DNA of 64,000 nucleotides from Burkholderia catarinensis. Lineage in GTDB: Bacteria; Pseudomonadota; Gammaproteobacteria; Burkholderiales; Burkholderiaceae. The stretch lies in assembly GCF_001883705.2 (NCBI RefSeq), contig NZ_MDEQ02000002.1, positions 372,001-436,000 of the forward strand, read 5' to 3'. Every line of letters starts with the position of its first letter. Positions within the stretch are counted from its first letter, which is position 1. Positions 1-64,000 of this stretch are shown piece by piece. Under the pieces are notes generated by a model. It did not search any database. It saw only the letters and a program-made list of their open reading frames with translations, and was not told where the DNA came from. The translations under genes and the position numbers were made by a program.

Positions 1-128
1 GACACAGATATATACCAGCCGCGATGCCGCTGCCAAGCCCGTCGGTGCGCCGGCGCCACGGTTGCGTCGCCCGTCGGTGAGCCGGGTGCTCGTATGCCGG
101 GGGCCCGTATGCCGGATGCCCGTACGCG

Positions 129-950
129 TCAGTCTTCCAGCGTTTCGTGAACGGCCGCCGCGCCGCGCTTCCAGTAAGCCGCCGCGCGGATGCGCGACTT
201 GTCGACGCCGCGCTCGCCGGTCAGGTGCTGGCGTACCGCGCGCATCGACAGCGCTTCGCCGGCCGCCCACACGTAGCCGTCGCCGGACGGCGGTAGCGGC
301 AGGTCGCGGACCGCGTTCAACAGCACATCGCCTTCAGCCGCGTCGGCTTCCGCGCGGAAGCGCCAGATTTCATGCACGTCGGCGCGCGTATCGAACGAGA
401 TCTGCGCGGTGCGATCCGCGACTTCGAGCACGACCGCCGCGCGCGCACCGGCCGGCAATTCCTCGAGACGCCGTGCGACGGCCGGCAGTGCCGTATCGTC
501 GCCGATCAGCAGATGCCAGTCGAAACCGGTCGGGATGACGAACGAACCGCGCGGGCCGCCGATGCCGAGCCATTGGCCGACGCGAGCCTGTGCGGCCCAC
601 TGCGACGCGGGGCCCGGATGGTTCAGCACGAATTCCAGATCGAGCTCGCCGGCGGCGCGGTCGAAGCGGCGCGGCGTGAAGTCGCGCGCGACCGGCTTCG
701 GTTCGCCTTCCGAAAACTCGGGGCCGTTTGCGCCGAGCGTCGGCATTGCTGGCCGTTCGGCGCCGGGTGGCGGGAAAAACACCTTTACGTGATCGTCGAA
801 CGACGCGGATTCGAAATCCGCGAGATCGGGGCCGCCGAGCGTGACGCGCAGCAGGTGCGGCGTCACGGCGTGCACGCGCAGGACCTGCAGCAGGCGGAAC
901 TTGAGGGTGTGGCGCACGCGGGTCACGGTGCGCTCGGATGTGTTCTGCAT
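129..950 (-). CDS. Siderophore-interacting protein (ferric-chelate reductase, ViuB/YqjH-like)
   Basis: A 273-residue FAD-binding siderophore-interacting protein, expected to reduce ferric siderophores or chelates in the cytoplasm with NAD(P)H. The family pattern is visible: an N-terminal flavin domain with RDFTPRRFD around residue 90, then GPRGSFV, and a C-terminal nucleotide-binding lobe with LIGDDTALPAVARRLEELP and YVWAAGEA. The ATG at 950 is chosen because AAGGAGA lies just ahead of it; an upstream in-frame start adds a poorly conserved tail. It follows the PadR regulator by 38 nt on the same strand. In E. coli the equivalents, yqjH and yqjI, are divergent; here they form one unit. Confidence 0.88.
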   Translation of the reverse strand: MQNTSERTVTRVRHTLKFRLLQVLRVHAVTPHLLRVTLGGPDLADFESASFDDHVKVFFPPPGAERPAMPTLGANGPEFSEGEPKPVARDFTPRRFDRAAGELDLEFVLNHPGPASQWAAQARVGQWLGIGGPRGSFVIPTGFDWHLLIGDDTALPAVARRLEELPAGARAAVVLEVADRTAQISFDTRADVHEIWRFRAEADAAEGDVLLNAVRDLPLPPSGDGYVWAAGEALSMRAVRQHLTGERGVDKSRIRAAAYWKRGAAAVHETLED

Positions 951-988
951 CAATCCGTTCTCCTTATGTTTAGACGGGACGGCGCGGA

Positions 989-1702
989 TCACGCGCCGGC
1001 GCCGCCTTCGATTTCGGCCGTCGCGCGGCGCATGATGGCCGCGATGCGCCGCTGTTCGTCGGCATCGGCGGCGCTCTTGTGCAGCAGCGCCCGCTTGAGT
1101 GCCAGGCGCGCCTCGACGAACTCCGGCAGCCAGCCGGCCTGCGCTTCGTCCTGCGTTTCGTTGCCCGCCGATTCCCCGGCGAACGCGCGACGCATGAACT
1201 CCATCTTGCGCGCGAGGTGCGTGAGGCGGGCGAACAGCGTGTCGACGCGTTCGCGCTGCGCGTCGAGGTGTGCGCGGCCGGCGTCGGTCAGCGCATAGCG
1301 CTTGCGGTTGCCTTCCGCCTGCGATGCGACGAAGCCGACTTCCTCGAGATACGTGAGCGCCGGATACACCATGCCGGGGCTCGGGCTGTAGAAACCGTTC
1401 GAACGCGTGTCGAGTGCCTTGATCAGTTCGTAGCCGTGGCTCGGCTGCTCGGCGACCAGCGCGAGCAGCAGCAACTGGAGATCGTCGGAGCTGAACTGGC
1501 GGCCGCGCGGCATGCCGTCGTCGCCGAAATCGCCAAAGCCGCCGCGTCCGCCCCGGCCGCCGAACGGGCCGCCACCGCCAAACGGATCGTGGCCGCGCCG
1601 GTGGCGGCCGATCGCGTACCAGAGACCGGCAAACCAGTCAGGGCCGGCATGCGCACTAGGCCCGTCGCATCGGGCATGGCCGCGGAAGTGGTTGTGTCGC
1701 AT
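989..1702 (-). CDS. PadR-family transcriptional regulator, YqjI-like
   Basis: A 237-residue PadR-type winged-helix repressor. The first ~70 residues form a His/Gly-rich tail (MRHNHFRGHAR, then HDPFGGGGPFGGRGGRGG), the hallmark of the nickel-responsive YqjI subgroup. The PadR domain follows with LLLLALVAEQPSHGYELIKA and GMVYPALTYLEEVGFV, and a helical dimerisation tail ends the protein. An AGGA motif precedes the ATG. It is the first gene of an operon with the ferric-chelate reductase. By analogy to YqjI it should repress this operon and respond to metal; that is inference from the tail and the partner gene. Confidence 0.85.
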   Translation of the reverse strand: MRHNHFRGHARCDGPSAHAGPDWFAGLWYAIGRHRRGHDPFGGGGPFGGRGGRGGFGDFGDDGMPRGRQFSSDDLQLLLLALVAEQPSHGYELIKALDTRSNGFYSPSPGMVYPALTYLEEVGFVASQAEGNRKRYALTDAGRAHLDAQRERVDTLFARLTHLARKMEFMRRAFAGESAGNETQDEAQAGWLPEFVEARLALKRALLHKSAADADEQRRIAAIMRRATAEIEGGAGA

Positions 1703-1715
1703 GATCGTGTCCTAT

Positions 1716-1748
1716 ATATGTCGTAAAACATATCTAAAGATATATATC
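1716..1748. promoter_or_regulatory. Putative PadR/YqjI operator
   Basis: Just upstream of the PadR start lie two AT-rich dyads: ATATGT/ACATAT separated by 6 bp (1716-1733) and the perfect palindrome GATATATATC (1739-1748). They stand out in a GC-rich context and overlap the expected promoter of the regulator-reductase operon, so autoregulation is likely. No binding data are implied. Confidence 0.5.
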
Positions 1749-1757
1749 GAAAGATAG

Positions 1758-2220
1758 GTCGTCAAGGAGAATTATTGGGGGCGGGATGGGGGCGCGTGCT
1801 TGTGCTGGACTGTATTCCGGGGCGACGCCAAAGGCTTCGTGCGACCCGAAACGGCCGGTCAAGCTAGCGCGATCTCGACGGTCGCTTCCGAACTCAATCG
1901 GACACACTCTTGCGCCAACGTCGTCGCGGCCTCTCGGCCGTTACGGATGTTCGCTTGATCACAATTGCGCGTCCGCTTCCGGACTCTGGCCGTCTCCTGT
2001 TCAGACAGACCATGCGGCCTGCTTGAACGACACCATGCTCGGACAGATAGAACTTCTTCAGAAGCTGGCGCCATGTCCGGAAATTTGTTCACTGAAGCGA
2101 CCGTGTGACGTATCGATCGTCGATGCTGGCCCTTTCGGCGATCTATACGCTGACCTTAGCGCCGGCTATTTTTTCCGCTCGAGCAAATTGGAGGGCGATT
2201 TTCGAGCGAAGGGAGACTTG
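1758..2220. other. Gene-free interval
   Basis: Between the PadR promoter and the duplicated regulatory element I find no convincing gene. Open frames on both strands (for example 1786-2271 plus and 1859-2092 minus) have unnatural composition, no ribosome binding site and no recognisable domain. The base composition is lower in GC than the flanking genes, so a decayed gene is possible. Confidence 0.4.
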
Positions 2221-2305
2221 GGGGTTTACGCGATATGGCGCGAAAAAAGAAAAAATTGGCATGAAAACTAAAATCGGTTTCCCGGGTTGCCATATAGTTT
2301 CCAGC
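2221..2305 (+). promoter_or_regulatory. Duplicated AraC-type promoter/operator, copy A
   Basis: This ~85-bp stretch matches 10289-10373 (copy B) in the same orientation. It holds direct repeats TGGCGCGAAAA (2236-2246) and TGGCATGAAAA (2257-2267), spaced exactly 21 bp (two helical turns), followed by a -10-like TATAGT at 2293-2298 inside a conserved GGGTTGCCATATAGT. The spacing from the second repeat to TATAGT is 36 bp in both copies. This is the layout expected for an AraC-family activator whose proximal half-site overlaps the -35 region. It precedes the first BKACE gene, whose ATG is at 2412. Confidence 0.7.
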
Positions 2306-2411
2306 AACGGCTCGACGCGCTTTCCATCGACCTTCGACAGTCGCGGATCGCGTGACTACATACCGCCGGGCCGCGTTCGAACACAACTCGCACCGAAGAG
2401 GAGCACGAGAC

Positions 2412-3464
2412 ATGCAATTCCTAGACGATTCCCTGTTGCCGGAAAACCAGGAAAAATTGGTCATCCAGGTGGCACCCTATGGGCCGCAATGGATTCCCGG
2501 CGATTCGGACGATATCCCTCTGACGATGGACGAGCAGGTTCAGAAAGCCGTCGACTGCTACAACGCCGGGGCGACCGTGTTGCACGTCCACGTGCGCGAA
2601 GCCGACGGCAAGGGTAGCAAGCGCCTGTCGATGTTCAACGAGATGCTTGTGCGGTTGCGCGAAGCGGTGCCGAAAATGGTGCTGCAGGTCGGCGGTTCGA
2701 TCTCGTTCGCGCCGGAAAACGACGGTCAGGCTGCCAAGTGGCTCAGCGACGATACGCGGCACATGCTTGCCAATCTGGATCCGAAGCCGGACCAGGTGAC
2801 GGTCGCGATCAACACCACGCAGATGAACCTGATGGAGTTGATGAGAGAAGAGGACTACGCAGGAACCTCACTTTCCGATCCGGCCATGCAGGCTGCGTAT
2901 CGTGACATGATTGTTCCTTCCAATCCGTCGTGGCACGAAGAGCACATCCGGCGGCTGGTTGCCAACGGCATTCAGCCGCATTTCATGCTTGGTGGCATGG
3001 CGAGCCTGGAAACTGTCGAGCGCATGATTCGCTCGGGTGTCTACAAGGGGCCGCTGATTCTGAACTATGTGGCGATCGGTGGCGGTGCATCCGGCCTGCA
3101 CCCGGCGGACATGCTCGAGTTCGTGCGCCGTACGCCGGATGGTGCCGTGTTGACGATCGAGTCGTTGAACCGCAACGTGGTGCCGATGACCACCATGGCC
3201 ATCGCGCTTGGACTGCACGTTCGTGTCGGTATCGAGGACACGCTGAATGGTCCGGACGGCAAGCGTGCGACGTCGGTGCAGCAAATCGAGAAGATGGTTC
3301 GCATCGCTCGTGAATTGAACCGCGAAATTGCCACTGGCGAAGACGCTCACCGCATCTACCAGACCGGCAAGTTCTGGAGCAGCACGGACGAAACCTTGCG
3401 GAAGCTCGGCATGGCGCCTAATCGCGCCCCCGGCGTGAAAAGCGTGCCATTGCGCGCCGCATAA
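2412..3464 (+). CDS. Beta-keto acid cleavage enzyme (BKACE, DUF849), copy 1
   Basis: A 350-residue TIM-barrel enzyme of the 3-keto-5-aminohexanoate cleavage family. These zinc enzymes use acetyl-CoA to cleave a beta-keto acid into acetoacetate and a new CoA ester. Likely metal ligands are H58 and H60 in LHVHVRE and E275 in VGIEDT. The ATG at 2412 follows GAGGAG and gives the same N-terminus (QFLDDSLLPENQE) as the paralogue at 13152-14204. The two proteins have equal length and are nearly alike in the N-terminal third but differ in the middle, so they may have different substrates. It leads an operon with an MFS carrier and acetoacetyl-CoA synthetase. Confidence 0.9.
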   Translation: MQFLDDSLLPENQEKLVIQVAPYGPQWIPGDSDDIPLTMDEQVQKAVDCYNAGATVLHVHVREADGKGSKRLSMFNEMLVRLREAVPKMVLQVGGSISFAPENDGQAAKWLSDDTRHMLANLDPKPDQVTVAINTTQMNLMELMREEDYAGTSLSDPAMQAAYRDMIVPSNPSWHEEHIRRLVANGIQPHFMLGGMASLETVERMIRSGVYKGPLILNYVAIGGGASGLHPADMLEFVRRTPDGAVLTIESLNRNVVPMTTMAIALGLHVRVGIEDTLNGPDGKRATSVQQIEKMVRIARELNREIATGEDAHRIYQTGKFWSSTDETLRKLGMAPNRAPGVKSVPLRAA

Positions 3465-3670
3465 AGGTGTGGGGCGCGGCAAGCGCCCCGCCCGGAACGC
3501 GCTGCCGATCAGGCATGCACAGCTCGACAGTCGCTCTGAAGTAACCGAACAAAGAGGAGACACGGGGCGCCCCAAGGGGCAGCCCCGGCAGTCGTATCGA
3601 CTGCATCGACGTATTGGCAAATATCAAAGAGGCATCGACTTGCGCGAATGTCCTTATGCCGGAGACATCA

Positions 3671-5011
3671 ATGAGCTTGTATCCAACCGAACATCAGGCC
3701 GCGGATCGTGACGATTACCTCGTCAGCCGTCCTCGTGCGTGGTTCGCGTTCGCAATGACGTTCGCGCTGATGTTGTTTGATTACATCGACCGCCAGGTCG
3801 TCGTTTCTCTGTTCCCCCACTTGAAGCTGGCTTGGAATTTATCCGACAAACAGCTTGGTGCGCTCGTTTCGGTCATATCGATTGTCGTCGCGCTGGGCGG
3901 CTTACCTGTAGCGTTGCTGGCGGACCGCGTCAGCCGGGTCAAAAGCATTTTCCTGATGGCTTCGCTTTGGAGTCTCGCGTCGATTTCGTGCATGTTCGCG
4001 CGCAACTACGGTGAGATGTTCGCCGCACGCGCGCTCGTCGGCGTCGGCGAAACGGGCTACGGTTCGGTGGGGGGCGCGCTACTCGCCAGCCTGTTTCCCC
4101 GGCGCTTGCGCGCAACGCTTCAGGGCGGTCTGTTGGCCGCTGCGTCGCTGGGTTCCGTGCTTGGGGTGTTGTTGGGCGCGGAAGTCGCAAAGTACTGGGG
4201 ATGGCGCGCGGCATTCGGCGTTGTGGGCGTGCCGGGTCTCGTACTTGCGCTGCTGTATCTGCTGGTCCCGGATTACAAGACCGTCGCGCTGACGCCTCAT
4301 TCGGGCCAAGCACGTCCGGCGGCATTGGCCACCGTCCGTCAGGTCGCTGGAACGCTCCTCGGCTCGGCGACGATCTGGTGGACGTGTCTGGGTGCGGCTT
4401 TTCAATTGATCGTCGTGTCGACCATCTGGTCCTGGCTGCCGAGCTATTTCATGCGATTCCATTCGGCCGCGCCCGATCGGGCGGCACGGGAGGCCGCGCT
4501 GGTCGTGCTTTGCGGTGCAATCGGAGGGATTCTGTGGGGCAATCTTGCGGATCGCCTCGGTACTCGTGGGCATACCAGGAAGCTCGTCATGGTGGCGTCG
4601 CTTGCCGTGGTGACGTTCGTGGTCTTCCTGATTGCTTTCACGGTGGCGGCGTCGTCGCCGCATCAATTCCTGCTCGTCGCGTTCGGCGGATTTCTGATGA
4701 CCTGCACGCTGGCGCCGTCGGCGGGCGTGATCTACGACGTCGTCCACCCGGGTGTTCGTGCGACCGGCGCGTCGATTCTGTCGCTGTTCCAGAATCTCTT
4801 CGGCCTTGCCGTCGGCCCGATTCTGGGCGGTTTGTTTTCCGATATGTGGGGCCTGCAGACCGCACTCGCGATCATGCCGGCGTTCGGCATTGTCGCAGCG
4901 TTGTGTTTCTTGCGAGCACGGCGCACCTACGAATCCGATATGGCTCGGGTCGTCGGGGTTCACCTGGATGCGGTCGCGCCCCCTGTATCGCCCACTGCGG
5001 TATCGGCTTGA
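3671..5011 (+). CDS. MFS transporter
   Basis: A 446-residue inner-membrane carrier with about 12 hydrophobic segments. The first helix contains LMLFDYIDRQVVV, and the loop between helices 2 and 3 carries the MFS motif LLADRVSRVKSIF. The ATG at 3671 is preferred because GGAG lies 7 nt upstream; longer in-frame starts from 3614 lack a ribosome binding site. Lying between a BKACE and acetoacetyl-CoA synthetase, it probably imports the substrate of the pathway, likely an organic acid or quaternary amine. The substrate cannot be read from the sequence. Confidence 0.88.
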   Translation: MSLYPTEHQAADRDDYLVSRPRAWFAFAMTFALMLFDYIDRQVVVSLFPHLKLAWNLSDKQLGALVSVISIVVALGGLPVALLADRVSRVKSIFLMASLWSLASISCMFARNYGEMFAARALVGVGETGYGSVGGALLASLFPRRLRATLQGGLLAAASLGSVLGVLLGAEVAKYWGWRAAFGVVGVPGLVLALLYLLVPDYKTVALTPHSGQARPAALATVRQVAGTLLGSATIWWTCLGAAFQLIVVSTIWSWLPSYFMRFHSAAPDRAAREAALVVLCGAIGGILWGNLADRLGTRGHTRKLVMVASLAVVTFVVFLIAFTVAASSPHQFLLVAFGGFLMTCTLAPSAGVIYDVVHPGVRATGASILSLFQNLFGLAVGPILGGLFSDMWGLQTALAIMPAFGIVAALCFLRARRTYESDMARVVGVHLDAVAPPVSPTAVSA

Positions 5012-5068
5012 TCGATGCTCACGGGTTGACCAAACGTGTCGAATTTCGGCTTCCATTCTGGACTGGCG

Positions 5069-7114
5069 ATGAATCACTTCAGCACTCAAATTCAGTCGGC
5101 TTCACCGAACGCTTTGACGACGGACCAGCCTGCCTGGCTGCCCTCCGCCGAGACGATCGATTCGGCGCGCATCACGGAGTTCATGCAATGGCTCTTCGTC
5201 GAGCGCAACTTGTCTTTCGGCAACTACGCCGAGCTTTGGCGCTGGTCGGTCGACCATGTCGACACGTTCTGGTCTGCCCTGTGGGATTGGGCGGACATCA
5301 TTTCAGTCGAGCCGCGCGGCGACGCGTTGGTCGACACCGCAATGCCGGGCGCGAAGTGGTTCCCCGGTGTACGGATGAATTACGTCGAGCAAGTGTTTCG
5401 GCATGCTGATCAGACCTCGCCCGCGATTTCGTTTCGCAACGAGTCGGGTGATCAGCGCGACCTGAGCTGGGACGAGCTGGAGCAGCAAGTCGCTGCGCTT
5501 GCGGCTACCTTGAGGCGACTGGGCGTGGAGCGTGGCGATCGCGTTGCCGCTTTCATGCCCAATACGCCCGAGACGATCGTGGCGTTCCTTGCGACGGTCA
5601 GCGTTGGCGCGATCTGGTCGGCGTGCGCGCCAGACATGGGGCAGCTTGCCGTTCTGGACCGTTTCCGCCAGATTGAACCCAAGGTCATGATCGCGGTCGA
5701 CGGCTATCGGTACGGCGGCAAGTCGTACGACCGGCGCGAATTGCTGCATGCATTGCTTGGCGAACTGCCGAGCGTGGAGCATGTCGTCCTGGTGCCGAAT
5801 CTCGATCCGCATGCTCGCGCCGCTTCCTTCGTGCATGGCGTTGACTGGGCGGACGCAATCGCAGGTGATGCACCGCTACTGGCCGATGATGTTCCGTTCG
5901 ATCATCCGCTCTGGATCGTTTATTCATCGGGCACGACGGGCTTGCCCAAACCGATCGTCCATTCGCATGGCGGGATTGTGCTCGAGCATGTGAAGCTGAC
6001 GACGCTCCATCTCGACCTGCGTCCGGGTGATCGATTTCATTGGAATGCGAGCACCGGATGGATCATGTGGAACCTTCAGGTTGGTGGGCTGCTGGCCGGC
6101 GCGACCGCATGCCTTTATGACGGCAACCCCGGCTACCCCGATATGAACGCGCTGTGGCGTTTCGTCGGCGACGCACGGATCAACTTCTTCGGCGCCGGCG
6201 CCGCGTACTTCCAGAGCTGCGTCAAGGCTGGCGTGGAGCCGCGTGATGTCACCGATCTTTCGCATCTGCGCGCTGTGGGGTCCACCGGGTCTCCGTTGTC
6301 GCCGGAAGGCTACCGATGGATTCTCGATCATGTCGGAGACGTGTGGATCAACGCGATTTCCGGGGGCACCGACTTCGCCGGTTGTTTCGTTGCCGGCGTG
6401 CCGACGTTGCCGGTATACCTCGGTGAAATGCAGTGCCGCTGCCTGGGTGCCCGTGTAGAGGCTTTCGACGACACAGGCAAAGCACTGATCGACGAGGTCG
6501 GAGAATTGGTCTGCACCGCGCCGATGCCGTCCATGCCGCTTTATTTCTGGAACGACGAGGGTCATCGACGCTACCACGACAGCTACTTCGACACATACCC
6601 CGGCATCTGGCGTCACGGCGACTGGGTGCGCATCACGCCGCGTGGTGGCGCAATTATCTACGGCCGCTCCGATGCAACGATCAATCGATACGGTATCCGA
6701 ATGGGGACGAGCGAGCTTTACCGCGCGGTAGAAGATTTGCCTGAGGTGCTGGACAGCATGGTCGTCGATCTCGAATACCTCGGGCGCGAGTCCTATATGC
6801 CTTTGTTTGTGGTGTTGCGCCCGGGCGTGGAACTGAGTCCGGAATTGACCGCGACGATCCGTGATCGGATCAAGGCAGCGCTATCCGCACGGCATGTACC
6901 GAACGAAGTGCTTCAGGTGCCCTCCATTCCTCGCACGATGTCCGGCAAGAAGATGGAGTTGCCGATCAAGAAGCTGCTGTTGGGGCATCCGATCGAGAAG
7001 GTAGCGAACCCCGACACGATGGCGAATCCGGAGAGCCTGGCCTGGTTCCGCGAGTTCGCGCCGGGCTGCGTAGAGCGATTCGGTGATGCTCACAAGCTCT
7101 CGTCACCCCAATAG
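5069..7114 (+). CDS. Acetoacetyl-CoA synthetase (acetoacetate-CoA ligase)
   Basis: A 681-residue adenylate-forming enzyme that converts acetoacetate, ATP and CoA into acetoacetyl-CoA. The family N-terminus is present (QPAWLPSAE near residue 20), then the phosphate-binding loop IVYSSGTTGLPKPIVHSHGG, SGGTDFAGCF, and the A8 to A10 region IYGRSDATINRYGIRMG with SGKKMELPIKKLL, whose lysine is the expected catalytic residue. A GTG at 5036 could add 11 residues. BKACE chemistry always releases acetoacetate, so this gene two places downstream makes the product usable by thiolase. Confidence 0.9.
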   Translation: MNHFSTQIQSASPNALTTDQPAWLPSAETIDSARITEFMQWLFVERNLSFGNYAELWRWSVDHVDTFWSALWDWADIISVEPRGDALVDTAMPGAKWFPGVRMNYVEQVFRHADQTSPAISFRNESGDQRDLSWDELEQQVAALAATLRRLGVERGDRVAAFMPNTPETIVAFLATVSVGAIWSACAPDMGQLAVLDRFRQIEPKVMIAVDGYRYGGKSYDRRELLHALLGELPSVEHVVLVPNLDPHARAASFVHGVDWADAIAGDAPLLADDVPFDHPLWIVYSSGTTGLPKPIVHSHGGIVLEHVKLTTLHLDLRPGDRFHWNASTGWIMWNLQVGGLLAGATACLYDGNPGYPDMNALWRFVGDARINFFGAGAAYFQSCVKAGVEPRDVTDLSHLRAVGSTGSPLSPEGYRWILDHVGDVWINAISGGTDFAGCFVAGVPTLPVYLGEMQCRCLGARVEAFDDTGKALIDEVGELVCTAPMPSMPLYFWNDEGHRRYHDSYFDTYPGIWRHGDWVRITPRGGAIIYGRSDATINRYGIRMGTSELYRAVEDLPEVLDSMVVDLEYLGRESYMPLFVVLRPGVELSPELTATIRDRIKAALSARHVPNEVLQVPSIPRTMSGKKMELPIKKLLLGHPIEKVANPDTMANPESLAWFREFAPGCVERFGDAHKLSSPQ

Positions 7115-7182
7115 TGCCCGCAATCGGTGAAGCGCCCCGTCGACTTCGATGGCGTTCGAAATTCTGCTGGAGACTGTAAGCC

Positions 7183-7509
7183 ATGTCACGTTGTATCCCA
7201 ATCGCACCTGTTGACGAACTGCGTCCAGGGCAGCGAAAGCTCGTCTTTGTCGATGGAGCCAGCATCGTCGTCTTCAACGTCGATGGAGAGGTCTTGGCGG
7301 TCGACAATTCGTGTCCGCACAACGGTGCGTCGCTGGCCAGCGGCCAACTGGAGGGGCTCGTGCTGCGCTGTCCTGCACACGGAATGCGCTTCGATTTGCG
7401 CGAGGGTATCGAGTCGAAAGCGTCGGGACTTTGTCCGAAGAAATTTCCTGTTCAGGAGCAGGACGGACAGTTCGTGATGCTCGTCGGCGAACCGTCTCGA
7501 ACGGCTTGA
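7183..7509 (+). CDS. Rieske [2Fe-2S] ferredoxin
   Basis: A 108-residue soluble Rieske protein. The cluster ligands are plain: CPHNGA near residue 44 and CPAHGMRFD near residue 64, fitting C-x-H...C-x2-H. It resembles the ferredoxin component of multicomponent oxygenases or the NirD-like small subunit. No Rieske oxygenase alpha subunit or ferredoxin reductase occurs in this island, so its redox partner is unknown; candidates are the TauD-type dioxygenase further down or an enzyme encoded elsewhere. It sits between the acetoacetyl-CoA synthetase and an acyl-CoA ligase in the same direction. Confidence 0.87.
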   Translation: MSRCIPIAPVDELRPGQRKLVFVDGASIVVFNVDGEVLAVDNSCPHNGASLASGQLEGLVLRCPAHGMRFDLREGIESKASGLCPKKFPVQEQDGQFVMLVGEPSRTA

Positions 7510-7565
7510 AACACGATCCGGCCATTCGATAGCCAAGACATATCCCGCGCAAGGTGGAGACACAC

Positions 7566-9233
7566 ATGCAAGACAATCTGGTGGCCGCGACGCCGTCGGC
7601 CTACAACTACCCGCTTCTGATCAAGCAGTTGCTGCTCAATGCCCGAAGCCTCCATGGCGACCAGGAGATCACGTATCGTGGTGAATTGCGCTACCGCTTC
7701 CGCGACTTCGATCGTCGTCTTTGCCGGCTCGCGTCGGCACTGACGTCGCTCGACGTTCGACACGGGTCGACCGTCGCGGTCATGGACTGGGACAGTCATC
7801 GCTATCTCGAGAGTTATTTCGCGATTCCGATGATGGGAGCGACGCTCTTCACGGTGAACGTGCGGCTGTCGCCTCAACAAATCCTTTACACGTTGAACGA
7901 TTCGGAAGCGGAAGTCGTGCTCGTTCATGCGGATTTTGTCGAGATGCTGTCCCGGATTTGGGGAGAGCTGCGGTTCGTACGCCGCGTGATTGTTCTGGCA
8001 GACGGCCAGCCGATGCCGAAGACCGACCTGCCGGTTGCAGGCGAATATGAGGCCTTGCTGGAGCGGGCGTCGCCGGAGTTCGTATTCGGGGAGTTCGACG
8101 AGAACACGAAGGCCGCGGTTTTTTATACGACGGGAACGACCGGGGATCCGAAAGGAGTCAGCTATAGCCACCGGAACATCGTCATGCATGCGATGTCGAC
8201 CGCGATGAGCTTGTGCGCGCCGCGCGACGGGCAGCGGCTGCATCGCGAAGATGTCTACATGCCGATCACGCCGATGTTTCACGTCCTCGCATGGGGGATG
8301 CCATACATCGCGATCATGCTGGGGCTCAAGACCGTCCTGCCCGGCCGCTATGTACCGGAGGTGTTGCTCCGATTGCGCGAAACGGAGAAAGTCACATTCT
8401 CTCATTGCGTGCCGACGATCCTCCAGATGCTTCTGCAGGCCGCTCCGGAAGGCAACAGCGCACTGTCGGGGTGGAAGCTCATCATCGGCGGTTCTGCGCT
8501 GTCGCCCTCGCTTTGCGATGCGGCGATGGCGCGCGGCATCGACGTCTTCACCGGGTATGGCATGTCGGAAACAGGCCCGATCGTCGCGCTCGCGCAATTG
8601 CTGCCGGGGTTCGCATCGCGCAATCGGGACGACACGGCCGCCAATTACCACAAGGAATTGCAGATGCGCTGTTCGACCGGGCGCCCTGTTGCGATGGTCG
8701 ACTTTCGCGTCGTCGACGAAAACATGAACGACGTGCCGCGCGACGGCAAGAGTCCTGGGGAGATCATTCTTCGCGCGCCTTTCCTGACGGGCGGCTACAA
8801 CAACAAGCCGGATGCGTCAGAGGCGTTGTGGGCGGGGGGCTATCTCCACACGCAGGATATTGCGGTGATGCATCCGGATGGATTCGTGCAGATCGTGGAC
8901 CGTATCAAGGACGTGATCAAGACCGGCGGCGAATGGGTGTCGTCGATCGACGTGGAGCGCTTGATTTCGCTCGTGCCGGGCGTCGTCGAGTGCGCGGTGA
9001 TCGGTGTGCCCGACGTGAAATGGGGCGAGCGGCCGATGGCGCTCGTGGTAAGAGGAGCCGACCGCGAAGTGAGCGCGCCCGTCGTCCGCGAACACCTGAT
9101 GAAGCACGTCGAGACGAATCGGATCAGTCGTTACGCTGTTCCGGAAGAGAGCCGCATCGTCTTTGTCGAAGAAATACCGAAAACGAGTGTGGGCAAGATC
9201 GACAAGAAGCGCTTGCGCCAGATGGCTGCGTAG
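7566..9233 (+). CDS. Acyl-CoA synthetase (AMP-forming, long/medium-chain type)
   Basis: A 555-residue ANL-superfamily ligase that should activate a carboxylic acid to its CoA thioester. Motifs in order: FYTTGTTGDPKGVSYSHRN near residue 185, TGYGMSETGP near residue 330, YLHTQDIAVMHPDGF near 425, DRIKDVIKTGGEWVSSIDVE near 445 and the C-terminal KTSVGKIDKKRL with the catalytic lysine. The ATG at 7566 has AAGGTGGAG in front, so the GTG four codons earlier is not used. It is the last gene of the first catabolic unit and converges on the AraC gene with a 9-bp gap. Its substrate may be the acid entering or leaving BKACE. Confidence 0.87.
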   Translation: MQDNLVAATPSAYNYPLLIKQLLLNARSLHGDQEITYRGELRYRFRDFDRRLCRLASALTSLDVRHGSTVAVMDWDSHRYLESYFAIPMMGATLFTVNVRLSPQQILYTLNDSEAEVVLVHADFVEMLSRIWGELRFVRRVIVLADGQPMPKTDLPVAGEYEALLERASPEFVFGEFDENTKAAVFYTTGTTGDPKGVSYSHRNIVMHAMSTAMSLCAPRDGQRLHREDVYMPITPMFHVLAWGMPYIAIMLGLKTVLPGRYVPEVLLRLRETEKVTFSHCVPTILQMLLQAAPEGNSALSGWKLIIGGSALSPSLCDAAMARGIDVFTGYGMSETGPIVALAQLLPGFASRNRDDTAANYHKELQMRCSTGRPVAMVDFRVVDENMNDVPRDGKSPGEIILRAPFLTGGYNNKPDASEALWAGGYLHTQDIAVMHPDGFVQIVDRIKDVIKTGGEWVSSIDVERLISLVPGVVECAVIGVPDVKWGERPMALVVRGADREVSAPVVREHLMKHVETNRISRYAVPEESRIVFVEEIPKTSVGKIDKKRLRQMAA

Positions 9234-9242
9234 CCGCCGCTT

Positions 9243-10277
9243 CTACGTGCAGTGCTCGTTTCGCCACGATTTCGGCGCCATGCCAAATCGCTTCGTGAAC
9301 CATTGAGTGAAGGACGCGTGTCTCGTGTAGCCGAGCAGCGCGGCAACGCGTCCGATCGAATACCGCCGGTTGCTCATATAGCGAATCGCGAGATCATGCC
9401 GCACTTCTTCGATCAGATCGGAGAACGTCGTGTTCGTTTCGGCCAGGTGTCGCTGCAGAGAGCGCACGCTCATATGCAACTGGCGGGCGACGTGCTCGAT
9501 GTCCGCCTGCTCGACGGGTAGCAGCAAATAGATCGTGTTGCGAACTTCCGCGTCGATGGTCGGAGAACCTTCCACGTCGACGGATTTCGCCAATCCCTCC
9601 GCATATCTGACCAGTTCCGGATCCGCCATCGGATTGGGTTGATCCAGATCGCTATCGAGGCAAATCAACCCGTTGAAGTCGCTGCCGAACATCACCGGGC
9701 AGCCGAAGTAATGCCGGTGATCGCGCAGGTCCGGCGGTGCCGGATGCGTGAAGTGGACACTGATCGGCTTCCAGTTCGGGCCGAGAATTGCCGCGCAGGT
9801 TCGTGTCAGCACACCGATCGCAAGCTCGACCGTTTGCCGTGGCCATTCACCCGTGTCGCACAGAATCTGCTCGCCGATCACAACCCTCGATCCGGTCGTT
9901 TCGAAGTAGAGCCCGAGCGCGTCATTCAGCAAGTGACGATATTGCAGCATCGCGAGGAGCACCTCGCGAAGCGTGCGCTTGTGCGCCAGCAGCAGACCGA
10001 TGACCCCGAAATCGAATGCTGTGCGTGCCTTCGCCATCTGGATGCCGAAAGACAGGCAGCCGGACTCGGATGCGGAAGTCTCGAGCAGTTTGCAAACCGC
10101 CAGGAACGAGATGCGTTGTTCCCGGTTCATCAGCATCGCCGGATCGAGCCCGAACTTGCGCAACAGGTCGTGCGCGGGTAGCCCGTGTCGCAGCGCAACC
10201 TGGATGTAATGCGTCAACGCGGCTGCCCGGGCCTTGGGTTCATTTGCTGTCACTTCACTGCGCTGAGCGGTTGCCAT
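9243..10277 (-). CDS. AraC-family regulator (OruR/ArgR-like, Arabinose_bd type)
   Basis: A 344-residue activator with a helical N-terminal ligand domain of the type found in OruR and other catabolic regulators, and a C-terminal double helix-turn-helix (ADIEHVARQLHMSVRSLQRH and IGRVAALLGYTRHASFTQWF). The ATG at 10277 (MATAQRSE) is chosen; longer in-frame starts run into the shared regulatory region. The gene lies between the two catabolic units, and its own upstream region contains copy B of the 85-bp element. It is therefore the obvious candidate to bind the 21-bp-phased repeats and switch on both BKACE operons, perhaps also controlling itself. Confidence 0.88.
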   Translation of the reverse strand: MATAQRSEVTANEPKARAAALTHYIQVALRHGLPAHDLLRKFGLDPAMLMNREQRISFLAVCKLLETSASESGCLSFGIQMAKARTAFDFGVIGLLLAHKRTLREVLLAMLQYRHLLNDALGLYFETTGSRVVIGEQILCDTGEWPRQTVELAIGVLTRTCAAILGPNWKPISVHFTHPAPPDLRDHRHYFGCPVMFGSDFNGLICLDSDLDQPNPMADPELVRYAEGLAKSVDVEGSPTIDAEVRNTIYLLLPVEQADIEHVARQLHMSVRSLQRHLAETNTTFSDLIEEVRHDLAIRYMSNRRYSIGRVAALLGYTRHASFTQWFTKRFGMAPKSWRNEHCT

Positions 10278-10288
10278 CGCGGGGCCTC

Positions 10289-10373
10289 GGGGTTTATACG
10301 AACTGGCGCGAAAAATGAAGAAAACGGCGCCAAAACTAAAATCGACTTTACGGGTTGCCATATAGTAGCCAAC
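10289..10373 (+). promoter_or_regulatory. Duplicated AraC-type promoter/operator, copy B
   Basis: Counterpart of 2221-2305, about three quarters identical by hand alignment. Direct repeats TGGCGCGAAAA (10304-10314) and CGGCGCCAAAA (10325-10335) are 21 bp apart, and TATAGT lies at 10361-10366, with the same spacings as copy A. It sits in the divergent region between the AraC gene (minus) and the quinone reductase (plus), and is placed to drive the plus-strand unit starting at 10487. Confidence 0.7.
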
Positions 10374-10486
10374 AACAGTTCGTCGCGCATCCGCTCGGTA
10401 AATCAAGACCTTGAGCAAGGCGATCGGCCCAGGCAGGGCCACGATGCACGACCCCCACTACAGATGCCATTCATGGAGAAGTTCAC

Positions 10487-11458
10487 ATGCCACATGCAAT
10501 CCGTCTTTACGAAATCGGCGGTCCGGAAGTCCTCAAGCTCGAAGAGGTCGAGGTCGGCGAACCGGGGCCGGGACAAGCCCGCGTCCGGCATAGCCACATC
10601 GCCGTCAACTTCATCGACATCTATCACCGCACGGGCTACTACCCGCTGCAGCTACCGAACGGTCTGGGTTCGGATGCAGTCGGTGTCGTCGAGGCGGTCG
10701 GACCCGACGTGACCGATATCAAGGTCGGTGATCGCGTCGGCTACCTGATGGGCCCGCAGGGCGCCTATTCCGACGTTCGCGTGATGCCTGCCGGGGTCTT
10801 GATTCCGCTGCCCGACGGCATCTCCGATCGAACCGCGGCGACGCTCATCATGAAGGGCATGACGGCTCAATACCTGTTTCGTCAGGTCTATCCGTTGAAG
10901 GGCGGCGAAACGATTCTGTATCACGCCGCTGCCGGCGGCGTTGGGCTGATCGCCTGCCAGTGGGCGCGTGCGCTCGGCGTAACGATGATCGGCACCGTCA
11001 GCAGCGATGAAAAGGCGGAGATTGCCAAGGAGAACGGCTGTACGCATACGATCGTCACGTCGCGCGAAAACATTGCCGAGCGTGTGCGCGAGCTGACGGA
11101 CGGAAAGGGCGTGCCGGTCGTTTTCGACTCCATCGGAAAAGACACGCTACAGGCATCGCTCGACAGCCTGCAGGTGCGCGGCACGCTCGTCAGTAATGGC
11201 ACGAGTTCCGGACCGGTCCATATCGATGCGTTGGCGCGCGCGCTGAAAGGTTCGATCTGGTTCACGCGTCCGGCGATGGTGCACTACGCGACTCCGCGGT
11301 CGCACATGCTGTCGATGGCAAAGGAACTGTTCGATCTCGTGCTCGAAGGAAAAATCAAGAGCGAGCCGAAACAGACCTTCGCGCTGGCGGATGCCGCCGA
11401 CGCGCATCGCATGCTCGAGTCGCGGAAGACGACTGGCGCCACCGTGCTGGTGCCATGA
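10487..11458 (+). CDS. NADPH:quinone oxidoreductase (zeta-crystallin type)
   Basis: A 323-residue zinc-free medium-chain reductase. It starts with an ATG preceded by GGAG and shows the family features: VNFIDIYHRTGYYP near residue 45, GSDAVGVVEAVG near 65, and the NADPH-binding stretch YHAAAGGVGLIACQWA near residue 145. The paired zinc-binding cysteines of alcohol dehydrogenases are absent. It opens the second catabolic unit, directly behind the copy B promoter, so a detoxifying or electron-transfer role tied to the pathway is likely. The actual acceptor is not evident. Confidence 0.85.
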   Translation: MPHAIRLYEIGGPEVLKLEEVEVGEPGPGQARVRHSHIAVNFIDIYHRTGYYPLQLPNGLGSDAVGVVEAVGPDVTDIKVGDRVGYLMGPQGAYSDVRVMPAGVLIPLPDGISDRTAATLIMKGMTAQYLFRQVYPLKGGETILYHAAAGGVGLIACQWARALGVTMIGTVSSDEKAEIAKENGCTHTIVTSRENIAERVRELTDGKGVPVVFDSIGKDTLQASLDSLQVRGTLVSNGTSSGPVHIDALARALKGSIWFTRPAMVHYATPRSHMLSMAKELFDLVLEGKIKSEPKQTFALADAADAHRMLESRKTTGATVLVP

Positions 11459-11624
11459 CTTCGGCATAGTTCCGCGCGAGTCCGAAGGGGCTTCTCATGC
11501 ACGTCATTGCGAGACGTTGCAGCGGAGGCACCCTTGCAGCGCGACTGCACGACGATGGCGTTTGAAATTACAACGAGGAGCGCACGGCGCCGTGCTCCGA
11601 AGAAGATTCAGGAGACTTTGTGTT

Positions 11625-12473
11625 ATGCATATCGAGCAACTGACCTATGCGTTGGGCGCTGAACTGACGGGCGTGAAGTTGGCAGATGCGATTCACGATG
11701 ACGGTCTGTTCGGGGAGATTCGCGAGGCGCTGCTTAAGTATCGCGTGCTCTTTCTGAGAGACCAGGATCTCGCCAGCGCGGAGCATGTGGCCTTCGCGCA
11801 GCGATTCGGCGACCTCGAGGGCCATCCGGTCGCGGGTAGCGACCCCGAGCATCCGGGCCTTGTCCGAATCTACAAGACGCCGGATCAACGACCGGACCGC
11901 TACGAAAATGCATGGCATTCCGATGCCACGTGGCGGGAAGCGCCGCCCTTCGGCGCGGTGCTCAGGTGTGTCGAATGTCCCCCGATCGGTGGCGACACAA
12001 TGTGGGCAAACATGGCGCTTGCCTACGAAAAGCTGCCTGACCCTATCAAGGACAAGATTGCGAATCTGCGTGCTCGTCACAGCATCGAGGCCACCTTCGG
12101 CGCGTCGATGCCGATGGAGAACCGTCTGGCGCTAAAGGCGCAGTATCCGGACGCCGAGCATCCGGTCGTGCGTACGCATCCGGAAACGGGCGAGAAGGTG
12201 TTGTACGTGAACGTATTCACCACGCACTTCACCAATTTCCACACCGCGGAGCATGTTCGATATGGGCAGGATGCGAACCCAGGAGGCGCGGATCTCCTTC
12301 GCTACCTGATCAGTCAGGCGTATATCCCGGAGTATCAGGTCCGGTGGCGGTGGAAGCCGAAAAGCGTTGCGATCTGGGATAACAGCGCGACGCAGCACTA
12401 CGCGGTGATGGATTACCCGCCGTGCTATCGAAAGATGGATCGTGCCGGAATCATCGGCACCAAGCCCTATTGA
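11625..12473 (+). CDS. TauD/TfdA-family Fe(II)/2-oxoglutarate dioxygenase
   Basis: A 282-residue dioxygenase of the taurine/2,4-D dioxygenase family. The iron facial triad begins with HSD in AWHSDATWREAPP near residue 100; the distal histidine is in WDNSATQHYAVMDY, followed by the 2-oxoglutarate-binding arginine in YRKMDRAG. The ATG at 11625 has AGGAG about 10 nt upstream and gives the usual family length. Such enzymes hydroxylate a carbon next to a heteroatom, often releasing sulfite, phenol or an amine. In this island it is the best candidate for the first attack on the growth substrate. Confidence 0.87.
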   Translation: MHIEQLTYALGAELTGVKLADAIHDDGLFGEIREALLKYRVLFLRDQDLASAEHVAFAQRFGDLEGHPVAGSDPEHPGLVRIYKTPDQRPDRYENAWHSDATWREAPPFGAVLRCVECPPIGGDTMWANMALAYEKLPDPIKDKIANLRARHSIEATFGASMPMENRLALKAQYPDAEHPVVRTHPETGEKVLYVNVFTTHFTNFHTAEHVRYGQDANPGGADLLRYLISQAYIPEYQVRWRWKPKSVAIWDNSATQHYAVMDYPPCYRKMDRAGIIGTKPY

Positions 12474-12573
12474 ATGCTCGCGGGCGCTTCGTGGAACCCG
12501 ACTCTACGTTGCTGGCAAGCGCCCGTTTCGAATCAATTTTCGCCGATCGGCGAGCGCACCGAGAACCTGCCGG

Positions 12574-13122
12574 ATGGAACCGACAATCGTCATCGTACCC
12601 GGGCTGCGTGATCATGTGACCGAACATTGGCAAACGCTGCTGGAAGCAAAGTTGAGCAATTCGATTTCGGTCGAACCGCTCGAGACCGACAAGCTCAGCT
12701 GCGCGGCGCGCGTCGCCGCGCTCGACGCGACACTCGCCCGCGTCGACGGCCCCGTCATTCTGGTTGCGCATAGCGCTGGCGTCATGATTACCGTGCATTG
12801 GGCGAACAAGCATCGACGGGAGATCCTTGGTGCGCTGCTTGCCACGCCGCCCGATCTCGAGACGCCACTGCCGCACGGGCATGTCTCGCGCGAGATTCTG
12901 GAGCAGAACGGTTGGCTGCCGATTCCGCGTAAAACGCTACCGTTTCCGAGCGTTATCGCCGCGAGCCGCAACGATCCACTGGCGACCTTCGATCGCGTCG
13001 CCGAGTTTGCCGTCGATTGGGGAAGCCGTCTGGTCGACCTCGGAAACGTCGGTCATTTGAATCCGGCGGCCGGATTCGGCGAATGGCCGATGGCGGAAGA
13101 GCTGATCCACGCATTGCGCTGA
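12574..13122 (+). CDS. RBBP9/YdeN-family serine hydrolase
   Basis: A 182-residue small alpha/beta hydrolase. It shows VPGLRDHVTEHWQTLLE at the N-terminus, the nucleophile motif VAHSAGVM near residue 67, and the closing GNVGHLNPAAGFGEWP that carries the catalytic histidine. The ATG at 12574 starts directly at MEPTIVIVPG, the usual N-terminus. It lies 100 nt after the TauD-like gene and 29 nt before the second BKACE gene, so it is cotranscribed. It may hydrolyse an ester or thioester in the pathway, but members of this family mostly lack a known substrate. Confidence 0.82.
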   Translation: MEPTIVIVPGLRDHVTEHWQTLLEAKLSNSISVEPLETDKLSCAARVAALDATLARVDGPVILVAHSAGVMITVHWANKHRREILGALLATPPDLETPLPHGHVSREILEQNGWLPIPRKTLPFPSVIAASRNDPLATFDRVAEFAVDWGSRLVDLGNVGHLNPAAGFGEWPMAEELIHALR

Positions 13123-13151
13123 TCCCTGCCACTTCAAGTAAGGAGACAATC

Positions 13152-14204
13152 GTGCAATTTCTCGATGATTCGCTGCTGCCTGAAAATCAGGAACCCTTAG
13201 TTATTCAGGTAGCGCCATATGGGCCGCAATTTCTTCCGGGCGATTCCGACGACATCCCCGTCAGCATGGACGAGCAGGTTCAGAAGGCGGTGGATTGCTA
13301 CAACGCCGGGGCGACCGTGCTGCACGTACACGTGCGCGAAGCCGATGGAAAGGGAAGCAAGCGGCTGTCGATGTTCAACGAGCTGCTCACCCGGTTGCGC
13401 GACGCGGTACCCAAGATGATCCTGCAAGTCGGCGGCTCCATTTCGTTCGCACCGGAAGACTCCGGGCAGGCGGCGAAATGGCTGTCGGATGACGCGCGGC
13501 ACATGTTGGCCGCGCTCGACCCCAAGCCGGACCAGGTGACGATCGTTGTCAACAACGCCACGATGAACGTCACCGAGCTTCATCCCAAGGAAGAATTCGC
13601 GGGAACCTCCCTCGCTGAGCCGGCCTACTTCGAGGCTTATCGCAACATGTCGTACGAGGCCGGACCGCTGTTCGTCGAGGAGCACCTCAAGCGGCTGCAG
13701 GCCGCACGCATTCAGCCGCACTTCATGATCGGCCAGATCGCCAAGCTGGAATCGATCGAGCGCCTGATCCGGCGGGGCATTTACAAGGGACCGCTGGTGG
13801 TGAACTGGGTGCAGCTCGGCGGCGGATCCGAGGGGCCGAATCCGCGGAACATGCTGGAAATGATCAATCGCCTGCCGGATAACGCGGTATTCACGGTCGA
13901 ATCTTTCATGCGCTACGTTCATCCGTTGACGACGATGGCGATTGCGATGGGATTCCACGTGCGCTGCGGCATCGAAGACACGCTGTGGGGACGCAAGGGC
14001 GAAAGGATGACATCGGTGCAGCAGGTAGAACGCATGGCGAACATGTCGCGCAGCTTGTATCGCGAAGTAGCCGATGCGGACGAGGCACGGCGCATTTACC
14101 GGATCGGCGAATGGTACGAGTCCACCGACGAGACGCTCATGAAGGTCGGCTATCTCCCGAACCGGAAGAGCGGCGTGCTTGGGCAGCCGTCGTGGGTCGC
14201 ATAG
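13152..14204 (+). CDS. Beta-keto acid cleavage enzyme (BKACE, DUF849), copy 2
   Basis: A 350-residue paralogue of the protein at 2412-3464, with the same metal ligands H58/H60 (LHVHVRE) and E275 (CGIEDT). The start is a GTG at 13152 behind a strong AAGGAGACAATC, aligning exactly with the ATG of copy 1. Longer in-frame starts overlap the hydrolase. The region from about residue 125 to 160 and the WGRKGE loop differ from copy 1, which suggests a second beta-keto acid in the same catabolic sequence. It should again give acetoacetate for the synthetase encoded at 5069-7114. Confidence 0.9.
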   Translation: MQFLDDSLLPENQEPLVIQVAPYGPQFLPGDSDDIPVSMDEQVQKAVDCYNAGATVLHVHVREADGKGSKRLSMFNELLTRLRDAVPKMILQVGGSISFAPEDSGQAAKWLSDDARHMLAALDPKPDQVTIVVNNATMNVTELHPKEEFAGTSLAEPAYFEAYRNMSYEAGPLFVEEHLKRLQAARIQPHFMIGQIAKLESIERLIRRGIYKGPLVVNWVQLGGGSEGPNPRNMLEMINRLPDNAVFTVESFMRYVHPLTTMAIAMGFHVRCGIEDTLWGRKGERMTSVQQVERMANMSRSLYREVADADEARRIYRIGEWYESTDETLMKVGYLPNRKSGVLGQPSWVA

Positions 14205-14398
14205 CAATCCGAAGCGTCGTGACTCTGGGTGACTCGATACGCCCGTAGTCTGACGCTGGTCGCTGAAAGGCCGCCGTCTTGCAATGGATGTACGAGCAAT
14301 GAGTGTGTCGTCCGGGATCCGCGATCCCGGTTCGTTTGGAGGTCGGTCGATATCAGATCGGGGTAACCCGACAATCACAATAAGTAGCGGAGACGTCG

Positions 14399-15520
14399 AT
14401 GAAACTGAAATGGAGCGGTGGGGCAGTTCTCGCGGTATTCGCGTGTGCGGCGCACGCGCAGTCGTCAGTTACGCTGTACGGTGTGATCGATTCCGGCTTG
14501 CTGTATCAAAGTACGTCAGCGGCGTCGTTCGCCCCGACTGCACGTAACAATGGACACGTGTTCGCGTTCAAGGATGCCGGTATCTATTCGAGCATCTGGG
14601 GCATGAAGGGTACGGAGGACATCGGCGGTGGCTACAAAGTGAACTTTCGGCTGCAGGGTGTGTTTAACAGCGGCACTGGAAAACTCGGACTCTCGGACAC
14701 GACGGGCGGTACCTCCGTATTCAATCAGCAGACGACGATCGGTATCTCCGGCCCGTTCGGCTCGTTCGATGCCGGACGCCAGTTCACGCCAATGATCTAT
14801 GCGATGGCCGAAACCGACGCGCGCAATGCGCAGTATTTCGGCAGCATCCTGACTGCGTGGCTTGGTATGAACCAGGTCGCCGGCTGGCCGGGCACGAACT
14901 CGAATGTGCCGATCGGTGCGCTGTATGACAGCAATGCACTCGTCTATCAATCGCCCAAGTTCTACGGCGCGTCAGTTGCGCTCGAATATGCGCCGGGCGG
15001 GGTTGCGGGGCAGATCCAGGGCGGCACACGAGAGTCGGCGGTGCTCAAGTATTCGAACTACGGGCTCAATCTCGCGGCGGTGTACTACAACGCCCACGAC
15101 ACGAACGCGGCAGCGGCGACTCCGACTGGCCTCGACAACAACCGCTTCTATTACCTGGGCGCGAAATACACGTTCCGCGGGTTGTCGGTGTCGGCGTCGT
15201 ATGCGATCGGCAAGAATCCGTCAAACACCAAACTCGCGGACTACGAAATGATCTCGGGTGGTCTCGGCTGCCAGTTCACGCCGTACTTTCGGATCACATC
15301 CGGGTACTACTATCTGAAGGATCGCAACAACGGCGCGAACCATTCCAGCGAATACGCGGCGGGTGCCGAGTACAGCCTGTCGAAACGCACGATGGTGTAT
15401 GCGCAGGTCGGTTACGTCGCGAACCGCGGCACGATGAACCAGACGATCACGTATGGCCAGCCAGTCGCGCCGGGTGTGTCGACGACGGCCGCGATGATCG
15501 GCATGCGGCATAGCTTCTGA
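14399..15520 (+). CDS. Gram-negative porin (trimeric, OmpC-like)
   Basis: A 373-residue outer-membrane porin. It has a signal peptide ending in CAAHA before QSSVTLYGVIDSG, the standard start of mature Burkholderia porins, many GxY-type beta strands, and the C-terminal ...MIGMRHSF ending in phenylalanine needed for outer-membrane assembly. GGAG precedes the ATG. It lies 194 nt after the second BKACE gene in the same direction, so it may provide substrate uptake for this pathway, though it could have its own promoter in that gap. Confidence 0.9.
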   Translation: MKLKWSGGAVLAVFACAAHAQSSVTLYGVIDSGLLYQSTSAASFAPTARNNGHVFAFKDAGIYSSIWGMKGTEDIGGGYKVNFRLQGVFNSGTGKLGLSDTTGGTSVFNQQTTIGISGPFGSFDAGRQFTPMIYAMAETDARNAQYFGSILTAWLGMNQVAGWPGTNSNVPIGALYDSNALVYQSPKFYGASVALEYAPGGVAGQIQGGTRESAVLKYSNYGLNLAAVYYNAHDTNAAAATPTGLDNNRFYYLGAKYTFRGLSVSASYAIGKNPSNTKLADYEMISGGLGCQFTPYFRITSGYYYLKDRNNGANHSSEYAAGAEYSLSKRTMVYAQVGYVANRGTMNQTITYGQPVAPGVSTTAAMIGMRHSF

Positions 15521-15561
15521 CGAAGCAAAGAGGAAATTTGAAGACGAAACGGAGAACGACG

Positions 15562-15948
15562 ATGAAGACGATGAACGGCATCAGGGCGGTACTCTGCATC
15601 GTGATCGCGGCGGTGACGAGTGACGTGTCGGCGCAGGCGAGCGCGCCTGTCGAGGCATCGGCGAATACGTCGGGCGGCGCAGCGGTCGCCGCGTCCGGCG
15701 GAACATCGGCAAAAGCCTTGCGGCAGGCCAACCGCGCGCTGCGGCGCAAAGTATACGCGGCGCTCGCGCAGCACAAGGAGATCGACGCGGGCAGCATCAG
15801 CGTTACCGCGAAAGGCGGCGCAGTCACGCTGAACGGTACGGTGGCCGAAGCGTCACAGATTGAAACGGTCGGCAATGTCGCGAAGAGCGTCGCCGGCGTA
15901 ACATCGGTGACTAATAAAGTTGCGATCCAGCGTCCGTTAGGGCAATAA
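15562..15948 (+). CDS. BON-domain periplasmic protein
   Basis: A 128-residue protein with a signal peptide (MKTMNGIRAVLCIVIAAV, cleavage after VSA), an Ala/Ser-rich linker and one C-terminal BON domain of about 65 residues containing ISVTAKGGAVTLNGTV and VAGVTSVTNKV. BON domains bind phospholipid and often act in envelope maintenance. The ATG at 15562 follows GGAGAACGACG; a TTG at 15538 after GAGGAAA is a less likely alternative. It is 41 nt downstream of the porin gene and is probably cotranscribed with it. Confidence 0.82.
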   Translation: MKTMNGIRAVLCIVIAAVTSDVSAQASAPVEASANTSGGAAVAASGGTSAKALRQANRALRRKVYAALAQHKEIDAGSISVTAKGGAVTLNGTVAEASQIETVGNVAKSVAGVTSVTNKVAIQRPLGQ

Positions 15949-16041
15949 CAAGAATGTCAACGCGTGCCAATCTCAGCCGGGGTTAGTTGTACTGGCTTAT
16001 TGGCTGCGAAGGGAATTGCAAGTTTGCTTGTTGTTTTTCTT

Positions 16042-16068
16042 GGGGCAACCCGCTTTGTGGGTTGCCCC
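16042..16068. terminator. Strong hairpin after BON gene, possible terminator
   Basis: A perfect 10-bp stem (GGGGCAACCC/GGGTTGCCCC) with a 7-nt loop lies 94 nt after the BON gene. No T-run follows on either strand, so it is either a terminator needing other factors or a structured spacer. Confidence 0.4.
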
Positions 16069-16231
16069 GCCGTACTGTTCTTGAAGCGCCACATTTTCGA
16101 GCGAAACATGTCGCCGGCACCGGCAGAGGTCATCCTGATCAGACGACGGCAGATGGTCACGGGCAATATGATGGTGCGCCTGAAATCGTCATACTATTAA
16201 TGTTCGAAATCCTTCTCCGGAGCTTTCTGCA

Positions 16232-16690
16232 ATGTCATCGCGCATCGACGTTCACTTCTTCCGCATCCTTGCGGACAGCTACCACCGGCTGCTCGACAAG
16301 TCGCTCGTTCCTGCCGGGATGGGCACGTCCGAAGCTGCGACATGGCTGTACGAGGAAGCACCTTTCGGGATTCTCGCGCACGATGTAGCGGTAGATCCCG
16401 TGTTCGTCTACGGCAACAAGCGCGCGCAAGCCATTTTCGGATATGACTGGGATGACCTGACCGCACTGCCTTCACGGTTCTCGGCGGAGCCGATGGAGCG
16501 AAGTGAACGCCAGTTGTTTCTCGAGCAAGTCGCGCGAGACGGCTTCGTGTCGGGATATCGCGGAATACGTATCACCAAGTCCGGCACACGCTTCTGGATC
16601 GATCACGCGACGGTGTGGCAACTCACGGATCCGGCCGGGAATCACTGCGGTCAGGCAGCGATGATCCCGGAGGTGCGCGCCATTGGGTAG
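16232..16690 (+). CDS. MEKHLA-domain (PAS-like) protein
   Basis: A 152-residue protein that appears to consist of a single MEKHLA domain, a PAS-related sensor module first seen in plant HD-ZIP III proteins. Visible features are FRILADSYHRLL near residue 10, EAPFGILAHDV, FVYGNKRAQAIFGYDWDDL near residue 60 and the closing FWIDHATVWQLTDPAGNHCGQAA. There is no attached output domain. The ATG at 16232 is supported by CGGAG upstream. It is flanked by unrelated small genes, and no partner is evident. Confidence 0.75.
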   Translation: MSSRIDVHFFRILADSYHRLLDKSLVPAGMGTSEAATWLYEEAPFGILAHDVAVDPVFVYGNKRAQAIFGYDWDDLTALPSRFSAEPMERSERQLFLEQVARDGFVSGYRGIRITKSGTRFWIDHATVWQLTDPAGNHCGQAAMIPEVRAIG

Positions 16691-16872
16691 TTTCCGCAAA
16701 CCTGACGCGTGCCCCGAAATCGGGACCAGATAACGAATTCGTAATCAACGGCTCACCTTCTGGAAAGTGCCCGCCCCCGAGAATGGAGTCGCACTCTTCA
16801 TCGCACTGGATGGAGAGCGAAGCACCCAAACCTCTCCCGGATTCGGTCATATCCCTCCAACAGGTGAATATC

Positions 16873-17193
16873 ATGAAGACTCTGATTCGTGCAGTACTGA
16901 TCTCGTGCGCATTGAGCGCTCCCATCATTGCTTTTGCACAAACCGCCGGCGGTCCTCTCACGCGTGCAGACGTGCGTGCCGACCTCGTGCGTGTCGAAAG
17001 TGCCGGGTATCGTCCGGTCGGCAGCGATCCGTACTATCCGGATGACATCCAGGCGGCGGAGGCCAAGGTCGCCGCGCAAAAACCGGACGCGCGGCCTGCG
17101 CAGTCAAATGCGAGTGCGCACGCGTTCAACGGCCGCGGCGCATCGGTGTCGTTCGCGTCGAACGATGCAGCGGGCCTCTTTGAACACCATTGA
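16873..17193 (+). CDS. DUF4148 periplasmic protein
   Basis: A 106-residue exported protein of the DUF4148 family, common and multicopy in Burkholderiales and of unknown function. It has a signal peptide (MKTLIRAVLISCALSAPIIAFA) followed by the family core LTRADVRADLVRVESAGY and the typical YYPDDIQAAEAKV. The ATG at 16873 follows AGGTGAATATC. It stands alone between the MEKHLA gene and the antitoxin-like gene on the opposite strand. Confidence 0.85.
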   Translation: MKTLIRAVLISCALSAPIIAFAQTAGGPLTRADVRADLVRVESAGYRPVGSDPYYPDDIQAAEAKVAAQKPDARPAQSNASAHAFNGRGASVSFASNDAAGLFEHH

Positions 17194-17308
17194 ACGGGCC
17201 GATGACACTGGAACGGACGGAACGCGTGGTGCGTTCCGTCAGACTGCGTAGTACTTCCATCGAAAGCCATTCTCTCGAGTTTCACCTGATCGGAACATCT
17301 TTCGCGAA

Positions 17309-17638
17309 CTATCGCATGGTAACGCCGTGCTTTCTGAACATCGGTGGTTCCCGATCGAGCTGTTCTGCAGTCTTGTAGTCGAAGGCTGGCAACGGCTCAT
17401 TGCTATACCAGAAGAGCGTGCTCTGCATGTTCCCGGAGATATCATTCGCCGCTCGGATGATCCGGAGCGCTTCCCGAAGGTACTTTTGCACACTTTCGGA
17501 ACCGGCAAGGCGGCTCACCGTATTGCGATGAACATGGGCCAGCCGCGCGAGCGTTTGCATATCGATATGCAAGGCCGCTGCGAAGCGTCGTGCCGAAACG
17601 ATAGGCGCCGCGCTCTCCGGATCCCTGAGGGACGCCAT
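17309..17638 (-). CDS. Xre/MbcA/ParS-type antitoxin domain protein, orphan and possibly truncated
   Basis: A 109-residue protein with an N-terminal helix-turn-helix (MQTLARLAHVHRNTVSRLAG) and a DUF2384-type toxin-binding segment (IIRAANDISGNMQSTLFWYS, then AFDYKTAEQL). Intact members continue with a 'GRxxxVLxYL'-like tail; here the frame ends with an unrelated tail (DREPPMFRKHGVTMR), so the C-terminus may be frameshifted. No RES-domain toxin lies on either side. The ATG lacks a clear ribosome binding site, and the codons upstream in frame look coding-like back to a stop at about 17702. It may be a relic of a toxin-antitoxin pair. Confidence 0.5.
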   Translation of the reverse strand: MASLRDPESAAPIVSARRFAAALHIDMQTLARLAHVHRNTVSRLAGSESVQKYLREALRIIRAANDISGNMQSTLFWYSNEPLPAFDYKTAEQLDREPPMFRKHGVTMR

Positions 17639-17701
17639 GAACTGTTCGAAACCGCTGGGTGGCGGGGAGTCGTAGGCGATGTCACCTTTTTTGCGAACCT
17701 A

Positions 17702-18420
17702 CAACTGCTTGCGGCGAGAATTCCTGCCCGTGCGTTCCGTCAATGTCGGCGGCGGGTCGATCCCGGCGACCGGCCGGCCGGTGCCGGATCCGGTGTTGCG
17801 GTCATTCAATTGATTGATCGTGACGCACGGCTGTGCCGACACGCATGCGCTTGCCGACGATCTCGCGAAACATTCGCAGTGGCGCTGCAGGATTTCGGAA
17901 TAAGTTAAGTAATGTCGATTTTAAAAACATCGGCGAACATTGTTCAAATTACAGAAACGATTTAATTTTAATTTTCGGCCGATCAAACAAAATTTCCGCG
18001 GCAGCAAAGGTCGTTGAGTCCACCCCGTCATTCAATGTCGTCATGCCCGGATAACGCATGTCGGGCGGTAGTTTGACGGCGATGAAGAATTTCGACCCTT
18101 TATTTGCGACCCGAAGATCCATCGAAAATGTAAAGCATTGCAATATAAAATCCCGGGCCGGGTATTCCGGTTGCGGTGCGTGATTTTATTTGGCAGGATT
18201 TTCATCAGGTTGTCCGATTTTAAAACAACAAAGCGCTCGACAATTCAATTTATCGAAATAACGCGCGGCGCCTGGGCAACGATTGGAAAGGAAGCTGACC
18301 AGAAAACAGGTAACGAGGCGGCGAACAGTCGGCACCGTTCGCGATCATTGAATCACTCGCTTGCCCGGCGGCGTCGATGCGCCGCTCGAGCGATCCGGGC
18401 GAATCCGACACGGGGCAGTC
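17702..18420. other. AT-rich intergenic region before the TOMM locus
   Basis: About 0.7 kb without a convincing gene. From about 17890 to 18270 the sequence is markedly AT-rich (runs such as TTTAATTTTAATTTTC near 17960) compared with the GC-rich surroundings. It probably contains the promoter of the FHA-kinase-TOMM operon and is the kind of tract bound by H-NS-like proteins. A 64-codon minus-strand frame (17949-18143) lacks a start signal and any domain. Confidence 0.5.
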
Positions 18421-19422
18421 ATGGCGATACTCAAGAACGATTCTTCCGGAGAAGCATGCCTGCTCCGCGCGTATCACGTGTTCGGCCGCGACGACGCGCG
18501 CTGCGACACGGTCATCCGGGATGGGTCGGTGTCCCGTGTCCATGCCCATATCCGCTGGGTCGGCGGGCTCTGGGAGCTCCACGATCACAGCAGCAACGGC
18601 ACGTCGGTATCGGGCGTCGCGTTGCGCGACGGCGAGCACGCGGTGCTGCAGCAAGGCGACGTGATCCGGTTCGGCAGGGCGGGCATTGCGCCCTGGCGTG
18701 TCGAGACGCTCGACGATCCGGCCGATACGCTGTGGCCGATACGAGGCGCCGCGGCCCCGATCGTGCTCGCGCCGCGCCAGATCCTGCCTGCCCCTGCCGC
18801 GCAGCCGGTCACGATCGTTCGTTCGCCGGCCGGCGAATGGCTGTGCGACGACACGTTGCCGCCGCGCGCGCTCCATGACGGCGATGAAGTGTCGACCGGC
18901 GACTTCGCGTGGCGCCTCGCACTCGTGCGCAACGGCTCGACGGTGATGCTCGCCGCACCCGCCGATCCGGCCGCGCCGGCGCAATTGCTCGAATTCTTCG
19001 TCAGCCGGAACGAGGAGCACGTGCGCATGCTGCTGCATGTCCGCGGCGGCGTGGTCGACCTCGGCGAGCGGGCCCATCACTACAGCCTCGTCACGCTCGC
19101 CCGCGCACGCTCGGCCGACATGCAGGCCGGCTACGACGCCGCCACGCAAGGGTGGATCGAACTCGACCGGCTGGCGCGCATGCTCGGCATCGATACGTCC
19201 CATGTCAACGTGCAGATTCACCGCGCGCGGAGCCAGTTCGCGGCCCTGCCGGGGCTGGGCGCGAGCCAGCTCGTCGAGCGCCGGCGCGGCAGCGTCCGCT
19301 TCGGCGATTTTCCGTTCCGCATCATGCGCGGCGAGCACCTCGAATGCCAGTCGGTGCCGGCCGCCGGGCCGCGTATCGGCGTGCAGCGTGCGGCGCCGGG
19401 CCCGGCTGTCCATTGCTCGTGA
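18421..19422 (+). CDS. FHA-domain protein of the TOMM locus
   Basis: A 333-residue cytoplasmic protein. The N-terminal ~95 residues are an FHA phosphothreonine-binding domain with the key GRD (VFGRDDARCD), SRVHA (DGSVSRVHAHIRW) and SSNGTSV motifs. A middle region of unknown fold follows, and the C-terminal ~110 residues resemble a winged-helix module (VTLARARS... ELDRLARMLGIDTSHVNVQI). The ATG at 18421 is used rather than a TTG 20 codons upstream. Its stop overlaps the GTG start of the kinase fusion (GTGA), so the two are translationally coupled. It probably reads out phosphorylation by that kinase. Confidence 0.82.
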   Translation: MAILKNDSSGEACLLRAYHVFGRDDARCDTVIRDGSVSRVHAHIRWVGGLWELHDHSSNGTSVSGVALRDGEHAVLQQGDVIRFGRAGIAPWRVETLDDPADTLWPIRGAAAPIVLAPRQILPAPAAQPVTIVRSPAGEWLCDDTLPPRALHDGDEVSTGDFAWRLALVRNGSTVMLAAPADPAAPAQLLEFFVSRNEEHVRMLLHVRGGVVDLGERAHHYSLVTLARARSADMQAGYDAATQGWIELDRLARMLGIDTSHVNVQIHRARSQFAALPGLGASQLVERRRGSVRFGDFPFRIMRGEHLECQSVPAAGPRIGVQRAAPGPAVHCS

Positions 19423-22400
19423 ACGCGCGAGAACCGGCCGTGTTGCCGACCGCATTGCGCGCGCCCGCCGGGCCGCACGCCGTTGAACCGCGGCAGCACG
19501 CCGTGCCTTTCGCCGAGCTTGCCGGCAAACGGCATTACCGGCTCGGCGCGCTGCTCGGCGAAGGCGGCAACGGCGTGGTGTTTCGCGCGACCTGCGACGA
19601 GACGGGGCAAGACGTCGCGATCAAGCTGATGCGGGACGATGCCGCGCTGAGCGCGGCGGAGCGCGTGCGCCGGCGTGCGCGCTTCCGGCGCGAGACGAGC
19701 CTGTGCGAGGCGCTGCGGCATCCGAATATCGTGGCGCTGCTGGATCAGGGGGAGGCGCCCGACGGGCGGCTGTTCGCCGTATTCGAACTGGTGCAGGGCC
19801 GGACCCTGCGCGACCGGCTCGCGGCGGAGGGGCCGCTGTCGGCCGTCGACACCGGGCGGCTGATGACGGAGGTGCTCGACGCGCTCGCGGCCGCCCATCG
19901 GCGCGGCATCGTGCATCGGGACCTGACGCCGCAGAACATCGTGATCACGATCGCCGATGACGGGCCGCACGCGAAGCTCCTCGATTTCGGCATCGGTGCG
20001 TTGCTGCCCGGTACCGAAGACATCGCGTGCCAGACCGCGACGCTGGCGACCGAGGTGCTCGGCTCGCCACCCTACTGCGCGCCGGAGCAATTGCGCAACG
20101 AGCCGCCGACGCCCGCAAGCGACCTGTATGCGTGGGGCCTGATCGTGATCGAATGCCTGACGGGCGATGTCGTCATGCAAGGCGCAAGCGTGGCCGACAT
20201 CCTCTATCAGCAACTGAGTCCCGTCGATGTCGCGCTCCCGCCGTCGATCGCGTCGCATCCGCTCGGCGCGGTACTGCGGCACGCGCTGAACAAGAATCCG
20301 CAGCAGCGTGCCGCGTCGGCCGACGCGCTCGCGTCGCAGTTTCGTGCGCTCAACTTCGCCGCGCTCGTCGGCCAGTTCGATGCCGGTCGCGCGAGCCGGC
20401 AGACGCGTCAGCGCCCGCTTGCACCGCACGGCGAGACGATTGCCGCGGTCGGCGAGTACCGGCAGATCACCACGCTGTGCTGTTGCGTGACGATCGCCGG
20501 AGAGGGCCGGCAACGCCATGCCGGAACCGAGCACGGCAATGCGCTCGACGGCTACGAGGAGCAGTGGCTGACGAAGTGTGCCGATATCGCCGTCGGTTAT
20601 GGCGCGCACGCAGGCGGGCGGCTCGGCGACACGCTGCTGTTCCATTTCGGCCTGCAAGGCGATATCGACCGGCCCGCGCGGCGCGCGGTGCGGGCGGCGC
20701 TCGACATGGTGCGGGAAGCCGGGCGCGCGCGGCTGCCGGTGCCGGCGGCGGCCGGCGCCCGCTTCGTCGGAGCAGGAGAAAGCTGGCGGGTCGAAGTGGC
20801 CGCCGCGATTCATGTCGGGCAGGTTCTCGCGCATGCGTCGCACATGTCGGGCGTATCGACGCCAGCCGCGGCGTCCCGGCTGCTGCGGCTGGCCGGGCCC
20901 GGACAGATTCTGATCAGCGACGATGCGCGGCTCGCGCTCGAACGGCATGCCGATTCCCGGCCGACCGCGTTGCGGCTGGCGCGGGCGGGCCTCATGCCGC
21001 AGCCGGTTCATGAATTGCTCGGCGAGCGGCACGCCGATACGCCGTTCGATTCGCTGGACGCCGGCATGCGCACGCCCATGGTCGGCCGCACGCGCGAACT
21101 CGACGCGCTGCTGCGCGCGTGGCGGGAAACGCAAGGGCGCCATCGTCGCGCGATGCGCGGCGAGCCTGCGCCGCACGGTGTGCCGCGGCTCGTCGTCGGC
21201 GACGCGGGGCTCGGCAAGTCGCGGCTCGTCCACGAGCTGTGCGAGGCCGTCCGGGCCCGGGGCCACGCCTTCGCGCATGGCGGGTGCCTGCCCGAGCGGG
21301 AGAACCACGCGCTGTTTCCGGTCCTGCGGTTCATCGGCGCGCATTGGCATATCGATGCCGATAGCCCGCCCGGCGTCGCGCTCGCGGCGATCGACGCGAT
21401 GATCGCGCCGCTCGACTGCGATCATGCGGCAGCCCGTGTCGCGCTCGCGACCTGGCTGGGGCTGCCCTGCGATGCGAAGGGACTCCTGTGGTCGAGCGTG
21501 CGTGAGCAGCACGCGCTGTTCGACGTCCTCGAGCAACTGATCGTGTCGCTCGGCAACGGCGCTCCGGTGCTGCTCGTGATCGAGGACGTTCAGTGGATCG
21601 ATCGCTCGACCGAGGACTTTCTCGCGTATCTGCAGCGCTCGCCGCGCGCAGCGGCACTGTGCATCGTGCTCACGTCGCGCCCCGACAAGCTCGCTCGCTG
21701 GCGCGGCGCGACCGACCGCGTGGTGCTGCGCCGCCTGCCGCGCGACGACGCGCAGCGCCTGATGTCGGCGCACCTGGGCCAGGGTGCGTTCGATCCGGCG
21801 TGGCTCGACCAGCTTGCCGATCGCACGGCGGGTATCCCGCTGTTTATCGAGGCCGTCGCGCGCGAGTTGACGATGAGCGGCGCGGACGGTTCGCACGCAG
21901 GGCCGTGGGCAACGGACCCTTATCCGCTTCCGCTCAGCCTCGGCGGCATGCTTGGTCTTGCGTTCGACCGGATCGACGGCGCGCGCGACACCGCGCAGCT
22001 CGCCGCGACCATCGGGCTCGAGGTGGATGCACAACTGCTCGCCGACGCATCGCCGCACGATCGGGCCACGCTCGACGCGCATCTGCGGCTGCTGCTCGAA
22101 GAGCGGATCGTGTATGCGCAATATCGGCGCGATCGCGTGTTCTATTCGTTCCGCCATGCGCTGATTCGCGACGCCGCGTATGAATCGATGCCGCCGGCCG
22201 TGCGGCGCGGCAACCATGCGCGCGTCGGCCGTGCGCTGGTCGCGCAAGCCGATCGCGGCGCCGGTGCGCATGCGTTCGGCGTCGCCGGGCACTTCGCGCG
22301 CGCAGGCGCTTGCGCGGACGCGATCGCCCACGGCATCGACGCGGCGCGGCGCGCACTCGAACGTTCCCGGTACGACGATGCGATCCGCTACGGGCAGGCC

Positions 22401-23468
22401 GTTTTCGACTGGCTCGGCACCGCCGACTATGCGCAGCGCGAGCACGACAGTGCGCGCATCCGCGCCACGTTGACGCACGCGACGATGGCGCGATTCGGCT
22501 GGGCGGATCCGCAGGTGCGCGAGCATGCGGAGCAACTGCTGCGGCAAATGCAGACGCTCGACGATCCGGAACTCGAGATCAGCGCGTTATGGACGTTGTC
22601 GACCTACTTTCACGTCGCAGGCGATCGTTCCACCGTGCGCGGGATCGGCCTGCGGCTCGACGCGCTCGCGACCGAGCGCGGCGATGCCGGCGTTCAGGTC
22701 GCGGCGGACGCGATGCGCGGCATGAGCCTGTGGGTCGACGGCCACTATGCGCGCGCCCGTGCCGAGTTCGACGCGGTGCTGGCCGGCTATGACGTGCGAC
22801 GCGACGCGGGCCACCGGCGCATCCTGGGGCTCGATACGCGCGCATGGACGATGGCGTCGCTCGCGAGCGTGCGCTGGTGCATGGACGACGACCCGCAGGC
22901 CTCGCTCGCGATGGCGCGCGAAGCCGTGTATTGCGCGACGTGCCTCGACCATCTGCCGACGCTCGGCGTCACGATGATGTACCTCGCACGCATGTACCAG
23001 CTCGCGGGCGATCGCGACGCGGCGCGATCGTTGTCGGCAGCGATTCTCCGCCTGTCGGAGGCGCACCGGCTGCGCGCGGTCGGGCACTACGCCGCGATCA
23101 TCCATGCGTGGACGCAAGGGGATCGCGCGGGCGTCGTCGCGCATCTCGACGCGCAGCGGCAGTCGGGCGGCCTGCTCGGGCTGACCTACTACGCGTCGCT
23201 GCTTGCCGAGCTGGATGCCGAGCGCGGCGACTACGACGCCGCGCTCGCGCAGATCCGGGAGTGTCTCGCATGGTGCGAGTCGACCGGGGAACGGTATTAC
23301 GAAGCCCAGTTGTTGCTGAAGCAGTGCGAGTACCTGCGCCGGGCCGATCCGCGCTGCGGCGGCGTGGCCGCGCTGGACGCGTGCCGGCGCGCAGTCGAAA
23401 TTGCAACGACGGCGGGCATGGGCCGGATCGCCAGGCTCGCCGAAGCGACGTTGCAGTCGTTGCCGTAA
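19419..23468 (+). CDS. TOMM-system Ser/Thr kinase/cyclase-like/AAA fusion protein
   Basis: A 1349-residue multidomain protein matching the kinase/cyclase fusion type that accompanies TOMM peptide loci. Residues ~41-310: Hanks-type kinase with GEGGNGVVF, K69 in VAIKLM, HRDLTPQN at 166-173 and DFG. Residues ~345-535: class III cyclase-like domain (GEYRQITTL... LGDTLLFHFG) in which the usual first metal-binding aspartate is replaced (TLCCCVTI). Residues ~560-850: AAA-type ATPase with Walker A GDAGLGKS near 594 and Walker B LLVIEDVQWID. The rest is helical and TPR-like. The GTG start at 19419 overlaps the FHA stop. Likely a signalling regulator for expression or activity of the peptide locus; its role is unproven. 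Confidence 0.85.
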   Translation: MNAREPAVLPTALRAPAGPHAVEPRQHAVPFAELAGKRHYRLGALLGEGGNGVVFRATCDETGQDVAIKLMRDDAALSAAERVRRRARFRRETSLCEALRHPNIVALLDQGEAPDGRLFAVFELVQGRTLRDRLAAEGPLSAVDTGRLMTEVLDALAAAHRRGIVHRDLTPQNIVITIADDGPHAKLLDFGIGALLPGTEDIACQTATLATEVLGSPPYCAPEQLRNEPPTPASDLYAWGLIVIECLTGDVVMQGASVADILYQQLSPVDVALPPSIASHPLGAVLRHALNKNPQQRAASADALASQFRALNFAALVGQFDAGRASRQTRQRPLAPHGETIAAVGEYRQITTLCCCVTIAGEGRQRHAGTEHGNALDGYEEQWLTKCADIAVGYGAHAGGRLGDTLLFHFGLQGDIDRPARRAVRAALDMVREAGRARLPVPAAAGARFVGAGESWRVEVAAAIHVGQVLAHASHMSGVSTPAAASRLLRLAGPGQILISDDARLALERHADSRPTALRLARAGLMPQPVHELLGERHADTPFDSLDAGMRTPMVGRTRELDALLRAWRETQGRHRRAMRGEPAPHGVPRLVVGDAGLGKSRLVHELCEAVRARGHAFAHGGCLPERENHALFPVLRFIGAHWHIDADSPPGVALAAIDAMIAPLDCDHAAARVALATWLGLPCDAKGLLWSSVREQHALFDVLEQLIVSLGNGAPVLLVIEDVQWIDRSTEDFLAYLQRSPRAAALCIVLTSRPDKLARWRGATDRVVLRRLPRDDAQRLMSAHLGQGAFDPAWLDQLADRTAGIPLFIEAVARELTMSGADGSHAGPWATDPYPLPLSLGGMLGLAFDRIDGARDTAQLAATIGLEVDAQLLADASPHDRATLDAHLRLLLEERIVYAQYRRDRVFYSFRHALIRDAAYESMPPAVRRGNHARVGRALVAQADRGAGAHAFGVAGHFARAGACADAIAHGIDAARRALERSRYDDAIRYGQAVFDWLGTADYAQREHDSARIRATLTHATMARFGWADPQVREHAEQLLRQMQTLDDPELEISALWTLSTYFHVAGDRSTVRGIGLRLDALATERGDAGVQVAADAMRGMSLWVDGHYARARAEFDAVLAGYDVRRDAGHRRILGLDTRAWTMASLASVRWCMDDDPQASLAMAREAVYCATCLDHLPTLGVTMMYLARMYQLAGDRDAARSLSAAILRLSEAHRLRAVGHYAAIIHAWTQGDRAGVVAHLDAQRQSGGLLGLTYYASLLAELDAERGDYDAALAQIRECLAWCESTGERYYEAQLLLKQCEYLRRADPRCGGVAALDACRRAVEIATTAGMGRIARLAEATLQSLP

Positions 23469-23501
23469 GTGGTTCCATTCGTCAATCAGGAGAGCATACC
23501 G

Positions 23502-23846
23502 ATGAGCAAGGATCTTCGATTACCGACGTACGAACAGTTTCTCGAATACCGGGCAACCGTCATTCGGGCGATCGCCCTCGCGTGGCATTCCCCGGAGTTT
23601 CTCGACGAGCTCGAGGCCGATCCGGTCCACGCATTGCGCGAGCATTTCGACTATCACTTTCCATTCAAGCTCGACCTGAAGGTGCAGATCAAATCGTCGG
23701 CGTGGACGCCGACCGTCAACGGCGACTGGACGGCCGGCCAGAAAAACAAGCTCACGCTGTATTTGCCGCCCGCACCGGCGGACGAGAAGCAATTCGCGCA
23801 GGCGCTGGCCGCTTACAACGCAAACCACATCACCATCATGGAATGA
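23502..23846 (+). CDS. TOMM precursor-like peptide 1 (BMA_0021 family, no core cysteine)
   Basis: A 114-residue peptide with a nitrile-hydratase-alpha-type leader (FLEYRATVIRAIALAWHSPEF, LEADPVHALREHF). It starts at an ATG behind AGGAGAGCATACCG. Members of this Burkholderia family are substrates of fused cyclodehydratases, but this one has no cysteine anywhere and ends ...YNANHITIME, so Ser/Thr would be the only residues open to cyclisation. It may instead pair with precursor 2 as a chaperone-like partner, or be a degenerate substrate. It lies 33 nt after the kinase gene and 16 nt before precursor 2. Confidence 0.8.
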   Translation: MSKDLRLPTYEQFLEYRATVIRAIALAWHSPEFLDELEADPVHALREHFDYHFPFKLDLKVQIKSSAWTPTVNGDWTAGQKNKLTLYLPPAPADEKQFAQALAAYNANHITIME

Positions 23847-23862
23847 CCTCAGGGAAACCGAC

Positions 23863-24225
23863 ATGGCACAGGACAACGCTAATCCGACGCTCGAATCGAT
23901 GCTGGAGTTTCAGAAGGTCTATCTGCGTGCGATCGCGCTTTCATGGCGGGACCCGGCGTTCAAGCGCGAACTGCTGGACAAGCCGCTGGATACGCTCGCG
24001 AAATACTTCGGTTACCAGTGTCCGTGGATCCTCGACATCGAGATCGCGAAGACGCACGGCGATCATGGCTGGACCAGCGACGGGAATGGCGGCGGGAGCT
24101 GGAACCTGCCGCGCAACGTGATGACGGTCGGCATACCGGAGCAGCCGACGAACCTGGACGAGGAGGCCGTTGCGCTCGCGGCCTACTGCGACGCAGGGCC
24201 GAGCTACCTGTTCACCTGCTGCTGA
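23863..24225 (+). CDS. TOMM precursor peptide 2 (BMA_0021/0022 family, C-terminal Cys-Cys)
   Basis: A 120-residue precursor with the same leader pattern as peptide 1 (FQKVYLRAIALSWRDPAF, LLDKPLDTLAKYFG), a Gly/Asp-rich middle (WTSDGNGGGSW) and a short C-terminal core CDAGPSYLFTCC. The terminal Thr-Cys-Cys and Ser are likely sites for thiazoline/oxazoline formation. Leader length is unusually long for a RiPP, as is normal for nitrile-hydratase-type leaders. The ATG follows CAGGGAAACCGAC. The maturation enzyme is encoded 91 nt downstream, beyond a large hairpin. No dedicated protease or exporter is seen nearby. Confidence 0.87.
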   Translation: MAQDNANPTLESMLEFQKVYLRAIALSWRDPAFKRELLDKPLDTLAKYFGYQCPWILDIEIAKTHGDHGWTSDGNGGGSWNLPRNVMTVGIPEQPTNLDEEAVALAAYCDAGPSYLFTCC

Positions 24226-24248
24226 CCTGGCGCGGCCGAGCCGCGCCC

Positions 24249-24287
24249 CATCGCGCGACCCGGGCCGGTTGCCCGGGTCGCGCGATG
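24249..24287 (+). terminator. Perfect 17-bp hairpin between precursor and cyclodehydratase genes
   Basis: A perfect 17-bp inverted repeat with a 5-nt loop (arms 24249-24265 and 24271-24287; core CGCGACCCGGGC/GCCCGGGTCGCG) starts 24 nt after the precursor 2 stop. There is no T-run. It is well placed to stabilise the precursor mRNA or partly stop transcription, so that peptide is made in excess over enzyme. Confidence 0.65.
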
Positions 24288-24316
24288 TCTGTTGATCCTC
24301 CGCACGGAATCCGACG

Positions 24317-26554
24317 ATGCTTGATGACCTTTCGCGCGTGTTGCGCTTCAAACCGCATTTGCTCGTGCTCGATGCGGGGCCCGAGACCCTGTTCGTCGTC
24401 GACGAATTCAAGCGCGCGATGCTGTCCGGCGCGATCTTCGTGCGGATCGCCGCCTGCCTGCGGGCGCGGATGACGATCGCCGAGATCGTGACATCGCTTG
24501 CCGGCACGTTTGGAGAATGGGATGTGCTCGCGCGGCTCGATCACCTGGTGCGTCGCGGGTACGTGCGCGCCGACTCGCCGCACGACGACGATGCCGCGCG
24601 CGGCTTCTTCGAGCGCGCCGGGCTCGACGGTGACGCGGCTTGCGCGCGCGTCGTTCAACTGCGCGTCGCGGTCGAGGCGTTCGGCGCCGACGATGCGGCG
24701 CTCAGGCGCGCGCTCGACACGGCCGGCATCGATGTCGTGCCGGACGCCGAACTGACCGTCGCGATCGCCGATACGCACGACCGCGACGATCTCGCCGCGT
24801 GCGCCGCCCGCGTGGCGGCGCGCGGCGGGGCATTGCTCCTTGTGGCGGCCGGTGGCGTGCAGACGCTGATCGGGCCGTTGCTGGCCGGCGGCGGCGCGCT
24901 GGCCGACGCGCCGTGCATCGAATGTGTGCGCTACTGGATTCGCATCAACCGGCCTGTCGAGGCGCTGCTTGCGCGCCATCACGGCAGCGACGCGACGCGT
25001 CTGCCGCCGGCCACCTCGCGCGCCGGGGCAGCAGCGGCGGCGGCGCTCGTGGCGGCGACGGTCGAGCAGATCGCGGTCAACCGCACGGTAGCGGAACGGT
25101 CGCAAACGTATATCGTGGCGCAGCGCATCGACACGTTGGCCGCCGAACGGCACCGCGTGCTCAAGCGTCCGCAATGCCCGTGCTGCGGCAATCCCGCGTG
25201 GATGCGCGAGCAGGCGGCGCGGGCGCCGCGACTCGCCGGGCAGGTGCCGTTGGCGCGCGCCGACGGCGGCTACCGTACCGCCGATCCGCAACAGGTGTTC
25301 GAGCGTCACGCGCATCTGATATCGCCGGTCAGCGGCGCGGTCGCGTATCTGCACCCGATGCCGAAGCGACACGCGGGCCTGCGCAAGGTCTATGCGTCGG
25401 GCTTTCTCGTGTGCCCGGCCGCCGTACCGGGCAGCAACCGGTTCGACAGGATCTGCTCCGGCAAAGGCCGCACCGACGAGCAAGCCCGCGTGAGCGCGCT
25501 ATGCGAAGCGCTCGAACGATACAGCAGCGTGTATCAGGGCGACGAGGCGACGTTGACCGGCAGCATGGAAAGCCTGCTCGCCGATCCGGCTTGCGATGCC
25601 GAGCCCATCCACGTGAACGATCTTCAGCAGTTCAGCGAACGGCAATTCGACGCACGCGATGCGATCAACGCGTTGACCCGCGATGTCCGCAAGCAGGTGC
25701 CGGCGCGCTTCACGTCGCGCGACGTCATCGACTGGACGCCTGCATGGTCGCTCGTGAGCGGCAGGCGCCGCCTCGTGCCGCTGAGCTACTGCTATGCGGA
25801 AACGCTCGACAGTGCGCAGGCGCCGGCCGCATGCGTGCACAACCCCAACGGCTGCGCGGCGGGTTCGAGTGTCGACGAGGCGATTTTGCAGGGCATGCTC
25901 GAATTGATCGAGCGCGATGCGGTCGCAATCTGGTGGTACAACCGGATTGCTCGCCCCGGCATCGATCTCGCGAGTTTCGACGATCCGTATTTCGATGCGC
26001 TCGTGCGTGAATACGCGACGTTCGGGTGGCGTGTGTGGGCGCTCGACATCACCACCGATCTCGGGGTGCCGACCGTGGCCGCGCTGGCGGAAAATCCGCA
26101 GGACGGGCGTTTCTCGATCGGCTTCGGCTGTCATCCGGACGGCCGGATCGCGGTGCAGCGGGCACTGACCGAAGTCAACCAGTTGCTCGATATCGCCGCG
26201 GATGCGCCGCATCCGTGGGACCGCGACAAGCTTTCGGCAACCGGATTCCTGTATCCGGCGGCGGGCGTGCGCGCAACGACGCGCTCGACGTGGCAGCCGG
26301 TCGATGCCGCGTCGTTGCCGGCGGCGCTCGCGCATTGCACCGGGCGCATCGCGGCGGCCGGCATGGACGTGCTCGTCGTCGACAAGACGCGGCCCGACAT
26401 CGGCTTGTCCGTGGTGCAGGTCATCGCGCCGGGGCTGTGCCATTTCTGGCCGCGGTTTGGCGCGCGACGGTTGTATTCGGTTCCGGTTGAACGGGGTTGG
26501 CGTGCGCAGCCGTGCGACGAAACGGAGCTGAATCCGGCGCTGCTGTTTCTGTGA
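24317..26554 (+). CDS. Fused TOMM cyclodehydratase (leader-binding/ThiF-like + YcaO)
   Basis: A 745-residue fusion of the two halves of a TOMM heterocyclase. Residues ~1-95 look like the winged-helix leader-recognition element. A ThiF/E1-like part follows with zinc cysteine pairs C200/C203 (CIEC) and C287/C290 (CPCC). The YcaO domain begins near residue 370, with ATP/Mg residues expected in SALCEALERYSSVYQGDE and MLELIERDAVAIWWYN. It should use ATP to turn Cys/Ser/Thr of the precursor into azolines. The C-terminus reads ELNPALLFL and has only one proline where azoline-forming YcaO proteins often have a Pro-x-Pro-like end. No FMN dehydrogenase accompanies it, so products may stay azolines. Confidence 0.88.
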   Translation: MLDDLSRVLRFKPHLLVLDAGPETLFVVDEFKRAMLSGAIFVRIAACLRARMTIAEIVTSLAGTFGEWDVLARLDHLVRRGYVRADSPHDDDAARGFFERAGLDGDAACARVVQLRVAVEAFGADDAALRRALDTAGIDVVPDAELTVAIADTHDRDDLAACAARVAARGGALLLVAAGGVQTLIGPLLAGGGALADAPCIECVRYWIRINRPVEALLARHHGSDATRLPPATSRAGAAAAAALVAATVEQIAVNRTVAERSQTYIVAQRIDTLAAERHRVLKRPQCPCCGNPAWMREQAARAPRLAGQVPLARADGGYRTADPQQVFERHAHLISPVSGAVAYLHPMPKRHAGLRKVYASGFLVCPAAVPGSNRFDRICSGKGRTDEQARVSALCEALERYSSVYQGDEATLTGSMESLLADPACDAEPIHVNDLQQFSERQFDARDAINALTRDVRKQVPARFTSRDVIDWTPAWSLVSGRRRLVPLSYCYAETLDSAQAPAACVHNPNGCAAGSSVDEAILQGMLELIERDAVAIWWYNRIARPGIDLASFDDPYFDALVREYATFGWRVWALDITTDLGVPTVAALAENPQDGRFSIGFGCHPDGRIAVQRALTEVNQLLDIAADAPHPWDRDKLSATGFLYPAAGVRATTRSTWQPVDAASLPAALAHCTGRIAAAGMDVLVVDKTRPDIGLSVVQVIAPGLCHFWPRFGARRLYSVPVERGWRAQPCDETELNPALLFL

Positions 26555-26589
26555 CATGACCGCGGGCGCGTCCATGGCGGCTGAACGCG

Positions 26590-26616
26590 CCGGGCGGACC
26601 GATTCGACCCGCCCGG
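26590..26616. terminator. Hairpin between convergent TOMM and aidA-like genes
   Basis: An 8-bp GC stem (CCGGGCGG/CCGCCCGG) with an 11-nt loop lies in the 120-bp gap where the cyclodehydratase gene and the aidA-like gene converge. It has no T-run; a bidirectional terminator is plausible. Confidence 0.35.
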
Positions 26617-26674
26617 TACCACCGGGCCCCTCGTGCGGATCATGCCCCGGCCATGTCGAGGTGCCCGTTCGGGA

Positions 26675-27250
26675 TCACTGGCTGGTGATGGTGAGGTACG
26701 CATCCCAGCTGACGTAGCCCTTCAGTTGCGCGTGCCGGTCGTAAATGGCGGCGACGAACGAATACGTTTCGTTGTTGCCAGGGCGGAGCACGGTCGCTTG
26801 CGCGTAGTAGTCCGCACGCGGTTCTTCCTTCACCTGGTTGTTGCCGGGCCAGCCGGGCGCCGGATAAGGCTCGGTGGTGTTGGCGGTGAGGTACGTAACG
26901 TTGCTCAGCAGATTGGCGGTCTTCGGAATGAAGTTATGCAGGAAGCACTTGTAGTCGGCCGTGTCGGTGAGCGACACGGTACGCCAGTGGATCACGTCGT
27001 CGACCTCGGCCTTGATCCGCAGATTGTTGCCTCCTTCGCCCTGGTTCGATCCCTGCGTCGTGCCCTGGCTGTAGCCGTACGCCGCATTCGCCAGCGTGGT
27101 GATCATGTAGACGGTATCGGGATTGTTCCCGAGCGACGTCGGCTGGCCCGAATTCTGGCTGAGCGAGTTGTTGTTCCTCTTCAGGATTTCAAAGACATCG
27201 AACGCGGTCAGCACATCGATGATTTTGAAGGTACTCAAGATATGAGACAT
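26675..27250 (-). CDS. AidA/PixA-family inclusion-body protein, copy 1
   Basis: A 191-residue member of the AidA/PixA family, cytoplasmic proteins made at high level late in growth; in Burkholderia cenocepacia AidA is quorum-regulated and linked to nematode killing. Visible features: MSHILSTFKIIDVLTAFDVF at the start, VYMITTLANAAYG, GGNNLRIKAEVDDVIHWRTV near residue 80 and a C-terminal FVAAIYDRHAQLKGYVSWD. The ATG at 27250 follows AAAGGAACTGCC. It lies 86 nt downstream of a paralogue and probably shares its promoter. Confidence 0.85.
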   Translation of the reverse strand: MSHILSTFKIIDVLTAFDVFEILKRNNNSLSQNSGQPTSLGNNPDTVYMITTLANAAYGYSQGTTQGSNQGEGGNNLRIKAEVDDVIHWRTVSLTDTADYKCFLHNFIPKTANLLSNVTYLTANTTEPYPAPGWPGNNQVKEEPRADYYAQATVLRPGNNETYSFVAAIYDRHAQLKGYVSWDAYLTITSQ

Positions 27251-27336
27251 GGCAGTTCCTTTCGGGTGAGAACGTAAAAAATGAATCGGGCAGCGGCGCG
27301 TGCGGTTGTCGAGCCGCTTGAGGAGTGCGTCCGCGC

Positions 27337-27891
27337 TCAGTTGAAAATCGTGATCGACGGGTCCCACTGGAAGTAGCCCACCAGCTCGCCGCGGTGCTGG
27401 TACACGGCGACGACGAACGTATAGGTCGCCGTTCCCGTGCGTCGCGCGGTGGCGTGCCAGTAGAAATCCGAGCCTGGCCGTTCCTTCACGCCGTTGGTCG
27501 GCCAGCCCGGCGCGGGATCGGGCTCGCTCGGGTAGGTATGCTCGAACTTCGGGGGGTACAGCGGCGGGTCATCCGCAGTCGTGGTGGCGATGATCTTGAA
27601 CGTGTGAATGAAGCACTTGTAGTCCGCCACGTCGGTCAGCGAAATCGTGCGCCACCGGACGACGTCGTTGACCTCGGCGCGCATGCTCAAATTGCTGCCG
27701 GCCTGGCCGGAAATGACATTCCGGTCCGTGGTGATCATGTAGACCTCGTCGTAGCCGTTGAACGGCAACAGGGTCGGTGTGCTCGGATCCTTGCTGAGTT
27801 GATTGCCCGGCCTTTGATAGCCCAGGATTTTTTCCACGTCGAACGCGGTCAGGACGTCGACGATGTTGTAGCTACTCAAGATTTGAGACAT
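27337..27891 (-). CDS. AidA/PixA-family inclusion-body protein, copy 2
   Basis: A 184-residue paralogue of the protein at 26675-27250, with the same start (MSQILSSYNIVDVLTAFDVE), the middle block GSNLSMRAEVNDVVRWRTIS and the ending FVVAVYQHRGELVGYFQWDP. The ATG at 27891 has GAAAGGAGTTGCA in front; a start five codons earlier is less likely. It is the first gene of the pair. Its upstream region carries a 22-bp motif shared with the LodA operon, 150 bp before the ATG. The duplication followed by divergence suggests that the two subunits may have separate or joint functions. Confidence 0.87.
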   Translation of the reverse strand: MSQILSSYNIVDVLTAFDVEKILGYQRPGNQLSKDPSTPTLLPFNGYDEVYMITTDRNVISGQAGSNLSMRAEVNDVVRWRTISLTDVADYKCFIHTFKIIATTTADDPPLYPPKFEHTYPSEPDPAPGWPTNGVKERPGSDFYWHATARRTGTATYTFVVAVYQHRGELVGYFQWDPSITIFN

Positions 27892-28040
27892 TGCAACTCC
27901 TTTCACACTTTATCGTTGGCGAAACACGCTGCTGAGTGATGACGCTCGTGGCGCCTGCACCTCTCCCATCCTGCGAAGCAGTGCCCACGGAGAAATCGGG
28001 CGCGCGGAAGAGTATCGACAGCGTACGAAGGTTTGGTCTA

Positions 28041-28062
28041 CGAATCGATTACACGTGGTTAC
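28041..28062 (-). promoter_or_regulatory. Shared upstream motif, aidA-like copy
   Basis: This 22-bp motif is identical at 20 positions to 33107-33128. Read on the gene strand it contains GTAACCACGTGTAAT: two GTAAY repeats one helical turn apart, flanking CACGT, followed by YGATTCG. It lies 150 bp before the aidA-like pair, in a 240-bp gap otherwise free of genes. The matching copy precedes the LodA operon. Confidence 0.6.
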
Positions 28063-28131
28063 AGTGCGCGTGTGACTCAGCGTGCGGTGCGTGACGGTGC
28101 CGATGCAGGACAACCGTGTCGCGGCCGTACG

Positions 28132-29316
28132 TCATCCGAGGTTTGACGATTCGGTGCACTGCCGCCAGAAATCCGCTGCCGGCCACCGCTGTTCGAGGCT
28201 GTAGAAGTGATGCCGCATCTGCAGGTAGTGCCGGTATTGCGCTTGCACCATCCGCGAGAACGCGTCCAGCGCATCAGGATCGCCGCCCATCCGTTTCCGG
28301 ATCGCCTCCGCCGCCGCGACGCCATGCGATAGCGACTTGATGATGCCTTGAGCCGTGATGGGATCGTAGGCCGCCGCCGCATCGCCGATTGCCAGCCAGT
28401 GATCGCCGTACAGCCGGTCGAGATGATGGGACGGCGCGGGATACGATTTCAGGCGCAGATCCAGCAGATCCAGGCCCAGGTCGCACACGAGCTGCCAGGT
28501 GCGCCGTGCGGCCCGCAGCATGCGATGCCAGGGCTCCGGCTGATGCAGCCGCATCGTCCGGACTGCCTGCGCATGCGTGGCGAACATGACGACGACCGTA
28601 TTGCCGGGCACGGACGCGAGATACCACCAGCCATGCTCGACCGCCTCGAGGTGGGTCAGCATCGAAGCAGGCGCGCCGGCGTCCGGCCGCGCAAGCCTTG
28701 CCGCAATGCAGATCAGCGGATTCGAATCGAGCCGTGTCGCGCCGCGCTGCCGGGCAAATACCGAGCGTGCGCCGCTGGCGTCCACGACGAAATCCGCCCG
28801 GACCCGCGACGCGACATGTGCCGCGCGTCCCAGGCTCAACGTGTACCCGGACGGGTCGCCCGGCCCGGATGCCAGAAGCGCGTGCCCGGTCAGCAATTCC
28901 GCACCCGCGGCGCGCGCTTGCGACGCGAGGAAGGCGTCGAACCTGCGCCGGTCGAGATGCCAGCCATGCCCGTGCGGGCTCAGCACGGAATCGTTATAGC
29001 CGCGCTTGTCGCTGCCCCAGTACGAGCAGCTGCCGTAGCAGGGCTCGTGCGCCTGCGCGACGAAGGCTTCGTCGATGCCGAGGCGCCGGAACAGTATCCG
29101 GCTCTCCGGCGGAATGCTCTCGCCGATCCGTGCGTCGGCATAGGAACCGGCTTCGACGACCAGGACGTCGGTGATGCCGGCCCTTGCCAACGCCAGCGCG
29201 CAACTGCTGCCCGCCGGCCCGCCGCCGATCACCGCGACCCGGTAGCGGGCCTGGCCGGGCGCGGGCGGATCCGGTCGTTCGACGGTCGGCATCTGCGTGA
29301 CCCATTCGGCGCGCAT
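28132..29316 (-). CDS. LodB/GoxB-like flavoprotein (quinone-oxidase maturase)
   Basis: A 394-residue FAD-dependent oxidoreductase related to tryptophan halogenases. LodB/GoxB proteins carry out the modification that builds the cysteine tryptophylquinone cofactor of the adjacent oxidase. Features: FAD fingerprint VAVIGGGPAGSSCALALARA near residue 27, GESIPPESRILFRRLGI near 65, and the second FAD motif WLAIGDAAAAYDPITAQGI near residue 315. It starts 9 nt after the LodA-like stop, with a GAGG motif inside that junction, so the two are cotranscribed and probably coupled. Confidence 0.85.
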   Translation of the reverse strand: MRAEWVTQMPTVERPDPPAPGQARYRVAVIGGGPAGSSCALALARAGITDVLVVEAGSYADARIGESIPPESRILFRRLGIDEAFVAQAHEPCYGSCSYWGSDKRGYNDSVLSPHGHGWHLDRRRFDAFLASQARAAGAELLTGHALLASGPGDPSGYTLSLGRAAHVASRVRADFVVDASGARSVFARQRGATRLDSNPLICIAARLARPDAGAPASMLTHLEAVEHGWWYLASVPGNTVVVMFATHAQAVRTMRLHQPEPWHRMLRAARRTWQLVCDLGLDLLDLRLKSYPAPSHHLDRLYGDHWLAIGDAAAAYDPITAQGIIKSLSHGVAAAEAIRKRMGGDPDALDAFSRMVQAQYRHYLQMRHHFYSLEQRWPAADFWRQCTESSNLG

Positions 29317-29325
29317 CTCGCGACC

Positions 29326-31446
29326 TCAGCCGTTATCGGGCGGCAGGAGCGGGTCAGTCACGGTGTTGGGCCACGGTTGAACGAGGTTGCTGTAGTCCCG
29401 CTTGAAGAGGCTTTGCACTTCGAGATAGTAGTTCGGCGGGTAACTGCTGTCGTACCGGTCGATCGCCACCCCCTGGATGACGAAGCCGATCTTGTCCCAG
29501 TTGAGCAGGAAATCGGGGCGATTCTGATAGCGCCCGACATTCATGGGCGGCGAGTTGAATATCCGGGTCGAATCCTGCTGAATGGCGGCCGTGCCTTCCC
29601 CGCGTAACGAGTAACGCTGCACGGGCAACTCGCCGTGGTTCGCGACCAGGTCGTCGTAGGTGTAGACGGCCACCGGCCGCTGTGCGGGCCAGGACCAGTA
29701 CAAGGTCGTGTTCACGCCGCTATAGACGTTGCTGCCGTCCGGCTTGATCTCGGCGCCCGGATTGGGCGAGGGCAGGTGCGTCGCACAGGAGTTGTAGTCG
29801 GTGTGCCACGGAATCGACATGAACTTGCACAGGTCGCCCGGCTCCACCTTGGCGTCGCGCCGCGGGAAATAACCGACACCGAGGAACGGCTGGTTTGCGC
29901 TGGCGGTCGTGTAGTCGAGCTTGCGCATGTTGATGCGGAAAGGGCCGACCACCGGGCCGACCGCGTGATCGGCCGACCAGCTCGGGTTGTACAGATTGGG
30001 ATCGCGGACGATGAACGTCAGGTCGATGCCGGGGCTGAGACGCCCGCCGAGGCAGTTCGAGAGCACGATCCTGTCGAGCGCCTCGCCGGGGCCGTACGAC
30101 GCCGGCGTGGCTTGCTCGGACATGCCGTTCGCCCATTGCTGGAGGAAAAAGTACTGTGAGTCGGTCAGGGTCAGGAAGCTGCTCTGGTTGTCGCCCAGCG
30201 CGAGCGGCATCAGCGGCGAGCCGACCGTCGACGACGGCGAATTCGGATGCGGACTCCGAATGAACGACATGATGTTGAAAGGCGGCTTGGCGGCCGTCAG
30301 CTTGTCGATATTCTCGTGGCTCTTCATTGCCTTGGCCGGCAAATTGGTATTCCACATCTGCAAGGACGCCGCGCGCAGGATCGGCAGGATGTGCTCGTCG
30401 AACGACGGCCGGAAGTCCTGCCGGTAAGCGAGGCGGTTGTGGATATCGGGGCGCAGCTGGAATGTCTCGATCCAGGTGGTCAGGATCTCGTCCCACAGCG
30501 TCACGACGTTTCTCGTCTGCGGCGCGTATGACGGATCGGTCGAGACCACCCACGCGCTGCTGTCTGCGGCGCGCACGGAGTCGTCGCTGAAAACGATCCA
30601 CGCGGTCACCGGGCCGTCGCCGGTGTCGTCGAGCCAGTTGTCGTTGTCGACATCCTGCCCCAGGGCGGCGTCGGCGGTCGCGCGGCCGTTGGCGTCGAAC
30701 CCGCACGCAAGGCCGAATGCGCCCAGCACGAGCAGGCGCCCGTTCGGCTCCGTGGTCATCGCGCCGAGCGTGGTGATCGGCGTGCTTCCCGATGTGGGCG
30801 GCAAGCTCACCACGTTCGACGCGGGAAACGAGATCGGATAACGCGGCACGTCGACCACGTCGCCGGAGGACGAGCCATAGCTCGCCCGCGTGTTCTTGTC
30901 GAACTCGACGGTTCCTCTCGCCGATGCCTTGATCGCGCGCGGCCCCGCATCGATGACGAGCTTTTGCAGTCGCGTCGTGTTCGAAGGATCGGACGACGAC
31001 GCGAAACCCGCGTTGCGGATCGGCGGATGCTTGTCGTTCTCGTAGGCGGGCAGTCCCGCGGGCGTTGACTCCAGCACCCAGCAGTTGGCCTTCTTGTTGG
31101 CGAGGTGCACGGTCCACACGATGTCCTTCACGACCTTGCCGTCCACCGACGAGCCGATCACGACTTCGGTGCCCGACCCGGACGGATAGCGGGTCAACGC
31201 CGCGTCGTCGTACTGATAGATCCTGAAGCGCGCGGCTTGCCGCTTGAGGCGCCCCTGGGCATCGCGCAGGTCGCTGCTGGTGATGGGCGTATTTTCCGTG
31301 CCCGGCTTGATCGGCAGCCCTCCCGTGAGGGCTTGCCCAGCGATCGGCAGCCCGGCCGAGGTCTCCGGCGCAATGTAGTACTCCTGGCTGCTACCGACAC
31401 GCGCGAATCCGATAGCGGGATGGATGCGTAACTTCGTGTTTGACAT
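29326..31446 (-). CDS. LodA/GoxA-family CTQ-dependent amino acid oxidase
   Basis: A 706-residue member of the LodA/GoxA family: oxygen-dependent oxidases that carry a cysteine tryptophylquinone (CTQ) made from their own Cys and Trp and release hydrogen peroxide, ammonia and an aldehyde or keto product. The N-terminus KLRIHPAIGFARVGSS is diagnostic. Candidate cofactor residues are C554 (in PWHTDYNSCATH) with D550 four residues before it, and W584 in LYWSWPAQRP. The Cys-Trp distance is 30 residues, shorter than in Marinomonas LodA (C516/W581), so it belongs to another subgroup and the substrate is open. AGAGG precedes the ATG. Confidence 0.85.
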   Translation of the reverse strand: MSNTKLRIHPAIGFARVGSSQEYYIAPETSAGLPIAGQALTGGLPIKPGTENTPITSSDLRDAQGRLKRQAARFRIYQYDDAALTRYPSGSGTEVVIGSSVDGKVVKDIVWTVHLANKKANCWVLESTPAGLPAYENDKHPPIRNAGFASSSDPSNTTRLQKLVIDAGPRAIKASARGTVEFDKNTRASYGSSSGDVVDVPRYPISFPASNVVSLPPTSGSTPITTLGAMTTEPNGRLLVLGAFGLACGFDANGRATADAALGQDVDNDNWLDDTGDGPVTAWIVFSDDSVRAADSSAWVVSTDPSYAPQTRNVVTLWDEILTTWIETFQLRPDIHNRLAYRQDFRPSFDEHILPILRAASLQMWNTNLPAKAMKSHENIDKLTAAKPPFNIMSFIRSPHPNSPSSTVGSPLMPLALGDNQSSFLTLTDSQYFFLQQWANGMSEQATPASYGPGEALDRIVLSNCLGGRLSPGIDLTFIVRDPNLYNPSWSADHAVGPVVGPFRINMRKLDYTTASANQPFLGVGYFPRRDAKVEPGDLCKFMSIPWHTDYNSCATHLPSPNPGAEIKPDGSNVYSGVNTTLYWSWPAQRPVAVYTYDDLVANHGELPVQRYSLRGEGTAAIQQDSTRIFNSPPMNVGRYQNRPDFLLNWDKIGFVIQGVAIDRYDSSYPPNYYLEVQSLFKRDYSNLVQPWPNTVTDPLLPPDNG

Positions 31447-31528
31447 GACGGGCCTCTGGAAGCTCGATGGCGGTCGTGCAGGACGTCGCCGTCCTGCACG
31501 GATGGACTGAAGCGGAGCCGCGCCGGCG

Positions 31529-32812
31529 CTATCGCTGGATCTGCGGGTTGTTCATGTACTTGCGCAGCAGGATGTGACTGGTGCTAATGTCCTTGCCCGG
31601 CAGCGTCAGCGTCAGGTCGTTGGTGTCGGTGACGGCCATCGAGTTGTGGCAACTGAAGCATTGATGCTTCGAGACCTGGTTCTGCGTGAAGGTCTCGATG
31701 ACCGAGTTCGACAGCATCTGCGTGCCGCGGACGGGGCCGGAATCGAAGTTCGGGCTCCAGTCGGGGTGGAACGGCTCAAGCGGATCCTTGATCCAGACCG
31801 CGCCGACTTCCCTGTAGTACTGCCAGATGGAATGGCGCTTCGCCAGGCGGGCCAGGATGTCGCTGTTGAGTTGCTCGATGTTGGGTTGGTTTGTGTCGAC
31901 GTCTGCCCCGCCGTACTGGTATTGCCGGCACACCTGCGTGATCGGGCTCAGTATCTGGGTCTGCTCGTCGATCGTCACCCGAGACGCATTGTTGACGTTG
32001 CAATCCGAGGCCTTGGTGCCTGCCTTGTAGAACGTGAACGACTTGTCGGAGACGGGTTGGGAGGGTTGCTGGTCGGTTTTGAAGTCAGGCGCATTGTCGA
32101 CGTGCTCGAACGTCGACCAGATTGCCTCCGGATGCCCCTTGACGACCCACGCGATATGGAATCCGACCAGCGCGACCTTCACGGTGGCGGTCGTGGGTTG
32201 CGGCGGGATGCCGACGGAATTGCCCACCTTCGAGAGCAGCTGGATCTTCGCGGTGGTCGTATAGAAGCGGCTCGTGTCTTCATTCGCACCGACGATTTTC
32301 CACGCTGCCTTGAGCGACAGCGCGCCGGTCGTGAATTCCAGCTTGGGCGGCGCGTTCTTCATGCCCGCACGCGTGTACAGCCGATTGGAGATCGCGAAGT
32401 TGCGATAAATGGAATTGATGTACATGTTCGTGTAGACCGCACGGCCGTTCTGGTCGACCACGATGCCGAGCGAATCCGCCTGTTGCACGCCGTCGAGCAC
32501 GTGCTCGGTGGGCGCCGCCACGCCCGGGTCGATTGCCGCATCGGAATACAGGCTGGTGAAGCGCGGCGCGCCATTGAAATTGTCGGTGAGCCACAGGAAC
32601 GCATGCCACGAGAATCGATGGAAGTTGCAGTTCTCGTTCTTCAGGTCCCCGGGATCCTGGAACTGGGGATTGAGGTAGTCCGGTTCGGTGATGCCGGAAG
32701 CCGCAAACCACGGGTCGAAGGCGGTGCATTTCGACTGTGCCGCCGCGGTCTGACTGAAACCGGTGCAGCAGCTCATCAAGGCGATCGCCACGCAAGTACC
32801 AAGGCTTTTCAT
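31529..32812 (-). CDS. Exported mono-haem cytochrome c-like protein of the LodA operon
   Basis: A 427-residue exported protein of unknown function. It has a signal peptide (MKSLGTCVAIALMSCCTGFS; the LMSC could be a lipobox), a large body beginning FDPWFAASGITEPDYLNPQF with the conserved-looking NCNFHRFSWHAFLWLTD, and one haem c motif near the C-terminus, C385-F-S-C-H389. GGAGAAACGA supports the ATG at 32812. It is first in the operon before the LodA- and LodB-like genes. It may accept electrons from, or protect against, the oxidase reaction; that is only inferred from position. Confidence 0.75.
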   Translation of the reverse strand: MKSLGTCVAIALMSCCTGFSQTAAAQSKCTAFDPWFAASGITEPDYLNPQFQDPGDLKNENCNFHRFSWHAFLWLTDNFNGAPRFTSLYSDAAIDPGVAAPTEHVLDGVQQADSLGIVVDQNGRAVYTNMYINSIYRNFAISNRLYTRAGMKNAPPKLEFTTGALSLKAAWKIVGANEDTSRFYTTTAKIQLLSKVGNSVGIPPQPTTATVKVALVGFHIAWVVKGHPEAIWSTFEHVDNAPDFKTDQQPSQPVSDKSFTFYKAGTKASDCNVNNASRVTIDEQTQILSPITQVCRQYQYGGADVDTNQPNIEQLNSDILARLAKRHSIWQYYREVGAVWIKDPLEPFHPDWSPNFDSGPVRGTQMLSNSVIETFTQNQVSKHQCFSCHNSMAVTDTNDLTLTLPGKDISTSHILLRKYMNNPQIQR

Positions 32813-33276
32813 TCGTTTCTCCGCTCGTTCAATGGTCTGTGAGGCAAGACACCGGATACGGTTCGACGCGTGGTGCTGTCGTACTGCGCGGCGTTGCACC
32901 GCGAATCGGCCGGTTCGCTGCATCGATGGTGGAAATGGCGTGCAGGCGCTTTGTTACGGATCGCGAATGCCACCGAGTCCGGGCGTTCCGCTTCATGGCG
33001 CATGCGTTGTTTCGCATGCGTTGCACCGCCTGCCGGGCTGCGCGGTGTCGCGGTCGTTCGAGCGGGCCGTTCCCGTTCGAATCCAAGGCTAGATGGACGA
33101 GGTTGTCGAATCAATTACACGTGATTACGCCGTCGCGTGATGCCGGCGGCGCGTGCATGTGAATCCTGCATCCGGTGCACGGATGTCCCAGCGTCGCCGG
33201 AACCCGCGTCCTACAGTTGGCCGGATATGCCGATCCTTCATGCCCCGGATCGGCCTTTGAATCTGGAGAAAGCGAC
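32813..33276. other. Divergent promoter region, LodA operon and aldehyde dehydrogenase
   Basis: A 464-bp gap between the divergent mono-haem gene and the aldehyde dehydrogenase gene. Apart from the shared motif at 33107-33128, I see no gene. Open frames here have no ribosome binding site and no domain. Confidence 0.6.
33107..33128 (-). promoter_or_regulatory. Shared upstream motif, LodA-operon copy
   Basis: Partner of 28041-28062. On the gene strand it reads GTAATCACGTGTAAT followed by TGATTCG, giving a perfect GTAAT repeat with 10-bp spacing. It lies 295 bp before the ATG of the mono-haem/LodA/LodB operon. The match implies a common regulator for this operon and the aidA-like pair. Confidence 0.6.
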
Positions 33277-34731
33277 ATGACAGCCGACTACACCCTCAAA
33301 CACCGGATCGCGGGCGAGCCATGCGATGCCGCGCGTGGCGAGTGGTTCGAGAAATTCGAACCGTGCACCGGACACCTGCTCGCGCGCGTGGCGGCCGGCA
33401 CCGAAGCCGACGTCGACCGGGCCGTGCGCGCGGCGCGCGCGGAATTCGACGGCGGGCACTGGAGCCGGCTGCCTGGCGCCGCGCGCGCGAAGCTGCTGCA
33501 CCGGCTGGCCGACCTGCTCGAGCACGACGCGGAGCACTTCGTCGAGCTGCTGGCGCGCGAACAGGGGCGTCCGGCCATGGAGGTGCGCATGATGGATCTG
33601 CCGATGTCGATCGACACGCTGCGCTATTTCGCCGGCTGGGCCGACAAGCTCGAAGGCCGGCAGATTCCGACCGGCGGCTTCATGGGACGCCCGACGGTCA
33701 ACTACACGGTGCGCGAGGCCGTCGGCGTCGCCGGGCTGATCGTGCCGTGGAATGCACCGCTGATGATCGCGTGCTGGAAGCTGGCGCCTGCGCTCGCGGC
33801 CGGCTGCACGGTCGTGATCAAGCCATCGGAGGATGCGCCGCTCGCCGTCGGCGCGCTGGCGGATCTGGCCGCGCAAGCGGGCTTTCCGCCGGGCGTCGTG
33901 AATCTCGTGCACGGCATCGGCGCGTCGGTCGGCGCCGCGCTGGTCAATCATCCGGGCGTCGACAAGATCAGCTTCACCGGCAGCACCGAGGTCGGCCGGA
34001 CGATCGCGCGTGAAGCCGGTGCGCAATTCAAGCGGCTGACGCTCGAACTCGGCGGCAAGGCGCCGCAGATCATCTTCGACGATGCGAACCTCGAACAGGC
34101 GGTCGCCGGCGTGGCGATGGGGCTGTTCGTCAACCAGGGGCAAACCTGTGCGGCCGGCACGCGCGTGCTCGTGCAGCGCCGTCATTACGACGACGTCGTC
34201 GGTGCGCTCGCGCATGCGGCACGCTCGGTCAAGCTCGGCACGCCGTTCGACCCGGCGACGCAGATGGGTGCGCTGATCAGCGCGCGCCACGCCGATCGCG
34301 TGAAAACGCATATTGCGACGGCGCTTCGCGACGGCGCGACGCGGGTCGCGGGCGACGAGCCGGTGCCGTCGCAAGGCTTCTTCGTGCGGCCGACGATATT
34401 CGCGAACGTCGATCCGGCGATGCGGATCGCGCGCGACGAAGTGTTCGGGCCGGTCGGTACGATCATTCCGTTCGATACGGAAGACGAGGCCGTCGCGCTC
34501 GCGAACGACACCGTCTACGCGCTGTCGGCGACGCTGTGGACGCGCGATCTCGCGGCCGCACACCGCACGGCTGCCCGTCTGCGGGTCGGCGCGGTCGCGG
34601 TGAACGCGTGGAGCCCGCTCGACGCGCGACTGCCGTGGGGCGGTTTCAAGGACAGCGGCATCGGGCGCGACCTGTCGCGGAGCGGGCTCGATGCGTACCT
34701 GGAGGAGAAGGTCGTCACGATCGCGATGTAA
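33277..34731 (+). CDS. Aldehyde dehydrogenase (NAD(P)+, betaine-aldehyde type)
   Basis: A 484-residue aldehyde dehydrogenase. The catalytic glutamate is in LELGGKAPQII and the nucleophile cysteine in FVNQGQTCAAGTRV (about residues 250 and 285); the cofactor-binding FTGSTEVGR and PWNAPLMIACWKLAPALAAG are also present. The ATG at 33277 follows GGAGAAAGCGAC. A GMC alcohol oxidase gene starts 88 nt downstream, so the pair could oxidise an alcohol through its aldehyde to the acid, as choline dehydrogenase and betaine aldehyde dehydrogenase do. No choline-specific transporter or BetI regulator is nearby, so the substrate is undecided. Confidence 0.9.
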   Translation: MTADYTLKHRIAGEPCDAARGEWFEKFEPCTGHLLARVAAGTEADVDRAVRAARAEFDGGHWSRLPGAARAKLLHRLADLLEHDAEHFVELLAREQGRPAMEVRMMDLPMSIDTLRYFAGWADKLEGRQIPTGGFMGRPTVNYTVREAVGVAGLIVPWNAPLMIACWKLAPALAAGCTVVIKPSEDAPLAVGALADLAAQAGFPPGVVNLVHGIGASVGAALVNHPGVDKISFTGSTEVGRTIAREAGAQFKRLTLELGGKAPQIIFDDANLEQAVAGVAMGLFVNQGQTCAAGTRVLVQRRHYDDVVGALAHAARSVKLGTPFDPATQMGALISARHADRVKTHIATALRDGATRVAGDEPVPSQGFFVRPTIFANVDPAMRIARDEVFGPVGTIIPFDTEDEAVALANDTVYALSATLWTRDLAAAHRTAARLRVGAVAVNAWSPLDARLPWGGFKDSGIGRDLSRSGLDAYLEEKVVTIAM

Positions 34732-34819
34732 CCGCACACGCACCGGCACGGCGATACCGCCGCAACAACGAGGCCACGGGCGTTGCATCGCTGGCCCGCT
34801 TACCCCTATCGACAGACAC

Positions 34820-36433
34820 ATGACTACTCAAGACCTGACCTTCGATTACGTCGTCATCGGCGCGGGTTCCGCCGGTTGCGTGGTGGCCGCGCGGTTGATC
34901 CAGCAGAACGCCGGCTCGGTATTGCTGCTGGAGGCCGGCACGCGCGACGACAATCCGTTTCACCGGATTCCGGGCGGCGTGATGATGGTGTTCCAGAAGA
35001 AATCCTGGCCCTACATGACCGAACCGCAGCCGAACGCGAACGGCCGCAGGATGATCATCGCGCAGGGCAAGGTGCTGGGCGGCGGCAGCTCGGTCAACGG
35101 CATGATCTACATCCGCGGGCAGCGCGAGGACTACGACGACTGGGCGACGCAGTGGGGCTGCACCGACTGGCGCTACGACGACGTGCTGCCGTACTTCATG
35201 AAGGCGGAAGCGAACGAGAGCCTGGGGCCCGCGTATCACGGCCAGACAGGGCCGCTGCCCGTCAGCGAGAACCGCTATCGCCATCCGCTGACGGCCGCGT
35301 TCATCCGCGCCGGGCAGGAAATGGGGCTGCCCTACGTCAACGATTTCAACGGCGAAGTGCAGCAGGGCATCGGCTATTACCAGACGACGACGCGCAACGG
35401 CGAACGCGCGAGCACGGCCCGCACGTATCTGGCGTCAGTACGCAACGACGCGAAGCTGAAGGTGGTGACGGGCGCGCTCGTGCACCGGGTCCGGACTGAG
35501 GTGGGGCGCGCGGTTGCGGTCGAATTCAGCGAGGGCGGCAATGCGCCGGTGTCGGTACGCGTGCGCAAGGAGGTCGTCGTGAGCGCCGGGGCGATCGGCA
35601 GTCCCAAGGTGCTGATGCTGTCCGGCATCGGGCCGGCGGAACAGCTCTCCGCGCTCGGGATCGATACGGTTGCCGCGTTGCCGGTCGGCAAGAACTTCCA
35701 CGATCATCTGCACATGTCGGTGCAGGCGTCGATTCGCACGCCGGTCAGCCTCTACGGCGAGAACGCGGGGCTCAGGGCGATGCGCCATTTCCTGCAATGG
35801 AAATGCTTCCGGAGCGGGCTGCTGACCAGCAATATCCTCGAAGGCGGCGCATTCATCGATACGCTGGGCACCGGGCGGCCGGACGTCCAGTTCCATTTCC
35901 TGCCGCTGCTCGACAATTTCGACAATACGCCGGGAGAGAAGCCGCCGGCGAGCGAGCACGGCATGTCGGTCAAGGTCGGCCATCTGCAACCGAAGTCGCG
36001 CGGACAGGTGGGGTTGCGCAGCAAGGACCCGGCGGATCTGCCGAGGATCGACGCGAACTTCCTCGGCGACCCGGCCGACCTCGAAGGACAGATCCGTGCC
36101 GTCCGGGCCGGGCTCCGGATTCTGTCCGCGAAGGCGCTGCAGGCACACGTGAAGGAGATCGTCGCGCCTGCGCGGATCGATCCGGCCGATCTGTCGGCGA
36201 TCGAGACGTTCGTCCGGCAGGACATCAAGACCGTCTATCACCCGGCCGGCACCTGCAGGATGGGCACGGACCCGCGAACATCGGTGGTGGATCAGAAGTC
36301 GCTGCGCGTGCACGGCTTCGCGAATCTGCGCGTGATCGACTGCTCGATCTGCCCGCAGGTGCCGAGCGGCAACACCAATGCGCCGGCGATCATGATCGGC
36401 GAACGCGGTGCCGATCTGCTGCTCGGCCGATGA
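34820..36433 (+). CDS. GMC-family FAD-dependent alcohol oxidoreductase 1
   Basis: A 537-residue glucose-methanol-choline oxidoreductase. The FAD Rossmann motif is DYVVIGAGSAGCVVAARL at residues 9-26; the GMC signature GGGSSVNGMIYIRG lies near residue 90; the second signature SAGAIGSPKVLMLSGIG is near 255; and the active-site histidine lies in HPAGTCRMG near 475. It most resembles bacterial choline-dehydrogenase-like members acting on aliphatic or aryl alcohols. It follows an aldehyde dehydrogenase in the same direction. Another GMC enzyme is encoded at 45088-46653. Confidence 0.88.
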   Translation: MTTQDLTFDYVVIGAGSAGCVVAARLIQQNAGSVLLLEAGTRDDNPFHRIPGGVMMVFQKKSWPYMTEPQPNANGRRMIIAQGKVLGGGSSVNGMIYIRGQREDYDDWATQWGCTDWRYDDVLPYFMKAEANESLGPAYHGQTGPLPVSENRYRHPLTAAFIRAGQEMGLPYVNDFNGEVQQGIGYYQTTTRNGERASTARTYLASVRNDAKLKVVTGALVHRVRTEVGRAVAVEFSEGGNAPVSVRVRKEVVVSAGAIGSPKVLMLSGIGPAEQLSALGIDTVAALPVGKNFHDHLHMSVQASIRTPVSLYGENAGLRAMRHFLQWKCFRSGLLTSNILEGGAFIDTLGTGRPDVQFHFLPLLDNFDNTPGEKPPASEHGMSVKVGHLQPKSRGQVGLRSKDPADLPRIDANFLGDPADLEGQIRAVRAGLRILSAKALQAHVKEIVAPARIDPADLSAIETFVRQDIKTVYHPAGTCRMGTDPRTSVVDQKSLRVHGFANLRVIDCSICPQVPSGNTNAPAIMIGERGADLLLGR

Positions 36434-36438
36434 AAGAC

Positions 36439-36463
36439 GCGGCGCAGGGACGACCTGCGCCGC
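36439..36463. terminator. Hairpin between convergent genes
   Basis: A 10-bp stem (GCGGCGCAGG/CCTGCGCCGC) with a 5-nt loop begins 6 nt after the GMC stop and faces the convergent outer-membrane protein gene. No T-run follows. A short GCCGAC tandem (36478-36499) comes next. Confidence 0.45.
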
Positions 36464-36512
36464 CGCCGCGCCGGCCGATGCCGACGCCGACGCCGACGCC
36501 GATCCGTTCCGG

Positions 36513-37400
36513 TCAGAGCGGAAACACGGCCTTGAGCCAGAATGCCGCGCCCTCGGGGCGGTTCCGCACGTCGGTTTCCATCTGGTATTTGGCGGTCACG
36601 AACCAGCCCTTCCCGCTGTCGTACTTGATCGACGGGCCGATCGCGAACGAACGGCCGCGATTGCCTGCGACGGTTTGCCCGGCCTGCGAATCGTCCGTCA
36701 CCTGCCGGTAGACATAGCCGCCCGCACCGACCGTCAGCCCGTTGCCGAAACCCCAGCCCGCCGAATAGTCGACGATGAATTCCTGGCCGGACCGGTAATC
36801 CGTCGCGTGGTTGCGCTGGTTGAAGGTCCACATGAGCTTTGCGTCGAACACCGGCCCGGTACGGCCGCCGTACGAGATGCCGGCGATCGGCTGGATCGCC
36901 CAGTCGTTCCGGCCGATGTTGGCGAGGTCGTGCTGATCGTACCGGCCGGTCGGCGCGAAGAAATCGACGGCGAGCAGCGCGTGGAGCGTCGGCGTGACGT
37001 GCCAGCCGAGCGCCGGCCCGAACGTCATGTCGCCGACGCCGGTCCGTCGTTGCGATTGCCCGCCCGCGTGTACGTCGAGCGTGACGAGCGGGAGCAGCGC
37101 GTGCATGGCGAGCGACGCGCCGGCGAATGTATACGGCGTCACCCATACGATCCGTGGCGTGACCGCATAGGCCGTGATGCTGAAATCCGGCGGCGCGACA
37201 TTGCGGCCGTCGTTGTCGCGCAGTTCGCCGGCGTGGTAGCGCTCGGCATAGATCAGCGTATAGAGCCCGGGCGGCGGCAGTGCGCAGCACAGGTAGCCTT
37301 CCGCGCCGGTCGGGTACACGGAGCCCCCGCCTTCGGTCGCATGGGCGCCGTGCGCGGCGGCAAGTGCGGAAAGAATCAGGGAAATGCGTAGCCGTTTCAT
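36513..37400 (-). CDS. Outer-membrane channel, phenol-degradation MetA/SphA type
   Basis: A 295-residue beta-barrel protein of the family linked to aromatic-compound degradation clusters. It has a signal peptide (MKRLRISLILSALAAAHGAHA), many alternating strands (TLIYAERYHAGELRD, GVGDMTFGPALGWHVTPTLH, IQPIAGISYGGRTGP) and a C-terminal LKAVFPL suited to outer-membrane insertion. The ATG at 37400 follows AGGAGAAGACAGACG. It may form a channel for a hydrophobic substrate. It lies divergent to an AraC gene and convergent to the first GMC gene. Confidence 0.82.
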   Translation of the reverse strand: MKRLRISLILSALAAAHGAHATEGGGSVYPTGAEGYLCCALPPPGLYTLIYAERYHAGELRDNDGRNVAPPDFSITAYAVTPRIVWVTPYTFAGASLAMHALLPLVTLDVHAGGQSQRRTGVGDMTFGPALGWHVTPTLHALLAVDFFAPTGRYDQHDLANIGRNDWAIQPIAGISYGGRTGPVFDAKLMWTFNQRNHATDYRSGQEFIVDYSAGWGFGNGLTVGAGGYVYRQVTDDSQAGQTVAGNRGRSFAIGPSIKYDSGKGWFVTAKYQMETDVRNRPEGAAFWLKAVFPL

Positions 37401-37809
37401 CGTCTGTCTTCTCCTGCGGCGCACGAGCGGCCGCCGTTTGTTTCCGGGCGGTGTGCGTGATGGCGCGAGACGGTCGCGCGAAGCCCGAACGGAAGCGGTT
37501 TTCCGCCCGTCGGCAGGTTGCCGCGCCGTTTTGTCGGTCGCATGTGTTTGCGTGCGGAGCCGTCAGGAGTGCGGTGCATCTAGGTGAAATCTTTACCGCG
37601 TCAGGTAGCATCCCGGCCGGGCATGGGAGTTGTGCGAATGTTCTTTTGTGCGGACGCGTCGTACGCTTCGATCCGATCCCCTCGATGCATGACAGGCACG
37701 CGTCGCCGAACACGACCGGGAAGCCGGACGAGTCGATCACCGCGCCTGCGGTAGGTGCAGGCAGGCAACGGACGTACTTGAAAGCCGGATATTTCTGGAG
37801 GCGAACGTC
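37401..37809. other. Divergent promoter region, outer-membrane channel and AraC gene
   Basis: A 409-bp gap between divergent genes. It presumably holds both promoters and the binding site of the adjacent AraC regulator, but I see no clear repeat pair or hairpin and no gene. Confidence 0.5.
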
Positions 37810-38781
37810 ATGATCGATTCGGGATCCCATCCGCCCCGGCGGGAAGGCGGCATTGCGTGCTGGTCGGAGCAGATCCGGCATCGATTCTTTCCGCTGGAGC
37901 TGAGCGCCGGTGCATCCGGCGAATTCGACGCGAGCGTCGACGTGTTCGATCATGCGCGTTGCCGCGTGGCGCGCATTTCGGCAAGCGCGCACAGCGTATC
38001 CATCGGGCGCGACGCATGCGGGATGCTGAAGCACCGCTACGTCAAGGTGATCTGGCAACTGAGCGGGGTCGCGACCCTCGAACAGCGCGCGTGCGAAGTG
38101 GTCGTGCCGCCCGGGCATTTCACGCTGTACGAGGCGAGCAGCCCGTACCGGATTCAAAGCGACACGCACGGCGAGTTCGTCACGATGCTGTGCGAAGTGG
38201 CCGATCACGACGCGCTGCTTGCCTTGGCCCGGCACGCGATCGGCCGTGCGATGCCGACAACGGGCGGCGCGGCCGTCGCGCTGGCCAGCCTGCAGGCGAT
38301 GATCGCCGAGGGCCGGCGCATGAATCCGCGCAGCCGTTTCGGCGTGCTGGAGCTGGTGGCGACGCTGGTCGCCGAGGAAATCGATTTTGCGGACGGGACG
38401 GCGCCCGCTTCGCGGCGCAAGATCCGCGAGACGTTGCTGCGCGACGCGCAGCAATACATCCACCGGCACCTGGACGATGGCGAACTGTCGCCCGATCGCA
38501 TCGCGGCGGCATTGAAGGTCTGCCGCCGCACGCTCTACCAGACGTTCGAATCGATCGGTGAAAGTCCGCAGGCGATGATCCAGCGTCTGCGGCTCGAGAA
38601 ATGCCACGACGTGCTGTCGCAGACCGGGGCCGACGGGGCGAGCATTACGCGCCTCGCGTTGCAGTCGGGCTTCTCCGATCCCGCGTATTTCGCGCGGTTG
38701 TTCCGCCGGCGCTTCGGTGTCACGCCGTCGCAGTGTCGCGATGCGGCGATGCGGGACATGAGGGGAGCCGGGGTGCGGTAG
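37810..38781 (+). CDS. AraC-family transcriptional regulator (FeaR/NphR-like)
   Basis: A 323-residue regulator with an N-terminal cupin-like sensor (VKVIWQLSGVATLEQRACEV, then PPGHFTLYEASSPYRI near residue 105) and a C-terminal AraC DNA-binding domain (SPDRIAAALKVCRRTLYQTF and ITRLALQSGFSDPAYFARLF). The ATG has GGAGG upstream. It is divergent from the MetA/SphA-type channel gene and 1.4 kb from the alcohol/aldehyde oxidation pair, and is the likely local activator of one or both. The ligand is probably an aromatic or aliphatic alcohol or acid; this is inference. Confidence 0.85.
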   Translation: MIDSGSHPPRREGGIACWSEQIRHRFFPLELSAGASGEFDASVDVFDHARCRVARISASAHSVSIGRDACGMLKHRYVKVIWQLSGVATLEQRACEVVVPPGHFTLYEASSPYRIQSDTHGEFVTMLCEVADHDALLALARHAIGRAMPTTGGAAVALASLQAMIAEGRRMNPRSRFGVLELVATLVAEEIDFADGTAPASRRKIRETLLRDAQQYIHRHLDDGELSPDRIAAALKVCRRTLYQTFESIGESPQAMIQRLRLEKCHDVLSQTGADGASITRLALQSGFSDPAYFARLFRRRFGVTPSQCRDAAMRDMRGAGVR

Positions 38782-38877
38782 TTGTCGTCGAGCGGGACGA
38801 AAGCAGCGACCCGAACCGGCGCCGCGCCTTCGTCGTCAGGCGATCCGGATGCCGGAACGCCGACAGGATGCCCCGGA

Positions 38878-39969
38878 TCAGAACCGCGTACTGAACCCGA
38901 TCCGCGCGATCGACTGCAGCGCGCCGCTCGACGCGCCGTTCGCGTCCATCACGCCGTTGATCTGCGCATTGCTGCCATGATTGGCGCGCTGATGAACGCC
39001 CGCGACATACACCATCGTGCGTTTCGACAGCCAGTACTGGACGGCGGCCAGGAACTGGTGCGCGTGCGCGTTGTCGAGCGTGTCGTTGCCCTTCATGTAC
39101 GTGTAGCTCGCGCCGATCACCCATGCCGGCGACGGCCGCCATGCGGCGCCGGCTTCCGCCGACCACGCGCCCGCGCCGTTCTGCGCGTTGCGCACGGTCG
39201 TGAAGAGCGCCTTTGCCGTGACCGTGCCGAGCGTGTAGTGCGCGCCCGCGCCCCAGTTGCGCACGCTGGTGGGCGGCAGCCCGCCCGCCGCGCCGTATTT
39301 CTGGTTCGTATAGGCTGCGCCCGCGCCGAACGGGCCGTTGTCATAGCTCGCGCCGACACTGACCGTGTTGTTCGCGCCGACCGACCCCGCGACGTTCCCG
39401 AAGCCGTACAGCGCGCCGAAGGTCAGACCCGACAGCGACGGGCTCGTGTACTTGACCGAATTCGTGACGCGATTGCTGCCCGCGACGCGATCCCAGTCGA
39501 ATGCGCCGGTCGGGTTGTTCGGCAGGTTCAGCCTGTCGAACGGCCCGTTGCGAAAGCCGTACAGGCCGACGAGATCCTGCGCGATCTCGTTGCCGCTGCC
39601 GGCCAGCGAATCGACCATGAACTCGTACTGGTTGCCGAGCGTCAGCGTGCCGTACCGGTCGTTCTGCAATCCGACATAGGCCGTGCGCGCGAACAGCCCG
39701 CCGCCGATGATCGAGCCGTTGCCGAGCGAATACTGGTTGACGAGCCGGAAGATCGCGCGCGTGCCCGCGCCGAGATCCTCCTTGCCTTCGAAGCCGAGCA
39801 GGTTCGGAAAGAAGATGTTGTCGTCGAATTTCGGATTGCCGTGGCCGCCTTCGTTGCTGACATAGCTGATGCCGGCATCCATCAGCCCGAACATCGTCAC
39901 GCTGCTCTGCGCGAACGACGCGGCCGGAATCGCGCACGCCGCGAGCGCCATAAGGGTCTTTTTCGTCAT
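38878..39969 (-). CDS. Gram-negative porin (trimeric, OmpC-like)
   Basis: A 363-residue outer-membrane porin with signal peptide MTKKTLMALAACAIPAASFA and mature start QSSVTMFGLMDAGISYV. The interior shows the usual strands (GFEGKEDLGAGTRAIFRL, GALYGFGNVAG) and the C-terminus ends RIGFSTRF. The ATG at 39969 is preferred over a GTG six codons upstream. It lies 186 nt downstream of the SDR gene in the same direction and could be the distal gene of the dihydroxyacetophenone operon or a separate unit. It would let small polar substrates cross the outer membrane. Confidence 0.9.
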   Translation of the reverse strand: MTKKTLMALAACAIPAASFAQSSVTMFGLMDAGISYVSNEGGHGNPKFDDNIFFPNLLGFEGKEDLGAGTRAIFRLVNQYSLGNGSIIGGGLFARTAYVGLQNDRYGTLTLGNQYEFMVDSLAGSGNEIAQDLVGLYGFRNGPFDRLNLPNNPTGAFDWDRVAGSNRVTNSVKYTSPSLSGLTFGALYGFGNVAGSVGANNTVSVGASYDNGPFGAGAAYTNQKYGAAGGLPPTSVRNWGAGAHYTLGTVTAKALFTTVRNAQNGAGAWSAEAGAAWRPSPAWVIGASYTYMKGNDTLDNAHAHQFLAAVQYWLSKRTMVYVAGVHQRANHGSNAQINGVMDANGASSGALQSIARIGFSTRF

Positions 39970-40155
39970 CTCCAATGTGCTCCTCACATGTTTCCGGTCG
40001 AGCCGGATATTTTTTGATGGGACTACTGATTGATATGAATAAACCTGAGCCGGGTGAATCTGCGATTCACCGGCAACCGAAGGAAACTGCGGTGCGCAAC
40101 GGGCATCGGCAGGTATCGCCTGCCCGCCGATGCCCGATGCCCGATGCGCGGCGCG

Positions 40156-40878
40156 CTAGACCGTCGAATATCCCCCGTCCACCGGCACGACCGCGCCGGT
40201 CACGAACGACGCGCCGGGCGAGCACAGGAACAGGATCGCTTCCGCGACTTCGTCGGCCGTGCCCCAGCGCCCGAGCGGCGTGCGATCGAGGATGCGCCGC
40301 GACGCCTGCGCGTCGGACATCAAAGCGCTGCTGAGCGGCGTGTCGATCCAGCCGGGCGCGACAGCGTTCACGCGGATGCCGCGATCGGCCCACGCCTGCG
40401 CGAGCGAGCGCGTGAGCTGTGCGATGCCGCCCTTGCTCGCGCTATACGCGGGCCGGTCCTTGCTGCCGAAGTACGTGTACATCGACGCGATGTTGACGAT
40501 GCTGCCGCCGTTTGCCGACAGCGCCGGCCGCGCGGCATCGGAGGCGCGCATCACCGACGTCAGGTTCACGTTCAGCACGAGCTCGAACTGGTCCATCCGG
40601 TATTCGTCCGCGTGCCGGCTGATGCCGACGCCGTTGACGAGCGCATCGAGCCGCGGCAGCGCGGCGATCGTGCGCGTCAGCGCGTCGCTGTCGGTCACGT
40701 CGAGCTCCACGCACCGGACGCCCGCATGCACGGGCGCATGCGGGCCGGCGGCATCCAGCCCGAGCGCGACGACCGACGCGCCGGCTTCCGCGAACCGCAT
40801 CGCGGCGCGCGCGCCGATGCCGGACGTGCCGCCCGTCACGATGACGGACTTGCCCTCAAACTCCCACTGACGACTCAT
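40156..40878 (-). CDS. Short-chain dehydrogenase/reductase (SDR)
   Basis: A 240-residue classical SDR that oxidises or reduces an alcohol/ketone with NAD(P)(H). Motifs: [20 protein letters not shown] near residue 12 (TGxxxGIG), NGVGISRH, the catalytic serine in [11 protein letters not shown]-x3-K in [13 protein letters not shown] and the C-terminal [16 protein letters not shown]. The ATG at 40878 overlaps the end of the upstream diol-type dehydrogenase gene by 23 nt, and GGGAG lies before it. It belongs to the operon with the 2,4'-dihydroxyacetophenone dioxygenase gene. Confidence 0.88.
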
Positions 40879-41977
40879 GCTCGACGCTCCCGATGGTGTG
40901 TGCGCGACGGGCCGGCCGTTGCGCGGGTGAAACGAGGATCTTGATTTGCGCGCGGTCGGCGAGCAGCGCGTCGAAGCCGTCGGCGACGGCATCTTCCAGC
41001 GACACGGTGCGCGTGACGATCGACGCAAGATCGAGCGCGCCCGACGCGACGATGCGCAGCAGGTCTTCGTACGCATGCCGGTAGCCGACGCTCGCGGTGA
41101 AGGTCAGCTCGTCGTTGACCGCGCGGAACGCATCGAAGCCCGCATGCGGCATCAGGCCGACCATCACGACACGGCCGCCCTTGCGCAGCGCCTGCATTGC
41201 CGATTCGAACGTGGCCGGCAGCCCGGCCGCCTCGAAGCTCGTATCGACGCCGAGCCCGCCCGTGGCCGCGCGGATCGCGTCCTGCAGTTCGGCCGCGCCG
41301 AGCGCACGGGCATCGAACGCGTGGGTCGCGCCGAGGCGCGTGGCCGCTCCGAGCCGCTCGGGCGCCACGTCGACGGCGACGATCGTGGTCACGCCCTGCA
41401 GCTTCGCGAGCATGATCAGCAGCAGGCCGATCGGCCCGAGCCCGAACACCGCGCAGGTCTCGCCGAGCCGCAGTTCACCGCGCCGCAGCGCATGCAGCGC
41501 GACGGCGGCGGGCTCCATCACCGCGGCCTGTTCGAGGCTCACGCCGTCGGGCAGGCGATGCAGCATGTAGGCCGGCACGACCGCGAAGTCGGCCATCCCG
41601 CCGTCGCCCATCAGCCCGGCGAAGCCCATCGACACGCACAGGTTGTACGACCCCGAACGGCAGTACGCGCACTGGCTGCAGCGATACTCGGGCTCGACCG
41701 CGACGCGGTCGCCCGCGCGCAGCGCCGTCACGCCGTTACCGACTTCGACGACGGTCCCGCAAAACTCGTGGCCGAGCGTCAGCGGCGCGGTGCGGCGCGA
41801 CAGCGGATGCGGCGCATCGACCGGAATCGCGTGCGGGCCGTCCGCATATTCATGCAGGTCGCTGCCGCAGATCCCGCAATACGCGACCGCGATGCGCACG
41901 TCGCCGGGGCCGACGCGCGGCGTGTCGATTTCCACGAGACGGACGTCGCGCGGGCCATGCCATTGAAGTGCCCGCAT
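40856..41977 (-). CDS. Zinc-dependent medium-chain dehydrogenase (2,3-butanediol dehydrogenase-like)
   Basis: A 373-residue zinc alcohol dehydrogenase of the vicinal-diol/acyloin group. Catalytic zinc ligands lie in [12 protein letters not shown] (C) and LGHEFCGTV (H/E); the structural zinc cysteines are in [17 protein letters not shown] near residue 100; the NAD motif is [11 protein letters not shown] near 170. It starts 1 nt after the stop of the MFS gene and overlaps the SDR start by 23 nt, so all are coupled. Butanediol-type enzymes make alpha-hydroxyketones, which fits the formation of 2,4'-dihydroxyacetophenone, the presumed substrate of the first gene in the operon. Confidence 0.87.
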
Positions 41978-41978
41978 G

Positions 41979-43283
41979 TCAGCGTCCTCCGAGGTTCTGC
42001 GTATCGAGGCGGCCGGCAGCGGCGCCGGCGAGTGCGCGCTTGCGCAGCACGGCCGGTGCGGTTTCGACGAGGCCGAACGACAGCACGCACGCGAGGATCG
42101 CGCCGGTGGTCGACGTCCACATCGTGAACTGCAGGCCGTACTTGTCCGCCGCGAAGCCGGCGACGGTCGGCGCGACGAAGCCGCCGATCAGCTCGCCCGC
42201 GCCCATGATCAGCCCGAGCGCGCTGGCGATCGCGCGCGGCGGCACCGTCTCGGCCGGGATCGTCGCCATGAACAGCGTGAAGCAGCCGAGGCCCGTGTAC
42301 GTGACGAACACGAGCGCGCCGAGCGCCCAGACCGAGCTCGCATGGATCATCACGACCGGGCATGCGGCCGCGATCAGCGCGAACGCGATCATCGTCGGCT
42401 TGCGGCCGATCCGGTCGGAGATCGCCGGCACCGCGAAGCCCCAGAACACCCATGCCGCGCCGAGGCAGGTCATTACGACGCCCATGTCGGACGCGGACAG
42501 GTGGCGGCTGCTGACCAGGAAGGTCGGCGCGAACGAGATGATCACGACGAACCACGTGAGGAAGAAGCAGCTGATCAGCATGCAGAGCAGGATGTTGCGC
42601 TCCTTCAGCAGCGCCCAGCGGCTGACCGCCGCGCCGCTGGAAGGATGCGCGGCGACGCCATCGGCCTGCGCGTGCCGCACGCCGCCGGGCGGCGCTTCGC
42701 GCACCCAGCGCCAGATGCAGAACGCGATCAGGAAGCCCGGAATGCACGACACGTAGAACGCCTCGCGCCAGCCGTACGCGGTCGCGATGCCGATCACGAC
42801 CGGCGGCCCGATCATCGCGCCGAGCAGGCCGGCGGCCGAGCCTTGCAGCAGGCCCATGTTCAGCCCGCGGCGGCTCGGCGTCGAACTCTCGACCATCAGC
42901 GATTGCGACAGCGGCAGCACGGGGCCTTCGGCGATGCCCATCAGCGCGCGAAACGCGATCAGGCTCGCGAAGCCGCCGACGAGCCCCGACAGCGCCGAGC
43001 ACACGGAAAAGCCGAGCACGGCCGCGATCAGCAGCGGCTTGCGGGTGCCGCGCGCGTCGGACCACGCGCCCGTCGCGGCGCCCGACAGCGCCCACGTGAG
43101 CGCGAGCGCGGACGACACCATGCCGAGCTGCGTGTTCGTCAGGTGCAGCTCGGCCGACATGAACGGGAACAGGAACGACAGCGCGAGGCGGTCGAAGAAC
43201 ACGAAGCCGAACGTCATGAACAGGATCAGCAGCAGCCTGTTCTCGTACGTCCATGCGGGTTTGGGGGAGGGATGGGATGTCAT
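41979..43283 (-). CDS. MFS transporter (aromatic/organic acid type)
   Basis: A 434-residue inner-membrane carrier with about 12 transmembrane segments. It shows FFDRLALSFLFPFM in helix 1, the loop motif GAWSDARGTRKPLLIAA between helices 2 and 3, and IGRKPTMI in the second half. It begins 18 nt after the dioxygenase gene stop and ends 1 nt before the dehydrogenase gene, so it is an integral member of the operon. It probably imports the aryl substrate of the pathway by proton symport; the exact substrate is not evident. Confidence 0.87.
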   Translation of the reverse strand: MTSHPSPKPAWTYENRLLLILFMTFGFVFFDRLALSFLFPFMSAELHLTNTQLGMVSSALALTWALSGAATGAWSDARGTRKPLLIAAVLGFSVCSALSGLVGGFASLIAFRALMGIAEGPVLPLSQSLMVESSTPSRRGLNMGLLQGSAAGLLGAMIGPPVVIGIATAYGWREAFYVSCIPGFLIAFCIWRWVREAPPGGVRHAQADGVAAHPSSGAAVSRWALLKERNILLCMLISCFFLTWFVVIISFAPTFLVSSRHLSASDMGVVMTCLGAAWVFWGFAVPAISDRIGRKPTMIAFALIAAACPVVMIHASSVWALGALVFVTYTGLGCFTLFMATIPAETVPPRAIASALGLIMGAGELIGGFVAPTVAGFAADKYGLQFTMWTSTTGAILACVLSFGLVETAPAVLRKRALAGAAAGRLDTQNLGGR

Positions 43284-43301
43284 GGCAGGCCTCGTCGCGC
43301 G

Positions 43302-43835
43302 TCAGCGGAACAGCTTCTCGATCGCTTGCGCGCCGAGGCCGACCTTCTCGTAGTGCGCCTTGCACATCGCGATGTACGAATGCACGTCGAAGTAGCCGTC
43401 GGGGTTGCCTGCGTCGTCGAGCCAGATCAGCGGCCCCTTGACGATGAAGAACGCGCGCATCGGCTCGGGGTGATCGAACGCGACGAGCGTATGGCCTTCG
43501 CCCGGCGTCTCGTACACGAAATCGCCGCGCGTTGCGGTCCATTCGTGCTCCAGGTAGCCCCATTTGCCGGACAGCGTGTACGCGAACACCTCGTGCGGGT
43601 GATAGTGCCGGTTCACGAGCCCGGCTTCCTTCGCCATCAGGATGTCGCACCATTTGTTCTGCGACGGCGAGATCCACAGCGGCCGCGACGAAACCGTTTC
43701 GGTGAACGGAACGTAATAGCGCTCGTCGTCGGTGGCCGCGTTCGGGATGTAGGCGTCGGGCAGCGCATCGGGCTTGAACGGATTGGCAATCGGCGGGATG
43801 TTTTGCCAGAATTCGGATACGGCTTGGTCGACCAC
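43302..43835 (-). CDS. 2,4'-dihydroxyacetophenone dioxygenase-like cupin
   Basis: A 177-residue cupin, the length I recall for characterised 2,4'-dihydroxyacetophenone dioxygenase (DAD). DAD uses Fe(II) and oxygen to cleave the side chain to 4-hydroxybenzoate and formate. Metal ligands H77, H79 (in NRHYHPHEV) and H115 (in ETPGEGHTLV) line up with the histidine triad remembered for DAD. The GTG start at 43835 sits 7 nt after AAGGAG; earlier in-frame starts extend past the divergent promoter. It leads the operon with MFS, diol dehydrogenase and SDR genes, and is divergent from an AraC gene. Confidence 0.8.
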   Translation of the reverse strand: MVDQAVSEFWQNIPPIANPFKPDALPDAYIPNAATDDERYYVPFTETVSSRPLWISPSQNKWCDILMAKEAGLVNRHYHPHEVFAYTLSGKWGYLEHEWTATRGDFVYETPGEGHTLVAFDHPEPMRAFFIVKGPLIWLDDAGNPDGYFDVHSYIAMCKAHYEKVGLGAQAIEKLFR

Positions 43836-44012
43836 GGTTTGTCTCCTTGTGTATGGGTGTCGTGGGCTCGACTTTAGCCAGCCGGTGCGCGCCGCTCTTG
43901 ACTGGGCTGGACGAATTGCTTGACCGCGCCGGACATTGCATCGCACCAGAATGCAGACGAACCATCCCCCAATCCGTGCCGCTCCGCACGACAGGCGCCA
44001 GCAGGAGGCGAC

Positions 44013-44993
44013 GTGACGAATTTGACCGTTTTTTCACGCACGCGAGGCTCGACGGCCGACGTGCCGGTGCGCGACCGGATGGCGTACTGGGATGCGTTCA
44101 ATGCGGCGACGCTGGTCGGCCTGCGCTGCTCGTCGCTGTCGCCGTCCGGGCTCGAGGTCGAGAAGACCGACATCGCGCTGCCGGGCCTCGGCATCGCCGA
44201 CATCAGCGGCCAGGATCACGTGATCGAGCGCAGCCCCGCGCTGGTGCGCCAGTTGCCGAAGGAGTCGCTGTTCGCGTGCCAGATCCTGAGCGGACGCGCG
44301 TATTTCATCCAGCGCGACCGGTGCCTGCTTGCGGACGCCGGCGATATCGTCGTCTACGACACGCGCGTGCCCTATCTGTTCGGATTCCTGACGCCGATGC
44401 GGCAGTTGCTGATCGATATCCCGATCGCGACGTTCGACGGCCGTCTCGATGCGGAACTGGCGGCGCTGCCGCTGCGGATCGCGCCGAAACCGGGCGCCGG
44501 CGCGATGCTCGGCGCGACGTTGCGCGCGAGCGTCGGGCGGTTCATGAAGGATCCCGTCGAGCGCGATGCCGCGCGGTTCGCCGAGCACACGCGCATGCTG
44601 ATCGCGGAACTCATCGACGCGGAAGTGAACGGCACGGGCGCATCGCGCGCGTCGCTGTCGTACCTGCTGACCGCGAAGCAGTACATCGCGACGCATCTCG
44701 GTGAGCCGGAACTCGGGCCGCAGGCCGTGGCCGACGCGGTCGGGCTGTCGCTGCGCCATCTGGGCCGCCTCTTTGCGGCCGAGGGCGAGTCGATCACGCA
44801 GCACATCTGGTCGGAACGGCTGTCGCACGCGCATCGCGAGCTGATGGATGCGCGGCTGCGCAAGACGAGCGTCGGCGAGATCGCGTTTCGCTGGGGATTC
44901 TCGAGCCAGGCGCACTTCAGCCGCGCGATTCGCGAGCGCTATGGCGCGTCGCCGATGGCGCTGCGCGATGCGGCGCGCGCGGACGAGTGCTGA
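44013..44993 (+). CDS. AraC-family regulator (AraC_binding_2 type), probable DAD-operon activator
   Basis: A 326-residue regulator. The N-terminal half is the sensor type seen in NphR/FeaR-like activators (VRDRMAYWDAFNAAT, SGRAYFIQRDRC, ADAGDIVVYDTRVPYLFGF). The C-terminal half is the AraC DNA-binding domain (LGPQAVADAVGLSLRHLGRL and VGEIAFRWGFSSQAHFSRAI). The start is a GTG at 44013 with AGGAGGCGAC in front. It is divergent from the dioxygenase operon with a 177-bp shared promoter region, so it most likely activates that operon in response to the aromatic substrate. A terminator follows at 45026. Confidence 0.87.
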   Translation: MTNLTVFSRTRGSTADVPVRDRMAYWDAFNAATLVGLRCSSLSPSGLEVEKTDIALPGLGIADISGQDHVIERSPALVRQLPKESLFACQILSGRAYFIQRDRCLLADAGDIVVYDTRVPYLFGFLTPMRQLLIDIPIATFDGRLDAELAALPLRIAPKPGAGAMLGATLRASVGRFMKDPVERDAARFAEHTRMLIAELIDAEVNGTGASRASLSYLLTAKQYIATHLGEPELGPQAVADAVGLSLRHLGRLFAAEGESITQHIWSERLSHAHRELMDARLRKTSVGEIAFRWGFSSQAHFSRAIRERYGASPMALRDAARADEC

Positions 44994-45025
44994 CGCGGGT
45001 TGACGCCGGTTGACTGCAGTTGCGG

Positions 45026-45053
45026 CGGCGCGTGTTTCACGCGCCGTTTTTTT
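45026..45053 (+). terminator. Rho-independent terminator after AraC gene
   Basis: A 9-bp GC stem (CGGCGCGTG/CACGCGCCG) with a TTT loop is followed directly by seven T residues. It lies 33 nt past the AraC stop and is the clearest intrinsic terminator in the window. Confidence 0.85.
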
Positions 45054-45087
45054 CAGTGCATTGCACTGCCGCGACACACGCGCCGCG

Positions 45088-46653
45088 TCACTCCGCCAGC
45101 ATGAATTCGGCGCAGCGCTCCGCGATCATGATCGTCGGCGCGTTCGTGTTGCCGGGCACGATGCGCGGCATCACCGACGCATCGCACACCCTCAATCCGT
45201 CGACGCCTTGCACCGCGAGGCGCGGCGTCACGACCGCGTGCTCGTCGTTGCCCATGCGGCAGGTGCCCGCCGGGTGATAGACGGTTTTCGCGCGGCGCCG
45301 CACGTAGTCGGCGAGCGCCTCGTCGGTGAGCGTCTCGGCTTCGCGAACGATGCGCGCGAGCGACGGCGCGCGGATGATCTGCCGGGCGAGCGCGACGCCG
45401 CGCACGAGGCCGTCGACGTCGGCCGGGTCGGACAGCGCGCCGCTGTCGAACCGGATCGGCGCGGCCGGATCGTTGCCGCGCAACTGCACGGAGCCGCGCG
45501 AGCGCGGCCTGAGCAGGCACGGGTTGATCGACAGGCCATGGCCGGGCAGCGGCTCGCGATCGACGTCGCCGACGAGCGTCGGCAGCACGTGGAACTGGAT
45601 GTCCGGACGGCCGCTGCCGGTCGTGTCGACGAACGCGCCGGATTCGACGACGTTCGACGTCAGCAGGCCCGTGCGGCACAGCATCCACTGCAGCCCGTGC
45701 CGCAATGCCTTCAGCCCGCGATCCTCGCCCAGCAGGCTGACCGGTGCGTGGCTGCGGCCGTAGATCGAGACTTCGAGGTGGTCCTGGTAGTTCGCGCCGA
45801 CGTCGCGGCTGTCGTGCAGCACGTCGATGCCGTGCGCGCGCAGGTGCGCGCCGGGCCCGATGCCCGACAGCATCAGCAGCTTCGGCGTGCTCAGCGCGCC
45901 GGCCGCGAGCACGACGTCGGCGCGCGCGGCGGCCGAACCCGTCGCACCGTTTTCCGCTCGCCATTCGACGCCGGTCGCGCGCCGGCCGTCGAACCGGATG
46001 CGCGTCACGCGGCAGCCGGTCAGCACGCGCAGGTTCGGGTGGCCGATCGCGTCGGCGAGATAGGTGGCCGCGGTGCTGCCGCGCTGCCCGTCGAAGATCG
46101 TCGTGTGATAGAAGCCGGCGCCATGCTGAGCGGCGCCGTTGAAGTCGTCGTTGTACGCGATGCCGGCTTCCTGCGCGGCCTTTACGAACGCGAGGCTCAG
46201 CGGATGCCGGAAGCGCGTGTCGCCGACCTTCAACGGCCCGTCGGTGCCGTGGAACGGCTCGGAGAGCCGCAGGTGCGATTCGGCGCGCTTGAACACGGGC
46301 AGCACGTCGTCCCATCCCCAGCCCGTGCAGCCGAGCGCGGCCCAGTCGTCGTAGTCGTTGCGCGTGCCGCGCACGTACAGCATCGCATTGACCGAGCTGC
46401 CGCCGCCGAGCGTGCGGCCCTGCGGCACGTAGGTCTTGCGTCCCGCCGCGCCGGGCTGCGGCTCGCTCTCGAACGTGACCGTGCGCCGCGTGCCGAGCAC
46501 ACGGATGAACGTCGCCGGAATCCGGATGAACAGGCTGTCGTCCTTCGGGCCGTCCTCGAGCAGCAGCACGCGCCTGCCGGCCTTCACCAGCCGGTGCGCG
46601 ACCGTGCAGCCGGCCGAACCGCCGCCGACGACGATATGGTCGTACGTCTCCAT
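45088..46653 (-). CDS. GMC-family FAD-dependent alcohol oxidoreductase 2
   Basis: A 521-residue GMC enzyme. FAD motif HIVVGGGSAGCTVAHRLV at residues 6-23, GMC signature GGGSSVNAMLYVRG near residue 83, LAAGALSTPKLLMLSGIG near residue 250 and active-site HPAGTCRMG near 455. It differs clearly from the GMC enzyme at 34820. An AraC gene lies 153 nt upstream on the same strand. It converges on the regulator of the dioxygenase operon, so it may feed an alcohol into the same aromatic route, but that link is positional only. Confidence 0.88.
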   Translation of the reverse strand: METYDHIVVGGGSAGCTVAHRLVKAGRRVLLLEDGPKDDSLFIRIPATFIRVLGTRRTVTFESEPQPGAAGRKTYVPQGRTLGGGSSVNAMLYVRGTRNDYDDWAALGCTGWGWDDVLPVFKRAESHLRLSEPFHGTDGPLKVGDTRFRHPLSLAFVKAAQEAGIAYNDDFNGAAQHGAGFYHTTIFDGQRGSTAATYLADAIGHPNLRVLTGCRVTRIRFDGRRATGVEWRAENGATGSAAARADVVLAAGALSTPKLLMLSGIGPGAHLRAHGIDVLHDSRDVGANYQDHLEVSIYGRSHAPVSLLGEDRGLKALRHGLQWMLCRTGLLTSNVVESGAFVDTTGSGRPDIQFHVLPTLVGDVDREPLPGHGLSINPCLLRPRSRGSVQLRGNDPAAPIRFDSGALSDPADVDGLVRGVALARQIIRAPSLARIVREAETLTDEALADYVRRRAKTVYHPAGTCRMGNDEHAVVTPRLAVQGVDGLRVCDASVMPRIVPGNTNAPTIMIAERCAEFMLAE

Positions 46654-46806
46654 CCCGCTTCTTCTCCTTGCTGTCGGGCGGCGGAACGAGTGCCGCCGCG
46701 CAAGAAGCCAGCTTAGCGAGCGGGTTGCGGTCCCATTTGACCGGGACGGACGCCGTGCTTGCCTCGCAGGGACACGGCGGCGGGTGGCGGGTCTAGTGGC
46801 ATCCGG

Positions 46807-47775
46807 CTAGCTCGCGTCGGCCGGCGCGCGGGTGTCGCTCGGCGTCTCGCCGAAGCGCGCGCGATAGCTGCGGCTGAAGTGCGCGCTGTTGTTGAAGCCC
46901 CAGCGGAACGCGATTTCGCTGACGGTCAGGTGCTTCAGCGAACGGTCGCGCAGGTCGGCGCGGCAGCGTTCGAGCCGCCGCGCGAGGATGTAGCGCGTGA
47001 GCGGCATTCCTTCGATCTCGAACACGCGCGCGAGCTGACGCGGCGACAGGTTGATCGCGCGGCTCACCGACTGGCTGTCGAGGTCGTCGTCGGCGAGATG
47101 GCTGTCGATGAAGGCTTTCGCGCGCGACAGCGTGTGGACGGTCGACTTCGTCGGCGATGCGTCGCCGTCGCGCAGCCGCAGCATCGACTGCACGAGGTCG
47201 AGGATCGCGGCGGCGCGCCGCTCGCGCGCGTCGGGCGCAGGCTCCTGCGGCGCGGCGAGCAGCGCATACACCTGCCGCACGGCCCACGACGCGACGCCGT
47301 CGCCGCGGTCGATCTTGACGAGGCTGCGGTAGCGCCACGGGCCGACGCGCGCCTCGAACACGTCGCGCCGCACGTCGAGCACGGTCATCGCCATGTCGGC
47401 GGGAAAGCCGTGGCCGTACGGCATCGACGTGTCGTAGAGGACGAGATCGCCGGGCCCGTGCTGCATGCAGTCGACGTCCTGGAACGTATAGCCTTGCCCT
47501 GCGTGCATCAGGCAGATGAACACGGCGTCGCGCTGGTCCGCATGGATGTTGTGCGACGTGCGCACGACCGCGTGCCGGTTCGCGACGATGTCGCATGCGC
47601 TGAACAGCCCGAGATCGCGCTTGCGCAGCGTCGCGTCGATGCCTTCCGACGATTTTCCGCTGCATTCGATCCGCACGAGCGTGCGGGCGACATGGTCGAC
47701 CCAGAAGTCGACGCGCTCGGCGCCGCGTACGGCGCGCGTCGAGATCGTGACGATCCCCGTGCTGGTGTCCGGCAT
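46807..47775 (-). CDS. AraC-family regulator (AraC_binding_2 type)
   Basis: A 322-residue regulator similar in build to that at 44013. The N-terminal domain has VDFWVDHVARTLVRIEC and MQHGPGDLVLYDTSMPYGHG; the C-terminal AraC module has LDSQSVSRAINLSPRQLARVF and VSEIAFRWGFNNSAHFSRSY. It precedes the second GMC gene on the same strand and probably controls it. Downstream of its start toward 48062 there is a 287-bp gap with no recognised element. Confidence 0.86.
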   Translation of the reverse strand: MPDTSTGIVTISTRAVRGAERVDFWVDHVARTLVRIECSGKSSEGIDATLRKRDLGLFSACDIVANRHAVVRTSHNIHADQRDAVFICLMHAGQGYTFQDVDCMQHGPGDLVLYDTSMPYGHGFPADMAMTVLDVRRDVFEARVGPWRYRSLVKIDRGDGVASWAVRQVYALLAAPQEPAPDARERRAAAILDLVQSMLRLRDGDASPTKSTVHTLSRAKAFIDSHLADDDLDSQSVSRAINLSPRQLARVFEIEGMPLTRYILARRLERCRADLRDRSLKHLTVSEIAFRWGFNNSAHFSRSYRARFGETPSDTRAPADAS

Positions 47776-48062
47776 GACGCTCTCCCAATGACCGCCCGAG
47801 CGGCGCAGTCTCGGGCATGTCGAATGCCGCGGTCAATCCGTGAAAGACCCGGGGCGAAGGCGTGACGCGCTTGCAGCGAGGCGTTGCGGCTGCGCGCGTG
47901 ATCGATGTCCGGCTGAGTCAACACAAGCGGCCGTGCCGGTCAAAACGCGATGGCAGTTTTCGTCTATATGGCTTGTGGCGATACCGGAGCGCACATGACA
48001 CAGGCCGGTCGCGGAACTGCGCGGACTGCGCGATCTGATCGACCGGCCTGCTGCCGACGACT

Positions 48063-49010
48063 TCAGGCCGCGCTGGCCTCGTCGATCTGCCGAATATCGT
48101 CCTGATCGAGCGTGACGCGAATCGCTTCCCCAAGCAATTCGAGCTGCGCGAGCGACGTCGCGCTCGCGATCGGCGCGGTGATCGTCGGGCGCGCGATCTG
48201 CCATGCGAGCGCGATCGCGGCCGGCTGCGTGCCGTGCTTCGCCGACACGGCGTCGAGCGCCGCGAGGATGCGCAGGCCGCGTTCGTCGAGATAGCCGGCG
48301 ACGCGATCGCCGCGCACGCTCTTCTTCAGGTCGGCCTCGCTGCGGTACTTGCCTGACAGGAAGCCGCTCGCGAGCGCGTAGTAGTTGACGACGCCGAGCT
48401 TCAGGTCGCGCACGACCGGCTCGAGATCCCGTTCGTATTCGGCGCGGTCGATCAGGTTGTATTCGGGCTGGATGACCTGGTACGCGGGCAGCCCGTCGCG
48501 TCGGCTGATGTCGGCGGCTTCGCGCAGGCGCGCGCCGCTGTAGTTCGATGCGCCGATGATGCGTACCTTGCCCGCGTCGATCAGCGTTTGATACGCGCCG
48601 AGCGTTTCTTCGAGCGGGGCCGTATCGGCGAGGTCGCGGTGCGAGAAATACAGGTCGATGTAGTCGGTCTGCAGGCGGCGCAGCGAATCGTCGGCGGCTT
48701 TCAGGATGTTCGCCTTCGTCAGCCCCGCGCGCGCCGAAAGCATGCCGACCTTGGTCGCGATCACGACCTGTTCGCGCTTGCCGGAACGCTTGAGCCACTT
48801 GCCGATGATCGTTTCCGATTCGCCGCCGCTGTTGCCGGGGGCCCAGGCCGAATAGACGTCGGCCGTGTCGATGAAGTTGATGCCGGTGTCGGCGAGCGCG
48901 TCGAGCAGCGCAAACGATGCGTTCTCGTCGACGGTCCAGCCGAAGACGTTGCCGCCGAAGGCGAGCGGCGAAACCTGGATGTTGGACGTGCCGAGAGTGC
49001 GGTGTGCCAT
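48063..49010 (-). CDS. Aldo/keto reductase
   Basis: A 315-residue NADPH-dependent aldo/keto reductase with a (beta/alpha)8 fold. It shows FIDTADVYSAWAPGNSGGES (D and Y of the catalytic tetrad, residues ~45-60), the lysine in VVIATKVGM, and YFSHRDLADTAPLEETL, where the tetrad histidine is expected. The ATG at 49010 follows GGAGCAGAAC, and the product starts MAHRTLGTSNIQVSPLAFGG as is usual for the YajO/Tas-like group. A longer upstream frame adds an atypical 34-residue tail. It stands alone; no operon partner is evident, so its physiological carbonyl substrate is unknown. Confidence 0.9.
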   Translation of the reverse strand: MAHRTLGTSNIQVSPLAFGGNVFGWTVDENASFALLDALADTGINFIDTADVYSAWAPGNSGGESETIIGKWLKRSGKREQVVIATKVGMLSARAGLTKANILKAADDSLRRLQTDYIDLYFSHRDLADTAPLEETLGAYQTLIDAGKVRIIGASNYSGARLREAADISRRDGLPAYQVIQPEYNLIDRAEYERDLEPVVRDLKLGVVNYYALASGFLSGKYRSEADLKKSVRGDRVAGYLDERGLRILAALDAVSAKHGTQPAAIALAWQIARPTITAPIASATSLAQLELLGEAIRVTLDQDDIRQIDEASAA

Positions 49011-49376
49011 GTTCTGCTCCGATAACTGCGGGTAACGGGATTGAACTGCGGGATGGGCAAAAACGATCGCGGCGAGACGGCGGGGTGCGGTTCCGCCGTG
49101 GTCGCGGGACACCGGACATTCTCGCCGATCGCTCCGATTCGTGCAGGCGGCGCGCCGCCGCGATAATGGACGGTTTGCGGCGGATGGTGGATATCGCGTC
49201 CGTTACACGAGCGTTTCGTGCGGCTGCGTTCGATCGGGAGCGAATTTTTGCGGCGGTTTGCGCGACGGGAAGCGGGCAGGAGGGGAAGGAGGGGCAGGAG
49301 GGTGGGTTGCCCCGCGTTGCGCCGGAGCGGAGGGGAAGACGGGCGGCAAGCAGCCGCCCGTTCGTTGCCGATTCGG
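49011..49376. other. Gene-free interval with G-rich tract
   Basis: A 366-bp gap between the aldo/keto reductase start and the argO stop. I find no gene. It holds the reductase promoter and a G-rich tract at 49282-49306 described separately. Confidence 0.5.
49282..49306 (+). other. Putative G-quadruplex motif
   Basis: Four G-runs (49282-49285, 49291-49294, 49300-49302, 49304-49306) are separated by loops of 5, 5 and 1 nt, fitting the G3+ N1-7 pattern. It lies just past the 3' end of argO, on the strand opposite to argO transcription. Confidence 0.4.
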
Positions 49377-49997
49377 TCAGCGCAACTGCACGGCCGCGAG
49401 AAACAGCACCATGCTGCCGATCGCACCGTCCAGCACGCGCCACGCAACGGCCTTGCGGAACCACGGCGCCAGCAGTCGCGCACCGTAGCCGAGCCCGAGG
49501 AACCACACGACGCTGACCGTCATCGCGCCGATCGCGAACGCGAGCCGCGCGCCTTCCGGCTCGCGCGCGCCGGCCGTGCCGATCAGCAGGAACGTGTCGA
49601 GATAGACGTGCGGGTTGAGCCACGTGAACGCGAGCGTCATCAGCACGACCGCCATCGCGTTCTGCGGCGGCGGCGCGACCGCGTCGCCGCGCACGTCGAG
49701 CGTTTCATGGCCCGGCTTGAACGCGCGGCGCAACGCGTTGATGCCGAACCACGCGAGATACGCGAGGCCGACATACAGCACCGCGTGAACGAAGGTCGGA
49801 TAGCGTTCGACGAGCACCGATGCGCCGCCGACGCCCGCGCCGATCAGGATCATGTCGGACAGCGCGCACAGCAGCACGATCTTGCCGACATGCGAGCGCA
49901 TGATGCCTTGCCGGAGCACGAACGCGTTCTGCGCGCCGATGGTGACGATGAGCGATGCGCACAGCGCGACGCCGTGGGAAAAAGCGAGCCAGTTCAT
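49377..49997 (-). CDS. argO: LysE/ArgO-family basic amino acid exporter
   Basis: A 206-residue inner-membrane exporter with six hydrophobic segments. The family signature TIGAQNAFVLRQGI is near residue 19, and FTWLNPHVYLDTFLLIG near residue 125. Such proteins export arginine and lysine, or the toxic analogue canavanine. It is divergent from a LysR gene of the ArgP/LysG type with a 110-bp shared region, the same arrangement as lysE-lysG and typical of argO control by ArgP. Regulation by intracellular lysine/arginine is therefore expected. Confidence 0.9.
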   Translation of the reverse strand: MNWLAFSHGVALCASLIVTIGAQNAFVLRQGIMRSHVGKIVLLCALSDMILIGAGVGGASVLVERYPTFVHAVLYVGLAYLAWFGINALRRAFKPGHETLDVRGDAVAPPPQNAMAVVLMTLAFTWLNPHVYLDTFLLIGTAGAREPEGARLAFAIGAMTVSVVWFLGLGYGARLLAPWFRKAVAWRVLDGAIGSMVLFLAAVQLR

Positions 49998-50107
49998 GAT
50001 GGGTGACAGCAGTGGAAGCAGTAGACGGATGAATCGGGTAGCGCTAGTCTGCGGTCAGCATGAAAATAAGAGAAGCTAAATCACCTAATGTAGATTAAGG
50101 AAATCTA

Positions 50108-51001
50108 ATGCTCGACTACGCGTTGCTCGATGCCCTCGCGGCCGTGATCCGGCACGGCTCGTTCGAGCGTGCGGCCAAGGAGCTGAATGTCACGCCGTCG
50201 GCGGTGTCGCAGCGTGTGAAGCTGCTGGAGGAGCGGGTCGGCAGCGTGCTCGTCAAGCGCGGGCAGCCGTGCGTCGCGACGACGTCGGGCGCGCTGCTGT
50301 GCCGGCATACCGAGCGCGTGCAGTTGCTCGAGGCCGAGCTGGGCGGCCGGATGCCGGCGCTGCCGGGTCAGATCGCGAGCGCGTGGCCGACGTTGCGCGT
50401 GGCCGTCAACGACGACAGCGTCGCGACATGGTTCATCGACGCGGTCGGGCCGTTCTGCACGGAGCGCGAGACGCTGCTCGACCTCGTGATCGACGACCAG
50501 GACTACACGGCGTCGCGCATTCGCGACGGGAGCGTGCAGGGCGCCGTGACCGCGCAGGCCGAGCCGATCCAGGGATGCCGGTCGGAGCGGCTCGGGCGCA
50601 TCCGCTATCGCGCGGTGTGCTCGCCGGCGTTTTATGAACGCTACTTCGGTGCGGGCATCACGCGCGATGCGCTGCGCCGCGCGCCATGCGTGATGTTCAA
50701 TCCGAAGGACGGGCTGCAGGCGCGTTTCATCCGGCGCGTGACGCGCGCGGATCTCGATCCGCCGCAGCACTGGATACCGCACGTCGCGGGCTATCTGCGC
50801 GCATGCGAAACGGGGCTGGGATGGGGAATGTGTCCGGACCGGATGGTCGACCGCCAGTTGGCGGCGGGCGAACTGGTCGACATGTCGCGCGGGCGCACCA
50901 TCGACATCGATCTTTACTGGCAGAGCTGGCGCTTGTCGATCGGCTGGCTCGACGATTTCAGCGCGGCGCTGAAGGCGCGCGCCGCGCTGTTTCTCGATTG
51001 A
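50108..51001 (+). CDS. argP: LysR-family regulator ArgP (LysG/IciA)
   Basis: A 297-residue LysR-type activator of the ArgP/LysG group. The N-terminal helix-turn-helix region is LDYALLDALAAVIRHGSFER with AKELNVTPSAVSQRVKLLE; conserved ArgP residues such as GQPCVATTSGALLCRHTERVQ follow. The effector domain covers the rest. It is divergent from the exporter gene argO. In relatives it activates argO with arginine bound and blocks it with lysine. The intergenic 49998-50107 is AT-rich near the starts (AAATCACCTAATGTAGATTA) and is the probable binding region. Confidence 0.88.
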   Translation: MLDYALLDALAAVIRHGSFERAAKELNVTPSAVSQRVKLLEERVGSVLVKRGQPCVATTSGALLCRHTERVQLLEAELGGRMPALPGQIASAWPTLRVAVNDDSVATWFIDAVGPFCTERETLLDLVIDDQDYTASRIRDGSVQGAVTAQAEPIQGCRSERLGRIRYRAVCSPAFYERYFGAGITRDALRRAPCVMFNPKDGLQARFIRRVTRADLDPPQHWIPHVAGYLRACETGLGWGMCPDRMVDRQLAAGELVDMSRGRTIDIDLYWQSWRLSIGWLDDFSAALKARAALFLD

Positions 51002-51049
51002 TCGATGACGTAATGCAGGCGGCGCGCGACAGGCGCGCGCCGTCAGGCA

Positions 51050-51796
51050 TCAGACCTGATGCAGGCCGTCGAAGTCGACGATCTGCACGTGGCGGCCCTG
51101 CATTTCGATCAGGCCGCGCTTCTGGAATTTGGACAGCGTGCGGCTGACCGTTTCGAGCGTCATGCCGAGGTAGCTGCCGATGTCTTCGCGCGTCATTCGC
51201 AGGTTGAATTCCGACGGCGAGTAACCGCGCTTCAGGTAGCGCGACGATACGTCGAGCAGGAAAGCGGCGACGCGCTCTTCGGCATTCAGCGAACCGAGCA
51301 GCATCGTTTGCGACGTTTCGCGCACGATCTGTTCGCTCATCAGCTTGTGCATGCGCAACTGCATCGAGCCGGCTTCCGAGCACAGCGTCTTGAGTGCGCT
51401 GTACGGAATCACGCAGACTGAGCTGTCTTCCAGCGCGACCGCGGTGCGCGGATGCGCGTCGTCGCAGATCCCGTCGAGGCCGAGCGCTTCGCCCGCGAGA
51501 TGCAGGCCCGTGACCTGTTCGCGGCCGTCATGGCGCGTCGCGACGGTTTTCAGCGAGCCCGAGCGCACCGCGTACAGGTTGTCGAATGCGTCGCCTTCGC
51601 GGAACAGCGCTTCGCCGCGCTTGACGGGGCGAGCCGCGCAGATGACCGACTCGAGGCGACTGAGCGCTTCGGGCGCCAGGCCCTGCGGCATGCACAGGTG
51701 CCGCATCGCGCACGACGAGCAGTGCGCGGCCTGACGAGGAGCCCAACTGCCGGCATGAGGCGTGGCGGCGGGACGTGTGGCGACGGGCGTCAGCAT
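51050..51796 (-). CDS. fnr: FNR-type oxygen-responsive regulator
   Basis: A 248-residue Crp/Fnr-family regulator with all four cysteines needed for an oxygen-labile [4Fe-4S] cluster: C26, C29, C35 and C128, with the same C35 to C128 spacing (93) as E. coli FNR. The cNMP-like domain includes GEALFREGDAFDNLYAVRSG. The DNA-recognition helix carries ETVSRTL, whose E-x2-S-R matches FNR-site specificity (TTGAT-N4-ATCAA). The ATG at 51796 follows GGAG. It lies next to a universal stress protein gene, a common FNR target in related organisms. Confidence 0.9.
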   Translation of the reverse strand: MLTPVATRPAATPHAGSWAPRQAAHCSSCAMRHLCMPQGLAPEALSRLESVICAARPVKRGEALFREGDAFDNLYAVRSGSLKTVATRHDGREQVTGLHLAGEALGLDGICDDAHPRTAVALEDSSVCVIPYSALKTLCSEAGSMQLRMHKLMSEQIVRETSQTMLLGSLNAEERVAAFLLDVSSRYLKRGYSPSEFNLRMTREDIGSYLGMTLETVSRTLSKFQKRGLIEMQGRHVQIVDFDGLHQV

Positions 51797-51899
51797 GATC
51801 GTTTACTCCGGCGTTGGATCGACGGAATCATTGTCCCACCGCAAGTTGCCGCTGTCGGGTGACAAAACGTCGCGACCGGCCGCGCATGCCGGACGCCGT

Positions 51900-52367
51900 T
51901 CAGGCGGCCTGCTCGTCCGCGTTGGCGGCCGCCGGAATCAGCAGCACGGGCAGCGTCGCATGCCGCACGCATTGTTCGGCGATGCTGCCGAGCACGAGAC
52001 GGCGGAACCCGCGGCGGCCGTGCGTCCCGAGCACGAGCAGATCGGCGCCGAACGACTTCGCGCCGTCGAGGATCAGCGACGATACGTCGTTGAGCGACGT
52101 CGCTTCGTTCAGCCGCGTCTCGCCTTTCACGCCCGCTGCCTGCATCAGCTTCGCGAAATCCTTCGCGAGCGCGTCGCCCTGCGCGACGAGCTGATCGCGC
52201 AGCACGGACGGATCGTAGCCGGGCACGTTGAAGTAGATCGCGGCGTTCTCGACGACGTAGAACGGTTGCAGCTCGGCGCCGTGCGCTTTCGCGAGCGCCA
52301 GTGCGGCATCGAACGCATGGCGGGACGTGTCGCTGCCGTCGACGGCAACCAGAATACGTTTGTACAT
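51900..52367 (-). CDS. Universal stress protein (UspA family)
   Basis: A 155-residue UspA-type protein. It starts MYKRILVAVDGSDTSRHAFD and ends with the ATP-binding motif GTHGRRGFRRLVLGSIAEQC (G-x2-G-x9-G-S). GGAG lies ahead of the ATG at 52367; a longer upstream frame is not supported. It is 103 nt upstream of the fnr gene on the same strand. Usp proteins help survival during oxygen or nutrient limitation. I did not find a clean FNR box in the 660-bp region upstream. Confidence 0.9.
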   Translation of the reverse strand: MYKRILVAVDGSDTSRHAFDAALALAKAHGAELQPFYVVENAAIYFNVPGYDPSVLRDQLVAQGDALAKDFAKLMQAAGVKGETRLNEATSLNDVSSLILDGAKSFGADLLVLGTHGRRGFRRLVLGSIAEQCVRHATLPVLLIPAAANADEQAA

Positions 52368-53029
52368 AGTGTCTCCGAGTGGCGGGTTGAAACGAAGTCG
52401 GCCGGATGGCCGGTCAGGCTGGGCAACGCTGCGAGGCAGAGTAAACCAACGGCGGGGAGTTTGCAGTGCGGTACCCGTCGTGCCGCGCGGCCGCACCGCT
52501 GCCGACCCTGCGCGCGATGCATGCTGTACCGCGCGACACGTGTCGCATGGCTGCGTCGCATCCGCCGTTCACGTGGCCGCCGGGCGGCTCGCGACAGCCG
52601 GCTGCGCGGTGACGACAAGTGAAGATCGCAGCGTCGCCGGCAACGGATGCGTACGCATCGGGGGAGGACACCGCGAGCGCGCAGGCGGTGCGACACTCGC
52701 GTCGCGCACCGACACATCGCGGCAACCGCCATGACGAACCGCACGTATCGGTATTGAAGCGCAACCGTGCCGCCATGACGTGACTTCGATCAACGCATGT
52801 GCGTCGGGCTGGTTCGCAGCGCGCATGAAGCAGGCGATGCCGATGCGCGGAATCGTCCGCTTGCGCGCCGCATGGCTACCCACGCACTGTCGTTGCGCAA
52901 CGCGCAACAGTCGCGCACGCTGCTCCGCAGCCCGCAGCCCGCAGCCCGCAGCCCGCAGCCCGCAGCCCTCGGCCCTCGGCCGTCGACCGGTGCCGGTCCG
53001 CACACGATCGATTCCAAACGCCGCGCCGG
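52368..53029. other. Gene-free interval with heptanucleotide repeat
   Basis: A 662-bp gap between the Usp start and the stop of the hypothetical gene at 53030. It is rich in open frames on every strand, but none has a ribosome binding site, a domain or natural composition. The only notable feature is the CCCGCAG repeat at 52925-52979. Confidence 0.5.
52925..52979. repeat. Tandem heptanucleotide repeat (CCCGCAG)
   Basis: Starting with a partial unit at 52925, five full CCCGCAG units (52931-52965) are followed by two CCCTCGG variants (52966-52979). It lies 51 bp downstream of the stop of the minus-strand gene at 53030. A unit length of 7 is prone to slippage, but it is not inside a recognised gene. 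Confidence 0.85.
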
Positions 53030-53437
53030 CTACCTCGGCACGGTCGTCAGCTCGATGACGCGTTCCGGCCGCCGTCCGTGGCCGGGCCAGTACGCGCTGC
53101 CGTACATCCGGTGGACGGGGCCGAACTGCGCATCGCCCGCGAGCGATGGCGCGGCGAAGCCTTTCTCGATCACCACGTAGCCCGCGCGCAGCGCGAACGC
53201 CGGATGGTTGCCGCCGGGGCGGCTGTCGAAACCGGCGAAGCCGTCGCCGGCTTCCGGCACCGCATTGACGAGCGACGCGTTGCTGTGCGTGATCTGGTCG
53301 AGCGAAATCGTCCCGCCCGCCACGCGCGACGCCTCGCGGTTCTTGCCGTCGGTGTCGACCGTGCTGTCGTGCGTGTCGTCGTTGCGGAGCTCGATGCTGC
53401 GCGGATGCGAACGACCTGTTTGAGCGGATGATTCCAT
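53030..53437 (-). CDS. Hypothetical protein
   Basis: A 135-residue protein I do not recognise. The ATG at 53437 is backed by AGGAGA 8 nt upstream. The sequence is hydrophilic in the first half (SELRNDD-like acidic and Ser-rich stretch, HDSTVDTDGKN), then more ordered: TISLDQITHSNASLVNAVPE, GYVVIEKGFAAPSLAGDAQF and VHRMYGSAYWPGHGRRPERV. No signal peptide, membrane segment or known motif is seen. Composition and codon use match its neighbours, which supports a genuine gene. It stands alone between usp and a small divergent gene. Confidence 0.6.
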   Translation of the reverse strand: MESSAQTGRSHPRSIELRNDDTHDSTVDTDGKNREASRVAGGTISLDQITHSNASLVNAVPEAGDGFAGFDSRPGGNHPAFALRAGYVVIEKGFAAPSLAGDAQFGPVHRMYGSAYWPGHGRRPERVIELTTVPR

Positions 53438-53715
53438 CGCGGCTCTCCTGGCGGCGAAACGCTCCGGATCGAAGCAAATCCCGTTCCGGTTACGACGGGA
53501 AAAGGCGCGCGGGCGATCGCCGCGGTCGCGCGACGCGCACTGATTTGTCATGATTTATTTCAGCTAGAAGACCCGTTTTCTACAGAGTATGATTCTTTTC
53601 CTGCGAAGCGGCGACAGAGGATGCAGTCGCGCCGCCTCTGCCCGCGCCGGGGCGCCGCAGCACCCTTAAAGACGGGTAGCGAACAACAAAGCAAGGGACT
53701 AGAGGTGGCGGATTC

Positions 53716-53949
53716 ATGCAAGCGACTACTGCCTTCACGCATCGCGGTTATCTGTTGAACTGCGCGCCCGCGCGCGCCAGCGACGGTTCGTTCAAGCCCT
53801 ACGTCGTGATCTCCCGATCGAGCGACGGGGAACTCGTTGCGAACCGTTTTTTCCCGATCGAGCTCCAGTTCAACGACGAAGGCGACGCGATCGCGCACGC
53901 GCGCGACTGGGCCGTGCGCTGGATCGACGCGAGCAGCGTCACGATGTGA
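53716..53949 (+). CDS. Small conserved-looking hypothetical protein
   Basis: A 77-residue soluble protein (start MQATTAFTHRGYLLNCAPAR; middle FKPYVVISRSSDGELVANRF; end AIAHARDWAVRWIDASSVTM). The alternation of strands with a C-terminal helix looks like a genuine small domain, and AGAGGTGG precedes the ATG. I do not recognise a family or function. It is 138 nt upstream of the serine acetyltransferase gene on the same strand. Confidence 0.65.
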   Translation: MQATTAFTHRGYLLNCAPARASDGSFKPYVVISRSSDGELVANRFFPIELQFNDEGDAIAHARDWAVRWIDASSVTM

Positions 53950-54086
53950 CGCCGCCGCGCGTCGGCAGCGTCGGCCGTCCGGCCGATCCCCGGCGCGCCG
54001 CTCCCGGACAAAAAACGCGGTAATCTTGTGGAACCCGTCACTTTATTAGCGGCCGTGCGACCTCGCGCGGCCGCCTGCATTGGCAT

Positions 54087-55007
54087 ATGTCGACATCACC
54101 CGTCCGTCAGTGGGGCCTCGAAGAAATCGTCGCCGGCTTGCGCGAGTCGCGCGAGGAACTCCATCGCACCCGCCATCCGCGCGGCATCCGTGAACTGCCG
54201 TCGCGCGACGCAATCTGCAAGATTGTGACCGGCCTGCGCGCGTCGATGTTTCCGACGCATTACGGCGCGCCGGATCTGACCGACGAAAGCGTCGACTACT
54301 ACGTCGGCCACACGCTCGAAAGCACGCTGCGCGTCCTGTACGAGCAGGTCCGCCGTGCGTTGCCGTTCCTGCCCGAGCATGCGGACACGCCGTTCGCGGC
54401 GCTCGACGAGCGCGCGTTCGAGATCGCGCGCGAATTCGGCCGGCAGTTGCCGGCGGTGCGCGCGCTGCTCGTCAGCGACATCCAGGCCGCGTATGCGGGC
54501 GATCCGGCCGCGCAGCACATCACCGAGATCCTGCTGTGCTATCCCGGCGTGCTGGCGATGATGCACCATCGGCTCGCACACGCGCTGCACCAACTTGGCG
54601 TGCCGCTGCTCGCGCGGTTCATCAATGAAATCGCCCACTCGGCCACCGGCATCGACATCCACCCCGGCGCGCAGATCGGCCCGAGCTTCTTCATCGACCA
54701 TGGCACGGGCGTCGTGATCGGCGAGACGGCGATCATCGGCGAGCGCGTGCGCTTGTACCAGGCCGTCACGCTCGGCGCGAAGAGCTTTCCGGCCGATGGC
54801 GACGGCGCGCTGGTCAAGGGCAACGCACGGCACCCGATCGTCGAGGACGACGTGGTGATCTACGCGGGTGCGACGATTCTCGGCCGCGTGACGATCGGGC
54901 GCGGCTCGGTGATCGGCGGCAACGTGTGGCTCACGCACAGCGTGCCGCCCGGCACGAGCGTCGCGCAGGGCAAGGTGCGCGAAGGCGGGAGCGCCGAGAA
55001 GCCGTAA
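54087..55007 (+). CDS. epsC: Serine O-acetyltransferase (EpsC/SrpH type)
   Basis: A 306-residue serine acetyltransferase making O-acetylserine for cysteine synthesis. The N-terminal helical part is longer than in CysE, as in the EpsC/SrpH group. The left-handed beta-helix is clear from residue ~180: GIDIHPGAQIGPSFFIDHGT, GVVIGETAIIGERVRLYQ, then VIYAGATILGRVTIGRGSVI and NVWLTHSVPPGTSV. The catalytic histidines are expected in the DIHPGA and FIDHGT stretches. The start is an ATG at 54087. No cysteine synthase or sulfur gene lies beside it. Confidence 0.88.
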   Translation: MSTSPVRQWGLEEIVAGLRESREELHRTRHPRGIRELPSRDAICKIVTGLRASMFPTHYGAPDLTDESVDYYVGHTLESTLRVLYEQVRRALPFLPEHADTPFAALDERAFEIAREFGRQLPAVRALLVSDIQAAYAGDPAAQHITEILLCYPGVLAMMHHRLAHALHQLGVPLLARFINEIAHSATGIDIHPGAQIGPSFFIDHGTGVVIGETAIIGERVRLYQAVTLGAKSFPADGDGALVKGNARHPIVEDDVVIYAGATILGRVTIGRGSVIGGNVWLTHSVPPGTSVAQGKVREGGSAEKP

Positions 55008-55048
55008 CGCGGCGCGCGCTCGATCTGCGTGAGCGTGCGCCGCGTGCG

Positions 55049-55852
55049 TCAGTGCTTGCCGTCGGGCGAGCGGTGCTTGTACAGCACGTCCTGATCGACG
55101 CGGATCAGGTTCTGCCCCGCATCGACGACGAAATCCACGCCGTTGTACGCGTTGCCCGTCAGCAGCAGGATCGCGCTCGCGACGTCGTCGGGGCCCGCGA
55201 TGCGCGCGAGCGGCGTCGATGCGCGGCTCGCGTGTTCGAAGTCGGCCTGCGTCTGGTCGTCGCTCGGCAGCATCAGCCCCGGGAATACCGCGTTCACGCG
55301 CAGCACGGGCGCCGACGACAGCGCGAGCATCTGCGTGAGGTTGCCGAGCGCGGCCTTCGCGACCGTGTAGCTGAAATGGTCGCGGTGAAAGTTTTCCTTG
55401 ATCTTCTGGTCGACCACATTCACGACGACGCCCTGCGTGCCGGCCGCACGGGCCCGTTCGTAGAACGCACGCGTGAGCAGGATCGGCGCGCGGCAGTTGA
55501 CGGCCCACGCCTGGTCGAACGCCGCGAGGTCGAAGCTCGGGAAATGGTCCTGCCAGAACACCGACGCGTTGTTGACGAGCACGTCGAGGCGCCCGAGGCG
55601 CGCATACACCTGATCGATCAGCGCGGTGATCTGCGCGGCATCCGACAGGTCGGCCTGCAGCGCAACCGAATCGTGCCCGCGTTCGGCGATCGCGCGGGCG
55701 GCCGCCTGCGCGGCATCGGCCGAACGGTCGTAGTGCACCGCGGTGCGATAGCCGTGCGCGGCGAAATACTCGGCGAACGCGCGCCCGGCCCGGCGTGCGG
55801 CGCCGGTCACGAGCACGACGGGCGCATGCGCCGTTTGCTTCGTCTGCTCCAT
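55049..55852 (-). CDS. folM: Dihydromonapterin/pteridine reductase-like SDR (FolM)
   Basis: A 267-residue SDR, likely the FolM-type reductase that makes tetrahydromonapterin or reduces dihydrofolate. Motifs: VVLVTGAARRAGRAFAEYFA, with the atypical TGxxxRxG seen in pteridine reductases, LVNNASVFWQDHFPSFD, the catalytic Y-x3-K in FSYTVAKAALGNLTQML and PGLMLPSDDQ. Its ATG shares one base with the folE stop (TAATG), which signals translational coupling and supports a pterin role. It is transcribed with folE. Confidence 0.87.
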   Translation of the reverse strand: MEQTKQTAHAPVVLVTGAARRAGRAFAEYFAAHGYRTAVHYDRSADAAQAAARAIAERGHDSVALQADLSDAAQITALIDQVYARLGRLDVLVNNASVFWQDHFPSFDLAAFDQAWAVNCRAPILLTRAFYERARAAGTQGVVVNVVDQKIKENFHRDHFSYTVAKAALGNLTQMLALSSAPVLRVNAVFPGLMLPSDDQTQADFEHASRASTPLARIAGPDDVASAILLLTGNAYNGVDFVVDAGQNLIRVDQDVLYKHRSPDGKH

Positions 55853-56487
55853 TACGTATTCGTCAGGTTGACTGAAGAAGGATTCGCGACGATAGACAGG
55901 AATTCGCGCCGCGTCGACGGATCGGTGCGGAACGTGCCGAGCATGCGCGACGTGACCATCTCGACGCCCGGCTTGTGCACGCCGCGCGTGGAGATGCACT
56001 GGTGCGCGGCTTCGAGGATCACGCCGACGCCCTTCGGCTGCAGCACGTCGAACAGCGTATCGGCGATCTGCACGGTCATCTTTTCCTGGATCTGCAGGCG
56101 CTTCGCGAACGCGTCGACGAGGCGCGCGAGCTTCGAGATGCCGACCACGCGATGGTTCGGCAGATACGCGACGTGCGCGCGGCCGATGATCGGCACCATG
56201 TGGTGCTCGCAGTAGCTCTCGAAGCGGATGTCCTTCAGCACGATCATCTCGTCGTAGCCGTCGACTTCGCTGAACGTGCGAGCGAGGATGTCGCGCGGCT
56301 CCAGCGCATAGCCGGCGAAGAACTGTTCGTATGCGCGCACGACGCGCGCGGGCGTGTCGCGCAGGCCTTCGCGTGCGGGATCGTCGCCGGCCCAGCGCAA
56401 CAGCACGCGGACGGCGTCTTCTGCTTCGTCACGGCTCGGCCGGGATGCGGCCGGCTCGGGTTGCGCGGATTTCTTACCCTTACCCAT
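55852..56487 (-). CDS. folE: GTP cyclohydrolase I
   Basis: A 211-residue enzyme that converts GTP to 7,8-dihydroneopterin triphosphate, the first step of folate and pterin synthesis. Zinc ligands are the cysteine and histidine in [11 protein letters not shown] (residues ~93-103) and the cysteine in [10 protein letters not shown]; the GTP-binding end is [18 protein letters not shown]. The family core is complete, preceded by a short Lys/Pro-rich tail. It is the first gene of a pair with the FolM-like reductase, overlapping by one base at TAATG. Confidence 0.93.
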
Positions 56488-56579
56488 GTAGTGGCTCCAT
56501 CGAAGACCGCCTGCGGCGGCCGGTATCCGGCAATTGTTTCATGCTTTCGCGGGTCGTGCGTGCGGCCTGCCGCTCACCT

Positions 56580-57506
56580 TTACTTCGGCCATTCGTCCTG
56601 CTCGTCGTTGAACAGCGACGCGACGACGCCGCGCAGCCACGCGGTGCGCGGATCGTTGTGGTACTTGCGATGCCAGTGCTGCTTCAGGTCGAAGCGCGGC
56701 AGTGCGAGCGGCGGCTCGACCGGCACGATGAACGCGTGCTCGGCCGCATACGCATAACCGATCGCATGCGGCACCGTCGCGATCAGGTCGGTGCGGCTCA
56801 GGATGAACGGCAGGCTCATGAAGTGCGGCGTCTCGAGCACCGCGCGGCGCTGCATGCGCTGCTTCGCGAGATATTTCTCGAGCACCTCCTGGCTGCGCCC
56901 TTCGGCGCGCACCACCGCGTGCCCGCACGCGAGGAACTGCTCGACCGTGAACGGCGGCGCCTGCTCGAACGGATGGCCGCGCCGCATCAGGCACACGAAC
57001 CGGTGCGTGAACAACCGCTGCTGGAAGAAGTTGTTGCCGTCGAGATCGGGGAAGTAGCCGACCGCGAGATCGATCGACCCGGCTTCGAGGCCGCGTCCGA
57101 CTTCGTCGTGCGCGGGCGAGACCGAACGCAGGTTCGCATGCGGCGCGTGCGCCGCGAACGCCTGCAGCAGCTTCGGCAGGAACACGATCTCGCCGACGTC
57201 CGACAGCGCGATCGAGAACGTATGCGTGCTCGCGGCCGGGTCGAAGTCGTGCGGTGCGACGAGGCCGCGCTCGATCTGCGCGAGCGCGTCGCGGGCGGCC
57301 GGCAGCAGCGCGAGGGCGCGCGGCGTCGGCTCCATCCCGCGCGACGTGCGCACGAACAGCGGATCGCCGAAATACTCGCGCAGGCGGCCGAGCGCCGTGC
57401 TTACGCGCGGCTGGCTCACGCCGAGCAGATCGCCCGCGCGGCTCACGTTGCGGGTGTCGTCGAGCGCGACGAGGTAGGGAATCAGGTTCAGATCGAGCGT
57501 ATCCAT
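56580..57506 (-). CDS. LysR-family regulator, probable pobA activator
   Basis: A 308-residue LysR-type regulator of the NahR/NodD-like subgroup: MDTLDLNLIPYLVALDDTRN, then DLLGVSQPRVSTALGRLREY and DPLFVRTSRGMEPTPRA. It may start at the ATG at 57506 or the GTG one codon before. The effector domain includes IALSDVGEIVFLPKLLQAF, a typical subgroup block. It is divergent from pobA with about 115 bp between starts, the usual arrangement for LysR control, and 4-hydroxybenzoate is the expected inducer. Other genera use AraC or IclR regulators for pobA, so this assignment rests on position. Confidence 0.85.
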   Translation of the reverse strand: MDTLDLNLIPYLVALDDTRNVSRAGDLLGVSQPRVSTALGRLREYFGDPLFVRTSRGMEPTPRALALLPAARDALAQIERGLVAPHDFDPAASTHTFSIALSDVGEIVFLPKLLQAFAAHAPHANLRSVSPAHDEVGRGLEAGSIDLAVGYFPDLDGNNFFQQRLFTHRFVCLMRRGHPFEQAPPFTVEQFLACGHAVVRAEGRSQEVLEKYLAKQRMQRRAVLETPHFMSLPFILSRTDLIATVPHAIGYAYAAEHAFIVPVEPPLALPRFDLKQHWHRKYHNDPRTAWLRGVVASLFNDEQDEWPK

Positions 57507-57622
57507 CACCGGGCCAATATCTTCAAAACGTATACAACATATCTCCTGAATCGCGTTGCCGAATAGTCGGGAAAGCGCTCAAATGTATTCCATTACTCGA
57601 ACCAAAGTTCTGGAGACGAACA
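57507..57622. promoter_or_regulatory. LysR-pobA divergent promoter region
   Basis: The 116-bp gap has an AT-richer centre (57528-57545, CGTATACAACATATC) suited to a LysR box and the pobA -35/-10. GGAGACGAACA before 57623 is the pobA ribosome binding site. I could not fix the operator precisely. Confidence 0.45.
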
Positions 57623-58855
57623 ATGCGCACCCAAGTCGCGATCATCGGCGCCGGCCCGTCCGGCCTTCTGCTTTCCCATCTGCTGCGCCTGCAAGGCGTC
57701 GATTCCATCCTCGTCGAAGCGCGTTCGCGCGAGTACTGCGAGAACCGGATCCGCGCCGGCGTGCTGGAGCAGGGCACGGTCGACACGCTGAACGAAGCCG
57801 GCCTCGGCGACCGGATGCGCCGCGAAGGGCTCGAACATCACGGCATCGAGCTGCTGTTCGACGGCCGGCGCCATCGCATCGACCTGTCCGCGCTGACCGG
57901 CGGGCGCGCGATCACCGTCTACAGCCAGCACGAAGTCGTGCGCGACCTGATCGCGGCGGGCGTCGAGCACGGCCACCAGATGCACTTCGAAGTCAGCGAC
58001 GTCGCGCTGCACGACGTCGAAGGCGAGCACCCGTTCGTCACGTTCAAGCACGCAGACGGCCGCGCGGACCGCATCGACTGCGACTACGTCGCCGGCTGCG
58101 ACGGCTTCCACGGCATCGCGCGCCAGACGATTCCCGCCGAGCGGCTGAACACGTTCGAGCGTGTCTACCCGTTCGCGTGGCTCGGTATCCTTGCCGACGC
58201 GGCGCCGTCGCTCGACGAACTCGTCTACGCGCATCACGACAACGGCTTCGCGCTGTTCTCGATGCGCTCGCCGACGGTCACGCGCCTGTACCTGCAGTGC
58301 AAGCCCGACGAAAACCTCGCCGAATGGTCCGACGCGCGGATCTGGGACGAATTGCACACGCGCTTCTCGAACGACACGGGCTGGACGCCGACCGAGGGCC
58401 TGATCACGCAGAAAAGCGTGACGCCGATGCGCAGCTTCGTGTCGGAGACGATGCAGCACGGGCGCCTCTTCCTCGCCGGCGACGCCGCGCACATCGTGCC
58501 GCCGACCGGTGCGAAGGGGATGAACCTCGCGGTGGCCGACGTCCGCGCGCTGTCCCGCGCGCTCGGCGCGCGCTACCGGACGGGCGACGCGACGCTGCTC
58601 GACACGTATTCGGCAACCTGTCTCGAACGCGTGTGGCGCGCCGAGCATTTCTCGTACTTCATGACGAACATGCTGCACTCGTCCCCGGAAGACTCGCCGT
58701 TCGTCAATCGCCTGAAGTTTGCCGAACTGAAATACGTGACGCGCTCGCGGGCCGCCGCGCAGTCGCTCGCCGAAAACTACGTCGGATTGCCATTCGACGA
58801 CGTGGCAGCCCCCGAGGCAACCCGCCTTGACAACGCGCTGTGCGCGACTCTATGA
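57623..58855 (+). CDS. pobA: 4-hydroxybenzoate 3-monooxygenase
   Basis: A 410-residue flavoprotein hydroxylase that converts 4-hydroxybenzoate to protocatechuate with NADPH and oxygen. It shows the FAD motif VAIIGAGPSGLLLSHLL at residues 5-21, ENRIRAGVLEQGTVDTL, the DG motif YVAGCDGFHGIARQTIP near residue 155 and the GD motif LFLAGDAAHIVPPTGAKGMN near residue 285. It has close to the usual family length. A LysR gene is divergent. Downstream, after an IclR-type operator, the pca genes take protocatechuate-derived intermediates onward. Confidence 0.95.
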   Translation: MRTQVAIIGAGPSGLLLSHLLRLQGVDSILVEARSREYCENRIRAGVLEQGTVDTLNEAGLGDRMRREGLEHHGIELLFDGRRHRIDLSALTGGRAITVYSQHEVVRDLIAAGVEHGHQMHFEVSDVALHDVEGEHPFVTFKHADGRADRIDCDYVAGCDGFHGIARQTIPAERLNTFERVYPFAWLGILADAAPSLDELVYAHHDNGFALFSMRSPTVTRLYLQCKPDENLAEWSDARIWDELHTRFSNDTGWTPTEGLITQKSVTPMRSFVSETMQHGRLFLAGDAAHIVPPTGAKGMNLAVADVRALSRALGARYRTGDATLLDTYSATCLERVWRAEHFSYFMTNMLHSSPEDSPFVNRLKFAELKYVTRSRAAAQSLAENYVGLPFDDVAAPEATRLDNALCATL

Positions 58856-58866
58856 TCGACCCCGAC

Positions 58867-58900
58867 GTTCGCTAATCGAATCGATGTTCGAATAACGAAC
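58867..58900. promoter_or_regulatory. Twin IclR/PcaR-type operator before pcaI
   Basis: Two 15-bp sites, GTTCGCTAATCGAAT (58867-58881) and GTTCGAATAACGAAC (58886-58900), are 19 bp apart start to start. Both resemble the PcaR consensus GTTCGATAATCGCAC, and the second is a dyad with GTTCG/CGAAC arms. They lie about 100 bp before pcaI. No IclR gene is in the window, so the regulator must be encoded elsewhere. Confidence 0.65.
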
Positions 58901-59001
58901 AAAACCGGGGTCCGGCACCAGGCCCCCGGCGCGGCACGCGGCACGCGCGTGTCCCCTCGACAGGCCGCGCATCGTGCCGCGGGTTCGTATCAGGAAGAGA
59001 C

Positions 59002-59718
59002 ATGGTCAACAAGATTTTCGAATCGCTTCAGTCGGCGGTTGCCGACGTCCACGATGGCGCGACAATCATGATCGGCGGCTTCGGCACGGCCGGCATGCCG
59101 TCCGAGCTGATCGACGCGCTGATCGAGCAGGGCGCGCGCGACCTGACGATCGTCAACAACAACGCGGGCAACGGCGAGACGGGTCTCGCGGCGCTGCTCA
59201 AGGCGAAGCAGGTGCGCAAGATCATCTGCTCGTTCCCGCGCCAGAGCGACTCGCAGGTATTCGACGCGCTGTACCGCGCGGGCGAGATCGAGCTGGAGCT
59301 CGTGCCGCAGGGCAACCTCGCGGAGCGCATCCGCGCGGCGGGCGCCGGCATCGGCGGCTTCTTCACGCCGACGGGTTATGGCACCAAGCTCGCCGAAGGC
59401 AAGGAAACGCGCGTGATCGACGGCAAGCCGTATGTGTTCGAGACGCCGATCCACGCCGATTTCGCGCTCGTGAAGGCATACAAGGGCGATCGCTGGGGCA
59501 ATCTCGTGTTTCGCAAGACCGCGCGCAACTTCGGGCCGATCATGGCCAGCGCCGCGAAGGTCGCGATCGTGCAGGTGTCGGAAGTCGTGCCGCTCGGCGC
59601 GCTGAACCCGGAACACATTGTGACGCCGGGCATTTTCGTTCAGCGCGTGGTCGAAGTGCCGCAGGCCGCGCACGCGGCCGAGCTGGCCGCCGAACGTGCC
59701 GCATCCCAAGCCGCCTGA
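59002..59718 (+). CDS. pcaI: 3-oxoadipate CoA-transferase subunit A
   Basis: A 238-residue alpha subunit of the enzyme that moves CoA from succinyl-CoA to 3-oxoadipate. Family features: IMIGGFGTAGMPSELIDALI near residue 24 (the GxGxxG-type CoA-transferase signature), NNNAGNGETGLAALL, GGFFTPTGYGTKLAEGKE near 125 and FVQRVVEVPQ close to the end. GGAAGAGAC lies before the ATG. It is the first pca gene after the twin operator and pairs with pcaJ, from which it is separated by an unusual 68-nt structured spacer. Confidence 0.94.
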   Translation: MVNKIFESLQSAVADVHDGATIMIGGFGTAGMPSELIDALIEQGARDLTIVNNNAGNGETGLAALLKAKQVRKIICSFPRQSDSQVFDALYRAGEIELELVPQGNLAERIRAAGAGIGGFFTPTGYGTKLAEGKETRVIDGKPYVFETPIHADFALVKAYKGDRWGNLVFRKTARNFGPIMASAAKVAIVQVSEVVPLGALNPEHIVTPGIFVQRVVEVPQAAHAAELAAERAASQAA

Positions 59719-59728
59719 CTGCCCTGAA

Positions 59729-59776
59729 CTTTGTATGGGACCGGAGTAAGCGCTGAAGCGCCAACTCCGGTCGACA
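59729..59776 (+). repeat. Structured 48-nt element before pcaJ, copy 1
   Basis: Begins CTTTGTATGGGACC and forms a two-part hairpin at 59739-59772: outer stem GACCGGAGT/ACTCCGGTC, inner stem GCGC/GCGC and a TGAA loop. It ends GGTCGACA directly ahead of the pcaJ ribosome binding site. Copy 2 is at 63252-63299. The two differ at five positions; two of these form one compensated base pair in the outer stem (G-C here, A-T there). Confidence 0.75.
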
Positions 59777-59786
59777 GGAAATCAAA

Positions 59787-60443
59787 ATGAAACGACTGAC
59801 CCGCGATGAAATGGCGAAGCGCGTCGCCCAGGACATCCCCGAAGGCGCGTACGTGAACCTCGGCATCGGCGTGCCGACGCTGGTGGCGAACCACCTTGAC
59901 CCGAGCAAGGAAATCTTCCTGCACAGCGAGAACGGGCTGCTCGGCATGGGCCCCGCACCCGCGCCCGGCGAGGAAGACGACGAACTGATCAACGCCGGCA
60001 AGCAGCACGTGACGCTGCTCACCGGCGGCGCGTATTTCCACCATTCGGATTCGTTCGCGATGATGCGCGGCGGCCACCTCGACTACTGCGTGCTCGGCGC
60101 GTTCCAGGTGTCCGCGCACGGCGACCTCGCGAACTGGCATACGGGCGCGCCCGATGCGATTCCGGCCGTCGGCGGCGCGATGGATCTCGCGATCGGCGCG
60201 AAGCAGGTGTTCGTGATGATGGAGCACCTGACGAAGCAGGGCGAGAGCAAGATCGTCGCGCAGTGCTCGTATCCGGTCACCGGCGTGCAATGCGTGAGCC
60301 GCATCTATACGGATCTCGCCGTGCTCGACGTGACGGCCGACGGCCTCGCGGTGACCGAGATCTTCACCGACCTGTCGTTCGACGAACTGCAGAAGCTGAC
60401 CGGCGTGCCGCTGATCGACGCGACGCCCAAGGCCGCCGCCTGA
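59787..60443 (+). CDS. pcaJ: 3-oxoadipate CoA-transferase subunit B
   Basis: A 218-residue beta subunit of 3-oxoadipate CoA-transferase. The catalytic glutamate that forms the enzyme-CoA thioester is E48 in LHSENGLLGMGPAP. Other conserved blocks are YVNLGIGVPTLVANHL near residue 22, GGHLDYCVLGAFQVS and VGGAMDLAIGAKQVFVMMEH near 130. The ATG follows AGGAAATCAAA. It forms the enzyme with PcaI, yet a 68-nt spacer with a stable repeated hairpin separates the two genes, which is unusual for subunits needed one to one. Confidence 0.94.
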   Translation: MKRLTRDEMAKRVAQDIPEGAYVNLGIGVPTLVANHLDPSKEIFLHSENGLLGMGPAPAPGEEDDELINAGKQHVTLLTGGAYFHHSDSFAMMRGGHLDYCVLGAFQVSAHGDLANWHTGAPDAIPAVGGAMDLAIGAKQVFVMMEHLTKQGESKIVAQCSYPVTGVQCVSRIYTDLAVLDVTADGLAVTEIFTDLSFDELQKLTGVPLIDATPKAAA

Positions 60444-60531
60444 ACCGCAGGCGTGCCGGCGCGCGCGGTCGTGCGCACGCCGGCACGCTTGGGTGGACAA
60501 TAGGCGTACGCCGTTTCCCCAATCTGATGCC

Positions 60532-61905
60532 ATGCTCGAAGACAGCGCCCGCCTGACCTCCCTCATCTGCGGCACCGAGCCGCTCAACCGGATCTGGTCG
60601 CCCCGCGCGACGATCCAGCGGATGCTCGACGTCGAGGCCGCGCTTGCGCGTGCGCTCGCCGCGCAGCAGGTGATTCCCGCTGCCGCGGTCGCGCCGATCG
60701 AACGCGCGTGCGATGCCGGCCGGCTCGACGCCGATGCGCTCGCGCACGGCGCGGCGCTCGGCGGCAATCTCGCGATTCCGCTCGTCAAGCAGCTCACCGC
60801 GCAGGTGAAGGCCGACGACCCCGAGGCCGCGAAGTTCGTGCACTGGGGCGCGACGAGCCAGGACATCATCGATACCGCGACCGTGCTGCAACTGCGCGAC
60901 ACGCTCGACGTGCTCGAGCCGATGCTCGACGAAGCGTGCGCATCGCTCGCGGCGCTCGCGCGCACGCATCGCGCGACGCCGATGATCGGCCGCACGTGGC
61001 TGCAGCAGGCGCTGCCGATCACGCTCGGCCTGAAATTCGCCCAGTGGCTCGATGCGCTGCTGCGTCATCGCGCGCGCTTCGCCGAATTGCGTGCGCGCGT
61101 GCTGGTGCTGCAGTTCGGCGGCGCGGCCGGCACGCTCGCGAGCCTGCGCGAGCACGCGGGCGGCGTGACGGCCGCGCTCGCGGCCGACCTGCAACTCGCG
61201 GTGCCCGCCGTGCCGTGGCATACACAGCGCGACCGCATCGCGGAAGCCGCGTCTTGCTTCGGGATGCTGACGGGCACGCTCGGCAAGATCGCGCGCGACG
61301 TGTCGCTGCAGATGCAGACCGAAGTCGGCGAGCTCGGCGAACCGGCCGCTGCAGGCAAGGGCGGCTCGTCGACGATGCCGCACAAGCGCAACCCGGTCGG
61401 CTGCGCGGCCGTGCTGACGGCCGCCGTGCGTGCGCCGGGCCTCGTCGCGACCGTGTTCGCGGGGATGGTGCAGGAGCACGAGCGCGCGCTCGGCGGCTGG
61501 CAGGCCGAATGGGATGCGTTGCCCGACCTCGCGCGCCTGACGGGCGGCGCGCTCGCGCAGATCGCGCAGATCGTCGCGGGCCTCGACGTCAATACCGAAC
61601 GCCTGGCCGCGAACCTCGACCTGACGCACGGGCTGATCCTCGGCGAAGCCGTGATGCTGGCGCTCGGCGACCGGATCGGCCGGCTCGATGCGCATCACGT
61701 CGTCGAGCACGCGTCGAAGGAAGCCGTGCGCACGGGCGCGACGCTGTTCGACGTGCTCGCCGCCGATGCGACCGTGGCGGCCCACCTGTCGCGCGACGCG
61801 CTCGCGCGGCTGCTCGATCCCGCACATTATGTCGGCGAGGCGCAGGCCTATGTCGACGCCGTGCTCGCGCTGCACGCGGGCACGATCCAACCAGGAGAAC
61901 ATTGA
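60532..61905 (+). CDS. pcaB: 3-carboxy-cis,cis-muconate cycloisomerase
   Basis: A 457-residue fumarase/aspartase-superfamily enzyme that cyclises 3-carboxy-cis,cis-muconate to 4-carboxymuconolactone. The superfamily signature GGSSTMPHKRNPVGCAAVL is near residue 283; VHWGATSQDIIDTA lies near residue 103. The ATG at 60532 gives the typical start LEDSARLTSLICGTEPLNRI; a GTG at 60493 is possible but has no better signal. Its TGA stop overlaps the pcaD start (TGATG), so pcaB and pcaD are coupled. Confidence 0.93.
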   Translation: MLEDSARLTSLICGTEPLNRIWSPRATIQRMLDVEAALARALAAQQVIPAAAVAPIERACDAGRLDADALAHGAALGGNLAIPLVKQLTAQVKADDPEAAKFVHWGATSQDIIDTATVLQLRDTLDVLEPMLDEACASLAALARTHRATPMIGRTWLQQALPITLGLKFAQWLDALLRHRARFAELRARVLVLQFGGAAGTLASLREHAGGVTAALAADLQLAVPAVPWHTQRDRIAEAASCFGMLTGTLGKIARDVSLQMQTEVGELGEPAAAGKGGSSTMPHKRNPVGCAAVLTAAVRAPGLVATVFAGMVQEHERALGGWQAEWDALPDLARLTGGALAQIAQIVAGLDVNTERLAANLDLTHGLILGEAVMLALGDRIGRLDAHHVVEHASKEAVRTGATLFDVLAADATVAAHLSRDALARLLDPAHYVGEAQAYVDAVLALHAGTIQPGEH

Positions 61906-62690
61906 TGCCTTTCGCCACTGTCAACGGCGTGAAACTGCATTACCGGATCGACCGTGCCGCGCGCGACGACGCGCCGTGGCTCGTCTTCTCGAACTCGCTC
62001 GGCGCCGACCTGCAGATGTGGGCGCCGCAGATCCGTCCGCTCACGCAGCACTTCAACATCCTGCGCTACGACACGCGCGGCCACGGCCATTCCGATGCGC
62101 CGGCCGGTTCGTACACGGTCGAGCAACTCGCCGGCGACGTGATCGGCCTGCTCGACCACGTCGGCATCGAACGCGCGCATTTCTGCGGGATCTCGATGGG
62201 CGGGCTGACGGGCGCCGCGCTGGCCGCGCGCTACCCGTCGCGCATCGTGCGCGCGGTGCTGTCGAATACCGCCGCGAAGATCGGCTCGCCGGAAGTATGG
62301 GCGCCGCGTGCGCAGAAGGCGCGCGCCGAAGGGATGGCCGCGCTCGCCGACGCCGTGCTGCCGCGCTGGTTCACCGACGCATTCGTCGAACGCGAGCCGC
62401 GCCTGTTCGATGCGATCCGCGACACCTTCGTGCATACCGACAAGGATGGTTACGCGGCGAACTGCGACGCGCTGAACGCGGCCGACCTGCGCGAGGAAGT
62501 GAAAGGCATCGCGCTGCCGGTGCTCGTCGTGACCGGCGCGAAGGACATGTCGACGCCGCCCGACCAGGGTCGTGCGCTGGCTGCCGCGATTCCCGGCGCG
62601 CGTCACGTCGAATTCGACGCCGCGCACATTTCCAACATCGAGTGCACCGACGGTTTCAACCGCGCGCTGCTCGAATTCCTGACCGCGTGA
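61905..62690 (+). CDS. pcaD: 3-oxoadipate enol-lactone hydrolase
   Basis: A 261-residue alpha/beta hydrolase that opens beta-ketoadipate enol-lactone to 3-oxoadipate. Features: LVFSNSLGADLQMWAPQI near residue 26 (oxyanion region), nucleophile serine in FCGISMGGLTGAA near residue 93, and the catalytic histidine in AAHISNIE near residue 240. The ATG shares a base with the pcaB stop, and AGGAGAA precedes it. Here pcaD and pcaC are separate genes, unlike the fused PcaL of some bacteria. Confidence 0.93.
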   Translation: MPFATVNGVKLHYRIDRAARDDAPWLVFSNSLGADLQMWAPQIRPLTQHFNILRYDTRGHGHSDAPAGSYTVEQLAGDVIGLLDHVGIERAHFCGISMGGLTGAALAARYPSRIVRAVLSNTAAKIGSPEVWAPRAQKARAEGMAALADAVLPRWFTDAFVEREPRLFDAIRDTFVHTDKDGYAANCDALNAADLREEVKGIALPVLVVTGAKDMSTPPDQGRALAAAIPGARHVEFDAAHISNIECTDGFNRALLEFLTA

Positions 62691-62700
62691 GGCACCGACG

Positions 62701-63093
62701 ATGGACGACCAGCAACGTTATGAAGCAGGGATGAAGGTGCGTCGCGCGGTGCTCGGCGATGCGCACGTCGACCGTTCGATCGAGAACCGCACCGAGGTGA
62801 CCGACGAATTCCAGAACCTGATCACGCGCTATGCATGGGGCGAGATCTGGACGCGCGACGGCCTGCCGCGCCATACGCGCAGCCTGCTGACCGTCGCGAT
62901 GATGGTGGCGCTGAACCGCGGCGAGGAACTGGCGCTGCACCTGCGCGCCGCGCGCAACAACGGCGTGACGCGCGACGAGATCAAGGAAGTGCTGCTGCAG
63001 ACCGCGATCTATTGCGGCGTGCCGGCCGCGAATTCCGCGTTCCATCTCGCGGACAGGATTTTCAAGGAACAGGATGGGGCCGCGGCCGGTTAA
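62701..63093 (+). CDS. pcaC: 4-carboxymuconolactone decarboxylase
   Basis: A 130-residue decarboxylase of the CMD/AhpD fold, giving beta-ketoadipate enol-lactone for PcaD. Key blocks: YAWGEIWTRDGLPRHTRSLL, GEELALHLRAARNNGVTRDE with the catalytic histidine in LALHLRAA, and LLQTAIYCGVPAANSAFH. It starts 10 nt after pcaD. A 219-nt gap follows before pcaK, holding the second copy of the structured element. The length and motifs are as expected for the monofunctional enzyme. Confidence 0.93.
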   Translation: MDDQQRYEAGMKVRRAVLGDAHVDRSIENRTEVTDEFQNLITRYAWGEIWTRDGLPRHTRSLLTVAMMVALNRGEELALHLRAARNNGVTRDEIKEVLLQTAIYCGVPAANSAFHLADRIFKEQDGAAAG

Positions 63094-63251
63094 GCGCCGG
63101 CAGTGACCCGATCACGCGGCCCGCTGACGTTGACGGGCCGTCGACGAAGCAATCACGCGCCGGCAGAGCATCGGCGCGCGGCGCACCGGATGACCGGTGC
63201 GCGAACAATGGCAAGACGCGGTTCCGAGGCCGCGTCGCTTAAAACTATCAG

Positions 63252-63299
63252 CTTTGCATGGGACCAGAGTAGGCGCTGAAGCGCTAACTCTGGTCGACA
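63252..63299 (+). repeat. Structured 48-nt element before pcaK, copy 2
   Basis: Same element as 59729-59776: starts CTTTGCATGGGACC, hairpin 63262-63295 with outer stem GACCAGAGT/ACTCTGGTC, inner GCGC stem and TGAA loop, ending GGTCGACA just before the pcaK ribosome binding site AAAGGAGA. Next to the inner stem, copy 1 has an A-C mismatch where this copy has a G-T wobble pair. Confidence 0.75.
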
Positions 63300-63312
63300 A
63301 AGGAGACTCGCG

Positions 63313-64000
63313 ATGAATCGCGCACCCGTGGTCGATGTCCAGACCTTCATCAACGAGCAGCCGTTCGGCGGCTTTCAATGGCTCGTGTTCGTCATGTGTT
63401 TCGTGATCGTGCTGCTCGACGGCTTCGATACGGCCGCGATCGGCTTTATCGCGCCGTCGCTGCTGGGCGAATGGAACCTCACCAAGCCCGATCTCGCGCC
63501 CGTGCTGAGCGCCGCGCTGTTCGGCCTCGCGTGCGGCGCGCTCGTGTCGGGCCCGCTGTCCGACCGGCTCGGGCGGCGCGTACTGCTGATCGGCTCCGTA
63601 TTCCTGTTCGGTGTCGCGTGCCTCTTTTCCGCGTTCTCGACGACCATCGGGCACCTGACGATCCTGCGTTTCATCACCGGCGTCGGGCTGGGCGCGGCGA
63701 TGCCGAATGCCGTCACGATGATGGGCGAGTTCTGCCCGGACAAGCGCCGCGCGACCGTGATCAACCTGATGTTCTGCGGCTTCCCGCTCGGCGCCGCGTT
63801 CGGCGGTTTCCTGGCCGCCTGGATGATTCCGCATTTCGGCTGGCGCAGCGTGCTGATGCTCGGCGGCGTGACGCCGCTGCTGCTCGGCGTGCTGTTGCTG
63901 CTGAAGATGCCGGAATCGGTGCGCTTCATGGTCGCGAGCGGCCAGGCCGTCGACCGGATCCGCGCGACGCTCGCGCGCCTCTCGCGCGACGCGCTGAACG
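63313..64000 (+). CDS. pcaK: 4-hydroxybenzoate/protocatechuate MFS transporter PcaK (partial, cut by window end)
   Basis: The first 229 codons of an aromatic acid:H+ symporter; the gene runs off the window. It opens MNRAPVVDVQTFINEQPFGG, then helix 1 with FVIVLLDGFDTAAIGFIAPS, where the aspartate of DGFD is important in PcaK, and the loop motif GPLSDRLGRRVLLIG after helix 2. Five to six membrane segments are visible. The ATG follows AAAGGAGACTCGCG. Position after pcaC and family features make uptake of 4-hydroxybenzoate or protocatechuate the likely role. Confidence 0.88.
   Translation, partial: MNRAPVVDVQTFINEQPFGGFQWLVFVMCFVIVLLDGFDTAAIGFIAPSLLGEWNLTKPDLAPVLSAALFGLACGALVSGPLSDRLGRRVLLIGSVFLFGVACLFSAFSTTIGHLTILRFITGVGLGAAMPNAVTMMGEFCPDKRRATVINLMFCGFPLGAAFGGFLAAWMIPHFGWRSVLMLGGVTPLLLGVLLLLKMPESVRFMVASGQAVDRIRATLARLSRDALN

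Follow-up and report, generated by a model that had tools for sequence, protein, structure and literature searches.

A Burkholderia two-chain TOMM locus joined to an FHA protein and a Ser/Thr kinase, with a near-invariant Cys tail on one of its two precursors

The window analyzed here, a 64,000-nucleotide stretch of Burkholderia catarinensis DNA, holds five genes, all on the + strand between positions 18421 and 26554, that encode in order an FHA-domain protein, a large kinase protein, two precursor-like proteins and a fused cyclodehydratase. With a probability of about 0.5, we read them as a regulated locus of the RiPP type, in which precursor 2 would carry an azoline tail, the kinase protein would be the sensor, and the FHA protein would be the reader that sets expression. 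New here are the FHA gene as a member of the locus, precursor 2 as the sole likely substrate, and the survival of the FHA-kinase pair after loss of the peptide genes. The features are as follows.

18321-18342, no strand: inverted repeat GCGAAC-N10-GTTCGC, 78 bases 5' of the FHA start
18421-19422, + strand: FHA-domain protein gene, ATG start, 333 aa
19419-23468, + strand: kinase protein gene, GTG start, 1349 aa, GTGA overlap with the FHA stop
23502-23846, + strand: precursor-like protein 1 (NHLP-Burk), 114 aa, C-terminus without Cys
23863-24225, + strand: precursor-like protein 2 (NHLP-Burk), 120 aa, C-terminus YLFTCC, presumed substrate
24317-26554, + strand: fused leader-binding/YcaO cyclodehydratase, 745 aa
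26675-27250, - strand: PixA/AidA-family inclusion-body protein gene, PF12306 94.5 bits
27337-27891, - strand: second PixA/AidA-family gene, tandem to the first, PF12306 113.5 bits

Precursors 1 and 2 matched TIGR03795 with 151 and 159 bits (cut-off 41), and the kinase protein matched TIGR03903 (TOMM_kin_cyc), the NCBI model specific to the kinase of the Burkholderia TOMM type, with 1989 bits (cut-off 706). The cyclodehydratase matched TIGR03604 (251 bits; cut-off 219) and TIGR03882 (98 bits; cut-off 37), with its YcaO domain scoring 316 bits against PF02624; the Pfam matches at the locus were FHA, Pkinase, AAA_16 and YcaO. With family scores this far above cut-offs, the idea that the five genes are chance open reading frames was rejected. 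Coordinates, NCBIfam and Pfam bear out the gene content proposed in a sequence-only reading of this DNA, i.e., an FHA reader, a 1349-residue kinase protein, two precursors and a fused cyclodehydratase in one direction. That reading had also reported no azoline dehydrogenase, protease or exporter, and indeed none was found near the locus when 30 further window ORFs were scanned in Pfam. The transporters found in the window, two each of MFS genes and porins (3614-5011, 14399-15520, 38878-39987, and 41979-43283), lie at least 2.9 kb from the locus; those beyond 38 kb are set among ADH, SDR and AraC-type genes. When the window ORFs were sought in 62 loci, 13 of these had the MFS gene of 41979-43283, 15 kb away in the window, at no more than 10 kb from the locus.

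In the literature found, as in that reading, this is a known Burkholderia type with no established product. It was described in 2010, and the passages on NHLP-Burk clusters in that paper report tandem precursors, one ending in Cys or Cys-Cys, a fused cyclodehydratase and a large Ser/Thr kinase (PMC2887384). The window locus is not different in kind, as it has the tandem TIGR03795 precursors, a precursor 2 ending in FTCC, the TIGR03604/TIGR03882 cyclodehydratase and the TIGR03903 kinase. Table 3 of the same paper gives the cleavage motif as N/A for NHLP-Burk, and a term search of its main text did not return FHA. The PixA neighbor, the constancy of the tail across phyla and the FHA-kinase pair after peptide loss, all presented below, go beyond those passages.

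The leader was found to have a nitrile-hydratase-alpha-like fold. A folded leader of this kind is also found in proteusins and other NHLP RiPPs (TIGR03793), some members of which undergo YcaO modification, and one published model has a YcaO enzyme bind an NHLP leader as a folded protein (PMC12455567). Unlike those families, the window precursors stay under the TIGR03793 cut-off of 50.9 bits, with 23.6 bits for precursor 2 and no hit for precursor 1. The core is nearly invariant, no conserved Gly-Gly precedes it in an alignment of 29 sequences (precursor 2 of the window and 28 of its 36 relatives), and no linked peptidase-transporter was found at the window locus.

The two precursors differ at their C-termini. 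Precursor 2 ends in [T/S]CC in 33 of 33 distinct type-I copies, while only 1 of 32 distinct relatives of precursor 1, that of locus L027, has a Cys within the last 15 residues; these counts omit duplicates (L001-L018) and fused or divergent loci (L043, L055, L059, L061, L085, L086, L129, and L130). One of the omitted loci, L061 of Verrucomicrobia, gave two weak matches to precursor 2 (8e-6 and 3e-5) with other ends, and has no kinase. The precursor 2 tail is kept across phyla: at kinase-linked loci outside Burkholderiaceae, FTC stands at the end or one residue off in 9 of 11, the other two having FCCC and LFC. From its modifiable tail, precursor 2 alone looks like the substrate, and the near constancy of the part predicted to be modified suggests that its role is conserved, unlike that of an antibiotic under constant change. 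If this is right, it would depart from the common picture of RiPP cores as variable weapons; PMC4603692 names NHLP, including NHLP-Burk, among the families with hypervariable cores.

The cyclodehydratase is related over its full length to LynD and TruD (E values of 5e-107 and 1e-106) and keeps their conserved blocks and CxxC pairs; its end motif is unlike the NPxPxFL of many relatives. The cyanobactin cyclodehydratases LynD, TruD and MusD form thiazolines, and the fused architecture and conserved blocks are common to them and the window enzyme. Unlike their systems, the window locus has as precursor a folded protein of 114-120 aa whose tail offers no more than 2-3 modifiable residues, and no PatA/PatG-type protease was found linked to it. 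In a tree of 75 cyclodehydratases, built by a quick method with several long branches and without genes shorter than 640 aa (e.g., L035 and L042), the kinase-linked enzymes group together, with 2 changes compared to a mean of 23.3 upon shuffling, a value that 0 of 500 shuffles reached; of the two changes, the second is at L034, where the contig starts within the gene.

The kinase protein is built from a PknB-like Ser/Thr kinase domain (residues 39-304), a part with degenerate cyclase homology, an AAA_16 (STAND-like) part and a C-terminal part. Kinase and Walker residues are invariant in 50 of 50 distinct rows, and the activation-loop Thr208 is present in 48 of 50; in the HRDLK motif, the window kinase has Thr at a position that is Lys in 42 of 50 relatives. 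The sequence-only reading had called the middle part cyclase-like, which holds as homology only, because no Pfam cyclase domain was detected at an E value of 0.1 and the presumed catalytic residues are mostly replaced. Positions were placed using what we take to be the catalytic Asp/Asn motif of class III nucleotide cyclases; with this approximate assignment, the presumed first metal Asp is D in 1 of 50 distinct rows and C in 30, and a position near the presumed catalytic Asn is N in 1 of 50 and A in 36. An active nucleotide cyclase was rejected on these grounds.

The FHA protein comprises an FHA domain (residues 1-97), a beta domain (approximately 103-167) and a C-terminal domain (186-312). 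Pfam, key residues and structure matches point to an FHA domain with phosphothreonine-binding features. The modeled topology of the C-terminal domain is winged-helix-like, and this domain is probably DNA binding; profile comparison with OmpR-type domains was weak, at 12% probability compared to 26% for a sigma-factor control. On a short contig, the same domain is joined to a response-regulator receiver in protein P0110 (54% identity over 125 residues). EmbR topped the matches of a structure search, the lists being filled by FHA domains. In Mycobacterium, EmbR is an FHA transcription regulator with an adjacent kinase, PknH, and the window pair is alike in having an FHA domain encoded by a gene adjoining that of a Hanks kinase. 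Unlike EmbR-PknH, the window protein carries FHA at its N terminus, has no Pfam match to BTAD and has a putative type of DNA-binding domain, while the window kinase is fused to cyclase-like and AAA parts.

We then asked how far these genes travel together, given that the sequence-only reading would have been contradicted by loci unlinked to the kinase and FHA genes in relatives. Precursors were detected in 26 of 65 genus genomes, and all 26 had FHA, kinase and cyclodehydratase genes alongside, which does not contradict that reading; FHA accompanies the locus in a second gene order too. The linkage extends to Paraburkholderia, Trinickia, Dyella, Marinobacterium, other Burkholderiales and Fibrobacterota and, with no clear FHA orthologue at four myxobacterial loci, to Myxococcota. 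The data confirm that the kinase gene, and in most relatives examined the FHA gene, travels with the peptide genes, and that the FHA gene belongs to the locus. In wider samples, 4 of 300 genomes of the order and 2 of 398 of the phylum were over the cut-off; both counts include the genome of the window.

In nine genomes of the genus, the FHA and kinase genes are still present while the precursors and an intact cyclodehydratase are gone; four of the nine have one deletion junction in common. In this four-genome clade, pooled dN/dS was 0.16 for FHA (95% interval, 0.09-0.24) and 0.31 for the kinase (0.25-0.36), compared to medians of 0.25 and 0.25, respectively, for intact pairs at similar dS. Thus, both genes are under purifying selection in this clade after peptide loss. 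These values come from simple counting on codon maps assembled from tblastn pieces, with stop codons skipped; the intact set (n = 24; 23 loci and the window) includes L107, with one in-frame kinase stop, and not L102, L103 (split contig) or L104 (deleted kinase). L100, which shares part of the four-genome junction and differs after it, was kept out of the pooled value. Because FHA and kinase are kept without the peptide genes, and are constrained in four genomes, the pair probably has another output and is probably not just the private switch of the peptide; a strictly private regulator was considered unlikely, given the remnant loci. The kinase has an internal deletion in genome G038 and an in-frame stop in G009 with the peptide genes still there.

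Just past the end of the five-gene interval lie the two - strand PixA-family genes, the first convergent to the cyclodehydratase gene with a gap of 120 bases to its stop. They are the sole two PixA matches of the genome, and PixA genes adjoin the locus in several species and genera as well (56 kinase-linked rows, with some species in twice). They are a recurrent neighbor, not necessarily part of the system.

Upstream of FHA, the inverted repeat is a candidate operator or RNA hairpin. It was found in 27 of 29 Burkholderia cepacia-type loci, with a spacer of 10 bases in 23, 11 in 3 and 8 in 1, the spacer sequence also differing among species, and was absent upstream of L105, L106, L112, L121 and nine other-genus or divergent loci; it occurs at 6 places in the 8.2-Mb genome. 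A promoter scan gave three sites compared to 1.1 expected, one of them at 18122 on the + strand, and Rfam gave no match within 17500-27500 at an E value of 1.

In the reading that we favor, the LynD/TruD-like cyclodehydratase would bind the folded nitrile-hydratase-like body of precursor 2, with precursor 1, which has no Cys tail, as the probable partner, and would convert the C-terminal Cys residues, perhaps also Thr118, to azolines; these would stay azolines because there is no dehydrogenase. The Hanks-type kinase would be governed by the degenerate cyclase module and an ATP-driven AAA switch, and the FHA protein would read a phosphothreonine of the kinase, most simply on its own activation loop, so that phosphorylation might set expression of the operon and other genes through the C-terminal domain. 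The linkage and the intact motifs are consistent with such control by Ser/Thr phosphorylation. Points against the reading are the weak profile comparison of the FHA C-terminal domain, the Thr in the HRDLK motif of the window kinase, the divergent end motif of the cyclodehydratase, the kinase lesions in G038 and G009, the myxobacterial loci with no clear FHA orthologue and the MFS gene that recurs at 13 of 62 loci. The near invariance of the tail, and the lack of a linked exporter or peptidase among the window ORFs scanned, make a conserved molecule, intracellular or cofactor- or signal-like, a more likely product than a rapidly evolving bacteriocin. That the peptides act inside the cell is possible also in light of proteome data from stationary-phase Burkholderia thailandensis, in which the two-chain TOMM protein BTH_I0516 is up 2.21 log2 and BTH_I0515, its neighbor by number, is up 2.08 log2 (PMC12322963); from its number and from a like-named relative of precursor 2, P0135 ("ABC transporter ATPase"), we infer that BTH_I0515 is the second precursor. 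A bolder version, in which a phosphorylation-controlled, non-exported nitrile-hydratase-like heterodimer carries its near-invariant FTC(C) azoline tail as a metal-binding or cofactor-like group used in the cell in stationary phase, with the FHA-kinase cassette serving other genes too, is speculative and on the whole rather unlikely.

Section 8 of the 2010 paper proposed a two-peptide exported bacteriocin (PMC2887384), for which both precursors would be matured and act jointly outside the cell by way of a housekeeping or unlinked peptidase and exporter. The strict pairing, with exactly 2 precursor matches in each of the 26 genus genomes, fits this proposal, as do precursor pairs within single open frames elsewhere, e.g., two matches inside one 263-aa frame at L129. 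We nonetheless consider it unlikely, since 31 of 32 distinct copies of precursor 1 have no Cys near the end, the precursor 2 tail does not diversify, and no linked exporter or peptidase was present among the window ORFs scanned; the product may still be a conserved exported toxin or signal.

In another account, the FHA-kinase pair would chiefly serve general stress or stationary-phase regulation, with the peptide genes as one output among others. The nine genomes and the constraint on FHA and kinase in the four-genome clade speak for it, but the kinase in those four lacks its last third, G007 has a kinase stop shortly ahead of the deletion point, and the kinase is slightly less constrained than in the median intact pair; we regard this as possible, if on the unlikely side. 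A last account, a selfish or decaying remnant of a biosynthetic cluster that no longer functions in the window strain, would explain the patchy spread and the repeated losses, but all five genes are whole in the window, purifying selection acts on them (dN/dS medians of 0.21-0.32 in intact pairs), and a precursor-family protein is induced in B. thailandensis (PMC12322963), making this account highly improbable.

If the favored reading is true, a Ser/Thr kinase and a phosphothreonine reader would control a RiPP modification locus whose tail is conserved, not diversified. The purpose of the Burkholderia two-chain TOMM and the targets of FHA-kinase pairs left without peptide genes are thereby made testable.

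The five genes proposed by the sequence-only reading, one FHA gene, one kinase gene, two precursor genes and one cyclodehydratase gene on a single strand, were borne out at their places by ORF reading and NCBIfam matches, and they are followed by two tandem genes convergent to the cyclodehydratase gene:

18421 to 19422, +, FHA protein, 333 residues
19419 to 23468, +, Ser/Thr kinase/degenerate cyclase/AAA_16 protein, 1349 residues, TOMM_kin_cyc (TIGR03903)
23502 to 23846, +, precursor 1, BMA_0021/BMA_0022 family TOMM bacteriocin (TIGR03795)
23863 to 24225, +, precursor 2, same family
24317 to 26554, +, cyclodehydratase, fused leader-binding/YcaO protein (TIGR03882, TIGR03604)
26675 to 27250, −, PixA/AidA-family inclusion-body gene
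27337 to 27891, −, second PixA/AidA-family inclusion-body gene

The FHA and kinase genes overlap by GTGA, and the gaps from the kinase gene onward are 33, 16 and 91 bases. The 8.2-Mb source genome (85 contigs) has a single YcaO match, the one at this locus, and precursor 2 is 94% identical to a Burkholderia ambifaria precursor. As had been claimed, the type is known from Burkholderia: Haft, Basu and Mitchell (2010, PMC2887384) describe tandem precursors, one ending in Cys or Cys-Cys, with a fused cyclodehydratase and "a large, Ser/Thr kinase," and propose a two-peptide product; a term search of the main text of that paper found no FHA. These data confirm that the locus is an intact member of a known TOMM type of uncharacterised function.

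The cyclodehydratase aligned end to end with LynD (E 5e-107) and TruD (E 1e-106), with extended stretches of conserved sequence and CxxC motifs in pairs. Members of the Burkholderiaceae clade end in NPALLFL or a similar motif, versus NPxPxFL or NPxPxFM in many relatives. A Pfam scan of 30 further window ORFs found no exporter, peptidase or azoline dehydrogenase near the locus, in agreement with the earlier claim; because no linked dehydrogenase was found, the product is expected to carry azolines rather than azoles. An MFS transporter gene lies 15 kb downstream amid ADH, SDR, porin and AraC-type genes; 13/62 loci have it within 10 kb, a recurrence that we read as chromosomal synteny.

We then examined the linkage of these genes across a 65-genome Burkholderia sample. 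TIGR03795 was found in 26 genomes, with two matches in every one, and TIGR03903 scored above cut-off in 34. Samples of the order and of the phylum yielded 4/300 and 2/398 genomes above cut-off, respectively, the window's own genome counted in each. All five genes occurred together in 26/26 precursor-bearing genomes (25 fetched plus the window), with the set divided between two contigs in G026, an internal deletion in the G038 kinase and one in-frame stop in that of G009. The same gene order was seen in Paraburkholderia, Trinickia, Dyella, Marinobacterium and another Burkholderiales genome (L026, L027, L030, L033, L036, L037, L040, L128). A second arrangement, with the FHA gene last after kinase, precursor(s) and cyclodehydratase in that order, was seen in two other Burkholderiales (L129, L130) and in two members of the Fibrobacterota (L043, L059). 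In four Myxococcota loci (L041, L055, L085, L086), kinase, precursor and cyclodehydratase are present, and the only FHA candidates, in two of the four, are weak. When 75 cyclodehydratases were placed on a tree, the 29 linked to a kinase needed 2 changes (shuffled mean, 23.3; 0/500 shuffles as low); the second is L034, where a linked kinase may lie beyond the contig edge, since the contig begins inside the gene. The possibility that relatives carry the locus unlinked to kinase and FHA genes is thus disfavored, given the 26/26 genomes and the retention of FHA in the second arrangement.

Within the degenerate cyclase module of the kinase, residues 354 to 356 (window 20478 to 20486) form a Cys-Cys(-Cys) run, with Cys in 47, 45 and 30 of 50 distinct rows, possibly a metal or redox sensing site. 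Many Burkholderia genomes also encode a related family of about 1160 residues without the kinase domain (e.g., G062:C3, G009:C1 and G048:C16), whose matches to TIGR03903 span about positions 278 to 1265 and score near 500 bits.

Of the 34 genomes that pass the kinase cut-off, nine had no precursors. At these nine loci the FHA and kinase genes remain, but the precursors have gone, and so has the cyclodehydratase, wholly or for the most part; the kinase is full-length in two (L093, L094) and has lost its last third in seven. Breakpoints differ among L093, L094, L096, L097 and the remaining loci, and therefore several separate losses took place. The deletions in L094 and L096 are different yet have almost identical end points in the cyclodehydratase gene (26018 and 26020 in window equivalents), whose last part is left. 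L095, L098, L099 and L101 have in common one junction and the sequence beyond it, which L100 matches just in part. After this shared deletion, pooled dN/dS in those four loci was 0.161 for FHA (bootstrap 95%, 0.092 to 0.240) and 0.306 for the remaining kinase (0.251 to 0.362); intact-locus medians at similar dS were 0.246 (64 pairs) and 0.251 (39 pairs), respectively. No FHA stop was found in any of the nine loci, and the counted kinase part contained one, in L096, shortly upstream of the deletion point; a stop was also flagged at the end of the truncated G030 kinase frame. This constraint argues that the FHA-kinase pair retains a function in the absence of the peptide. Upstream of the FHA gene, a conserved inverted repeat (18321 to 18342) with invariant arms and a spacer of variable length is present in 8/9 of the loci without peptide genes.

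A PixA/AidA-family gene adjoins the cyclodehydratase in the window and in 17/56 kinase-linked rows (14 distinct once species fetched twice were removed), and none adjoins it in 39/56. The PixA and cyclodehydratase genes are convergent and 60 to 145 bases apart in Burkholderia and Paraburkholderia, and co-directional in two Trinickia (92 to 116 bases) and Dyella (702 bases). The window's two are the only PixA genes of its genome, and 36/65 genus genomes have any. Since orientation switched yet adjacency was kept, this neighborhood weakly suggests more than common descent. Farther on, a Trp-halogenase-like FAD protein gene beside a LodA-like lysine epsilon-oxidase gene (28132 to 31446, −) is possibly a separate quinone-cofactor oxidase locus. 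Upstream of the five genes, the lower G+C content of 2001 to 18000 (0.57 to 0.63, versus 0.67 to 0.71 at the locus) suggests recent acquisition of that stretch.

Among later open-access papers, mostly at the level of title and abstract opening, we recognised no work on the product or the FHA link. Stationary-phase protein data for Burkholderia thailandensis (PMC12322963) list BTH_I0516 ("two-chain TOMM family"), up 2.21 log2, and BTH_I0515, up 2.08 log2, probably the other precursor of the pair, and a myxobacterial "TOMM kinase cyclase" transcript is listed as down upon methyl jasmonate exposure (PMC6997564). NHLP (NHLP-Burk included) and Nif11 precursors are described as having hypervariable cores in a 2015 survey (PMC4603692). 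Altogether, the stable FHA part, the conserved tail on one precursor only (FTCC in the window's precursor 2) and a signalling pair that outlives the peptide speak for a product that is conserved and regulated rather than for a diversifying toxin.
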